NCBI GenBank assembly: GCA_963924555.1
Contig: OZ004597.1
Span: 2,746,404 to 2,810,403 of the forward strand
Length of the DNA: 64,000 nucleotides
Reading direction: 5' to 3'
Source: Crambe crambe
Lineage: Eukaryota > Porifera > Demospongiae > Poecilosclerida > Crambeidae
This document shows positions 1 to 64,000 of the stretch, piece by piece. The position numbers and the translations under genes were made by a program. The notes under the pieces are model-generated. The model was not told where the DNA came from. It saw only the letters and a program-made list of their open reading frames with translations, and searched no databases. Numbering within the stretch: the first letter of the stretch is position 1; each line of letters begins with the position of its first letter.

Positions 1-158
1 AGTAAATGTCAATGCATCTCATCAACAGAACCAGTGCATTTAACCCACCAAGTTTCAGAGTTATAATTTAAAGCTTATATATCCAGTCTAAAGTTGGCCA
101 CTAGATGGTCCCAAGCGGTGATATTAGTGGTTTGGAAATTGAGTGCAATATTACTTAC

Positions 159-3100
159 ACTTCTTCTTTTAGTTGGTCATGTTCATTCATCATCCCCGCC
201 ACTTCATTGGCAATCTGATTATTAAAAGATCACACAAAAGAGGTGTGGTTTCACATCAGAATCATACTAACCACATCAATAGAAACTCACTCTTTTGAAC
301 TGCTCATAGATCTCCATAGATTCCCTGTTGGTATCAATTGGAAGTATGGGCTATGATAGATAATAGTAGTCATGGTGATGCATACACATAATATAATCAT
401 GTGAAAGCTTTCCCTACCTGCAAATCGGGGTTCAGTCCTCTGATGTAGTAGGGAGAGGAATGACCAGCCCTTAGAAATCCTACAGCAACATAGTAATAGT
501 AGACCTCACTAATCTGATACTGATACTAGCTGGGAAATTTTAAGAAGAAGGAAAAAATGGAAGGGATTGTGTATGGTTCACATTTCAATCAAACAAAAAC
601 AAAACAACAACAACAACAACAACAATAAAAAACAAATAAAACCCTTTTCTAAGCAAGTTGAGTTGCCAACAAAGAGTGCCCCCCCCCACCCCACTACATA
701 GGTTCAAGTGAGAGATAGTGATTTATGTACGTGTACTGACTGGATTGGAAATAGTGATGATGAGGGAGATGAGTGGTCTGTGAACGATGCGGAGGAGGAT
801 GGGAGGTCTGTGGATGGTGTGGGGGAACTTGGGGAGGATGGGAGGAGGTCTGTGGATGGTGCGGGGGGACTTGGGAGGAGGTCTGCGGATGGTGCGGGGG
901 GACTTGGGGAGGACGAGGATGGACTTGGGAGGGAGAATAGTTCTCATATAGTGGTGGTTTTCTTCCATGTCCCAGAGTGTTGTATCTGTTCACACCACCT
1001 TCTCCTTCACCACCTGTACTGGTATCACCTGGATATCCAGCTTGCCCATGCCACTTGGACCGGGGGAGAGTGGAACTGCTACTAGGACCCAAGCGAGGAT
1101 GGATATTGGAGATGCTCTCACTGGTGCCTGTAGGTGTGGAGACTTGCTTACTAAAAGAGTTTGGCTGTTTGATTGGTTGGATTTCCATATGAGAGTCAGT
1201 GCTTGTGCGAATTCGTGACATGGGAGAAAGATCTGAGGGATTGTGCTGAGAAAAAAAAATTTAAAGAAAAATAAAGTTAGCTGCTCTTTGAGCAGTGAAA
1301 TCAAACCACCCTGACCAACAGGGAAATAGTAGTTTTGCCTGGACATTATATTAGTCCTCAGACAAACTGCAGCTTCATCTAGATCAGTGCTTATGATAAG
1401 AAATTGATATTGACCGGACATGCTGTCCCCACAAAGTATATAGTTTATCCTACATTTAACTGGACATCGCATCTGTATGCATTTTGACCAGTACTTTTGT
1501 CCTGACAAGCAAATAATGACAAGACATATGCTGATACTATTGGCTGGAAAATGTCAGGTGTCAGGCTGTTATCATAAGCTCTGGTCTAGATATTCCTGTG
1601 TCAGACTGTCCCTGAAGACTACTTACTTGTGGCGAGCTGTCTTCAATCTTCATGGTGCTTAGATTCGAACTCAACAAAGTGCTCCCAGAGGGCGAGGGAG
1701 AGGACTGGATGCCACTCACTAATTGACCCCCCAATGAGGGGGGTTTCCTCCGCTGCTGCTCCTCAGGGACCAGTGTTGCCTGCTGGGATTCCTCTCTCTT
1801 TGCTTCGCTGACCTGCTTTGCAGGAACGGCTTCTTCAATCTTGGGGCCTGTACTTTTTTGAACCTGACGACGGATAATCAAAGGCTTCCCCTTCTCAATA
1901 AACTATGGAGAGAGAGAGGGAGGGAGGGAGGGAGGGAGAGAGAGGGAGGGAGAGGGAGGGAGAGAGAGAGAGGGAGATGAAGGGTTGGGTTTTCTCTCTC
2001 GATAGACTAAAATAGTTCAAATTTCTCAATGAACTAATGAGTTTAGAAAGGGGTACTGGGATACATAGCATTGCTTGTGATGGCATACCTGGCAAAGGTA
2101 GTTGAGTTTAAGTTCAATCTCAGTCATGGTGGGCCTATTTTGAGGTTCCTCATCCCAGCAGCTGTATACATACATACATACATACATGCATGCAGAACAT
2201 ACACAATTAGGGGATATCTTATTTATATCTCTGCATACACTCACCGGTCTATCATTTCAGCCATAACCTTTGGTAAATTGGATATTTTTGGCGGCCTGGC
2301 TCCTACAGTACACATCACCATAATGTCACAATGTAGCAATGAATTGGTAGTAAGGGGGGGGGGCCTTTATGCAGTCATACCTACCTTATAGAGAAGCATC
2401 CCTTTCTTACAGTTTACTTTGGGCTAACTCCTCACTTGGGAGTCAATTTAACACATTAATTATTATACGTATATATGTATCTGGTAGGAGGTAGTCTGAC
2501 TGAGACTGTCACATATCATAGCCACGTGATTATTTTTATGGTGTACAATATGTACCATTAGCCATGGCATAAAGAATGGCCATGTTGTTTCCCTTGGCTC
2601 CTAAGAGAGTTGGTCTTCTGCGAGCAAGCATTTCCCATACCATGATCCCAAAGCTGAAAACATCACAGCGATCTGTGTAGTAGCGTCCTACATACAAACA
2701 AAACATAGAAATGTAAAACACTTCTAAATTATGCAGGGTGAGACCAAACTCCCATTGAAGGGCACCATTATACTGTAGTAGAAATTGACCTCTCACGACC
2801 TCTAGACTGACTGACCTCTGATGACCTCTGGGGCCATGTATCTGATGGTCCCCACTGCATTGGTGAGGGTGTGTTCTAATTTCTTTGCTGTCCCAAAATC
2901 GCATAGCTTGAGTATTTTTCCCCTCTCAAAGAGCAGAATGCTGCAGGAATGTGTACAGAATATAAGCAAGAGTCAGTCAGGATTGGACATTCAGTAACCA
3001 AAAACACTACTGGTCCATCATCTCCATGAAATACCTACATAGCTTGCCAGCAGATTCTAACTATGTTATTGCAACACTTCCTACAAACATGGCAATTAGA

Positions 3101-3960
3101 TGTGTCATCTTGTGTTGTGCACACAGTACCATCTAATTAACATCCAAAAGGTATTTTAGCATCATAATGCACTAGGCTTTAGAGAATCAAACCAAGTATG
3201 ACTTACTTTGATGGCTTGACGTCTCTATGGAGCAAGCCTTTGTTATGGACATGGTTGAGACCCACTGCTGATTGATAAGCCCAGCTAATCACATGATCAG
3301 AAGTGTAACGATACTCCTTCTTCCCTTCATGGATAACTGGCCCACACACACACATCATATGAAAGAGTTCATAGGTCGATAAGGTCAATTGATCTGCCTA
3401 CTTTTGCCTACCTTTTTCCAATGAGAGAGGAGCAAACTCTAAGACTATGAAGGGCTGCAGGGAAAGGAAACGTGGCATGAATAAGAATCATCGAAATCAA
3501 AAAGAGCCATCTTTGATGCACACACATACATGGTCGCTGACACAGGCTCCATGCATCTTGACAATTCGTTCGTGATCTTGAAGCTGACTCAGATTGATAA
3601 GCTGAGGGCCAAAAACACATAAGTAAAAGCCAGTGTTCTATTGTAAATGAGCCCACACCTCTTCAGAAAAGCCTCCCTTGCGGTCTTGTGAGGTAAAACA
3701 CTTCACTGCCACTTCTTTGTTGTTCCACTTTGCTCTCTTCACATCACCGAATTGTCCTCGCTCAAAGAACTAGAGGATACCGGTACATATTATTTGCTGG
3801 CTATGGTTAGCTTGTTAGCTTGCTATCTAGTTATGTAACTAACGTTGTCTCCCTTAAAAAATTCAAGATCTTTCAGTTGAATCTTGTTATATTTTACTTT
3901 CATTTGCTTCTTAGCAGCACCGCTACCGGACTGGCTAGCAGCACCACTACCTGTAGCCAT
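159..3960 (-). CDS. MAP3K7: TAK1/MAP3K7-type MAP3 kinase, 3' end beyond the window
   Basis: Fourteen exons join in phase: 3960-3844, 3769-3659, 3601-3530, 3454-3412, 3336-3207, 2940-2816, 2687-2556, 2302-2245, 2161-2089, 1902-1627, 1245-737, 469-418, 350-291 and 214-159. The kinase domain is complete: the glycine loop ends in GQFGDV, then come VAVK, HRDVKPSN, DFGTA, MAPE, DVFSFGIMVWEM and CWDEEPQNRPTM. DFGTA, the NGARPP stretch and the RPTM end are TAK1-like. After a long Ser/Pro/His-rich linker, the last exons carry ESMEIYEQF and then a charged predicted coiled coil, matching the TAB-binding C-terminus of animal TAK1. TAK1 is a cytosolic MAP3K acting upstream of NF-kB and JNK/p38. The start is the ATG before a Gly/Ser-rich leader. 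The exon 11 donor at 737 was chosen by phase (phase 2 into exon 12); reading through instead gives a stop at 694. The gene follows the CD-MPR-like gene at 4058 by 97 bp on the same strand. Confidence 0.88.
780..905 (-). repeat. Coding minisatellite in the TAK1 linker
   Basis: Within exon 11 of the kinase gene, a unit of roughly 30 bp encoding variants of QVPPHHPQTSS repeats about three to four times, followed by degenerate Pro/His-rich sequence. The frame stays open. Such a block is expected to be unstructured and variable in length. Confidence 0.75.
1905..1978. repeat. GA/GGGA-rich low-complexity tract
   Basis: Purine-rich on the plus strand and therefore pyrimidine-rich on the coding strand of the kinase gene. 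It lies immediately upstream of the acceptor at 1903 and may serve as an extended polypyrimidine tract for exon 10. Confidence 0.8.
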
Positions 3961-4057
3961 CACAGCAACCAACTTGTTTATGGTAATGGTCGTTATTATT
4001 TTCAAACTTTAGGTAATGATCGTTTTATTTAAAAGCAGCATTATGATGAAAAATTAA

Positions 4058-5717
4058 TCACAAGGTATCTGTCTCATAACTGTGTCTTCTTTCAGGTACT
4101 TCTTCTTGAACCCAAAGCATTTGCTGGAAGAGACGAGTGCAACCTCCAAATGTGTACCAACAACCATCCTGTATAGAATAATAATATAAAGGTGGCTATT
4201 TTATCCCAACTTTGACACACCTGCACAAGATATGGCAGATCAGTCCAGAAATTGATATTAGGTATGATATCCATTCCATGCAATCCTAAATAGAACTTCT
4301 TCAAGATTGCTCCAATCACCAAGTACATCATAAATGAAAGGAAGATCCTATATAACAAGACTTATAAAGACTGATCATGTAGCAAGGCTTACTGTTATGG
4401 GATAGCTACCCTATAGCAAGGCTTATATAGAAAGTGGCTGGCTAGCTGTTTCACATGACTGAATTATGGGATACCCTATAGCAAAGCCTATAGCTAGCTG
4501 TTTCTCCTAGTTATGGGATCTTCTGCCCCAGGTCATAGCTCAGTAATACAGGAGGAAGGAGGGATTGGAAACACAATAGTATTGCTATGGGAGGTCATAG
4601 CTACATCCTAGCTTGTACACTTACAGGAATATTAGGAAGAAGCCAACAGGTCCAGCTGCGCTACTATAGTAACCATATCCACATCCCCCAGGACAAGCAT
4701 GGCACGAGTGCAGATGAAAGATCTACAAGCCAAGCATGCATGACTATAATTTATAGCTAATAGTTAAACTATCATGTTAGCTTGCTGTGATCATGCATAG
4801 CTACATGCGGATAGAACTAACTCACATATATAAGCTTTATTTGAGAATCTCCAATTGTTGTGATTTGTTCTTCACCATCAGCTAGTGACCTATCACAGTG
4901 CAGAAAGATCTTCACCTCCCTTGAATAAGACAAAGATATAGCTGTTAATCTTAGCTTGCAAGCCATACGACCAGTCCATACTAGACATGAAATACTGATG
5001 GCTTGGCACTAACCTGCTTCCTGCTCCAGTATAATAGAGATAGGGACCATTATTTTCATTAATCCATATTTCTTCAGTTCCTTGGTCTGCAATGGGATAG
5101 TGGAGGCTGAGATCAAAGTTTGCACTCTGACACACCTGCACATTTTAATAAAGAAGATTTATAGAGCCGAATGTATAGCACTCTCAACATATAAATTTCT
5201 GCAGTAGCTGGCTATAACCTCTGATGCCTTTCAAATGGTAACTTACATGGACATTGATGCAGTTGCCTCGAGATGTGAATGCCTGGCAAGGATTGAAGTC
5301 GTAGACAAAATGTTGGACATCATCTATGTTTCTAAATCTGCAGGAAAGGACAGAGCATGGCTTGCACATTTATCAACTGTAAGCTACAGAAAGGTTGGTC
5401 CTTTGAACTGGCTAGGTTGTTGGGTGCATAATGGTAGTGATAAAATAGCTAAAATGTTATTATAGCATCTGCTGGCCTATTTATTTTCTTATTTATAAAA
5501 ATAATTGATAGCTCTAGCAGCTCATTTACCTTGCTGTTCCATCTCTGTTTGCAAGTGCTGTCAAGTCGATGATACCTTGTGAGGTCCTGCACACACAGGT
5601 CTCTGAATTCTCATCCACTGCAGGACACAACTGGTCGATAGACTTGCCAAGTGAGGAATGATGGCTGAAAGACATTGCTGCTGTAGCAGCAAAGAAGATC
5701 AACTCAGTAGCAGCCAT
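4058..5717 (-). CDS. CD-MPR/Atg27-like type I membrane protein, copy A
   Basis: Seven exons agree in phase: 5717-5530, 5337-5247, 5135-5014, 4919-4826, 4722-4625, 4347-4221 and 4168-4058. Exon 1 gives a signal peptide and a CVC..GIIDLT motif. Exons 2-5 give a Cys-rich luminal domain with YDFNPC, VCQ, a LHCD segment and SCHACPGGC. Exon 6 gives a membrane helix followed by GMDIIPN..FWTDLP. Exon 7 gives DGCWYTF and a tail of about 35 residues. The helix plus IP..FW..LP..(D)GC.F block is the signature shared by the cation-dependent mannose-6-phosphate receptor and Atg27, so a role in Golgi-endosome sorting is plausible. The Q of the MRH fold (VCQ) is present, but I cannot place all four sugar-binding residues (Q, R, E, Y), so sugar binding is unproven. 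A nearby alternative ATG lies at 5732. Confidence 0.82.
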
Positions 5718-6008
5718 TCTAAATCTACACACAGTAGCTAGCTCTGTGTTGCTGTAGCACTATCTAGTGTGGGGACAGCTGGGTTGCTTGCTATATAGCA
5801 GAAGACAAACAGACAAAGTCAATAAAATGAAAAGGACTGATGTTAGAGAGCAAATCTTTGCAGATGTTTCATATTGTGAGATTGTTAATTGCTGATCATC
5901 AAACAACTGCATGTAATATGGTAGCTATAGCTACAGACATATATGTATATACAATACATGGAAACTTTGATGTTAGTATTAGCTACTATTGCATTTGAGA
6001 AAAAGAGT

Positions 6009-8782
6009 TTAATAACTGTTGATTTCTTGGTAGTTTTTCCCTCGTGTCTTAATCAACACAATAATTGGTTTTACTGTAAATACACATCCGTCCTATAGAA
6101 TATTAGATATAAAATATACATGGTCATTAATAGACACATAGTGGCTGGATTAATAGACACATAGTGGCTGGATTAATAGATACATAGTGGCTGGATTAAT
6201 AGACACATAGTGGCTGGATTAATAGACACATAGTGGCTGGATTAATAGACACATAGTGGCTGGATTAATAGACACATAGTGGCTGGATTAATAGACACAT
6301 ACAGTGGCTGGATATATGGAGTAACATGGCTACCTTAATTAATAAGGGCAGAGCCATCCAAAACTTCTTATTCGGAATGATATCTGTTCCTGTCTTCTTA
6401 AGCTTGAATTTCATGATAACAGCTCCAATGACAAAATACGAGACAAGTCCAAGTAATATGCTAAACAATGAAGGTCAAAGGGTTTTAGTAATAAGTGAAA
6501 CCATCAATGATGTACCCTCTGTAATAAGGACACAAATCCCAGTTAAGGACACCTCAATGATGTATAGTAGCTATTGAAGTATAGTTTCCTGATGAAAGAA
6601 GAAAAAAGAAAGAAAGAAAGAAAGAAAGAAAAGCTCTCAGTGTGTCCTTTATATAGGTAGATCACCTGGCCAGCTTTTCAAAAAGAAGAAAAAGCTGAGT
6701 GGGCGACGCCAGACTATTATAGAGCTTCCACAATATGTCTAGCCTTATCATAGTTATGAACCCCAGGGTTGGATCCAGGATTTTTAGATAGGTGGGGCTG
6801 CAGGACTAACAGCACAAACATTGGACCATGAGGGAAGGAGCATAGTTATTTGGAGGATCCATGTGGGCTGTTCACTGGTACTCAAACTCAAAGTAACACA
6901 TGTAAGGTCACACCTCAAGTCACAGCACTGAGTTATCTAATGTGTGACCTTGAAAATGTCTTCGAAGTGACATGTGCAAGGTCACAGGTGTGATTGTTCA
7001 GGAAATCACAGTTGGTATGCAATGAATTATCCAATGTGTAAATACAATCCAATGCACTCCGAAAGATATCTTTGAAGTGACACGTGCATGGTCACAGGTG
7101 TGATTGTAAAAGGAAATCACAGTTTGTATGCACCAAGTTATCCAATGTGTGACCTTGAAAGTGAAAGCCAAAATGGATGTGTCATGTATACATAGATTGT
7201 TTCTTTCTTTGACCATAGCCTTAGATGATATAGTAACCGCATTAGTTCCTAGTTTAGTTAACCCACACATGTAACATGTTCTCTCTTCTAATTACATTAC
7301 TTTAGAGGAGAAACACGAGTTGTCAAAGAAAAATAGACATGGCTAGATAGGCATGGTCAAATTGCATTTTCATTTTATGATAGCTTGGGAACAAAAAGGG
7401 GTGGTTGCAACCCCCTCAACCCCACCCCTGGATCCAGCCCTGAACCCAATAAGTTCCAAACATTTGATTCATGAGGCCACTTCATTATGGCACAAATTGT
7501 TAATAGCTTAAGTTCTGTACAATCTTACAGAATTATCAAAAGGATCCCTATTATTCCAGCTCCAACTTTCCCTTCATCACTTCCACCATTGTCTCCTCCT
7601 CCAGAATCACACCCTCCTGGACAGGCATGGCATGAATTCAGCTGAAATTCCTATAATATGATTATCAGATCTGTAAACCATAGGCACACACAGGTTAAAT
7701 CACATATTCGAAATGTGTGTCAGGTTCCCCTAACGGAAGGAGATTGGACTCATCTTGTTTGAGTGACTTATTACACACCAGAAATACTAGAGTCTCTCGT
7801 TGGCTGCATGATAAAAATTATGGATAGTGGTAAGAGTGTCAAACTGACTTACTTATCAGGTGAATTATAATGAACGTAGACTTGTGCATCATCGTTTATG
7901 TAAATAGCTTCATCTTGATCTGCAATTCCCCTAGCATCAGATCCATCTTCATGGCTTTGACAACCCTAATATAAAGTGCAAGGATTTGCTTATAATAATT
8001 ATATCAGCAATGAAAATTATGGTAGTATTGTGATCATTATCAGTAGGCTAACTTAACTCTAGCTGCTATATAGGCTTACATACATAGATATTGGTGCAGC
8101 TAACTCTAACTCTAACTCTAACTCTAACTCTAGCTGCTATATAGGCTTACATACATAGATATTGGTGCAGCTAACTCTAACTCTAACTCTAACTCTAACT
8201 CTAGCTGTTATATAGGCTTACATACATAGATATTGGTGCAGCTAACTCTAACTCTAACTCTAACTCTAACTCTAGCTGTTATATTGGCTTACATACATAG
8301 ACATTGGTGCAGTCATCAGAACTGGTAAATAAAGAGCAAGGATTGTAATCGTAAAACCAACCACCAGGGCCTGCAATGGTGGAAAACCTGGACAAATATC
8401 ACTGAAGATGATTCCTGGCTGTGGAATGAATGTGTACTTTTTTTCATTTAGCTATCATGTTAGGAAGAAATGTTGGATTAATATCCCTGAGGCCGGCTGT
8501 GGATGGTTTGTCATTGATCTCGGTGTTTGGTCTCCATGTTATTTGCCTATGGTCCTTGGTGCATAAATAGTATAGAGACCTAATATTTTTTTACCTGGCT
8601 TGATCTTTCCCATCCAGTGGAGTTAAGTCGATGATTCCATTGGAGTGAGTACAAACGCAGCCAGGTTTCTCATCCACTGGAGGGCATTGTGGATCTGTAG
8701 GGTCATCAGCTCTAGTACTGGAGACAAGCTGTGCCCACACTGCAAATGCTGCTAAAACAATACGAGGTAAGAATTCAGCCAT
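6009..8782 (-). CDS. CD-MPR/Atg27-like type I membrane protein, copy B
   Basis: Exons are 8782-8595, 8387-8297, 7965-7853, 7803-7704, 7650-7529, 6460-6334 and 6092-6009, with the same seven-exon plan and phases as copy A. Recognisable parts are the signal peptide, CVC..NGIIDLT, YDYNPC, GCQ, FLVCN, SCHACPGGCDSGGG, a membrane helix with GTDIIPN..FWMALPLLIK, and DGCVFTV with a short basic tail. The intron between exons 5 and 6 is about 1.07 kb and holds a TIR-bounded element. The intron before the last exon is a 23-bp minisatellite, and the intron after exon 2 holds a 70-bp repeat that copies the exon 2 end. An upstream in-frame ATG at 8803 is possible, but 8782 gives a better signal peptide. 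Confidence 0.82.
6127..6312. repeat. 23-bp minisatellite, about eight copies
   Basis: The unit TAATAGACACATAGTGGCTG plus GAT repeats head to tail with few changes, inside the last intron of copy B just downstream of the exon 6 donor (6333). The copies have no intervening unique sequence. Confidence 0.9.
6600..6632. repeat. (GAAA)n microsatellite
   Basis: A short purine tract of AAAG/GAAA repeats in the large intron of copy B. Confidence 0.8.
6762..7445. mobile_element. Candidate TIR-bounded non-autonomous element with internal repeats
   Basis: The left end CCCAGGGTTGGATCCAGG (6762-6779) is matched in inverted orientation by CCTGGATCCAGCCCTGAA (7428-7445). The inside has two to three imperfect units of about 110 bp, each with GGTCACAGGTGTGATTG and ATCCAATGTGTGACC-like segments (about 6890-7170). 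No long open frame is present. It lies in the 1.07-kb intron of copy B. No target duplication was identified with certainty. Confidence 0.5.
8061..8312. repeat. 70-bp tandem repeat copying an exon end and its splice donor
   Basis: Three units of about 70 bp, each with CTTACATACATAGATATTGG followed by TGCAG and about five TAACTC hexamers, precede the true 3' end of exon 2 of copy B (boundary at 8297). On the coding strand each unit carries about 16 bases of the exon end (TGCACCAATATCTAT) followed by the donor GTATGTAAG. Confidence 0.85.
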
Positions 8783-9052
8783 GCAACTAGTAACGAGCCA
8801 CACCCCCGGTTTTATCGTGCAGCTAAATTGGGTTCAGGGTTCATAATTATTATTATTCATTTCTGCTACGCTGCGCTGCGGGGGTCACATGACAATGTAT
8901 TTAGTTAGCTAGCATGTTTTTTTTTTTTTTGTGATTGGCATTTCAAATACACTAGCTAGAGCTAGAACTTTTCACACTCAATGAAATAACACAACAAATA
9001 AACAGCGTCATTAAACAGACAACAGTAAGAGTGATGATAATATAAATACAGT

Positions 9053-11652
<2,600 letters not shown>

Positions 11653-11849
11653 GGTACCCCGCCCCTATAAATGCGCGATGAATTTATTAGAGATCAATAA
11701 TAAATTGCGTCATTATTATCCGCCCAACCAAACCATAGATACTAGCTAGCTAGTACAAGAGGGTGCCAACAAGTTGTTTTTTTTTCTTAACTTCATGACT
11801 TGTGACAGTGTTATAGACAGTTGAACGTGTCATTTATGTTGAGAATCTC

Positions 11850-11936
11850 ATATCATACCTAGCCTCGTTCCCAGGCCCCTCCCCAGGCCTCTCCTTCTTC
11901 GTGGGAGGGGCCTGGGGACGAGGCTAATATCATACC
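11850..11936. mobile_element. Fold-back element, TAGCCTCG family, with 10-bp target duplication
   Basis: A 67-bp near-perfect palindrome (11860-11926) runs from TAGCCTCGTTCCCAGG to CCTGGGGACGAGGCTA. It is flanked on both sides by the direct repeat ATATCATACC (11850-11859 and 11927-11936). It lies between copies C and D. The rest of 11653-12151 shows no gene. Confidence 0.8.
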
Positions 11937-12151
11937 ACACTGGCTCCTAGCATCTACAGTGCACTAGTTAGCAGAGCAGCACTACATGATTTCAGCCCCC
12001 AAATAGATGATTTCTTTCTAAACCCCTGTTAGATTATAAATCCCCGTTAAAGTGCATTGTAAGTGAACACAGCCAAGAAACAAGCTAGCTAGACATGTGG
12101 AAGGAAAAAAAACAACAACAACACTCTGCAAACATCTAAAATTTTAGTTAG

Positions 12152-14192
12152 CTATAATTGTTCTTTGTATCCTTCATCTCTCTTTATCTTTTGTCTTATT
12201 AGTGAGTAGATTGGAGAGAAGGTGAAGATGCACCCTTCCTATAATGGATAGCAAATAGAGCCATGAATGTCATATAAAGTGAGTCCACTCTGCATGGAGT
12301 AATTAAATAGTACTTGTAGTATTCATAATAGCAAATCCCATACACCTAGGCTAGAAATTGTTGGTGCATGTAGTGAGCTGTTGCTGGGTCATACCTTGAT
12401 AAGACCTGGTACAGCAAACCAGAAGTTCTTTTGCGGAATTATATCAGTGCCATTTTTCTGATAATGAACCTTCATTATTATTGCTCCCACAACAAAGTAT
12501 GTAATAAAGGCACCAAGCAATCTGCAAAGAACAAAGATTGTAAAGGAGGACCAGAGAGACAACTTCTCTCTCATACACTATCTGGTGTGTGGTGTGTGCA
12601 TATGCATGTGTGTGGCATGTATGTGAGTTAGCCTCATACCCATGTAGGCCTGCCTTTTTCACAGAGTATAGGCCTGGGTACGAGGCTAGTATGTGAGTGT
12701 GTGTGCACACTGCACACTTACACGAAAATTAGAACAATTCCGACTACACCTGCAGCAACTCCACCAGGATTGGATGCACCACCACCACCACCACCACCAC
12801 CACCACCACCACCTGTACAACCACTCACCTCTCCAGGGCAGGCATGACATGATGTCAGTGTAAATTCCTGAAAGAAGATCATTTATAGCTAAGTACTACA
12901 TAGTGGATTTTCATGGGGTGAAATTTAGGGGGAAAAATTAAACAAGGTGGGATTTATCTTCCCCCATAAAATTCTAGCCAACTAGTGCAGTAGTACTTAC
13001 GTAGTTGTAGATTACATTAGTGTCCCCTGTAGTTGTTACTAAAGGTTCACCAGTTCTTGTTTCATCACATACCAAAGTCACACGTGTTTCCCTATGGATG
13101 ATATTGATATCAGTGATGCCACATTATACTGTGAAGTCATAGCTAGCTAACAAGACTGCATACCTAAAACTTGGACCCGTGTAGTAAACATAGATTGTAC
13201 CGTCATAATCTGTCCATATCTGTTCAGTGCCAGAATCAGCAATGTCATAAAATAAAGTTGGATCAAGGCTGGATTTTTGGCAAATCTGTAATGATAAATA
13301 ACGAATCACAAAGCGAGTGTCTTTCATGAGGTTCCACAAGCATGCAATGGCATATTTTCTTTCACCGTGTGCTTTTTGCTTTTCGCTTTCCCTTAATTTG
13401 AATCTTTTCTGCTTAACTCACATGAATATTTGTACACTCTCCTTGATTAGTGAATGTAGAACATGGGTTATAGTCATACAAGAAATTGTTTCCATCATCG
13501 AGTCCAGTGTATCTATAAAAAGGTGCATATCCACAAATCTATACCTACTCTATGTAGTTATCTTGCATCATATAATGTCTTCCATATATGATGCAGAGTA
13601 CAGCTATAACTAGAAGGGGTTATATAAAACTTGCTGTATAGTTACACTTTGAATAGGCTTTGCTTTTAATTAAGGCAGATTTCAAGATGATTGAAGTTGT
13701 TCATACACCAATGTGAGGAAGTTTAGAAAATTGTATGAACTGCACATCTAACTAGCATGGTGATAGCTACAGAATACTGTATATTGCTCAGCAGATTACA
13801 TTTACTAAGTTCTAGCTAAAATCATCTCTTTCATGAGTTAAATGCAAATTCTACATAAGCCAATCATGTAGCAATGGATCGGCTTTCATAGTATACAATT
13901 GTCACAGGGTGTTGCAGCTAGTAGATCCAACAAAGTATTCACCACCAGTGGACACTTTATGGCTATAGCTAGCATATGCACACACCTCATAACTAACCTA
14001 CCTGGGAGTCCCATCAGAAGATGCAATTGGTGTGAGATCTATCACTCCATTTGGTGTTTCACACACACATGTTGGCTTTCCCTGCACTGCTGAACACCTA
14101 GTGCCTGTAGGATCACTAATGGAGAACTGCACACCTGCGTATAAGCAAATCAAGGCTGGAAACAAAAGGTGCGTCGTATAACACTTCTTCAT
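12152..14192 (-). CDS. CD-MPR/Atg27-like type I membrane protein, copy D
   Basis: Exons are 14192-14002, 13512-13422, 13285-13164, 13091-13001, 12867-12722, 12521-12395 and 12238-12152. Parts in order: signal peptide, CVCETPNGVIDLT, YDYNPC, ICQ, TLVCDE, SCHACPG with a poly-Gly run encoded by GGT triplets (about 12776-12813), a membrane helix, GTDIIPQ..FWFAVPGLIK, then EGCIFTF (Glu where the paralogs have Asp) and a basic tail. It is very similar to truncated copy E at 23666-25125, so D and E are the most recent duplicates. A fold-back element at 12628-12688 sits in the intron between exons 5 and 6. Confidence 0.83.
12619..12697. mobile_element. Fold-back element, TAGCCTCG family, with 9-bp target duplication
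   Basis: An imperfect palindrome at about 12628-12688, from TTAGCCTCATACCC to GGGTACGAGGCTA, is flanked by GTATGTGAG on both sides (12619-12627 and 12689-12697). It is in an intron of copy D. Confidence 0.75.
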
Positions 14193-14574
14193 GTTTGAAT
14201 AACAACACTGCGATGAAATTAATTGCAACGATTAGCCCTGCCCTCTCTTTGATCATGTGATTGTAATTAAAAAACGCGATTCAGCCCCACCCCTAGCCCT
14301 ACCACACATACAGTCTCGCATCGCGTAGCCGTGCCTAGTTATGAATATAAATAGTCATCAGGAATAATATTTCTACAGTGAAAAGAATACTCCGAAAAAA
14401 GAAAAACAAAAAACAACAACAACAAAAAAACAAAAACAAAAACAACTCACAAAAGAGGACAACCTGAGGACAAAAGGCTGGTCCCGAGCATGTTCATTAG
14501 CTATTCAGAAGTTCCACTGTGCTGAGCTTCTATTCCTTGAATGATGTTTGGGTATGTCTGTACACAGACCACAT

Positions 14575-15075
14575 TACCTACCTCCTGATAAATAGCTCTC
14601 TTCTTTCCATCTCTCGAATAGAACTGTTGCTTCCTGCTTTTTATAAACCCAGGTCATGTTACAAGACATCCCAGAGGTGTTATTGCTGCAACACGATTGT
14701 ATGAGACAGAGTCAATACCACATGCAATGATCATTATTTGCAGCTAGCTAATGTATTTGTTTGCAATATGTATACTCTCAAATGCCATTGACAAACGAAC
14801 ACTAACAAAAATACAGAACAACAATGACAAAGTTGAAGTCAGTTTTTCAAAACTTCTGCTGTTTTTGGATTTCATCAGTAGCTGTGGGTTAAAGCATAAA
14901 GCATCATAAGTAATAAAGGCCTGGGAACTTGAGTTAGCTTTTAAAACCTTTTTCTTCAGTAGTGTAAGCTGTCGAATTCTTACACCACCCTGGGCAGGTA
15001 TGACATGTTGTCAAATTCCTGAAAGATGATTATAAGTAGCTACTGTATGTAACGGGGAATCTTTGTGGGGTAAAA
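14575..15075 (-). pseudogene. Orphan 3' fragment of another CD-MPR-like unit
   Basis: This block is a close direct copy of about 23317-23830 and includes the exon 5 equivalent (around 14985-15020). Compared with copy E the exon has lost a few bases between GAATTT and the Cys-containing segment, which shifts the frame and removes the SCHACPG reading. It lies upstream of copy D, not downstream, so it is a remnant of a further tandem unit whose first exons are missing. The rest of 14193-14574 shows no gene; about 14400-14440 is A-rich. Confidence 0.65.
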
Positions 15076-15159
15076 CGTCAATACCAATAACACTGACAAA
15101 ACAACTATCCTTGACCTTGATATAAAAATGTGGGTGGGGCTCGTTGTCCAGCATTTTAA

Positions 15160-15172
15160 CGCATGCGCAACA
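15160..15172. promoter_or_regulatory. NRF-1-like site upstream of the Ig-FN3 gene
   Basis: ACGCATGCGCAAC lies about 35 bp before the start codon at 15203. It resembles the animal NRF-1 motif (GCGCATGCGC) and the sites in the palindrome centre near 53,480 and 53,640. Function is inferred only from position and similarity. Confidence 0.4.
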
Positions 15173-15202
15173 TTATCATGAATAACGTTTATTGGAGGAA
15201 AG

Positions 15203-16685
15203 ATGTGGAGAGAGAGATCGCTATTTCTCCTGCTGCTTTTGCAGGTAGCTGTATATGCTACTATCATGGCTCAACCCCAACCAGGTTAGACAGCTACCTT
15301 CCTATAGGCAGCTAGAGTAATTGCTATTTTGCAGAAATTCTGGTAGCTCCTGCAAGTATGCGTGTGGGGCTGGGGCATCCTACTCTGCAACTCACTTGTC
15401 GTGTACGAGGACAAAACATCTTCTGGACAGTGAATAATCTCACCTATGGCTATACCAATTCCAGGGACTTCAGGGAAAGAGGCATCACCTTCACACACGT
15501 CAGTACAAATGGTGACATCATCACCGAGTCAGGCAGTGTATCTGTGACTAGGACCAACAATAACACTGCCATTGCTTGTGTTGCTACTTCTGGTAGAGAT
15601 CATATCAAATCAAATGCTTCCATTATATTCATTGCTGGTATGCATGCATGCTAGAAGAAACTGATGCCATCTTTTTCACCATTCTGCAGATACACCACTT
15701 CCTCCCAGACCTTATTTTTCAATAGTAAATGGGTCCACTGTGCAGGTTGAATGGGACAAACCCTTCACCTGGCATGATTTTCCCATCATTGACTATGATG
15801 TGGAAGTTTTATCAGGCACACAGACATATAGTAGCATGGTACTCAGTTCAGACACACTCTCGTTTTCTCTCACTCAAAGGAATCTCTCTTGTTCAAACTT
15901 AACGTTCTCTATCAGGGCCAGCAACAGTGTCGGATACAGTGTGCCTGGCATTGTGCATGGTGACAGTAAGTTTATTAAAAAGAAGAAAAACATCATTAAC
16001 ATGTCATAATTCAGGACTTGGAGAATTTTTAGAGTCTCCTAGCAAAGAAGTGACATTCACTAAAGATAGCTCTCCACTTCTTGAAATCAATCTCACTGTG
16101 AGTACAATAATAGAGTGTCTAAGTGGATGCAAAGCTCATTATTAATTTTGAAAAGTAAACTAACTAAAATTAGGCAAACATGAAAAGAAAATTGTCAATT
16201 ATTATCGTAGTTTCCTGTTCTGTGTCCTTATCACAATGCGACATACCAAGTGGACATAGAGGATGCCAATGGAAGTGTGGTCCATACCAGTGGACCCCAC
16301 ACCCATCATTGGAGAGAGAGTGGCTCCCAAGTTACCATGCAGATAAGAGAAGGAGGACTTCGAATCAACTCACACTATGTTGCTAATATCACTGTCAGCA
16401 CATTGGTTGGCAAGGCGTATGTCAGTTTTGGATTCAGTGAGTGTATGATTGTACTCGCTTTCCCATTAGAATATTCCCTAGCTTAAGCTTTCATACTGCT
16501 GCTGTTTATTTACATAAGTCAGTTCGGTGAATTTTGATGTGATTGATTATCACAGTCACCCTGGCAGCATGCACTATTGTAGTGACATACCTCTCACTCA
16601 TGCATGCACACAGACACCTTTTTCAGCGAGCCTACTCTTCAGCCTACTCAACCTTCTACTCCTTTGGTCATACACTTATCTGCAG
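15203..16685 (+). CDS. Ig-like + FN3 surface or secreted protein, gene F (3' end not resolved)
   Basis: Exons are 15203-15284, 15335-15637, 15690-15965, 16015-16097, 16211-16436 and probably 16614-16685, all agreeing in phase. Exon 1 encodes a signal peptide with a Leu run. Exon 2 is Ig-like, with LQLTC, a Trp in IFWTV and a second Cys in IACVA. Exon 3 is FN3-like, with VEWDKPF, DYDVEV and RASNSVGYSVP. Exons 4-5 form a second beta-type unit with a CPYHNATYQVDI segment. Exon 6 is a Pro/Thr-rich linker. The plan matches gene G exon by exon, and gene G continues into a membrane helix. No helix or stop could be placed here, so the 3' end is open; a TIR-bounded element follows at 17613 and may have disrupted it. 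Confidence 0.65.
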
Positions 16686-17612
16686 GTAATGAATACTTTG
16701 TACATCCCTGCCTAACAGTTCCAACAATTAATGCTTCTAGACTTATCCCTGCCACATTCTAGCTATTCCACTTAGAATAAACTGTTCTACGAATAATATT
16801 GTCAAATACTATAAGTGTGAGAGCTAGGTGCTTTTCTAAGTAATGGTAATGCATCATCTCACCTCAGGATGTATACTACTTACACTAAGGCCAGTTGATA
16901 ATCATTTGTATTTATGAAGTTTCAATTTCACTGTTGTGCTTCTTCACGTAGCTCACAAAAGCATTCTCATCAACTAGTGAATGTAGATCTTCCTTCAATG
17001 GCTACTTTTATCTTTGCTATTAGCTAGCAACAGCCAAGACTTCTACATTTGAAGTACTTTCTTGCTGTTGGGGGGACTCTGTGTTTTTGCTATAAACACT
17101 GTGTTAACAGGAAGAGATGAGCCAGGCATAACGAAACAGCTTAATTCATTGTGTATAGAATGTCATGGTACTACTGAGCATGCTCACCCAGATGTCATTG
17201 CTCTCTTATCTGTTCTCTAGAAGTAGCTATATAACTAGTTATGTATTAGCTAACGATTGCTATGAGTAAACTTAATCTGCAGTGAAATTTCTAATAAGAC
17301 GCTGGGACAACCAGATAAATAGCCTATGATGCATACATAATAATAGTTCTCAAGAATGGCGGGTATAATTATTTGGTAAAACTACATGTCCTCCATACAA
17401 AATGTGTTTATCTTCCCATGGGATATTGGTGATTGCTTTGCTGTGGAATAAGTATTTGTGTTCAAACCGAAACTTTTGTATTCCTTAGGGTCATGAATAA
17501 CAATACTGTGAGAGTTTATGGATGTATCAGGTTTCTATTTTTACTGTTTCACTTAGCTAGCTATCTAACTAGAGTTGGCCAATGCCTAAGATCCCCTCTA
17601 AGATAACAGTCC
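16686..17612. other. No gene recognised
   Basis: AT-rich sequence with many short stop-interrupted frames. I see no exon with convincing splice sites that would complete gene F, and no repeat of note. Confidence 0.5.
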
Positions 17613-18517
17613 CACTCTGGGACAGTGTAATAGCTGGACTCTGGACTGGACCATGGACTGGACTGTGGACTGGAATATGGACTCAATTCTAGACTCATTT
17701 TCAAGCTTTTAGCTAGCTGAGGACTTGGCTAGGAGCACTGTTGCAGAGGTGCATAGCAGTGTTTTGTGCAATGGTCAGGCAAATAGTATTGCTAGCCCAT
17801 AATACTGAGTGGTATGAAGTGGGAGGTGTCGGTGTAATCATAGGACTGGTCACATTAACGGACCATACAGTTGTAGCTACCAGACTCTCCCTGAAGTGAG
17901 ACCATCGGGATGTGTTGGCTTGTATTGATCAGGCAATGCCTGACCTGCCTGACCCAGTGCTACACCTATGTGTTGGGGCTAGTAACAACACAGGAGAGCC
18001 CATAACAGCTAGCTTGTAGCCCCCCTCTCCTCCCTCCCCCCCAATGCAATTCATGCTCTAGCAATAGGAGAGGCTTATGACTGTTTACACAACATGTACA
18101 TTATCTGTTGAGCAAGTTGCCAAGCAAGAAGTTGTGGGAGCAGGTATGTACCATAACTCCATCACTGGTGCTTTACATATCTCTCCTATGCTGGTGATGT
18201 AATACACCAGAGTGTTAGGGGCTATAGGATCGAGACTAATAGCACCTAGCTTTGCCCCTCTCCACATGGGAGGTTGGGGCATGGAGAAGAAATCTTGGCA
18301 TCAAGACTAAGGGCCCTTGGTGGAGAGGGAGGAGGGAGATCCGTACAAGAAAGTGGAATAAAAAGCAAGCTCTGGTGGCACCTGAAAATGTGTCAAGGGC
18401 TGCTGTAGAATCACCCTGCCCAGCCCTGGCTTGCTACCATAGCTAGAAGCTTGAAAACACGTCTAGAATTAAGTCCATATTCCGTCCAGAGTCCAGCCTT
18501 TACACTGTCCCAGTGGC
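17613..18517. mobile_element. TIR-bounded element between genes F and G
   Basis: The left end (about 17613-17715) contains CTGGGACAGTGTAA, GCTGGACTCTGGAC, ATATGGACT, AATTCTAGAC and TTCAAGCTT. The right end (about 18445-18517) has the same series in inverted order. The left arm has an extra 24-bp GGACTGGAC-type repeat. About 730 bp separate the arms. The interior has only short frames, so it is either non-autonomous or a decayed DNA transposon. A target duplication was not found. Confidence 0.6.
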
Positions 18518-18743
18518 TCTAGGTATCATTAAAGAAAATTTTCCAGAACTTTCTTTAAAGATCCAGCAAGCTTTGCATCTCAATCCTTGCACAGATGCAT
18601 GTACATGCAGTAAAGGGTGTGTTGACATAGAAAGTTGTATGACATGCAGACCATGTGGGCATCAGCTAAAGGACATGAACTGTAGCTACCGCATAGTTTA
18701 TCATTCTCATGTATGTGTCCTATTAACACAGATTAATACATAG
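18514..18743 (+). CDS. Short Cys-rich open frame, unidentified
   Basis: About 75 codons with eight cysteines spaced as in CTDACTCSKGC..CMTCRPCG..C. An acceptor-like CTCTAG|GT precedes it in a phase that would fit the gene F exon ending at 16685, and a donor-like CAT|GTATGT lies at about 18706. It could be a late exon of gene F or part of the adjoining element. I do not recognise the family. Confidence 0.25.
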
Positions 18744-18924
18744 ATGACTTGTTTATTCTGTCATAAGGATCAGTAACTAGCTGCTATAATAGGGAATGTC
18801 CACATCCTACATGCTGGGAAATTATAAATAGGCTAGCAAACAACCAGCGAAAAGTTGAGAGTCCTATATATAGCAATAGTTCAGGAGCTAGCAGAGAAGC
18901 AATTGTGGCTAGCTAGGTAATATC

Positions 18925-21427
18925 ATGTCACTTCTGCTGATACTGATGTATTTTCCCACATTATTGCACGCTGTGAGAGAAGGACACGAGTTCCTTTTGA
19001 ACTTGTCACCTTTTTTGTGCTAGGTGTGACCTCTAGCTCTTTGAGTGTCAGTGATCCAGTGACTGCAGGTACACATCTCATTTTCAACTGCCAAGCAATA
19101 GCAGAAGATGCTCACTGGATTATTAATGGAACGATAAGACTCCGCTCCTTCTCAGGATTTACTATCACTGCAAATTTCATTGGTGGGAATTTCAATCTCA
19201 CTCTGTCCACCACAGCAACTCTCCAATACAACAACACTGTAATAGAGTGCACTGCCAGAGGGACCACAAGTAACCAACATGACACCAGGACTGCATACAT
19301 CAGGATTGCTGGTGGGTGTATAGCAGGAGCAAATTAGCTCTGTTAAACAAGCTAGTTAGCTCTATAGCTGTATATGAAACCATTTATATATGTAGACTGC
19401 AATTTTTTTTTAACCTGTGCAGGTCCTCCCCTTTCTCCTCACCCATTTATGGGCTTTGAATCGAATGGCAGCATCCTCACTGTAACGTGGGAGGAACCAT
19501 TCTCAATGGATGGGTTTCCTGTCACCTCCTACAACCTCAGTGTGTATAATCATACTTCTGGCAGTTCATACTCACACTTGATGTATCCACCACAACTGGA
19601 ATACAACATCTCCAATCCATTGGTCTCCAGCACCAATTGCCACACCCTCACATTCTCAGTGACAGCAATTAACAGTGTGGGAAGCAGTGAAGAGGATAAC
19701 GTCTCAGGGGGATTCCCTATACGTCAGTATAATGCTGCCATATCATATCCAGCTGCAGCACTAATTTTTTTTTTCACTAGTCCCACAGATTAAGGATGTA
19801 TTTTTGGAAGCTGAAGTAGTTTTTCTGGTGAATGGCAACCCCAGGATAACAACACAATTTCAGGTGATGCTTATAGCTTCAGTGTTATAATTATAAGCAA
19901 CTGAATAATTATGTGCATAAAAGGTGCCCAGGACGTGTCCTTTCCAGCTGCCCGCCAACTACACTATAGAGATAGTGGATGAAAGTGGTAATGTGGTGAC
20001 TTCAAATGGACCCAAACCTGCAAACTCCACTTCTGGTCTGATCACGGAGGTTTTCAATGCTGGTGTAGAGAGGAACCACATATATAGAGCTGTGCTCACA
20101 TTCAGCCACTGCCACGTACCTAGAGAAGAGGAATGATATTGGTAATAGCTAAATAATGTAGCTGGTCTCTATTGTGACCCTCAATATGAATCACCCAGTT
20201 ACTTCAATATTGGACAGAACTTCAACATTGATAACAACAGACAGCACTTCAACATTGATAACAACAGACAGCACTTCAACATTGATAACAACAGACAGCA
20301 CTTCAAGTGATAAGCTTGTGACTATTGGCATGGTGTTAGTCGTGATTGCTGTAGTGGTGTGTCTTGTGGTGACTGCTATCTTCGTGTCCATAATTTGTAT
20401 CCGAAAAAGAGGCAGGAGGCCAGCAATTTCAGGTAAAGCCAACTTGCTAGTGCTAACTATTATCTCAAGTCCTGAGGTTTGGGGAGAGCTTACATGGGTA
20501 AGGGGTAGGGACATGCAAATTATGCCGGCATAGTTTTGGGCATAATGGGTTGAACCTTAATGCCAGCACAATGCTGGCATAATAGGGGATTTTTACTCAC
20601 AGGGGTTAGCAGATATAGAGGTATTGATGTCAATTCTTGAGTTCCTTTGCTGAATTAGAGTAGCCACCTTGTGGTGGTAACAAAAAACAACAACAAAAAA
20701 AAAACAACAAACAAACAAAAAAAAACACCAAAAAACAAAAAAAAACTGTCTACTGCTGCTGTTTTCTTTACTAAATGTTCCAGCAAACTAACTTGAATTG
20801 TGATGGATGACTTCGGCTCGTGAAATATCTCCCCATATCTCACGCTGACGCAATTATGCTACAATAAACCATCACTTATTAAAGCATAATAGGCATTTTT
20901 GTTGAGCATAATAGGGCAGGGGTTTTGGCATTGGAGCATAGCATAATAGGGAAGAATAAAAGCATAATTTGCATGTCTCTAGTAAGGTCAGAGAAACCAT
21001 CAAATGTTTTTGTATGGTAGCAACATGCATTGCTTCTTTCTCAGGGCACATTGAAGTCCCAATTGAGACTATTTCAGGATTTAAATTAGCTGCACCCCCC
21101 AAAGGCAAAGGGAGAGCAAAGCCTCCGACATCGCTGCTTCCAATGGCAGTTAATGAAGGTCCAATGTACGACAGCCCTGGGGGAGAGTCCTTCAAGTGTT
21201 TGCCGGGGAATTCCAGCACACCCAATACTCCAATGACAAATACTCCCTTGACCAATACATTGTGCGCCACACCTCATTGCTTTGACACAACTCCTAGTCT
21301 CCCTCCACCTAGAAAGGGTTCGACAGTGCCTACTGGTTGTGCTAGTGTACCTACCACTCCAATACCAGAGAGCCCTCGATACTTTGACATGCCTCCTAGC
21401 CTTCATGGCAATAACACTTTAATGTAA
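18925..21427 (+). CDS. Ig-like + FN3 single-pass membrane protein, gene G
   Basis: Exons are 19024-19311 (Ig-like, IFNCQA and IECTA cysteines), 19423-19722 (FN3-like, VTWEEPF and FSVTAINSVGSSE), 19781-19863, 19924-20115, 20162-20432 and 21045-21427. Exon 6 holds a Ser/Thr stalk with three copies of TSTLITTDS, then a membrane helix and a basic stop-transfer sequence. The last exon gives a tail of about 127 residues rich in Pro and Thr, with TPNTPMTNTP repeats and a YDSP motif. A signal-peptide-like exon lies at 18925-18972 with donor GTGAGA, but its phase (0) does not fit the acceptor at 19023 (phase 1), so the 5' end is unresolved. The donor after exon 5 is also a choice: reading on gives a stop at about 20136. 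Confidence 0.7.
20213..20306 (+). repeat. 27-bp coding minisatellite in the gene G stalk
   Basis: Three tandem units encode TSTLITTDS directly before the membrane helix. The length of 27 bp keeps the frame, so copy number can vary without breaking the protein. Confidence 0.85.
20681..20748. repeat. A-rich low-complexity tract
   Basis: CAAC/CAAA/A-run sequence in the large last intron of gene G, just before a fragment of the GTGTAATAAG-type palindromic repeat. Confidence 0.8.
20805..20960. repeat. Fragments of two interspersed repeats in the last intron of gene G
   Basis: The CTTCGGCTCGTGAAATATCT and CATATCTCACGCTGAC part (about 20810-20856) matches one arm of the palindromic elements near 42,200 and 55,450. 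The part at about 20880-20960 matches the reverse complement of 9296-9365. Confidence 0.6.
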
Positions 21428-22268
21428 AATATTGCAGTCACATTGCATTCAACTTTGGTTTTTATATCCATTAGCTGCATATAATAATGAAAAGCACTGA
21501 AGTGCTAACCCTCAGCGCACACTAAAAGTCAATAATATTATTATAATTATGTGCTTGCAGATATTGAGCAGATCATATCACCGATGAGGAGTAACTGTAT
21601 TAAGTATTTTATTTTGAATCATCTATAAAGCATGAGCTAGCTAGCTAGCAGTGTCTGAGTCCACATCTTAATTTCATTCGCATTTTGAATTATCATCAGT
21701 GCCTGCATGTAAAAATATACTGCTTGGAGAACTGCACAGATATGATTAAGCATGCAGGTAAGAGTGTAGCAGCTAGCTAATGCATAAAGCCGTGATAGCT
21801 AGGGTCTTATAAATGTAGGTAATGGTCGGCAGGACAGAGTGTGCATTATATGGAGTATAGACTAGCGGCAGTTAAAATCCTGGCTTTCTGGTGACCAAAA
21901 GCTTATCTAATGATCTGCTCAATTTTAAAGCTAGAAAATAGCGTCTAGACACTATATAAACTTGTTTCAAGATCCAACAGTTGAAGTGGCTCCTGCGAGA
22001 GGAATGACAGACAGACAGACAGACAGACAGTACAGAAGGACACAACCGAGTACCGTAACCCTCTCGCGCATGCGCGCTGAGTGTTAATAACTGTTATTGT
22101 TGAAGTACATGAGTATATTCCTCTAGCTCCATTCAAACCTGAAAATTGCATTACTTTGATCGTATTAGTTGCAGCACTGTAGCTACTTACCTCCAGTTGA
22201 GGGAGAGAAATGAAAGGGGAAATCAGATTGTTAAGCTATGTATGCATGTCAGCGTAGTTACACTTTAC
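21428..22268. other. No gene recognised
   Basis: Intergenic DNA after gene G. It contains a (GACA)n run at 22004-22030 and a CGCGCATGCGCG motif near 22066-22078, which resembles the NRF-1-like sites elsewhere in the window. No supported exon. Confidence 0.5.
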
Positions 22269-23252
22269 CTATTCCCAGGAATGTGCTGAAGGCTTCTCTA
22301 GGGACATGTTTGTGTGTTATTATAAGCTCTGCAGAGTAGGTGTGGCTACTGCATTGCCCCCAAAGTACTTACTATTGTGGAGTTGTCAATTGGGTGTATG
22401 CCAGTGGAAGTGACCAGGATATCTACACTGTACATGCATGGCCGGTTCTTGGTAGGAACAGATTGCTGGTGCCTCCAGTGCATGTGTTAACTTTGGAGCC
22501 CATGCTGCTTAGAGAGAGCATACCTGGAAAGTGATGTAGAGCAGATGCTGTATGATTAAGATCAACATGCAGTACAACATTCTCAGTCTGTGGAATTGAA
22601 GGGACACTGAAGTATACACAAAAATATCTGCCACACTGATAATGACTCACAGATTGGAAAGCCAAGAGACTCGGTGTTACTTGATGGACTGTCCCCTTGA
22701 GAATTGGTAGCTAGGATCAAAAAAGAGAGGGTATGGTATCCGGTAGGCTGTGGAGGGACTTGGGCCAAGGAGGTTGTATGCAAGGACTTCTTGTTGGTAC
22801 TTTGAAGCTAATACCAGTTGTCGTAACGGTGTACGACATGATAGGATATCCAGACATGGAAAAGGGGTGGTCCCATTGTACCCGGATGCCACTCCCATTG
22901 GAGAATACAAAGAGCCTCAGGAATCAGGCAGGGGGACATTACTGCCGCATACCATTTAAGAAAAGCTCGACTAAAAATCTTACCAGCTACCAAGATGTGG
23001 GCAGCGCAATTATCTCTCTGGCCGAGAGTTCCATCTGTATTGTTATTATTCATCTTTGCTCTTGTGGTGAGGGTTAAGATGAGTTAGCAATGTTGGGGAG
23101 AAACTGAATAACATTTTCATCACTAGAAACGACTGGAAATCCACCCACTTGCCAGGATACATTTAAACTTGTGGTCTGGCATGTGAAAATGACCACAGCA
23201 TTGGGAGGAACTGCTCCAGCTGGAGATATTCTTAGCGAGAACGAAGAATCAG
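22269..23252 (-). pseudogene. Decayed Ig-FN3 relative of genes F and G
   Basis: Read on the minus strand, the exon order of genes F and G is still visible. From 23252 there is an Ig-like part (VIFTCQT, VSWQVGGF), whose frame breaks near 23074-23090 before LTTRAK and ending AAHILVAG with a donor. Then comes an FN3 part (FSNGSGIRVQWDHPF, MSYTV), whose frame breaks near 22760 before LSFLILATNSQGDS and ending GFPI. Next are an exon 4 equivalent (IPQTENVVLHVD) and an exon 5 equivalent with YSVDILVTSTG and THKHVPRE, ending at a donor at 22269. At least two frameshifts make a working product unlikely. No signal or membrane exon was seen. Confidence 0.7.
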
Positions 23253-23665
23253 CTGCAATTCAGAAAATGAAAAGGCTCACTAGGTAATTTTATGTGAGGG
23301 AGAAAACTGTACTATCTCCTGATAAATAGCTCTCTTCTTTCCATCTCTTGAAGAGAACTGTTGCTTCCTGCTTTTTGTAGACCCAGGTCATGTTACAAGA
23401 CATCCCAGAGGATATGCTATTGCTGCAACCCCTTTTATACGATTGCATGAGACAGAGTCAATACCACATGCAATGATCATTATTTGCAGCTAGCTAATGT
23501 ATTTCGTATAATCTCAAATGCCATTAACAAACAAATAGCTACTAACAAAAATAACTACAGAACAACAATGACAAAGTTAAAGTCAATTTTTCAAAACTTG
23601 TGTTTTTTTTAGGATTTTTGGTTAAAACATAAAGCATCATAAGTAATAAGGCCCGGGAACTTGAG

Positions 23666-25125
23666 TTAGCTTTTAAAACCTTTTTCTTCAGTAGTGTAAG
23701 CTGTTGAATTCTTACACCCCCCTGGGCAGGCATGACATGATGTCAGCTTAAATTCCTGAAAGATGATTAAAAGGTTATAAGTATAGGTAGCTACTGTATG
23801 TAACGGGAAATCTTTGTGGGGTAAAATTTCACACACAAAAACAAGGGATATAGTTCATACTTCAATGAAAGTCACCTCACAGTATGATGAACATCTAGCC
23901 AGCTAGTGTGGGAACCTCCAATAAAGGACACTCTGAAAGAGGACAAACCTCAAAGAAAAGGACAATTGAAATACTTTTTGTATAGCTACCATGGCTACAA
24001 AATAACCACCAAAAGGACAAAAGGCTGCATGGATCCCACAAGTGTACATTTGGAGGTTCCATATCTATAGCGAACAGAAAGAAAGGGAAAAAAATACTTA
24101 CGTAGTTGTAGATTACATTAGTGTCCCCTGTAGTGGTTATTAAAGGTTCACCAGTTCTTGTTTCATCACATATCAAAGTCACACGTGTTTCCCTATGGAT
24201 GATATTGATACCAGTGATGCCGCATATACTGTGAAGTCATAGCTAGCTAACAAGACTGCATACCTAAAACTTGGACCCGTGTAGTAAACATAGATTGTAC
24301 CATCATAATCTGTCCACATCTGTTCAGTGCCAGAATCAGCAATGTCAAAAAATAATGTTGGATCAATGCGGGGTTTTTGGCAAATCTGTAATGATTTAAA
24401 CAACAAATCCCAAAGTGAGTGTTTTTCATGAGGTTCCACAAGCATGCAGTGGCAATTTTTTTCACTGTGTTGCCTTTTGAACTTAACTCACATGAACATT
24501 TGTACACTCTCCTTGATTAGTGAATGTAGAACATGGGTTATAGTCGTACAAGAAATTGTTTCCATCATCGAGTCCAGTGTATCTATAAAAGGAATGACTT
24601 CTGCATATCCACAAATCTAGTACTCAGTATAGCAATATCATCTTCCATAGCTATTATGACACAGTAGCTAACTAGAATGAATTAGCTTTAGGGCAGATTT
24701 CAAGATAATTGCTGTAGCTAGTTCATTTCATACACCACAGGAGAAGTTCAGAAAATTGTATGAACTGCTCATCTAACATAATTGCTCAGCAGATCACTTT
24801 TACTAAGTTAGTGTCTAGCTAAAATCATCTCTGAAAATTCTACCTAAGCCAATCATGTGGCAATGGATTGGCCTTCATAGTGGAGGTGCTACAGCTAGTA
24901 TTTACCACCAGTAAACACCTTATGGCTATAGCTAGCATATGCACACACCTCCTACCTGGGAATCCCATCAGAAGATGCAATTGGTGTGAGATCTATCACT
25001 CCATTTGGTGTTTCATACACACATGCTGGCTTTCCCTGGACTGCTGAACACCTAGTGCCTGTAGGATCACCAGTGGAGAACTGCACACCTGCGTATAAAC
25101 AAATTAAGGCTGGAAACAAAAGCAT
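23666..25125 (-). CDS. Truncated CD-MPR-like copy E, lacking a membrane helix
   Basis: Five exons are in phase: 25125-24956, 24582-24492, 24385-24264, 24192-24102 and 23755-23666. The first four closely follow copy D. Exon 5 starts normally with SCHACPGGC but then reads into a novel tail of about 15 residues and a stop, so the membrane helix and DGC block are absent. In exon 1 the conserved CVC becomes CVY (Cys to Tyr). The product, if made, would be a secreted luminal domain; the alternative is a pseudogene. The DNA downstream (about 23317-23660) is the block also found at 14575-14940. The gap 23253-23316 holds nothing else. Confidence 0.65.
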
Positions 25126-25294
25126 GTTTGAATAACAGCACTGCGATGAAATGATTAGCCCTGCCCTCTTTTTTGATCACGTGATTGTAATTAAAAAAGC
25201 GCGATTCAGCCCCACCCCATATGCACATAGTAAATGTAATCTCTAGAGTATTCAATGGGTGGGCAATGTTAGTTAGATGTGCAAGTCATAGAAT

Positions 25295-25650
25295 TTCTGA
25301 ACTTCTGGTGTATAACTTCGATAGAAATTATCTAGAAATCTGCCTTAACTAAAGCAAAGCCCATTCAAAGTGTAGCTAACTACAGCAAGTTTCCTTCTAG
25401 TTAGCTACTCTGTGTCATATATGGAAGACGGTATATTGCTACATATATGATGCAAGATAATTACATACACTGAGTAGGAATAGATTTGTGGATATGCAAA
25501 AGTCATATTTCATTTTATAGATACACTGGACTCGCCATTTAGCTATCAGGAGTGGTCTGTGCACACAGAAGCTCAGTACAGTGGAATTTTTCTGAATAAT
25601 GAACACACTCTGAACCCAGCCTTTTGTCCTCAGGTTGTCCTCTTTTTCGA
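25295..25650 (+). pseudogene. Inverted fragments of the CD-MPR-like unit
   Basis: The segment 25300-25530 matches the reverse complement of about 13505-13690, including the first bases of exon 2 (GATACACTGGACTCG) with its intron acceptor. The segment 25574-25650 matches the reverse complement of about 14450-14530. The two pieces come from different parts of the D region but now lie next to each other, so this is a rearranged, inverted copy. No product is expected. Confidence 0.65.
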
Positions 25651-25710
25651 TGTGTAAGTAGAAAATAGGTTGTAGATATTATTTTCGCTGTAGAATTAAT
25701 TTATATTCAC

Positions 25711-25809
25711 CTCAGTCTTTAATATTTCATCGCGCTTATCATGCTCACTAGCAGAAGGATGTGTACCAAAGGAGAAGCTCAGTAGAATTAGAAGGATAAT
25801 GCACTTCAT
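25711..25809 (-). CDS. Possible first exon of a small secreted protein
   Basis: An ATG opens 33 codons starting MKCIILLILLSFSFG, a good signal peptide, followed by an acidic/basic segment and a donor-like GAG|GTGAAT. No downstream exon could be assigned in 25650-25710 or in the adjoining inverted fragments. 25126-25294 and 25810-26386 show no other gene. Confidence 0.3.
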
Positions 25810-26386
25810 TATGGCACTAGCTATTTTGTGTAGATTAATAGCCAGCTAGCTATTATTGCATCACTATATATATTTTTTGCCTTTTATTGCATCACTTACA
25901 TTAAGAGGTCATGCAGTACAATAAGAGCTAATTCAGTAATAGCTAGTATTATGAATATCATTTTAGTTCCACCCATTGTTTGGAAATCTTAGCTATAGCT
26001 ACATGTAGCTAAGACCACCAGTCACCTGACTGCATGCAGAGACACAAGGATTAACAACAGTGACCTTATGTGATATAGTTTATTGCTGCACATGCATGCA
26101 CTTAATAGTTAGTCCTAAGCAACAAGAGGTGGGAAAGATATTCAGATTCCCTATCCAATGTATATGTGTATAGATAATATAATAATGAACTTTTCCAGCA
26201 AGATAAGACAGCATGCAAGAAATATCACTAACTAATTATTACAGTGTAGCAGTGATTTTAGCTAGTACACAAGTGATATATCTATGTAGCTATAGCTAAT
26301 TAGCTTCACTGAGCTTATACAAAAAAAGATAAGTATTAGCTAGCTAGTTATAGAATCTGATGCTTAAAAAGTTGCTTTTTTAAAGT

Positions 26387-27225
26387 TCAGAGGTACTCAA
26401 TTGAAGGCTCATCATCATCATCATCACCACCATTCTTTATGAATTCAATTATTACATTAACTTTTCCCTCTTCTTTTTCACCTCCACCTCCTTTAATTTT
26501 CTTTTGATGTAGCTATAGATTATCAGTAATGACCAATACTAGCTGATAGACATGCGTGAAAACATTACCTTAACCTCAGCATAAAGATTTTCATCCATTT
26601 CAACAGCAGCAGGATTGGATCTAAATTCACCTTCACCTCCTTTAATTTTCTTTTGATGTATAGATTATTAGCAATGACCAATGCTAGCTGCATGAAAACA
26701 TTACCTTAGCCTCAGCATAAAGGTTTTCATCCATTTCAACAGCGGCAGGATTGGACCTAAACACCTCATAGAAGTTGGTATTTTGTACACCACCAACACT
26801 ATCCAGCTGATCACCTCTAGTTCCAGGCCTGGCAATAAATCTTATCATAGCTACTTATAACCAACAGCTCTAAGTTATGTCCAAATAGAGGTAAAGTATC
26901 AGGCAATATTCACTTTTTTTTTCATAATTCAGCTCTTTACATATAGCTAGTAGAAATTTATAGGACAAAAGACAGAAGTTTAGGTCTATCTTATCAAAGA
27001 ATGTGTAACTTAACTTTCAGCTGGGGACTTTTATACTATTCTAGAATGAAACAGCTATAATGCCATAAGTAGCTACTCACAAAAATATCCTGTACTTCTT
27101 TTTCCGCCAGATATAAATAGCCACCACAATCACAATGACTATCATGAGGAGGATCCAACCAATCACAGCCAGTACAGTAGCAGCTGTCACTGTGGAGCTA
27201 ACACCACCAGATACACCACTAGTAC
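26387..27225 (-). other. Transmembrane segment and cytoplasmic tail of the left receptor
   Basis: Exon 27225-27081 encodes a Ser/Gly/Val stalk, a strongly hydrophobic helix (VLAVIGWILLMIVIVIVVAI) and a WRKKK stop-transfer. Tail exons are 26828-26705, 26649-26569 and 26500-26387. The first two both contain FRSNPAAVEMDENLYAE(A/V)K and result from a tandem duplication of about 150 bp that also copied the intron. The last exon begins with the same KIKGG sequence and ends with an Asp run and IEYL. Tyrosine motifs NFYEVF, NLYAEA, NLYAEV and IEYL could dock SH2 proteins if phosphorylated; they do not fit the strict ITIM or ITAM consensus. Confidence 0.82.
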
Positions 27226-30200
27226 CTACATGCAAAGTACACATTTCAGATTAGCTATGATGATCACAATCATTATTTTCCCCTACCTGCTACATTATCC
27301 GTGATCTTTATTAGAAGGGCTGTAGAGTTGGCACCAAATCCAGGATTAGTTCTTGCACGGATCTTGCAAAAAAGGCATGATAGACATAGTTCTCCTGTTA
27401 TAATTCATTACTTACTGTGAAAGAATAAGTGAGTCCATTCTGCAAGTTCTCTACCAAATAGGTAGTTTGGGTGGCTGGGACCAAGATAACCATAACAGCT
27501 CCTTGTTGAATCCTCTGTAATCATATAATTATCATACAGTATTAGCTACATATTTCCTGAAGATAGTCATAATCCTAGACTACCAAAATTTGACCACATA
27601 AAGAAAATTATAAGCCAAACAATATCCTGCATATTTCAGGCTGTTATTTTACAATTACATTGGGTGTGTCCTGTTCTTTGAAGCCGTAGTATATCACTTG
27701 ATATTCTCGTATCACTCCATTCGGATTGGTAGGTGGGGACCAGGAGAGCTGGACATTGTTCTTGCTCACTATAGTGCCTTGTAGAGCTATAGGATGATCA
27801 GGAACTGCAAAATAAATTGAACGCCCATTTGAGACCTTCAATAAAGTATACCAGTGTGGTCTAGCTAGCTATAGCTATACAGAGCTCTATTACAAATGTG
27901 AGTGGACACTTTCATGGCAGCTCACCACTTTCAAAAGTCTTGACTGACACAGGCTGTGAAAATGGGCCCAGGCCTGCGGATGTTCTTGCAGCGACTGTTA
28001 TGTTCAGATCAGCAAATTTTGGAAGGCCTGCATGGAATAAGTAATTAGATATAGTTCAGGAACAGGCTATACCAATATTGTTGGTAGTACAATACAGGCC
28101 ATGGCAGGCTTTCATAATACTAGCTAGTCATTTCCTGACCATTTCAAGAAAAATGGCTGACCAAGCTATTGGACATCTGACAAAAATTTCTTATGACCAA
28201 TTGACTAACTATACCTTCAATTTGGATGTTGTATGTGTTCCCTAACAGAGAGTACTTCCTGCTTGTCCTGTTGCTGTAGGTAAGGTTGACTATGTAGCTA
28301 GCGATGGGTCCATTCTGCTCAAACACTTCTGGAGGACTCCACTGGACCCTAATGGAGGATTCTGACTGGGCACTCACAGTCACTGCAGTGGGTGGTCCAG
28401 AAGGAGCTATGTATGTGTATATGCAACAATAATTATAGAGGTTTCCCCCATAATATTATTACAGCACTACCTGCAGGGGGCATATCAAGTTCGACATCAA
28501 AACTACTAACACTCCTTCCGGCAGAATTCTCATAATATATGGAGAAGGTGTAAACATAATACTCCTGCAGGCCATTTATTTGCAACTCCTCCCACACCAG
28601 TGGAGAAATGGCCAAGGTTGGATCAGGATCATTATTCAAACTCTGACGGCTTGAAGGTGCATAACTGATGAAGGTCATTATGGGAGTGGTATCCATTTCA
28701 TCATCATCATCATCACCTACGGGTCTCAGGAGCCCATATTCTATGGTGTAGCGAATGATGATACCGTTCCATTCATCCTGACTGGAAGGGAGCCAGCGCA
28801 ACCTCATCGCTGTGGGCGAGATTGCCTCGGCTGTTAGGTTTGCCACTGGTGATGTGGGAGCTGGGAAATTAAATATCAAGGCTTTTTTTCTAGCTGTAAT
28901 GAGTTTCAGTCTTCCATAAAAAAGTAGCCATCATGCTCTGGATTTCATCTGTGTCTCTAGCTATGAATACATGAGTAGCTATTAGCCTTCAGGCTCACTC
29001 TTTGACCTGTTAGTATGAGGCTCCTAGTAGGTAGAGTGAAACCTGTCTAATGAGATCACCCTATAATGGCCACACCACCATGTCCAAATAATCTATCTAA
29101 AGAGATACTATGGCTTTTTTATTCCTGGCCCATAGGTGGTCTCAGTATAAGCAAGGTTTCATTGCATACTTATTAATGCAGTACCACTGGATTACCTAGA
29201 GGTGGCATCATTAGAGTGATGGGATTACTGAAAGGTCCATGAGCTATGGTCATGGCTGCCACTGTGAACTTATAGGAATAGAAGGGGTGGAGATTTCCAA
29301 TGGTAGTCTCAGTGCTATCGACAGTGACCCTGAAGTCTTCACCAGTGTGCGTACCAACAACACGGACAGTGAACCCCTGGATGATCCCATTTCTGTCTTC
29401 TGGAGGAAGAGGCACCCAGGTCACCACCACTGATGTTGCATTGATAGCAGTCACACTGACTCTGGTGGGTGCTTCACTGGGCTCTATGCAAAGCAAGAAA
29501 ATACATTATAGGATGGTGTTTCCATTGCTGATAAATTTCTTTGGCTACCCAAGGAAACATCAATAATAGCCCACAGCTCGATCGAGCCAATGGCATGCAC
29601 ATGCAGTATAAGAATGCACGCGCTAGTGTGTGATAACGCACCGCCGCAGATAATAATGTCTGCAAAAAGCTACAAATGCCAAGTAAAACTCCTGCCAAAA
29701 TTAACTCTTATACGTGGTTGATTTGTGTGCTACCTCTCTATTCACCTTAACCTTGTTTTTTTTGTTGTTTTTTTTGTCCTAAAAGTATTAGTTAGCTAGA
29801 AATGATGCAACTAATATCGTGGCAAGAAGCCTAGAAAGCTTCTATAACTATTTCCATCAGTGCATAATGTACTTGATACCTTCTGGAAGTGTTTGGACCA
29901 CTGAAGTAGTACTTGGTCCCAAGCCATTGGTGAAAGCAGCCACTGAGCAATTATAAAAGTAGAACGGGTGGAGTGAGTTGACCACATAGACCCTATCAGT
30001 GGGGACAGTGGAGAATGTTCTGAGAACTCCTGTCTCCAACTCAGTGACATTTATGCTATAGGAAGTGATCTGTCCATTCTGCAGCTCGAGCTCAGGGGCC
30101 TCCCATGATATCCTGACACTCTTGGAGCTGATGGTAACAGCTGTGACATTCAGAGGTGGTCCAGTTGGTGCTGAGGAGAAATAATGTTACAGGTTTTCAA

Positions 30201-33200
30201 TCAGGATCACATGATACATGCAGGAAGTCTGAATTTTGCTGTCATAATGAATATTACATATTTATGCTTGAGTTTACTACTAGCCATCAATGAGTGTTCT
30301 ACCATCCTACCAGTTTTTCTGTATATATCTGCAAATCTATGTTTGTTCACTTTGCTATAACTTCCCCAATTCTCAACTGAATTCCTACTAACAAAGAGTG
30401 CCTGAACTTGGTTAAGAGTTGACAAAAGGTGAAGGAATTTCTTACCATCATCAGGAGTGGTGACGGAGATGGCAGCACTGAAGGGCCCCACTCCAATAGT
30501 CACTGCAGCCACTTCAATGGAGTAGTCATAAGCCGGATGGAGGTCTGAAAGAGTCAGAGAAGTTGAGGTGGCATTCAGGGAGAGACTGGTGAGAGTCTGT
30601 CGGACCATAACTACCACCAGGTAGTGCTGGATGACTCCATTTTGTTCTTCAGCCAGAGGAGGATCCCAGGTCACCTGAATAGTCCTGGAATCCATGGCAA
30701 CTGCTCCAATATTAAGGGGAAGACCATTGGGCACTGCAAAAAGAGTCCATTTATAATTACTATGCTAATGTTAGTTAGCTATATATGTAGTTAACTCATA
30801 GCTATGCAGTAAAATTGATAGGAAATGCACATGATCAAGAGTTTGCCCAGATGAGTTATTTCGGGGTCAAAATATCACTGCAAATAAAAAGTACTAGTTG
30901 GCTACTGCTCAAGGCAGTTAGTTATTAGAACCAAGTTACAGCTCTGAGTCAATTATATCATACCATCAGGTGATGTCGTAATGATGAATGGCTGTCCGTA
31001 AGGCCCCCTTCCCACCATTGTCTCAGCGGCAATCACACATCTATAGTCGTAGAAAGGATGGAGAGAGCCAATCACCAGTTCAAGGTGGGCTCCTGTCTGA
31101 CGGTATGTGGTGGTCACATTGGTAACAACCTCCACAAGTATGAGGGAGTACCCTGTAATTATCCCATTACGACTGTCCGGAGCAGGATGGTCCCAAGTAA
31201 CGATAATGGATGTGGAATTCACTGCTCTCCCTGCCTGGTTCAGGGGTGAGCTGCTAGGAGCTGCATCCAATAGGAAAACACATTAACTATGATATTGACT
31301 AGTAAATATATGTACATCTTATTTTTTTAAAGATTTATTCAGAAAGAACGGAGAGATTCATGCATAGTTATGGAGGTATAATAACATGGTCCAGTGTAGC
31401 CATAATCTCTTACCATCCTCTGGCATCTTTATGGAGCGAGGCAAGCTAAATGTTCCAGTTCCCACTGAAGTTCTAGCAGCCACAATGTAGGAATAAGTGT
31501 AGTCAGGATGTAGGGGCCCAACACTCAGTGATGTAGCAGTTCCCACTGTCATATGCTGGAACTGCTCTCCAGTCTCCAAGACCGAGATGTTCACTGCATA
31601 CTGTGTGATGATGCCATTTTGGGAGTCGAGTGGAGGAGGTGTCCAGGTGATTGAGAGGGTGCTTGAGTCTACTGCTGATTCAGTGATATTTTGGGGTGAA
31701 GAAGTTGGAACTGCAGAATGGCATTATAAAGCTATTTGAGCTTTAGTAAGGAAATTTTAGAAGAAGAAACTTATTAACATTCTATTGTTCAACTATGGTA
31801 CCTTCAGCTGTATTATTAGAAAAGACTTTCAATTAGAAATTTTGAAACAATAATTAGTACTAAGAAATTGGTAAACTAGCTGGCTATAACCGGTATGACT
31901 TGTACCATCTTGAAGAGTCGTGACCCTATGGTCTAGAGAGGACGGTCCCACCACCACAGTCACTGCAAACACATTGAACTGGTAGGTATAGTAAGGGTGT
32001 AGATCTCCGATCGAGAATGTAGTACGGGACTGGGCCTGATAAGTGAAGTTTGTTCCAGTATTGATCTCAAGAGCAGTGATGATGTAGTGCCTGATGACTC
32101 CATTCTGCAGTGTGTTTTGTGGGGGACCCCATGTCAGAGTCAAAGAGGTGGACATGACATCAGATGACACCACATTTATTGGGGCACCTTCAGGAGCTGA
32201 ATAATAATAGTAGATATGCGGTAATTTTGATTTTATGATTTAGAATCTAAGATCAACCCCCTCCCAATCAAAATTTGGGTACTTCTCACTTCTCATTTAT
32301 ATTTAGTAATTAAGAAGAGTAGCAGACACTCTCATAATATTTGTTCAAAGACTGAGAAAGTCACAGCAGTGATTACAACCAAGATGAAAGGTGAACAGGT
32401 TGTGTACAGTCTTACCATCCTCTGGGGTAGTTACAGTGATAGTAACTGTGGAGGACCCAGAGCCTACACTAGTGAAGGCAGAAACAGTGAGCATGTAGGA
32501 TGTGAAAGGCCGCAGTCTCCCCAAGGTCAACATCTCGTCTGGAGTGACGAATGTAGAAGAATTTCCCCCAGACACCAGAGTGACCATGTAGCTTATGATA
32601 ATGCCATTGCGTTCATAAATCAGAGGAGCTTCCCATGTCAGTATCATGGATGTCGATGAGTCAGCAGTTGCAACGAAATTCAGAGGAGGACCAGTGGGTA
32701 CTAAAAATGAGGGAAATAAGTTCTTCACAAGTATCATCTCCATGATGTATAGACAGATAAAACTTTACCCATAAAGTTTATAGTAGCTGATTGACTTTGT
32801 GATATACACTTATTCACTGAGATTCTGTTCTCTTTTCTCCACGCCCTTACATGCTTTACACTAATAGGTATGCTACATACCATCTTCAGCAGTGGTGAAG
32901 GTGATTGGAGTGGAGAAGACTCCAGCCTCCACTGTAACTGCAGCCACCACACAGGTGTAGTTATAGAAAGGATGAAGAGACTCCACTCTCTGGCTGTTGG
33001 TATTGGAAGTCAGCTGGATCACTCTCCCAGTGTTCTCCTCCGTGATGTTGATGATGTAATTCTGGATGATTCCATTGTGGTCTACTGCAGGAGGAGCACT
33101 CCAAGAAATAAGGAAGCTTGACGAGGTCACGGAAGATATGACAACATTCTCAGGAGGAGGGGTTGGACCTAGAGCATTGCATTTTCAGGTGAAAAAGTTA

Positions 33201-36200
33201 AGATAGATAGCTAACAAACCATAAATGCTACATTTTTGCACTAACAATGAAATTAGTTTGGAGTCAGAAGTTTGGTCATTTTTTGTTAGCTGTGTAGAGT
33301 AGCTAGCTAGCTAAGCCACCTTGTGATGGAGTTGGGAATAATCTAACCTGCTTGGGGCATTTGAATGACACTTGCAACTGAAAATGGTCCCTGTCCTATT
33401 GTCTCAGCTGCCACAAAGTAACTGTATCGATAGAACGGGTGGCGTCCTGGAATGCTGATGCTTTCATTAGTGGTGAAGAACTGGAGGGTAGTTCTGGTCT
33501 CCAATTCGGTGATGTTGATGGTGTATCTCTGAATCAGGCCATTTCTACGAGCAGGTAGTGGAGGAGACCATGAAATGCTGAGAGTGGTTGGATCTGTGAT
33601 CACTGCTCGTACATTTTGTGGAGTGCCAGTTGGAACTGAAATGACATTATCATTAGAATTTTCTCTTCAGGAGTTGATCTACAGTTATGCCATTAGTTCT
33701 TTTCCCCGGTTCAAATTGTTATCTATCTTAGCTACAACAAAAACATTCCACAACTTACCATCCTGTGGTGTGTTTATCTGTATGATGGCATTAGGAGGAC
33801 CAAGTCCCACGGTCTCAGCTTGTACCGTGCAGTTGTACATGGTATATGGCCTCAGGCCAGAAATGATGATGGATCGTTGAGTTGAGGAGATGTTGCGTGT
33901 GATAGTCCTGGCCAGAGACTGCAGAGAGATCAGGTAATGGCGGATGATTCCATTTTGCTGATTTCTGATTGGAGGACCCCAAGACATGCTTACAGAGCGA
34001 GCACTGGTGGGCAAAGCCCTCACGCCAGTGGGTGGTCCAGAGGGAGCTAAAATAATGATAAATCATTAGCATGGAGAGATCAAGTAGCCATGGTGTATAG
34101 CTCTCCCAAGGTGTTCTATATTCCATCTCAACCTCTCAAGGAGGTTATTCCAGGAGATTGATCAGTGGTCTTAATTGGATTGTAACTTAGCTATAGCTAT
34201 ACCTATTGAACATAAATGTCTGAATTGATGTCTCTTTGTGTTGCTACCCTTCCTGTTAAGTAATTATTATAGTACCATCTTCTTCAGTCCTGATGGAGAT
34301 GACAGTAGCGTTAGGGCCTCCTTCCATCGTGTAAGCCAGAATGGTGCAGTGGTAAATGTAGAAGGGGTGAAGAGGACCTACAACAATCTCAGTTACTGTT
34401 GGCGCGATGGACGTCAGCTGTTGAAGAACACCAGTTTCTCCCTCCGTGACATTGATCCTGTACCCCCAAATGATATCTTGTTGTGGGGGAGGGCTCCAGT
34501 CCAGGAAGATGTGTGTGGAGTTTAGAGAATATCCTGTAGGGTTCAGTGGGTGGCTTCCAGGGGCTGAATGATAAAGATGAATTAAGTATCAATAATGGAA
34601 AAGAGCAATAAACATATATATGAATCTCTCGGTGAGGATAATTCTTAAAAACCAAGAATTATCCTGCATGGTGTCCTATTGCTGGGGTGAATTGATGATA
34701 TTCTTGGAAATTGGGATGCTATCCTGATAGCTCAAGTCCTGATTAGCTATAGCTATACAGGTTTGTGTACTTGAGGGTCAACAATTTGAGGGAATAGACT
34801 GTAAATAATATTATATTTGTGATATACCATCTTCAAGTGTCTGGACATCTATCACACCAGAGAAAGGTCCCACACCCACTGCAGTCCTTGCAGATATGGT
34901 GGATATGTACACTGTGAATGGCTTCAGGTTAGAAAGAGTGAAGTTCGACACCAAACCAATAGTGAACTGCAGCACTGTTCCATTGTCCAAGTTTGTGACG
35001 TTGATGACGTATCCTGTGATGTCTCCATTCCTGTCTTCTGGTAGAGGAAGATTCCAGTTCAGTAAGATGCTTGTTGGACTCAAGGCTGTAGCAGTTATGC
35101 TTGTAGGAGGTCCCCTGGGAGCTGGAATATAGGGATGGGGTCATATGATGCATAGCAAGTGTGATATTAAATAGACTTTAGCACCATGAAATCTCTGTGG
35201 GGTCAAAATTTTCATGGTTTTGCAAGATTTGATACCTTGTTTTGTGTATTAATCCCCTCCCCCCTCCCCCCGAAATTACCAAGTCATTTCCCACTATAAT
35301 ATTATTTGCCACAAATTAGCTACCGTCTTCAGGTGTTGTGACACTTGAAGTGATGCTATAAGGTCCTTCTCTCACAGTGAAGGCAGTCACAATCCAATTG
35401 TAGGTATAGTCAGGATGGAGGTCACTAACAACCAGAGTCATGGTTGCAGACACTTTCTGAAACATCAGGCCAGTTTCCACTTCAGTGATATTCAGTCTGT
35501 ACTCCCTGATGATGCCATTATGGCGGCCAGATGGCTGATTCCAGCTGAGAGAGATGGTGTTAGGGTCCAGAGCAGATCCAGTGAGGTTAGAGGGAGACAT
35601 GTTTGGACCTAAATTATTATAATGAACAGGGAGAGGAAATGAGGGAGGGAGTAAGTGAGTGAGTGATTGAAGGGAGGGAGAGTTCCTTACTATCCTCTAG
35701 AGTATTGACTGTAAGGGTAGGGCTAAAAGGTCCTCTGTTCACTGATGTGGATGCAGCGATGGAGCAGAAGTAAGTGGTGAAAGGAAGTAGGGAGCTGATT
35801 GTGACTGATGTCTGTGAGCTAGGCATAGTTCTTTGGGTGATTTGACCACTTCTAGCCTCTGTGATATTCAAAGTGTAGCTGACGATAACTCCATTCTGCT
35901 CTTCCACCAGAGGGGCACTCCATTGGAGGGTCACAGAACGAGAAGAATTCACACTTTCCATGAACATCTGAGGATATCCACTGGGTACTGCGAACATTGA
36001 GGGGAAAAACATGAAGGCAATGTCAAGGGGGCATATATCACTATAAAGGGGTCCACCACTCAGGGTGTATGCAGCTTTTTCCTTACTATCTTCTGGTGTC
36101 TGAATCACTTCTGGATCTGATAGTGGTCCTACAGCAACAGTGTAAGCACTGACTCTGCATTCATACATGTAGTAGGGGTGAAGTCCCTGCACCACAAAGG

Positions 36201-39200
36201 ACGTAGTGAAAGATGTGTAGAATAACAGCCTGCCCGTGTCCACTTCTGTGACATTGATCCTGTACTCTGTAATGATGCCATTCTGGGCAGCTGCTGGGGG
36301 TGGAGTCCAGAAGAGTCTGATGGAAGTAGAGCTGATGGAAGTGACATTGAGATTCTCAGGTGGGCTAGAAGGTGCTATAAAAATATATTCACATGATAAG
36401 TTCCCCATAGATTCATGCTACTGGATATATATCCCCTCATACGAACCATAGCTATCAGTTTCATTACAGAGGAACTAGCAGCCACCCCTCCCACCCAACA
36501 TACCTGTTTCAGCAGTGAGGAAGCTCATTGGAATGCTGTAAGGGCCCACACCAACATTTGTCATAGCAGCCACACGACACGTATAAGAAGTGAATGGTAA
36601 GAGGTTATTCAAGTACAAGTTAGCAGCAGTTGACGTCATCTGAAAGTTCTTCCCGGTACTCGTTTGAGTTACATTAATGACATAACCCGTTATGATTCCA
36701 TTTTGATCACTAATGTCAGGAGCCTCCCACATGATCAACACTTCCTCTAAGGATATCACTGTGATGTTGATGCCCTGGGCAGGCCCACTAGGCACTAAGA
36801 TTAAGTGAACCAGTTAATAATTATTTATTAAAACTTGTAATTTAGCTATTCATAGAAGAAATTTTTGTGGATAAAAAAATTACATTCCTCATGTTCCTAT
36901 TTCCACTAAAAGCTTCACCCACAAATATTCATGCTACATATGAGATAATTTCTCACCATTTTGGTCTGTTCTTATAGAAATGGGACTTGTAGCTGGTCCA
37001 GGAGCAACAGTGACAGCAGAGACAGTGATCATGTAAGTGTAATATGGATGGAGAGAAAAGAGAGTGAAGTTGGTGTTCAGGGAGACATGGCCGTACATGT
37101 TCCCAGTGTCCACTTCAGTGGCATTGACAAAGTAGTGCTGGATGATCCCATTCCTCTCAGCGAGTAAAGGTAGAGTCCAGGAGAGAGAAATGCTGTCAGA
37201 ATCACGAGAATATCCACTGAGACCAAGTGGTGGAGCAGTTGGAGCTATGGAAAAAAGTGTTAGTTTACAAATTATTTCATGCCGGACTCTTCCCTTTTCT
37301 TTATGCTGAAAGAATTGATCCTAATGGGCATTATAGTGACACACATGTCATTGAGTGGTAGAATGCACAACTACAATTAGATGGCAATTATAAAGACATA
37401 GATTTATCTGTTCATATAGAACATGAAAGCACCTTGCCCCTGAGGTCATTCTAGGTCCCACAAATTAATTAAGAATAGCTAGGCATACTGGTAGCCTCGT
37501 CCCCAGGCCTTCCTCTCTCACTGGTCTAGTCTTTCACGAAGAAAAGGTAAAGGGTACTTTACCTTTTCTTCGTGAGAGAGGAAGGCTTGGGGACGAGGCT
37601 ACCATACTGAGAGTTCCATCAATAAGAATAGTAGCTACACCCCATAGTTTTGTGATTCTTTTGCAGCTAGCTTGCTAGCTTACCTTCTTGAGCCAGCTGT
37701 ATGGTGATAGGATGAGTGTAGGGCCCAATGCCAATGGTATAAGCAGCCACTGTGCATTGGTAGAGATAGTAAGGATGGAGGTTGTTGAAAGTGATATGCA
37801 TGGTGGTGGAGGTCCTGGGAGCAAGGATAGTGTTGGTGTCCAGTTCAGTCACACGGACCATGTAGTACTGAATGGGTCCATTAGTGTCCTCAAAGGGTGG
37901 GGGGTTCCAAGTGAATGTGATGGAAGTGGAGGTCCTGTTTGCCGACAGCTGCTCTGGTGCAGCAGTAGGGGCTGAAAAATAGAGAATATACAGTTATATT
38001 AGTACTGTATGTTCCTTATAGTTATATTAGTACTGTATGTTCCTTCTTTGTTGCTGACAACTGCTTTGTGGGGCTATACTATAGAATTTTCATTCTGTGA
38101 TTTTATCAGTCTTAGATTTTCACTTATCTCATTAATCTCTCCTGATGAAAGAAGGAATTTAGTCACTTAGAGAATGTGTACAAAATGTTGCATAGACTTA
38201 CGCTCTGGATCAGTCAGTACAGAGTGTGTGCTACTGAAAGGCCCCCTTCCTATGGTGGTAGCAGACACATTAAAGTCGTAGAAATAGTAAGGATGGAGAG
38301 AGCCAATGTGAAGATCTGTATCAATGGCAAAGAAAGTCCACTGTCTCCCTGTGTATCTCTCTATTGCATTCACGGTGTAGTATCGAATGGCACCATTGAC
38401 TTCCAATGGTGGTGGAGTGGACCAGCGCAATGTGATCAGGGACGAGCCAAGTGCAGTACCATTCACATTCTGAGGGGGAGCAGTTGGAACTAAACAGAAA
38501 AATTAAGGGAAAATGAGCAAAAAATTATGATCACATAGCTACAGGTCTTCAGAATGTTTCCTTCACTTTTATATGAAGCAAGTAAATTTGAGCAAATTTC
38601 TTTGTTTGCTTGAATTGGTTGGAATTCTGCCACTTCAAGTGCTAATGATTTACCACCATCTCTCAGATCATACTGATTGATATGCATGAGTGATGGATCT
38701 GGAGTCTTTCCACTTACTGTCTTCAAATGTAGTGAACTGCACAGATGTACTGAGAGGTCCTGGACCACCAATTGTGGCAGCAGCAACTCGACAACCATAC
38801 CTAGCATACTCTTCCAGCCCTGTGAAGCTGAAGGAGGTCTGAGTGGTGTTGTAGACACGATCGGGCATCCCAAACATCAGGTCAGCGAGCACCACAGTGT
38901 AGTAGAGGATGATGCCGTTCTGGAGAGAAGGATCTGGATAGACCCAGCTGATGTTGGCTGTGGTTGTGCCAGTTACACTTATGGTCACAGATCTTGGAGT
39001 TCCATATGGACCTATGAAGAGGGAGAGAAGTAGTGTATAGTCCATTTGTGTGTTCACTATTAATCTTGAGTCTTAACTAGAACTGATTGACCAAATCCTT
39101 GGCAGAAAAATAAACAAACAAACAAACAAACAAACAAACAAACAAACAATTTTACATTTTATACGAAGTAGAAAATAATTTTATTTCTTCTTTTGTAAAC

Positions 39201-42200
39201 ACTTAGAGTTACTACTACCATCATAGTATATTATTTCTCAGCCACACAGATAGTTCAGTGAGGCTGGTGAGATGCCATTTTATTTCATAGTATTCAATGT
39301 TTACAATATTTAGCTACCTATCACATCAAAATTAATTATGTGTGCTTTATTTTTCTGTCTGCTGATAACCATAAAAAATTCATGTAACAGCTATGCTTAC
39401 ACAATCTGGAAACTCACTGGCTTGAGGAGTTCTCATGCTCACTGTATTAGATGGTGGTCCTGTCCCTATTCTGGTAGATGCAGCAATGGTGAAGTTGTAG
39501 AAGGTGTATGGAATCAAGTCAACCACAGTGAAACTGGTTCCAAGTGTGGCATTTGCGATAAGAGATGTCACATTGCCACCGATCAGGGCCTCCTCCACCA
39601 ATATGGTGTAAGACAAGATGATGCCATAAGGAACTAGTGGAGGGGACCAACTGAGGAAGACTGAAGTGGCATTCACCGAAAATACTTGAACATTCATTGG
39701 TGGATCACTAGGAACTGAATAATATAATTCTAATTATATTCCTCCCCTTCTCTCCTCTCATGAGTTCCCCTTTCTTCTCCGGGTACCTCACCTATCATCA
39801 TCCTCCTCCCATGGAGATGGAACCCTTGAAAACCCCTCTCTAATAGTCATTTCGAAAACAATTTTTCCCACCTTCCCCCATTATACTTGAGATACCCCCT
39901 GCTTACTGTATTCATCAGTAGTTTTAAACACTGAAATTTTCCCACCTTCCCCCCTTTACACTTGAGATACCCCCTGCTTACTGTATTCATCAGTGGCTTC
40001 AAACACAGTCACACTGAAATTTCCCTCTCCAACTGAAGTATTCGCTGACACGTAGCAACCATAATCAGTAAAAGGAGTGAGTCCAGTAATGGTGGTATTT
40101 AGTTTGTATCCCTGCACAGTACTGGTGAAAGTCAACTGAGAGGGGGTCTTGGGCAAGACAAACATGCCATCACCACTGCCAAGACTGACTACAAAATGAG
40201 CTTCTTGGCAGTAGACATTGTAGTGGGTGATGATTCCATTTGGCATTGAGGGAGGCATCCAGGTGACAAACAGGGAGTAAGGTGATCCAGCCACAGCTGA
40301 GGCTACAGGACTTGTGGGAGCTGATGAAGCTAGTGAAATTAACCAGTCAATGAAATGGTCATAGTGATGTATGAAGGTATGTTACTACCTAATTCTCAAT
40401 CCACTAAATTAGTATTATGAGGTACGTATGCACACTTTATTTTTCAGTCCATAATAATAGCTCATACATAGGTCATATGGGCTTGGTTTAAAACTTACTG
40501 TCTTCAAGAGTGATCTCAGATATTGTATCAGAAGGTCCATACCCTACTGAAGTACGAGCAGAGAGTGTGAAATTGTAGGGGGTGAATGGTCTGAGAGAGA
40601 GCACAGTGGCATAGGAAGCTAGCACAATTGATGACTGTACAATGAGGCCAGTGTTCAGCTCAGTCACTGTGAGGTTGTAAGCAAGGATGGGTCCATTCCT
40701 GAACTGAGGGAGTGGAGGATCCCATGTGACATACATGCTACTTGATGAAAGGACAGTAACAGTGATGTTCTCTGGTGGACCGGATGGAGCTGTGTATATT
40801 ATAACGTGATGTAGATAAGTTATAAATTTAGCCCAACATGCTATGGTGTGAAATTGTTAGTAGTGCATTATGTTCTTTAATGATTGCATTATCTTTACAC
40901 TGAATTCATGCACGAGCAAAAATACAAACATTCTTATAAGATCTGTAAACTTCTCACTATACCTGCTATTCTGACTTGCACAGCAAATACCATGGAGAAT
41001 GGTCCAGCTGCTATGGTGTATGCAGCCACTCTGCACTCGTACACATAGTCAGGGTGCAGGGCTGTCAGAGTGATGGAGGTGTTGGTGGTGTTGAGTTCAA
41101 AGGTGAAGCCAGTCTCTCTCTCCGTCACATTGACCATGTAGGCACTCAGGATGCCATTGAAGGTAGGAGGAGCATCCCACTCAAGACTTATTCTTGAGTG
41201 GTCAATGGCAAACCCTCTGAGGTTAGTTGGAGCAAGACGGGCTAATTGGAAAGAATTGCATTGGCAGCATTGTCATGATAAGTATTCTATGCAAGCATAT
41301 CAAGGTACGGGGGACACTCCTTTATTTGGGATACTGACCAGCTTGAGGCAGTCTGATGACTAAGGGATCACTAATAGGTCCCACACCAACAGTGAATGCA
41401 GCCACACTGCAGTTGTAGACGAAGAAAGGCTGGAGGTCATGAATGGTGATCCTGGTTGTGTTTGATGTTTCCTCCCATGAGGTGTTGTTAGTGACGTCTG
41501 TGATGTAGATGATGTAGTAACGAATGACACCATTCTGCAAGTCAAAACGAGGGGGGTCCCAGGAGAGGGAGAGGGAGTTGGTCGTGGTGCGTGGGGCCAT
41601 TAAGTTAGATGGAGCTCCAGAGGGAACTGTGAAGGTGGGAGTAAAAATTATTAGCTATCAAAAGACCAGACAGGATCAAACCCAACTCCACTATGCATAG
41701 CTTAATTGCTACAATAATCATAAGCAGAATGCTCTTATTCATGGACTATCAAGCAGTGTGCACCAGATGGGGTATTACTGCAGATGTAGCTAATTACATA
41801 ATATGTCCAAATACAATCACAGCAGCCATATAATATATATATATTTATTCTTACAGACCACGCCCACTAGTACATTTTCCCCATAGACGAGCTGTTGAAT
41901 AAATCCTCATATTCAACGGTTATATTCAACGGTCTACTGTGCATGTGCAGACTAGCCTAGTAACCTTTTTGGCCAACATTTCTGAAGATGATAGGCAAGG
42001 GCTGCTAGGCGTATCTAAAGTGCTTCGTGGTGAGTATTACAGGTTCTCATAACAGCTTCCTACAGACGTATGTTTATATGATGGCTATAAACACTCCTTA
42101 GACTTGTTAGTTGTGACATATGTAGTGCACTGTAAGAATAAATCACTTATTACACTCGTCAGCTGTGAGATATGGCTGAGATATTTCACTCGCCTTCAGC

Positions 42201-45200
42201 TCGTGAAATATCTCCCCATATCTCACGCTGACTCGTGTAATAAGTCTTATATATATATATGTAATACCCAAAATAGACTGGGTGGATGATTCACTCACGA
42301 GTTTCTCCTGTATTGACGTAAAAGAATTCTGTGAAGGGCCCAATGCCAATGGTGAATGCAGCAACTCTGCAGCGGTATGTGTAGAAAGGGTAGAGGGGAC
42401 CGATGTTAATGCTAGTCTGGAGAGTATTGAATGTGTAGGTGGTATTGGTGACGACCTCTGTGACTTCGACCAGATAGAACTGAATGATGCCATTCACGTG
42501 CTCTGGAGGTAGTGGAGACCACATGACTGTAATCAGAGAAGGGCTACCTACTACTGGGTAGCCTGAAGGCATTACTGGTGCTGCAGTTGGAACTGTATAA
42601 TAGAGAAGATGAACTCAACACTTGTTAGCAACAGAATTTGTGAATTTGTGATAGTAGCAATAAATGAAACATGATTGTAGTTTCAAATTGGTCAAAAACT
42701 CGTGGCTACCAGTAGATATGGTCTGTGGAGATAGTCTAATATCAAAAACATGACAACAATTTTGTCACGGGATTTCTACCTTGGATTGTCATATCCATGT
42801 GTATGCACGATGTCAGTATATATATGTATAGCAAAAAATTAATTTTGTGCGAAAATTGAAGTGTGAACCATAATAAAAACCACAAATAAATATAAGCTGC
42901 ACTCACTATCTTGCAAGGTTTTAACTGTGAGAGCAAGTGACAAAGGACCAGAACCGACTGTGACTGCTTGTATCCTGATAGAGTAAGTGTTGAATGGATG
43001 CAAGTTGCCTACTGCAAGACTGGTTTGATCGGACAGTGTCTGATAAGTGAGCGTATTCCCTGTATCATTCTCGTAAGCTTCGATGATGTAGTATCGAATG
43101 ATGCCATTGTGTCTGTCACGACGGGGAGCCACCCACGAGAGATCCACTGATCTGGACATCACATTTCTACTTGAAAGCATCACTGGAGGTGCTTCAGGGG
43201 CATCCTCGGGAGTGGTTAGTGTGACATTGGTACCAAATGGTCCCTGACCCACTGAAGTGTGGGCAGCTATGATGCAGGTGTAAGCCACATAGGGTCTGAG
43301 AGAGGCGAGGATGTATGTGGTAACACCGGATCCAACTCGGAAGCTGCTGCTGCCCAGGCTTGAAGTAACGTTAATGGTGTAGTCTATTATGATGCCATTA
43401 ATGTCCTGTGGGAGGGGAGGGGCCCAGCTGAGGATGAGGGATCTGGAGTTATTAGCCATCAGAGTGAAATTCTGTGGAGGGCCAGTTGGGACTGCAAGGG
43501 AATGAAGACAACAAAATATTTTCAATGTGTGACACTTTTGTGACCTCTTAGAGAAAGGCATCGGATAACTAAGACACATTTATAATAGAAAATAGAACTT
43601 TTTAAAAAATTTTTTGAGGGTGCCAATCAACTAGCTATTTAGCTAATACTGGGGAACTTACCATCTTCAGGAGTCAATATCTGTCGTACAATAGTGGGTG
43701 GTCCAATTCCCACAGTTCCAGCCCTAACAGTGCAGTTGTACGTGGTGTATGGTCTGAGATTTGTGATGGTGATGGAGAACTGTGACGAAGAGATGTTGTG
43801 GGTCTCAGTGGAAAAGACAGAGGTCAGTGTGACCAGGTAGTAGCGGAGAATGCCGTTCTGCTTGTCTGCTTGTGGAGCCCCCCATGACAATGTTATGGTT
43901 CGAGAGTCAATGGGGTTGGTAATGAAGCTGGTAGGTGGACCTGAAGGAACTGCAGAAAAACACACATAACAACAGCATACATATGCTGCATTCATCCTAC
44001 ATTCCACCAAATGTGAACCCTTATGCAGAGCCAATTATAAGAATGCCGGACTAACAGGAAAATGGCCAGCCAAACTGCTGAACATTTGTCCCATGTCAGA
44101 TTTGTGATACTTATTGTCAACTTACCATCCTCCTCTGTCTGAATAGTGAAGACAGAGGTGTAAGGGTCCAGCTGGTCTGTATGAATAATGACAGAGCAGT
44201 GGTAAACATAGTAGGGATGAAGAGGACCAATGGTAATCTGCCGATCATTGGGAGGGGTTGTGTATTGGAACACCATCCCTGTCACATCTTCCGTTATGTT
44301 CAGTCGATACTCTCGGATGACACCGTTGACCTGGGATGGAGGAGGTGGTTGCCAGGTCAGATAGATGTGGGTGGAGTTGAGGGACATTCCAGTGAAGTTG
44401 AAGGGGTGGGTACCAGGGGCTGTGGGTGGATGGATGGATAAAGTGAACATGAGAAGCCACTGGCACACATCAATCAAGGAATGAATTTGGAAGGAGGTAG
44501 AGTTTATCCCATGGAAAATTGAGAAATACTTTGAGGGATTCAAATGAATTGCCTACCAGCTTCAAGAGTCCGAACTGTGACCACTGTACTGAAGGGACCC
44601 AATCCCACGGCCGTTCTGGCTGCTATGATGCAGACATAGCTGGTGTAAGGGGCCACGTTGGGGATGGTGAGGTTAGTGGTGGTGGACGTCAGCTGTGTCC
44701 TGGTTCCAGTGTCCAGGGATGTGATGTTGATGACGTAGCCGGTGATGACTCCATTGCGGTCGGACAGAGGAGGTGGCTGCCAGGTGATCCCTATGCTGTG
44801 AGCATTCACGGAACTTACACTTGGAGACTGAGGGGGAACACTCGGAACTGTAATTGGGTCAAGAATTGAGCAAGTCATGCGAATACTCAAAAAATAATGA
44901 TTGCACATCAGAGAAGTGATACTATAGCTATCTATACTCCAATGAATTTACAATCTCAGATTGGTTGCATGCAGCCTAGCTCACCATCTTCCGGTGTTCT
45001 AATGGTGACTACTGAAGTGTAAGGTCCCACACCAACAGTGACAGCAGCGACCACCCACTGGTACTCGTAGTTGGGATGGAGTGACGTTATCTCCAAGGAA
45101 GTCACTGTGCTCAGTCTCACAAATACACGGCCTGTGATGACCTCTGTTACATTGATTCTGTACTCTACGATGACTCCATTCTGGTGGTCTTGAGGAGGAG

Positions 45201-48200
45201 GGTCCCAAGTGCAGAAGATGGCCCTGGAGTTCCTCACCACAGTGGAGGGACTTTCAGGAGCCATGGTTGGGACTGCAGTTAGTGAGTGGAAACATGTGAT
45301 AATGGTCAGTAGCTTACAAAATTAGACTGATAGAACCAGCTAGCTTACAACAAGGCATGCAGACATTTTTGCAGTGCACTATATAGAAATATTCCCCTCC
45401 CCTCCCCCCTTGATTCTTGGACCTCTGTGTCTGACTAGCAAATTTCTAGCTAGCTCTTAAAGTTTGCTGTAGCTATTTAGCTATTGTTCTTGTGGATATT
45501 CTTTTTATCTTATAACAATAACAATCATAATACTAGCCACAACTGCTAAGGGGACAAATTAAGCACCCCTGCAATTAACATATGTAATAACAAACAACAC
45601 CTGACAGGGTCACACAAGGGGTCACAGACGATATTATGATAGCTATAGCAAGCAAAAGAGAAGGCTTACTAGCTTCGTGCATGTATAGTGCACTTGGCTA
45701 CATGCACGCTTATTATAGAGTAGTTCTCTCATGGGTAGTGAAGTAGGGATAGAGTAGTTGGTGTGGTTATTGAGATTAGGAGGGGAAGGCTCTCTTGTTC
45801 ATGAACTTTTTTACACAGCCATCCCATCTTGCATGTCTGTTTACGTTAGAGTAAATGGCATTTTTTCCGTCACTTGTTTGTCTGAGTTGCATGATTGCAT
45901 CATTGATTTAAAGGAAATAGCTACCACTGGCTGTCAACATTCCAAGTAAACAAATTTAACAGATGATTAGTGACAGCAATGACAGTTTGTGGGGGTAGAG
46001 GAAAGCCTGCTTGTTTGATCAAAGCACTTAGCTCCTGCTGACCTTGCATGAAGAATTAAGTACATAGCTAAGATGTATCCCCTTCATCCATACATCCACC
46101 ACACATTGAATAAATTTGAGTGGTTACAATAATTAGCACTTCTTCATCTTTTACTTTTACATACAAGGCTCTACATTGCATATGAATCACATGATCAATC
46201 TGTACATATTCTTGCATGTTTAACACCTGGTGCAATTTCTCTTGAGAGATGCGAAGAAAGAGTGATCCAAGCTTCTCTGCACAGGAGCTTGCCTCTTTCC
46301 TTGCTGTAATGTTTTGATAATACTCTGGTAGATAAGTTTGAGAAGAACAAGATCGATTTCTGGTTCAGTTTTCTTGTGAAAGCTCTCAGCACTTCGTACT
46401 TGGACTGAAAGACTCAGCAGACTCGCTAACTGTTCTGACTCTCCAACCTAGCTAGGGTACTTGCAAACATTACACCTGCATGGTGGGTGTCTAATTTGCC
46501 CAGTTGTGGCATCTCTAATTTGGGGTGATGATATACGTACTAATACATGGTTCATCCCTAAAATTTCCTAAGGGGGGGGGGGGGGGGGGGGGTGAGAAAA
46601 ACCAAAGGAGTCAGTGATTAGCAGTACAGAAACATACCATCCTGGGGAGTGACGAGAGTGAATTGACTGCTAAAAGGTCCTATTCCCACCGAAGTCACTG
46701 CAGCAATGATGCAGATATAGTTCCTGTAAGGAAGGAGGGAGCTGACAGTGAGGGAGGTCATGTTGGAGGTCAGCTGGAAACTCTGTCCACTCTCCACGAC
46801 AGTCACATTGATCACATAGTAGATGATGACCCCATTCTGCTGATCAGCAGGAGGAGGGTTCCAGGAGATGGTAGCGGAGCGAGATGATATTGCACGACCA
46901 GTGAAGTTGAGAGGACTGCCACTGGGAACTGTATCAAAGGGGAAAGGTCTGGTGGTATGATTGTATCAAAGGTCTGGCAGTTATTAAAAGGGAATGATGA
47001 TGTGATAGTGGAACCTCCTCTTACTGTGAATACATCTGAGGTGTGGTGATAGTTTTTCCACTTAAAGGCATGCTACACTGAAAATATGAAGAAAACTAGA
47101 AAGATGTGGGTAGGTCCACCTTGATAGGTTCCTAAATTTCAAGGAGTCCACATCCAACCAAAATATTGTGGCTCATACCATCTTCATATGTAGTAGTTCC
47201 AATAACTTGTGAGTAAGGCCCAACTCCAACGGTGAAGGCACTGATGACACACTCATACATGTAGTAAGGATGAAGTTCCCGAGCAGTGATGGAGGTGGTG
47301 GTACTGGTGAGAGTAATGTCCCTGCCAGTGATGACCTCAGTGATGTTGATCCTGTACTGCGTGATGACCCCATTTCGGTCACCTGCTGGAGGAGGGGACC
47401 ATGAGATGTTGATGGATGAAGAGCTGATTGGAGCAAGCCTCACATTCTGTGGAGGACTGGTAGGAGCTGGAGAGAAATTTGAATGAACAAGTATTGTAGA
47501 TATATCTGACAGCAGAAATCTTAAATGTGAGATGGATGTCCTCATTTATCTTGTAGCTGATTGGTTATGAAGTTCTGTGCATATGTGCATAACTATTTAC
47601 CATCTTGTGGAGTGACAAGTGTGAATCGAGTGCTGAAGGGTCCAATTCCTGCAGAAGTGACAGCAGCAATGATGCAGATGAAGGTGGTGTAAGGAGTAAG
47701 GTTGTTGACAGTGAGGGTGCTGGTGGTGGAAGTCAATTGGAAGGTCCTTCCAGTTTCGACAACTGTCACATTGATGACAGAGCGGATGATTGCTCCATTT
47801 TGCTCATCCAGAGGAGGTGGAGCCCACGTTATGTTTGCTGAGCGAGAAGAGGTGGGTACTGCATTGAAGTTCTCGGGAGGAGCAGTTGGAGCTGAAGGAG
47901 AAGGAATGTAATGGAGGGCAAATAAAATCACAGCAGCTACACAGCTAGTTCTGCAGAAAAATAATGATTTCCTCCCCCCATACTATAGCTACATGTACTG
48001 GTCTAATAGCACATTCTATAGCTGCACCCCTAAACAAATAACCTGTTTGTAGAGTAGTCGTGGATACAGATGAAGTGGCAACAGAAATAGGACCATAGAC
48101 ACTGATAGCTCTGATCACACACATGTAAGTCCTGTACTCTTGCAAGCCTGTGAAGGTGAAAGATGTTCCAGATGTGGACCTGGTAATGGTATCTCCCACA

Positions 48201-51200
48201 CTGCTGGTGAGGACGAGGTTGTATGTGGAGATCCTGTTCCTGATGGAGGGTTTAGGGGCTACCCAAACTATGGTGATGGTGGTCGTGCCTCTCGAAGTGA
48301 TTTGCACAAACCTAGGTGGGTCAGGTCTGGGAGGGGCTAAGAGTATAAGGAAAGGGAGAGTGGATAGCTATATTGTGAATATTCTAATAGATATAATCAA
48401 TAACAGCGGGTCAATATTACATTCATAACCTGCGTATGCTCTATTTCTGTCAGGTAATTATCACAAAAACAAACAAACAAACAACAACAACAGCATGCTA
48501 ACGTACGTGCACATATAACTCCATCTGAAGCCAATCCAAACCTGCAAGTGCATTGGAAGCTACCGACAGTGTTAGTGCAGTCGGAGGTGGTCGTGTTGCA
48601 GTTGTGAGTTCCACAGTTGGCTGGTGTGCCAAGACATTCATTGCATACATCTGTAGAATGGGGAGATTACAGCTATACATCTATTCTAAGGTAATTAGTG
48701 CAATCCATAAAGTGTTAGTCTAAAATTGCTCATAAATAGTCATAATAATTATTATACTGCACTCTCAGACTTTCCACTCCTCTCCTCACCTGTGCAAGTG
48801 AAGCCATTCCCAAGTGTGCCACTGGGACAAGCACACTGATAGCTACCAATAGTATTCGTACAGGTGGCAATGGCATCACAGCGGTCAGTACCACGAGAAC
48901 ACTCATTGATATCTATGGGATATTAAGGAATGATTCTAATCATAGAAAGTTTCCACTTCATGCTTCAGACCTCTGCATGTACTGCCACTGAGTTCATATC
49001 CAGTGTTGCAGTCACATCTGTAACTTCCTGGGGTGTTCACACAACGCAAGTATGATTGGCACGTGAACATCCCTGTACTGCACTCATTAATATCTGAAAT
49101 CAAAAATCAGGTGATTGATATTCTGTTCTATCATACTTATAAAGTCACATACGTACCAACACAAGTGCCTCCACTTTCCATGTAGCCATTTTGACAACCT
49201 GTTCATCATGGAATTACATGGTTTTATATCATGGAATATCAGTGTCGAAAGTATTGAGTAGCCATGGTTCACATACTGTGTAGCTACCTGTTGTGAAATT
49301 CCAAAATGATGTGCTGGTGACAGCAATTGATTCTTGGTTGCAAAACATGGTCCCAACAGCAACTCCTGCAATGTGCATGAATAATATATCCATGATTGCT
49401 ATGATGCAAGCCCATATTGTTGTGATGATACCCCTAAGCCATGCTATGATGCATATCCCTAGGCCATTAGGTAGCTCATGCAATATCTCCTAATTGTGAA
49501 ACATACCACTGTCAATCAAGATATAATGTGCAAGTCCAGTGGAGAAGCTGTGACTGATCCTGAAGGTGAGCACTCGACCACCACTACCAGCTGCCGGGTA
49601 TGTGGCTGAGGATGACGTCACATCAAAACTATACACAAGTCTTCTGCTCATTTGCTCATAGAATCTGATGTACCTTCTCGAGCTGGGTCGGGAAATCTGC
49701 ATCAAGATATTTGTGGAAAGAAATAATGCATGAATAAATCACAGAAATCCAAAATCATTCACTGAAATTTCATACTTTTACCATCTACAAGAGCATGCAG
49801 GTGAAAAAAAAAATCAATAGCATATACTTGTTCTCAGAGCTGTATTAGCTATGCTTTAAGAGAATTATTACTGTCTAAAAGAGCTAGTGAAAAAATTCAA
49901 GAAAATTCCATATACTCGTTCTCAGGGCTATTCTTTAAAAGAGGCTAATTGGGTTGAAATAGAGATCTGCAGTGTATGCCTCATTAGTGCCACTTAGCTG
50001 GAATCTTGTATGGTGTTTTATGTACGTATCCTATCATATCAATTTACAGCCTTATGCCATTATTGTCAACTTACAGCCTGATCAAATGTAATGCTCCAGG
50101 TTGTTGATGAAGTAGGTGAGAACCTTCCGATAGGTGAGACAGAGCTTTGTGAAGCTTGTGGTCCAGTAACTGTCAGGGAAATCAGATAATAATAATGATT
50201 ATAATAGTTTTTTACATGGTTGCCATTACCTCCACCCAATAGAGTGATACATGAGCGATTGGAAACAAGGCTGCATAATAAGAAGATAAAGAAAATAGCC
50301 CATCTCTACCACTTCTATAAATTGTGCATCATAAAGAAGTGGTTGGGCAGCTAGCTGGCTACCAGTTAATAGCTACTTAGTATTCTCGGGATATAATAAT
50401 ATTTTTATGGAGTCTAGAGCCTACAATGTACATAATTATTATTATGTGCCTCAATTTTCAGCTCACTTATTGCTACTCCTGGCACTGAAGCAGAAGATGT
50501 TAATCCCTCTCTGGGATGTTGTGGAGGTCCAAGTGACATTAATGTAGTAATGCTGTGTGTTGTATGCACTCCTGGTCACACTTGACTTCCTCAACCCCAA
50601 TGGTGATGATGTAGGGAAATCCACTATGCTATTTGTGAAAGGAAGATCAGGAGATAGTATCACTCATAATAATTGGCAGAAGTTAAATTTTACATTCATT
50701 TCACCTCAAGCTAGGACTGCAGTAACTTGCTCAATTCTCAACAGAGTGATCAAATCTCTATTGACATTTTAAAGTAGGAATTTGGTCAAGAATTAAGGAA
50801 GTTATAACAGTTATAGCAAAAATGAATTCAAACTATAGTTAACTCTTTACCTGACACTGGAACCACCAGATGATGCCACAATTCCAGCAGTATATGTAGT
50901 TCCAAATGGTACAGCAATACATGACCCATCAGGAGGGGTCTCTCCAGCTACCAATGAAGGCTGGATACCTCCTGTGCAAGGCTGGCTGGAGGAAAAGAGG
51001 TTGATGAGAAACTGGAGTGGGACACTGCTCAAGGGAGTAGTGCTTGAGTTTGATATGAAGTCTTCCACTTGAACGGCCGCAGCATACCATCCAGTGGACC
51101 GAGTTGCAGTAGTCCAGGAAAGAGTGCAGGTGTTCTGATGGAAGAAAAAAGTCTATACAGTGAACCTCTACACTATATAGTGAGCATAATATATATCCAA

Positions 51201-52457
51201 AGATGGACTATAAATATAATAGGAGTAGCATTTAACATTGATGGGTTCCAGTATGATGAAGCTCTCCACGGATTGTTGTTATGATAACATGATAGCTAAT
51301 GACAGCCATAATTATTAGAAGGAAAAATAATAATGGAGAGTTGCCATCTTATGTTATAATAATATTACCATGACATCAACCATGGAGAAATTTCAATAAG
51401 TGGTGTATGTTTAAACTTCAAGTTGGCTCTACACTTGATAGATACAGTAGCTAGCTAAATTTTACATACCGAGTCTATCACAGCTCCAGGTACGGCCTGA
51501 CAAACTCCTGCACATTCATTTCCCAAGGACCATCTACAACGAACGACATCCCTGTCAGGATCTTGAACTGGTATTCTGAGGATGTGGGTGCAGCCTTGTT
51601 GCAGTCGTATTATGGGTGTGGTGGAAGTGAGAGGGGAGGAGTTCACTCTTCCATTGTCAGGTCTCCTTCCTAAGTTTCCTGAAACTCTGAGAGCCCACCT
51701 ACCACCTCCAACATTCAGACGTATCCAATCACGTCCAGTAAAGCTGTATCAATAATATAATCACACATACCAAGCCAAGTTATATAACAAAAGAAAATTA
51801 CATACCAAGTAGTTAATACTAATGGTGTCTTGTGTGATTATTTTCTACTCATATCACATCAATTAACTGTCCAAGCTCTTCTCTGACATTTTCAAGACTT
51901 ATAAATTATGCTGAGCTACATGCCATAACTCAAGACTTATACTATAGATGTCCAAATTGTACTTTTAGCCAGAAGTTGAGTTCACTTACGCTGCTGCAAA
52001 GGAGGATACTGAAGTTCCTATGTCGTAGACGTAAGTCCTTTCACCAGCCACCCAATCTTCAGTAGTGCTAATGTCGGTACAATAGAAAGTTAAAGATCCC
52101 ACTGTCCCACTACACCCAGAAATACAGGAGAGTACACCATCTCCAAAGAGTCTACTTGTAGAGCCAATATCAGCTGTGTTGCAGCGCGTCCAACTTGCAA
52201 ATGATCTCCTCCAAGCCATGCGGTGAGTTATTTCAATCTATGAGAAGTAAACAATGATTCAACTCTTTGAAGAGGTTATAGCTGAATCAAATAGACAAGC
52301 AAACCAAGACATACAAAGTACAATGGAAACTCACTCTTCCATCAAAATTCTGAGCATTCAAAGGTCGCCATTGAATAATGCCACCCCTAAAATGCGAACC
52401 CTTGATAATTTTGCTCAGTCCCAGCATCATGATGAATATCAACATTTTGGACTCCAT
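26387..52457 (-). CDS. Giant EGF/FN3 single-pass receptor, left copy
   Basis: A complete gene on the minus strand of about 58 coding exons. The start is ATG at 52457, right after an acceptor (CCACCAG|ATG), so a noncoding first exon is likely. Product in order: signal peptide; an unfamiliar N-terminal module of eight exons plus a short joining exon; EGF-like domains (48971-48507 region); 39 FN3 domains (48336-27287); a membrane helix (27225-27081); and a cytoplasmic tail of about 105 residues ending in PSIEYL. I estimate over 4,500 residues. It should be a cell-surface protein with a very long, heavily N-glycosylated ectodomain (many NVT/NIT sequons). The repeated FN3 consensus is NGII..Y, TG, L.P...Y and A.T.G.GP. 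No named orthologue is recognised; adhesion or recognition is inferred. It lies head to head with a diverged copy starting at 54667. Confidence 0.85.
27287..37971 (-). other. FN3 domains 19-39 of the left receptor
   Basis: One exon per domain unless noted. 37971-37684, 37244-36957, 36794-36504, 36374-36087, 35987-35691, 35608-35324, 35121-34828, 34563-34276, 34046-33759, 33635-33348, 33168-32881, 32700-32416, 32196-31906, 31710-31414, 31260-30964, 30733-30446, 30170-29880, 29483-29196, 28860-28471 (an enlarged domain with an acidic insert), 28406-28215 with 28027-27926 (one domain over two exons), and 27804-27653 with 27514-27416 and 27362-27287 (one domain over three exons, next to the membrane). 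Nearly all are symmetric phase 1-1 exons, which allows gain or loss of domains without a frame change. The introns contain no other gene that I can support. Confidence 0.85.
37484..37609. mobile_element. Fold-back element, TAGCCTCG family, with 7-bp target duplication
   Basis: A palindrome of about 112 bp (37491-37602) runs from GTAGCCTCGTCCCCAGG to CTTGGGGACGAGGCTAC, with a second nested palindrome (ACGAAGAAAAGGTAAAG and its complement) in the middle. It is flanked by CATACTG on both sides (37484-37490 and 37603-37609). It lies in the intron between FN3 domains 19 and 20. Confidence 0.8.
37988..38046. repeat. Tandem duplication of about 27 bp
   Basis: TTATATTAGTACTGTATGTT plus CCTT occurs twice in a row in the intron between FN3 domains 18 and 19. 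Confidence 0.7.
39113..39148. repeat. (CAAA)n microsatellite
   Basis: CAAA repeats in the intron between FN3 domains 16 and 17. Confidence 0.85.
39867..40020. repeat. Tandem duplication covering an FN3 exon end and its donor
   Basis: A unit of about 78 bp with CCCACCTTCCCCC, CCCCCTGCTTACTGTATTCA and TCAGT occurs twice. The copy nearer the exon includes the true 3' end of FN3 domain 15 (boundary at 39982). The second copy lies in the intron and repeats the exon end plus its donor. Confidence 0.75.
41970..42252. mobile_element. Palindromic element, GTGTAATAAG family, left copy
   Basis: The end nearest FN3 exon 11 is a hairpin of about 105 bp (42150-42252): CTTATTACACTCGTCAGC, AGATATGG and AGATATTTCACTCG are mirrored by CTCGTGAAATATCTCC, CATATCTCACGCTGAC and CGTGTAATAAG. 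About 180 bp of flanking sequence (with CAAGGGCTGCTAGGC and TAGACTTGTTAGTTGTGACA) is also shared, inverted, with 55424-55757. No coding capacity. Confidence 0.7.
46572..46592. repeat. Run of 21 G
   Basis: A pure homopolymer in the intron just downstream (gene sense) of the FN3 domain 4 exon. On the coding strand it is poly-C. The length may be affected by sequencing error. Confidence 0.85.
48507..49198 (-). other. EGF-like block of the left receptor
   Basis: Exons are 49198-49157 (short, CQNGYMESGGTC), 49093-48971 (DINECSTGMFTC..C..C.C), 48912-48790 (DINECSRGTDRC, ending NGFTCTG) and 48650-48507 (CNECLGTPANCGTHNC..C..CTC). DINEC starts are typical of calcium-binding EGF domains. The introns are 60-150 bp. 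The block joins the N-terminal module to the FN3 array. Confidence 0.87.
49288..52457 (-). other. N-terminal module of the left receptor, family not recognised
   Basis: Exons are 52457-52335 (signal peptide, then GSHFRGGIIQWRP), 52237-51990 (WTRC..TADIGSTSRLFG, CISGCSG, FYCTD, EDWVAGERTYVY), 51743-51470 (WIRLNVGGGRW, RLQQGCTHILRIPVQDPDRD, VRCRW, ECAGVCQ), 51134-50851 (VEDFIS, SVPLQFLINLFSS, CTGGIQPS, TPPDGSCIAV), 50628-50467 (VDFPTSSPLG, YYINVTW, GINIFCFSA), 50270-50230, 50169-50075, 49696-49507 (RRYIRFYEQMSRRL, SFDVTSS) and 49365-49288 (GTMFCNQESIAV). Phases agree throughout. The Cys content and glycosylation sequons fit an extracellular fold. It is kept in the right copy, so it is under constraint. 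Confidence 0.8.
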
Positions 52458-53479
52458 CTGGTGGAAAATATTAATTATGAGGTCAAAGACATATAATATT
52501 ATGAAGGTTAATGGTACATTAAATGAAGTTAATGGAAGGAGGTACCAACCACATGAGTGTTAAGATATGCATGTGCAAGGGGATGAAGTCACCGAGCAGC
52601 TGTGCAAGTAAGATCAAGGATCAAAGCAGAATTATTCACTTTTCCTCCACACGTGTCCCCCAATAGACATATTAACTGAGCTGTTTTCTCACACAAACTG
52701 TAGTGATTAATCAGGAGCTGACAGCTGTAGCTGGATTAGAGATCTCATTCGAATATTTTTGAGTTTATTTCGACCTTTGCTTTAGTGGTTGCTTTATTGA
52801 GAAGGATTCATGATAGCAGCTCATTTTCATATGTACATGTTGGTCCACTGAATCTTTACAAATATTCAGCTTGACTGTTGCTCATTCTTGAGATAAAGCA
52901 GGGAAATTCTGTTTTTCGTTACCTTCAAATATTTTCCGAACTAGAGCCACTGGGATTTCTGAGCTCTAAATTGTATATTTACCTATCTTCAGAATACAGA
53001 ATTATCCCACCATGGAATTGCTTTGCCTTACCTTAAATAGCCACAGATGACTTACTCACTATTCTGTAGTTAGCTATACGGCTCAATAGCTAGATAGAGC
53101 TTACAGAGGCTTACTTTTCTCGCACTTATGCACCCCTTACTTGTAGCTTGCTACCTTGTGGCTACTAATCAAGCAATTGTGGTAGCTAGTTGTTAAAATG
53201 GTACAGCTAGCTAGCTATAATTATCATAAACAGCTGTGCTCAGTCGCTTTCGAGTTTAGCTAAATATAGCTAGCTAATAATTATTTGTAACATCACATGA
53301 TAGCTTCGTGTAGTTAGCTATTACTACTGCATGGCTATCAGATTCTGATATTTAAATAAGCTATTTATTTACTACTAGAGCTAATGAATTTCACCTTGGA
53401 CTCTCAACTTTTCCGCTGCATGGACTTTTGCAGATGGAAATGACGATCGCCTTTTCTAGCAACACTATTGCCGGAGTAC

Positions 53480-53489
53480 GCGCATGCGC
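53480..53489. promoter_or_regulatory. NRF-1-like palindromic site, left arm
   Basis: GCGCATGCGC within GTACGCGCATGCGCAAAATG. It matches the animal NRF-1 consensus and is mirrored at 53640-53649. Confidence 0.5.
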
Positions 53490-53639
53490 AAAATGATCAT
53501 CGGGCCTTTACAATGAACTTTGACTTTGACAGCATGAGCGTACCACGTGCCATAAAGCAGAATATTCCGGTTTGCAAGATTCCCGAAAACCGGAGTAATT
53601 ACCACCGAGCTGAAAACTTTTGATCATTATGATCATTAT

Positions 53640-53649
53640 GCGCATGCGC
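53640..53649. promoter_or_regulatory. NRF-1-like palindromic site, right arm
   Basis: GCGCATGCGC within ATTATGCGCATGCGCGTAC. It is the mirror of the site at 53480-53489, symmetric about position 53564.5. Confidence 0.5.
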
Positions 53650-54666
53650 GTACTCTGGGCCCTAGCCGGCCGGCCCTAGAAAAGGCGATCGTCATTTCCA
53701 TCCGCAAAAAAAGACAGCGGAAAAGTTGAGCCCAAGGTGAGATTCATTTATTTTAGCTCTAGTAGATAGCTTGCTAATTTTAGTTATTTAAATATCAGAA
53801 TCTGATAGCCAGCAGTAGCTGCTAGCTGCAATGATGGGGATGTTACAAAAAATAATTATTAGCAATAATTATTAGCTAGCTATAGCTAGCTAAACTTGAA
53901 AGCAGCTGCATGAGCACAGCTATATTATAGCTAGCTGTACTATTTTTAACAGCTAGCACAACTGCTTTGAGTAATTAAGGTAACAAGCTAAGGGGGCGTG
54001 TATGAGTGAAACTAGCTAATAGCTGTAAATGAGCAAGTAGCCATAGCTAGCTACAAAATAGAAAATACTGGTCGAGTAAGTCATCAATTTTGGCTTGTCT
54101 AATTCAGTTATAAGGTAAAGCAGGGCAATTCCATGTGTGGGGTAGCTAATTCTGTAATTTTCTTGAAGACTTCTATAAGGTCTGACTTGAAGACAAAAAG
54201 GTAGATATAATTTTGACTCAGTTCAGAAATCCCAGTATAGCTAAGCTGAATTTGATCAACAATTCAGTGTACCAACATATGAAAATGAGCCACTATCATG
54301 AATCCTCCTTGATATAGCAAGCAATGGTCGAAATAAACTCAAATTTCAACAAACTAATCCAGACTTTAAGGGATAAAGTTACTCCAGATCTTTGAATCAT
54401 CTGGTTACAGCATCCCAGAGTCTCAGCTCCTGATTATTCACTACAGTTTGTACAAGAAAACAACTCTAGGTCAATATTAATAATTAATTTTATTACGTCT
54501 ATGTGGAGGAAAAGTAATTCTGTTTCGATCCTTGATCTTACTTGTGCAGCTTCTTACTGACTTCATCCCGTATCTTAATGTTCGCGTGGTTGGTACCTTC
54601 CTCCATTAATTCCATTTAATGTACTATTAACCTTCGTTTTTGACCACAAACAATATTTTTCACCAG

Positions 54667-56131
54667 ATGGAGTCCAAAATGTCGATATTCATCATGATGT
54701 TGGGACTCAAAATTGTCATGGGTTCACATTTTAGGGGTGGCATTATTCAATGGCGACCTTTGAATGCTCAGAATTTTGATGGAAGAGTGAGTTTATTTGT
54801 ATGTCTTTTTTGTTTGTTTTGCTTGTCAGCTAAAACTTCTTCAAAGAGTTGAAAGATCATTATTTACTTCCTCATAGATTGAAATTACTCACCGCATAGC
54901 TTGGAGGAGATCAAGTGGAGGAGTGCTCTGCACCACAGCTGATATTGGCTCTACTAGACTCTTTGGAAGTGGCACACTCTTCTGTTCTTCCGGGTGTAGT
55001 GGGACAGTGGGAACAATGTCTTTCTATTGTACTGACTTTAGTGCTACTGAAGATTGGGTGGCTGGTGAAAGGACTTATGTCTACAACATAGGAACTTCAT
55101 CTTCCTTTATAGCAACGTAAGTTATAAGAGAACTCAGCCATTTTGTAGCTAATTTATAATTTGCACATGATACTCAAATTATCTCAGCCTTGCAAAGTAG
55201 TGATAATGCTGCACTGTTTGCATTCCTTTCCTAGGCCTTTTCCCTTAGTTAATTTTTGTGCACTGCATGCAGCAGGCACACACGTATACACATGTGCAAT
55301 GCTTGGCAATAGGTATTCCAAGATATTAGGTCTATACCATCCCCCAGGTCATTCCTACATAGAGAGCTACCTCTCTCTGGTGTATACTGGATAACTCAGA
55401 TAGGATTGGAGTATTTTAAATATATAAGACTTATTACACGAGTCAGCGTGAGATATGGAGAGATATTTCACAAGCCGAAGGCAAGTGAAATATCTCGCCA
55501 TATCTCACAGCTGACGAGTGTAATAAGTGATTTATTCTTACAGTGCACAACGTATGTCACAACTAACAAGTCTAAGGAGTATTTATAGCCTCATATAAAC
55601 ATCTGTAGGAAGCTGTTATGAGAACCTGTAATATCACCACGAAGCACTTTAGATAAGCCTAGCAGCCTACCAGGCCCTACAAATAACTAATGCACTTTAA
55701 TAAACCCGCTGTAAGATTCAATTAAGCTTGCCTATCATCTTCAGAAATGTCGGCTAAAATCAAGCTAGATTGTTTTCTACAGCCTTTTGTCATAGAGGCG
55801 CTACTTATCTAAATAGATTATCTAGTAGGCGCTTGGCTTATCTAAGTGCTTGTGGTAGCTAAGTATTTACAGCTTTCTATGTATGGAACTTCCCTTTGGA
55901 ACCACAACTTACATGACTCTTGTCTCTGACAGCAATAAGCACTGGAGCCTATCAGCTGCTCACTTGCTCACTGTCAGATGCAGCACATTGCTATAGTAGT
56001 CATTGTAGAGGCTCTAGGCTTATTTAAGTACTTTGTTACATATAAACTCAACAGCAAGATCTTTTAAAGAGTTGTAGCACTAACTTGCTTGCTCGCTCGC
56101 TGTCAAAATTAATGTTGCACATTGCCCTAGT

Positions 56132-56166
<35 letters not shown>

Positions 56167-59100
56167 TTATATATCAGTTATTCTTCATGTTGTTGGATAT
56201 CTCTGAATGTTGGAGGTGGTGGTTGGTCTGTCAGAGTCTCAGGAAACTTAGGAAGGAGATCTGACAATGGAAGAGTCAACTCCTCCCCTCTCACTTCCAC
56301 CACACCCATAGTACGACTACAACAAGGCTGCACCCACACCCTCAGAATACCAGTTCAAGATCCTGACAGGGATGTTGTTCGCTGTAGATGGGCCTCAGGA
56401 AGCAGTGAATGTTCAGGAGTTTGCCGAACCCTACCTGGAGCAGTGTTAGATTCGGTATAGACAAATCTTTATGAACTTTAGCTAGCTACTCTGAATGCAT
56501 GGCCCATCAGGTGTGGACTCATGGAGCCAATACAGTAGCTAGAGACCTTTCTCCATAGTGATACCATTGGTAATGCCATGGTATTCTCCATTAATTTTGC
56601 CCTCAAATAATAGGGCATCCATTGCATCATAACACCAATCTCATGCATGGAGAGAAGTGAAACATAGTGTAGCTACCCGAATATGCAGTGGAACCTTTCA
56701 ATGATACAAAATCTCCCCCACAAAATGAGCTCTAATTGGGACATTCTTTTTGGTCCCAAAACATCTGCACTCATTGAAAAGTTCCACTAGTAGGTTAACA
56801 TTGAAGTTGTAACAAAAAAGTGTATAGTGTGTGTTTTAGCATACAGCCTTTATAGACAGGCTTCATTATACTGGAACCCATCAATGTTAAATGCTACTTA
56901 ACTCTTAATTTCCTACATTTAATCCATCTTTGAAATAAGAATATATCACTCTAATTAGGACACTTTATTGGGGCTCACTAGTGTAGAGGTTTACTGTAGA
57001 CTTATATTTTTCTTTTCATTAGAACACTTGCACTCTTTCCTGGACTACTGCATCTCGGTCCGCTGGATGGTATGGTGCGGCCTTTCAAGTGGAAGACTTC
57101 ATATCAAGCTCAAGTACTACTCCAATGAGCAGTGTCCCACTCCAGTTTCTCATCAACCTCTTCTCCTCCAGCCAGCCTTGCACAGGAGGTATCCAGCCTT
57201 CATTGGTAGCTGTGGAGACCCCTCCTGATGGGTCGTGTATTGCTGTACCATTTGGAACTACATATACGGCTGGAATTGTGGCAGCATCTGGTGGTTCTAG
57301 TGTCAGGTAGAGCTGTAGCTATAGTCCATTTTCTCCCTTGATTGCTATAGCTGTTGTAACTTCCTTAATTCTTGACCAAATTCCTGCTTTAAGACGTCAG
57401 TAGAGACTGAGGTTTATCATCTCCCTCTGTTAAATTTAATCAAGTATTGAGAAAACTACTGCATGGTATTAGCTATACTCTGACCTTTCTTTCACGAATA
57501 GTATTGTGGATTTCCCTACATCATCACCATTGGGGTTGAGGAAGTCAAGTGTGACCAGGAGTACATACAACACACAGCATTACTACATCAATGTCACTTG
57601 GACCCCCACAACATCCCAGAGTGGAATCAACATCTTCTGCTTCAGTGCCAGGAGTAGCAATAAGTGAGCAAACCAATGATAATTATTAAGATGTGTAGAC
57701 TCTATAACAAAAGTCGCTATCACAGTTGACAGCTTAGGAATACTAATTAAGCATTTACTGGTAGCCAGCTAGGTTCTGCTTAAGTTTTATGCATAATTTA
57801 TAGAGATGGGCTATTTTCAAAAATCTTTATCTTCTTATAATGCAGCCTTGTTTCCAATCGCTCATGTATCACTCTATTGGGTGGAGGTAATGGCAGCCAT
57901 GTGAAAAATTCTTATAATCATTATTATTATCTGATTTCCCTAACAGTTACTGGACCACAAGCTTCACAAAGCTCTGTCTCACCTATCGGAAGGTTCTCAC
58001 CTACTTCATCAACAACCTGGAGCATTACATTTGATCAGGCTGTAAGTTGACAATAATGGCAAGACAAGGCTGTAAGTTTATATGAAAGCATATACTTAAA
58101 ACACCAAGATTCCAGCTAGTAAGTTGATCTGAAAGTGGCAAATCTCTATTTCAACCCAATTAGCCTCATTTTAAAACATAGTGTATGAATTTTGCACCTG
58201 GTCTTTTATCTCTGAGAAGGGGTAAATTTGAAATTTCAGTGAATTTCCGTGATTTATGCATGCTTTCCACTTCCCATTTATTCATCATTATCGAATATTG
58301 ATGCAGATTTCCCGACCAAGCTCAAGAAGGTACATCAGATTCTATGAGCAAATGAGCAGAAGACTTGTGTATAGTTTCGACGTGACATCATCCTCAGCCA
58401 CATACCCAGCAGCTGGTAGTGGTGGTCGAGTGCTCACCTTCAGGATCAGTCACAGCTTCTCCACTGGACTTGCACATTATATCTTGATTGATAGTGGTAT
58501 GCAATTTGAAGTAGGAAATATTGAGCTTGCTACTAGGGGTATATGCATCATAGCATGGCTTAGTGGTATCATCACAGCAATATGGCCTAGGGTATGCATC
58601 ATAGCAATCATGGATATTGCACATTGCAGGAGTTGCTGTTGGGACCATGTTTTGCAATCAAGAATCAATTGCTGTCACCAGTACATCATTTTGGACTTTC
58701 ACAACAGGTATACAGTATATGTCATTATACTCTCAACACTGATATTCCATGAAAAAATCTTAAAACCGTGATGAACAGGTTGTCAAAATGGCTACATGGA
58801 AAGTGGAAGCACTTGTGTCGGTATGTGATTTTATAAGTATGATAGAGTAGAATATCAACCTGATTTTTGATTCCAGATATTAACGAGTGCAGTACAGGGA
58901 TGTTCACGTGCCAGTCAAACTCTCGTTGTGTGAACACTCCAGGGGGTTACAGATGTGACTGCAACTCTGGATTTGAACTCAGTGGCAGTACATGCAGAGG
59001 TCTGAAGCATGAAATGGAAGATGTTCTATGATTGAAATCATGGATTCCTTTCTTCATAGATATCAATGAGTGTTCTCGTGGTACTGACCGCTGCGATGCC

Positions 59101-62100
59101 ATTGCCACCTGTACTAATACTATAGGTAGCTATCAGTGTGCTTGTCCCAGTGGTACACTCGGTAATGGCTTCACTTGCACAGGTGAGGAGTGGAAGTCTG
59201 AGAATGCAGTATAGCTATGTATGACTATTATCAGTATAGCAAGTTTTAGACTAGCTATTATGATTGCACTATAGGACACAAGAGATCTAGAAACTTCTAG
59301 AAGACCATAAAGGTCATGAATGACAAACAAGATAATAATAGGGTGATACATACCTATAGCACATCCTAATTAAGTCATACAAGTACATATCAAATAATAT
59401 GCCCTATGTATAGAGTGGATGTATAGCTAGCTGAAATCTCCCCATTCTTCAGATGCATGCAATGAATGTCTTGGCACACCAGCCAACTGTGGAACTCACA
59501 ACTGCAACACGACCACCTCTGACTGCACCAACACTGTTGGTAGTTTCCAATGCACTTGCAGGTTTGGATTGGCTTCTGACGGAGTTACATGTGCACGTAT
59601 GTTAACATACTGTTGTTGTTGTTGTTGTTGTTGTTTTTTGTTTGAGTGATAATTATAGAGCTTGCAATAACTATCCTAAATATTTAACATATATCCACTC
59701 TCCCCTTCCTTATTCTAGCCCCTCCCAGACCTGACCCACCTATGTCTGTGCGAATCTCTTCAACAGGCACGACCACCATCACCATAGTTTGGGTAGCCCC
59801 TACACCCTCCATCAGAAACAGGATCTCCAAGTACAACCTCGTCCTCACCAGTAGTGTGGGAGATACCATCACCAGGTCCACATCTGGAACATCTTTCACT
59901 TTCACAGGCTTGCAAGAGTACAGGACTTATACGTGTGTGATTAGAGCTGTCAGTATCTATGGTCCTATTTCTGTTGCCACTCCATCTGTATCCACGACTA
60001 CTCTACAAACAGGTTATTTATTTAGGGTAGATGTATGAAGAATGGATGTGCAGTGTGATTTTAATTGCTCTCAATTGCATTCCTTCTCCCACAGCTCCAA
60101 CTGCTCCTCCCGAGAACTTCAATGCAGTACCCACCTCTTCTCGCTCAGCAAACATAACATGGGCTCCACCTCCTCTGGATGAACAAAATGGAGTAATCAT
60201 CAGCTATGTCATCAATGTGACAGTTGTTGGAACTGGAAGGACCTTCCAATTGACTTCCACCACCATCACCCTCACTGTCAACAGCCTCACTCCTTACACC
60301 ACCTTCATCTGCATTATTGCTGCTGTCACTTCTCCAGGGATCGGACCCTTCAGCTCTCGATTCACACTTGTCACTCCACAAGATGGTAAATAATTATGCA
60401 CATAATTATGTCACAGCTTCGATTAACCAATCAGCTACAAGATAAATGAGGACATCCACCTCTGTAATTGCATGGGACACTTTCAGATTTTAGATTTCTG
60501 CTCTAATGTAATGCTTATTTCTTTACTATTCTCTCCAGCTCCTTCCAGTCCTCCACAGAATGTTAGGCTCGCTCCAATCAGCTCTTCATCCATCAACATC
60601 TCATGGTCCCCTCCTCCAGCTGGTGGCCAAAATGGGGTCATCACACAGTACAGGATCAACATCACTGAGGTCATCACTGGCAGAGTCATCACTTTCACTA
60701 GCACCACTACTTCTATCACTGCCCGGGGACTTCATCCTTACTACATGTATGAGTGTGTCATCAGTGCCTTCACCATTGGAGTGGGACCTTACTCACGAGC
60801 TATTCGAATTACCACTCCTGAAGATGGTATGAGCCAGGTTTGATTTGGTGCCATTCCCTTTAATAACCACCAGACCTTTCCTGTTTAATACTTTTAATGT
60901 CCCTGATTTTGACCTTTACAGTTCCCAGTGGCAGTCCTCTCAACTTCACTGGTCGTGCAATATCATCTCGCTCCGCTACCATCTCCTGGAACCCTCCTCC
61001 TGCTGATCAACAGAATGGGGTCATTATCCGCTATGTGATCAATGTGACTGTTGTGGAGAGTGGGCGGAGTTTCCAGCTGACCTCCAACATGACTTCCCTC
61101 ACTGTCAGCTCCCTCCTTCCTTACAGGAACTATATCTGCATCATTGCTGCAATGACTTCGGTGGGAATAGGACCTTTTAGCAGTCGATTCACTCTCGTCA
61201 CTCCCCAAGATGGTATGTTTCCGTACTGCTACTTGTCTACTGGCTCAGTTTTTCTCTCCTCCTCCTCCTCCTCCTCCTCTTCCTCCTCCCCTCCCCTCCC
61301 CCTCTTCCTCCCCCTTCTTCCCTTCCCCTCCTTTTCCACCTCCTCCCCTGACTTAAATCAATTACAAACTTTTCAATAAAATAACTGCAGAATTTAAAAC
61401 CTGAACACTGGTGCAATAGCCGGGAAATTTTAGTGATGAACCATCATTTCCTGGTATTAGTATACCCTGTTAAAAATCTCAGGAGTAATCATGACCCAAA
61501 TTTAGGGGTGCCCATTACTGGACAAATTAAACACCACTACTAGCTGTATTTCATAGATAACAGCCAGTCTGACAAAAGTATTGCTTCCAGGTGTGCATAC
61601 TTTTGGTTAGTAGCTAATTCATCTTGTGGCTACATTATCAGTGTTCTTAATAGCACTTTGGACATCGCTATTCTACGTATTTGACACTCAAACCTAACTA
61701 GGATAATTGCAAACATTAATGGAGTTCATTGGATAATAACAAGGTACACCTGCATGAGTACCATGGGCTATCCTAATCAAAAAGAAGCCAACTACAAACC
61801 TCCCCACCTTAGCCTCTATGAGATGCTAACTACAATGAAAATGTTCCCGAGCAAGGCTTCTGTGTGATGAATATAGCTGGCACCATTCTTCCTATATATC
61901 TTTCAAGTAACTTAACCAGAAATCTTGCTCTTCTCAAACTCATCTACCAGAGTATCATACAACAAGGAAAAAGCATGCTCCTTTGCAGAGAAGCTAGTCT
62001 CCATTTCTTTCAAGAGAAATTGCTCCACCTGGTGTTAACCATACAGATTAATCATGTGATTCAAATGCATTCTACACAATGTAGAGGAGCTTTTGCTGTA

Positions 62101-64000
62101 AAAATAAATAAAGAAGAATTAAGTGTAACCACTCAAATTCATTCAACGTGTGGTAGATGTTATGTTGTTTATTCTTCATACAAGGTCACCAGGAGCCAAG
62201 TATTTTTGATCAAGCAAGCAGAAAACTGTAAACTTGTCTCCAGACAACTCTACCCCCACAAACTGTCATTGCTGTCACTAATCATCTATTAAAGTTGTTT
62301 ACTTGGAATGTATGGTATTTCCTTGAATCAATGATGCAATCATGCAACTCAGATAAACAAATGAATTTACTCTAAGTAAACAGACATGCAATAGGGTGTG
62401 TAAGAAAAGACAATAGGGATGGCTGTGTGTAAAGTTCATGGACAAGAGAGCCTACCTCTCCTAATTTCAATAACCACACCCATATTACCCAACTACTCTA
62501 TCCTTACTTCACTCCCCATGAGTGCCCTCATGGGGAGTGAAATAGTTCTCTGATAACCATCAGTATTATGCTAAGTATCCTATCCCTTTCTTGATATTGG
62601 AGTTTCACTAAAGTTGACAGTTCATTTAGACTGGTAGAACATGATGTGCACAATTTTTGAGGGAGATTTTGTGTTTAAAAGGAGGGAATATTGGGGAGTA
62701 ATTTTGTTGAGTTAAAGTATCCAGGAGTTATGAAAACTCCTAAGGTATTTGCGATTACCATACTAGCGGAGTCAGTAGCTAGCTATATTAATTGCAAATG
62801 ATGCCCTACACATATTGTTTGAGTCCAACACCACTTTGTAAGCTGCTGACCATTATCATGTATTCCACTGACCATTATCACTAACTGCAGTCCCAACCAT
62901 GGCTCCTGAAAATCCTTCTGCTGTGGTGAGGAACTCCAAGGCCATCTTCTGCACTTGGGACCCTCCTCCTCAAGACCACCAGAATGGAGTCATCGTAGAG
63001 TACAGAATCAATGTAACAGAAGTCATCACAGGCCGTGTGTTTGTGAGACTGAGCACTGTGACTTCCCTGGAGATAACGTCACTCCATCCTGACTATGAGT
63101 ACCAGTGGGTGGTCACTGCTGTCACTGTTGGTGTGGGACCTTACACTTCAGTAGTTACAATTAGAACACCAGAAGATGGTGAGGCTGGTAGCTGCATGCA
63201 ACCACTCTTGAGTATATGTACCCCAAGCTTAGAATATCATTGCGCACAGTGTGTATGAAGTGTATATTAAAACTGTACTACAGTACTATGACATTCAGTG
63301 TTGACAGAATGTTTGATAGAACTGCTCAATTTTTGTGTACAGTTCCAAGTGGTCCCCCTCAGTCTCCCAGTATGAGTTTTGTGAATGCTCGAAGCATAGG
63401 GATCACCTGGCAGCCACCTTCACTGCCTGACCGTAATGGAGTCATCACCGGCTACGTCATCAACATCACATCCCTGGACACTGGGACCAGGACACAGCTG
63501 ACTTCCACCACCACTAACCTCACCATCCCCAACCTGGCCCCTTACACCAGCTATGTCTGCATCATAGCAGCCAGAACGGCCGTGGGATTGGGTCCCTTCA
63601 GTACAGTGGTCACAGTTCGGACTCTTGAAGCTGGTATATAGGACATTCTAATTAAATGTATAATTTTCCATGGTGATACACATTCTTGCTTCAAACTCGT
63701 TCTTATACATACACTTGATTGTTGTGATCAGCTTCTCATCTTTATTTTTGTCACAGCCCCTGGTACTCACCCCTCCAACTTCACTGGAATGTCCCTCAAC
63801 TCCACCCACATCTATCTGACCTGGCAACCACCACCTCCATCCCAGGTCAACGGTGTCATCCGAGAGTATCGACTGAACATAACAGAAGATGTGACAGGAA
63901 TGGTGTTCCAATACACAACCCCTCCCAATGATCGGCAGATTACCATTGGTCCTCTTCATCCCTACTATGTTTACCACTGCTCTGTCGTTGCTCTTACAAT
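54667..64000 (+). CDS. Giant EGF/FN3 receptor, right copy, cut by the window end
   Basis: The exon order is the same as in the left copy. 54667-54786, 54878-55116, 56178-56454, 57023-57306, 57502-57663, 57846-57886, 57947-58041, 58307-58496 and 58630-58707 form the N-terminal module. 58779-58820, 58877-58999, 59060-59182 and 59453-59596 are EGF-like. 59719-60012, 60095-60385, 60539-60826, 60922-61212, 62891-63178, 63343-63633 and 63757 onward are FN3 1-7. All frames are open and splice phases agree, so the copy looks functional as far as it can be seen. It differs from the left copy by scattered substitutions and small indels: the signal peptide has one residue fewer, and the second module exon has SGGVLCTTADIG where the left has ASWTRCNTADIG. 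The intron 55117-56177 carries about 850 bp that the left copy lacks. Confidence 0.85.
55424..55757. mobile_element. Palindromic element, GTGTAATAAG family, right copy
   Basis: The hairpin at about 55428-55535 (ACTTATTACACGAGTCAGCG to GCTGACGAGTGTAATAAGT) is followed by sequence matching the reverse complement of 41970-42130. It lies in the second intron of the right receptor, where the left copy has no such insert, so it arrived after the inverted duplication or was lost from the left arm. Confidence 0.7.
56128..56168. repeat. (TTTA)n microsatellite
   Basis: About ten TTTA units, just upstream of the acceptor of the third coding exon of the right receptor; they may extend its polypyrimidine tract. 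Confidence 0.9.
61213..62890. other. Large intron between FN3 domains 4 and 5, right copy
   Basis: It begins with a TCC/C-rich tract (61256-61350), at the place where the left copy has its 21-base G run. Much of the remainder matches the left intron 45273-46637 in inverted orientation. The open frame 61864-62292 has no matching open frame in the left copy and is not considered coding. A short palindrome around CTCATGGGGAGTGA lies near 62513-62541. Confidence 0.6.

Follow-up and report, generated by a model that had tools for sequence, protein, structure and literature searches.

Two giant receptor genes

Two giant genes lie head to head in the 64-kb window (the whole stretch of DNA analysed), a left gene (L) on the minus strand and a right gene (R) on the plus strand that runs past the end of the window (Table 1). 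Both are apparently intact and span about 26-28 kb with 53 exons mapped; the predicted product of each is a type I membrane protein some 4,500 residues long, with a leader, an N-terminal module, three EGF domains, about 39 FN3 domains, a transmembrane (TM) segment and a short tyrosine-bearing cytoplasmic tail (CT). R holds all 53 exons mapped in L as a collinear chain, in which the collinearity is built in and the recovery of every exon is not; the shared exon order that an earlier note had traced from the signal peptide to FN3 domain 7 thus extends across the whole genes. The exon models of both genes are predictions from sequence. The 42 EGF and FN3 exons checked contain no in-frame stop in either gene, and AG/GT dinucleotides flank 40 of these 42 in L and 38 of 42 in R; the missing borders are ascribed to roughly set exon limits. 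Exon X1 is uncertain, its frame carrying stops in the neighbouring copies C1, C3 and C4, and the N6 frame has one stop in C2 and one in C3. No tRNAs were found within the window.

Pfam fn3 scored above its cut-off in all four FN3 exons scanned (of 39), and the remaining FN3 exons, the leader and the TM segment were assigned by alignment and eye only. By this Pfam sample and these assignments, L and R combine FN3 domains, EGF domains and one TM segment, as do FN3 receptors of the type I membrane class. FN3-rich receptor phosphatases and kinases and large FN3 adhesion proteins have an FN3 stalk and a single TM segment. L and R resemble the receptor phosphatases and kinases in their predicted FN3 stalk and single TM segment but differ from them in that the modelled coding region stops about 60 residues past the TM segment, without a catalytic domain; a receptor tyrosine kinase or phosphatase was rejected on this ground. 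Sponge aggregation factors have Calx-beta and Wreath as hallmark domains, and no aggregation-factor domain occurs among the Pfam matches of the ten protein pieces scanned, which represent part of the protein. The N-terminal module gave weak Pfam matches below cut-off to SIBA-E_N (E 0.0015, one of three members) and He_PIG (best E 0.0069, two of three members), and none to PDB sequences at E up to 1.

Table 1. Coordinates of the genes, the inverted repeat and the exchanged segments (positions in the window)
Feature	Position	Strand	Remarks
Left gene L, modelled coding region	26684..52457	-	ATG 52,457, stop ~26,684; 53 exons mapped, ~4,500 aa; sequence-based prediction
Right gene R, N1 to FN3 domain 7 within window	54667..64000	+	Continues beyond window to ~82.3 kb (window coordinates)
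Three EGF domains, L	48505..49106	-	Pfam EGF_CA 27.3, 43.0 and 44.4 bits (cut-off 27); all three at or above
Transmembrane exon, L	27081..27225	-	Hydrophobic stretch judged by eye
Cytoplasmic tail exon, L	26684..26840	-	Short; tyrosines in FYEV and LYAEA; no catalytic domain
L exons N2-N4, N-terminal cassette	50851..52237	-	Nearest C1 in 4 of 5 sliding windows
R exons N2-N4, N-terminal cassette	54878..57307	+	93-97% to C5 in 5 of 5 sliding windows; to L 79-83% in 4 of 5, 90% in the fifth
Start of R tract, FN3-5 to ~FN3-11	62890..64000	+	Tract runs to ~66.3 kb; groups with C3/C4/C5, not L
Left arm of inverted repeat	26500..53500	-	~27 kb, ~26.5 to 53.5 kb
Right arm of inverted repeat	53629..64000	+	~29 kb; continues to ~82,525, ~18 kb past window
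Spacer between arms	53501..53628	.	128 bp, centre 53,564.5
GCGCATGCGC element, left arm inner end	53480..53489	.	
GCGCATGCGC element, right arm inner end	53640..53649	.	
Dispersed multicopy repeat in R intron 2	55413..56139	+	Relative at 42,000-42,257

Structure of the inverted repeat

In self-BLAST the inverted match is broken into pieces that extend inward from 44,178/63,998 to 53,500/53,629, and comparison of 43,000-53,500 with the minus strand of 53,629-64,000 yields 22 pieces with a summed length of 9,076 (overlaps kept in). No piece appeared in any of 20 two-base-block shuffles or in one unrelated 10.5-kb stretch, and a chance origin of the match was rejected on these controls. The mirrored intergenic DNA that the earlier note had described, down to a spacer of about 128 bp centred at 53,564, is reproduced by self-BLAST, and such mirroring is partly expected because array members share upstream DNA. 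The arms, formerly put at at least about 10 kb, reach about 27 and 29 kb once the flanks are added, and the reported insertion of about 850 bp is borne out: intron 2 of R exceeds that of L by about 815 bp, and most of the excess is a dispersed repeat. The spacer was rejected as a mobile element, since the piece 53,495-53,640 matches itself and otherwise one site on contig C21, there through 33 bp only (53,498-53,530, 97%). L and R are 89.4% identical at columns gapless in five copies, with 94.0% identity in exons and 78.1% outside them.

A local gene array

The pair belongs to an array in which six genes appear to be full-length and one (C2) is truncated; C5 lies about 150 kb from R, and one TM exon occurs at each of six places. 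An isolated palindrome was rejected because L and R are members of this array. R is the sole inverted copy, the other five of the six full members being on the minus strand, so that of the palindromic inverted duplication proposed earlier the inverted duplication stands and the palindrome does not. Our overall reading, to which we give a probability of about 0.8, is that L and R are divergent neighbours within a local demosponge array that encodes giant receptors of the adhesion type; being inverted probably serves no special function in itself. Receptor-like pieces, weakly matched, adjoin the array.

As an inverted gene pair, L/R is ordinary in kind. A survey of vertebrate tandem arrays (PMC2547482), in the part consulted, puts the convergent and divergent shares at 3% to 14% and counts pairs of this kind as long inverted repeats. 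L and R resemble the divergent tandemly arrayed genes described there in being neighbouring paralogues on opposite strands; unlike the genes surveyed, they belong to a sponge, measure some 26-28 kb with 53 mapped exons and have exchanged sequence with further members of their array across orientation. No description of this array was found in the literature on this kind of locus, which was partially covered.

Descent of L and R

Whole-gene phylogeny was based on L, R, C1, C3 and C4, with the truncated C2 left out and C5 used in the 5' part alone. The trees join L with R in the 450-column upstream block and again in each of the four blocks that span column 9,000 to the 3' end. Site splits favor the same pairing, L+R being backed by 780 sites and the largest conflicting split, L+C1, by 119 (C3+C4, with 202, is compatible). 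Among the four best topologies output per block, AU tests rejected the best one without L+R in block A, columns 3,300-4,800 and the four blocks from 9,000 (p <= 7e-4). In blocks B1, B2 and C and in smaller pieces, the five-copy AU tests allow topologies both with and without L+R, and single tracts and their borders are therefore unsure there. The tree pairing at both ends and the rejected alternatives uphold the head-to-head inverted duplication of two giant receptor genes claimed in the earlier note. L and R are adjacent paralogues on opposite strands and, as these comparisons show, come from one gene, either by inverted duplication or by tandem duplication followed by inversion.

That R is an old tandem member inverted in place, and not a one-step inverted duplicate of L, is a serious possibility that falls somewhat short of even odds. 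The other full members all lie on the minus strand, and the arms end near the end of the array unit as seen in C1 and C3, which fits a break at a unit border. On the other hand, each of L and R has the other as its nearest relative at both ends and along most of the gene, a pattern that either order of events fits, and the disordered stretch that separates R from C1 (82.5-84.1 kb) does not decide the matter.

Whole-gene totals, which exclude X1 and CT, give a dS of 0.137 and a dN/dS of 0.27 between L and R, and dS to neighbouring paralogues is close to this value (0.153-0.159). By these measures L and R, open where checked, are under purifying selection.

Exchange of segments across the array

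In a notable contrast, C4 and C5 share 97.5-100% identity between EGF1 and FN13 and mostly 78-83% (17-22% apart) in N2-N4, where C5 is nearly the same as R. The dS between R and C5 is 0.058 in N2-N4 vs 0.162 in N5-FN13, and the relation is reversed between C4 and C5 (0.193 vs 0.038). The trees unite R+C5 in N2-N4 (support 100/100) and C4+C5 in three other blocks (98.2/98, 100/100 and 100/100); in the upstream block C4 and C5 are not paired with support (11.2/49). The result for this cassette is firm because C5 was added. R also groups with C3-C5 in FN5-FN11 (99.8/100). These alignments and trees show that segments, namely the N2-N4 cassette and FN3-5 to FN3-11 of R, have moved among array members irrespective of orientation; gene conversion or double crossing-over would account for such movement.

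The clearest exchange tracts identified in the alignments link the arms to other array members (C1, C4 and C5). The earlier note had expected the layout to promote conversion between the two copies; instead, the best-supported exchanges join an arm to another member of the array, and the exchange analysis of arms and array showed no sign of the hairpin-mediated rearrangement that was also proposed. Palindromes of the Y-chromosome type have arms with identities above 99%, a near-identity absent here, where the arms are 89.4% alike at gapless columns and 78.1% outside exons. With this divergence and with the clearest tracts lying elsewhere in the array, it is highly unlikely that the L/R palindrome is kept by arm-to-arm gene conversion in the Y-chromosome style, and arm-to-arm conversion found no support as the main process. 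Conversion of this kind would fit one run of 33 concordant polymorphic sites (L 38,705-38,605 / R 68,996-69,120), a length reached in none of 2,000 permutations, as well as two shorter L-R runs around 50.2 kb, one of 19 sites (p 0.0006) and one of 17 (p 0.002), but all three run tests are inflated by mosaic history, and arm-to-arm runs are confounded because L and R are sisters. L and R share with Y-chromosome palindromes, as presented in part of one account (PMC3403216), gene-bearing inverted arms about a spacer; they differ in that their arms are not near-identical and bear no sign of upkeep by arm-to-arm conversion.

The exchange partners also bear on the assembly. Sponge haplotypes can diverge strongly, so that two haplotypes of one gene might have been misjoined head to head. 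The available part of the report on the Crambe crambe assembly (PMC12166358) mentions 18 haplotypic duplications removed in curation, and also 459-fold HiFi coverage and Hi-C for the same assembly. Its HiFi data (ERR12015695) amount to 67.94 Gb in 9.82 million reads, which works out at about 7 kb per read. The copies differ by 6% in exons and 22% in other DNA, their dS is close to that to neighbouring paralogues, the joined 264 kb contain no N, and the exchange partners of L are not those of R. Misjoined haplotypes are rejected because of the size of the divergence and the different partners, and we regard this artefact as extremely improbable.

Possible role in recognition

Part of the module predicted to lie farthest from the membrane is encoded by the N2-N4 cassette. 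The long FN3 stalk would hold a variable, ligand-binding N-terminal module off the cell, and signalling could proceed through the tail tyrosines and SH2 partners. Such receptors would have a role in recognition.

Hydractinia Alr is a cluster of allorecognition genes. The array is likewise a gene cluster, as are Botryllus fuhc and sea urchin SpTransformer, which partial accounts describe as clusters of recognition genes; unlike all three, L and R have different domains, and the array is known here from the sequence of one assembly. That the array serves allorecognition or immune recognition, with specificity set by the N-terminal cassette, is a tentative and on balance unlikely reading. It would agree with the swapping of the cassette between members as similar as C4 and C5, with the weak receptor-like pieces nearby and with dN/dS, which over 15 pairs is higher in N2-N4 (0.30-0.65) vs N5-FN13 (0.09-0.26). 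Against it, N2-N4 dN/dS in this one assembly is below 1 throughout, that is, short of positive selection, and gene arrays commonly exchange sequence, whatever their function. Slightly less probable still is the fuller model of a demosponge self/non-self locus, with near-constant stalks of about 39 FN3 domains and exchangeable N2-N4 cassettes that conversion would carry from gene to gene, to or from the inverted copy as well, and so diversify specificity.

The receptors behind sponge tissue recognition appear unsettled; in part of a report on Amphimedon grafts (PMC5450542), adhesion and aggregation-factor genes are without significant enrichment. Should individuals differ in the N2-N4 cassette, this array would become a concrete candidate for sponge tissue-recognition receptors.

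A shared upstream element

The element GCGCATGCGC occurs six times in the 264 kb, vs 0.08 expected from base composition. None was found upstream of C3 or in the retrieved DNA upstream of C5, and five of the six occurrences lie upstream of L, R, C1, C2 and C4. In L and R it stands about 1 kb upstream of each ATG, and the facing promoters, each with its own copy of this motif, may be co-regulated.

Inverted duplicate pair within a gene array

The left gene (L) and the right gene (R) are giant receptor genes on the two arms of an inverted repeat. Self-comparison of the window recovers the inverted match in pieces, with a left end at 53,500 and a right start at 53,629; the resulting 128-bp spacer, centred at 53,564.5, agrees with the approximately 128 bp and the centre at 53,564 given by an earlier note. 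BLAST of 43,000-53,500 against the minus strand of 53,629-64,000 yielded 22 pieces with a combined length of 9,076 bases, and no pieces were found in 20 of 20 block-shuffled versions or in one unrelated 10.5-kb control, confirming the match itself. With 200 kb of flanking DNA added, the match reaches about 26.5 kb leftward and about 82.5 kb rightward; therefore each arm spans a whole gene, more than the "at least about 10 kb" first proposed. The outer arm ends lie near the end of the array unit as found in the copies C1 and C3, so the mirrored intergenic region is largely expected of two facing array members. A 146-bp stretch covering the spacer has no match besides itself, except for a single site on contig C21 matched by 53,498-53,530. 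Disordered DNA containing a broken F27-like exon separates R from C1.

L and R are 0.894 identical over 20,264 gapless columns, in which identity to C1, C3 and C4 is 0.857-0.863 for L and 0.864-0.872 for R. Two-state informative sites favor L+R at 780 positions, C3+C4 at 202, L+C1 at 119 and every other split at no more than 104. In AU tests, for which the best four topologies per block were listed, the best one lacking L+R was rejected (p ≤ 7e-4) in the 450-column upstream block, in columns 3,300-4,800 and in the four blocks covering column 9,000 through the end. Together, the site counts and AU tests support the inverted duplication that the earlier note had proposed, with L and R as its two products. 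Their synonymous distance (dS) is 0.137 (dN/dS 0.27), and the dS that separates either gene from the other copies is little higher (0.153-0.159).

The pair belongs to a larger array in which R alone is on the plus strand (see table). N4-type exons identify seven close copies on contig C20, which carries the window, and only R among them is on the plus strand; the TM exon occurs at six places, and FN3-2 at ≥91% identity also at six, five minus and one plus. Given these N4-, TM- and FN3-2-bearing copies, an isolated palindrome is unsupported. On either side of about 194-198 kb, the 3' part of C5 matches C1, C3 and C4. Two distant N4-type exons on contig C1 (not the gene copy) sit in very long open frames of 890 and 2,194 aa.

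In vertebrate gene arrays, most neighbours (72-94% of pairs) run in parallel, with shares of 3% to 14% for convergent and divergent arrangements; opposite-strand pairs are discussed there as long inverted repeats that can turn harmless after losing their symmetry (PMC2547482). The L/R pair fits this account of long inverted repeats losing symmetry. Among the papers listed by literature searches on this kind of locus, none appeared to describe this array. A sponge survey describes expanded SRCR-like domains, some combined with FN3 (PMC4772301).

Receptor genes and other features, in window positions that run past 64,000 into the right flank
Feature	Position	Strand	Remark
L	26.7-52.5 kb	-	
R	54.7-82.3 kb	+	
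C1	84.6-110.5 kb	-	
C2	about 123.8-129.8 kb	-	outside window; truncated: only N1-N7 and EGF1 found
C3	130.7-155.5 kb	-	
C4	157.2-182.4 kb	-	
C5	about 184.4-208.8 kb	-	N1-F13 mapped
C4/C5 recent-duplicate stretches	170.9-178.6 kb and 198.0-205.7 kb		outside window
Broken FN3-27-like exon pieces	83.1-84.1 kb		between R and C1; outside window
Distant N4-type exons	contig C5 2.75-3.32 Mb; contig C1 7.15-7.21 Mb		other contigs of assembly G000; 40-60% identity
GCGCATGCGC element	53,480 and 53,640		near each inner arm end
Dispersed repeat	55413-56139 and 42000-42257		many genome-wide copies
Protein-kinase-like exon	2539-2925	-	Pfam match below cut-off, E 0.00055
Receptor-like pieces	15316-16006 and 18921-20530	+	
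Direct repeat, ~1.1-1.3 kb	12994-14293 and 24095-25218		77% identical; self-comparison
Short tandem repeats, period ~70 bp	6126-6313 and 8048-8312		self-comparison

Gene models and predicted protein

Gene models were built from conserved open stretches, splice borders and paralogue mapping, with 53 exons mapped in each of L and R. The modelled order is N1 (with the ATG plus a hydrophobic leader), N2-N7, three EGF exons, F1-F39 (FN3), small X1 and X2, TM and the tail. By our count there are about 39 FN3 domains, one exon encoding two and the last domains being split; of the exons submitted to Pfam, all three EGF exons pass for EGF_CA and all four FN3 exons for fn3. Mapped residues total 4,502, a rough figure since some border pieces are misread and split codons omitted. 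The modelled tail of about 60 residues contains no enzyme and has tyrosines in the contexts FYEV/FYEQ and LYAEA, YYNEV or YDEV.

In L, R, C1, C3 and C4, all 42 EGF and FN3 exons are free of stops, and AG/GT stands at the modelled borders of 40/42 exons in L and of 38/42 in each of the other four. Outside these exons, paralogue mapping flagged stops in two exons: X1, whose frame is uncertain, in C1, C3 and C4, and N6, whose border is uncertain, in C2 and C3. It flagged none in R.

Exchange of segments across the array

The most interesting feature lies outside the earlier claims: an apparent exchange of the N-terminal cassette (N2-N4) across the array, inverted member included. Two segments, N2-N4 and FN5-FN11, depart from the L+R pairing. 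Over N2-N4, R-C5 identity is 0.930-0.968 in five consecutive windows, R-L identity is 0.792-0.825 in four of five (0.897 in the fifth), L-C1 identity is 0.870-0.925, and C4-C5 identity is 0.775-0.833 in four of five (0.940 in the fifth). C4 and C5 are 0.892-0.950 identical in the N5-N7 windows and 0.975-1.000 from EGF1 to FN13. Synonymous distances agree with these identities: 0.058 in N2-N4 versus 0.162 in N5-FN13 for R-C5, and 0.193 versus 0.038 for C4-C5. C4 and C5 form a recent duplicate pair (97.9% over a 7.8-kb alignment); their N2-N4 exons differ, for the most part, by 17-22%.

Six-copy trees group R+C5 in N2-N4 (100/100) and C4+C5 in N5-EGF3 (98.2/98), F1-F4 (100/100) and F5-F11 (100/100); in the upstream block C4+C5 pair without support. 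In FN5-FN11, R joins C3-C5 (99.8/100). With R pairing with C5 in one segment and with C3-C5 in the other, the suggestion that the arms drive conversion is unsupported. Five-copy AU tests count against a sharp exchange picture, since blocks B1, B2 and C and smaller pieces allow topologies both with and without L+R.

Concordant runs were assessed with 5,000 permutations in the 5' part and 2,000 in the whole gene, a test that the gene mosaic itself inflates. In the 5' part, 0/5,000 permutations reached the longest run for R-C5 (R 56,559-56,792, within the cassette), for L-C1 (L 50,052-49,858, outside the cassette) or for R-C4 (R 63,226-63,305); two L-R runs, of 19 sites and 17 sites, had p values of 0.0006 and 0.002. 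Across the whole gene, a 33-site L-R run and a 35-site L-C4 run (L 34,157-34,093) were each reached in 0/2,000.

Among 15 pairs of six copies, dN/dS is 0.30-0.65 in N2-N4 versus 0.09-0.26 in N5-FN13 (Nei-Gojobori counts from our own script); it is raised in the cassette, yet below one.

Other features

The GCGCATGCGC element, far commoner than base composition predicts, also occurs upstream of C1, C2 and C4, and is absent upstream of C3 and from the fetched DNA upstream of C5. It resembles the NRF-1 consensus and may be a shared promoter element. The dispersed repeat has at least 131 genomic matches, 40 of 1437 first-look candidates having been scored.

Of four open stretches scanned in the receptor-like pieces, only 15665-16006 shows an fn3 match, which is weak and under the Pfam cut-off, and the other three show none; a TM-like stretch, judged by eye, lies near 20.3 kb. 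The genome report for Crambe crambe (odCraCram1.1) gives 143.20 Mb in 124 scaffolds, a 19.53-kb mitochondrial genome, 459-fold HiFi coverage and Hi-C (PMC12166358). The mitochondrial COX1 of the assembly reads TGA as Trp.
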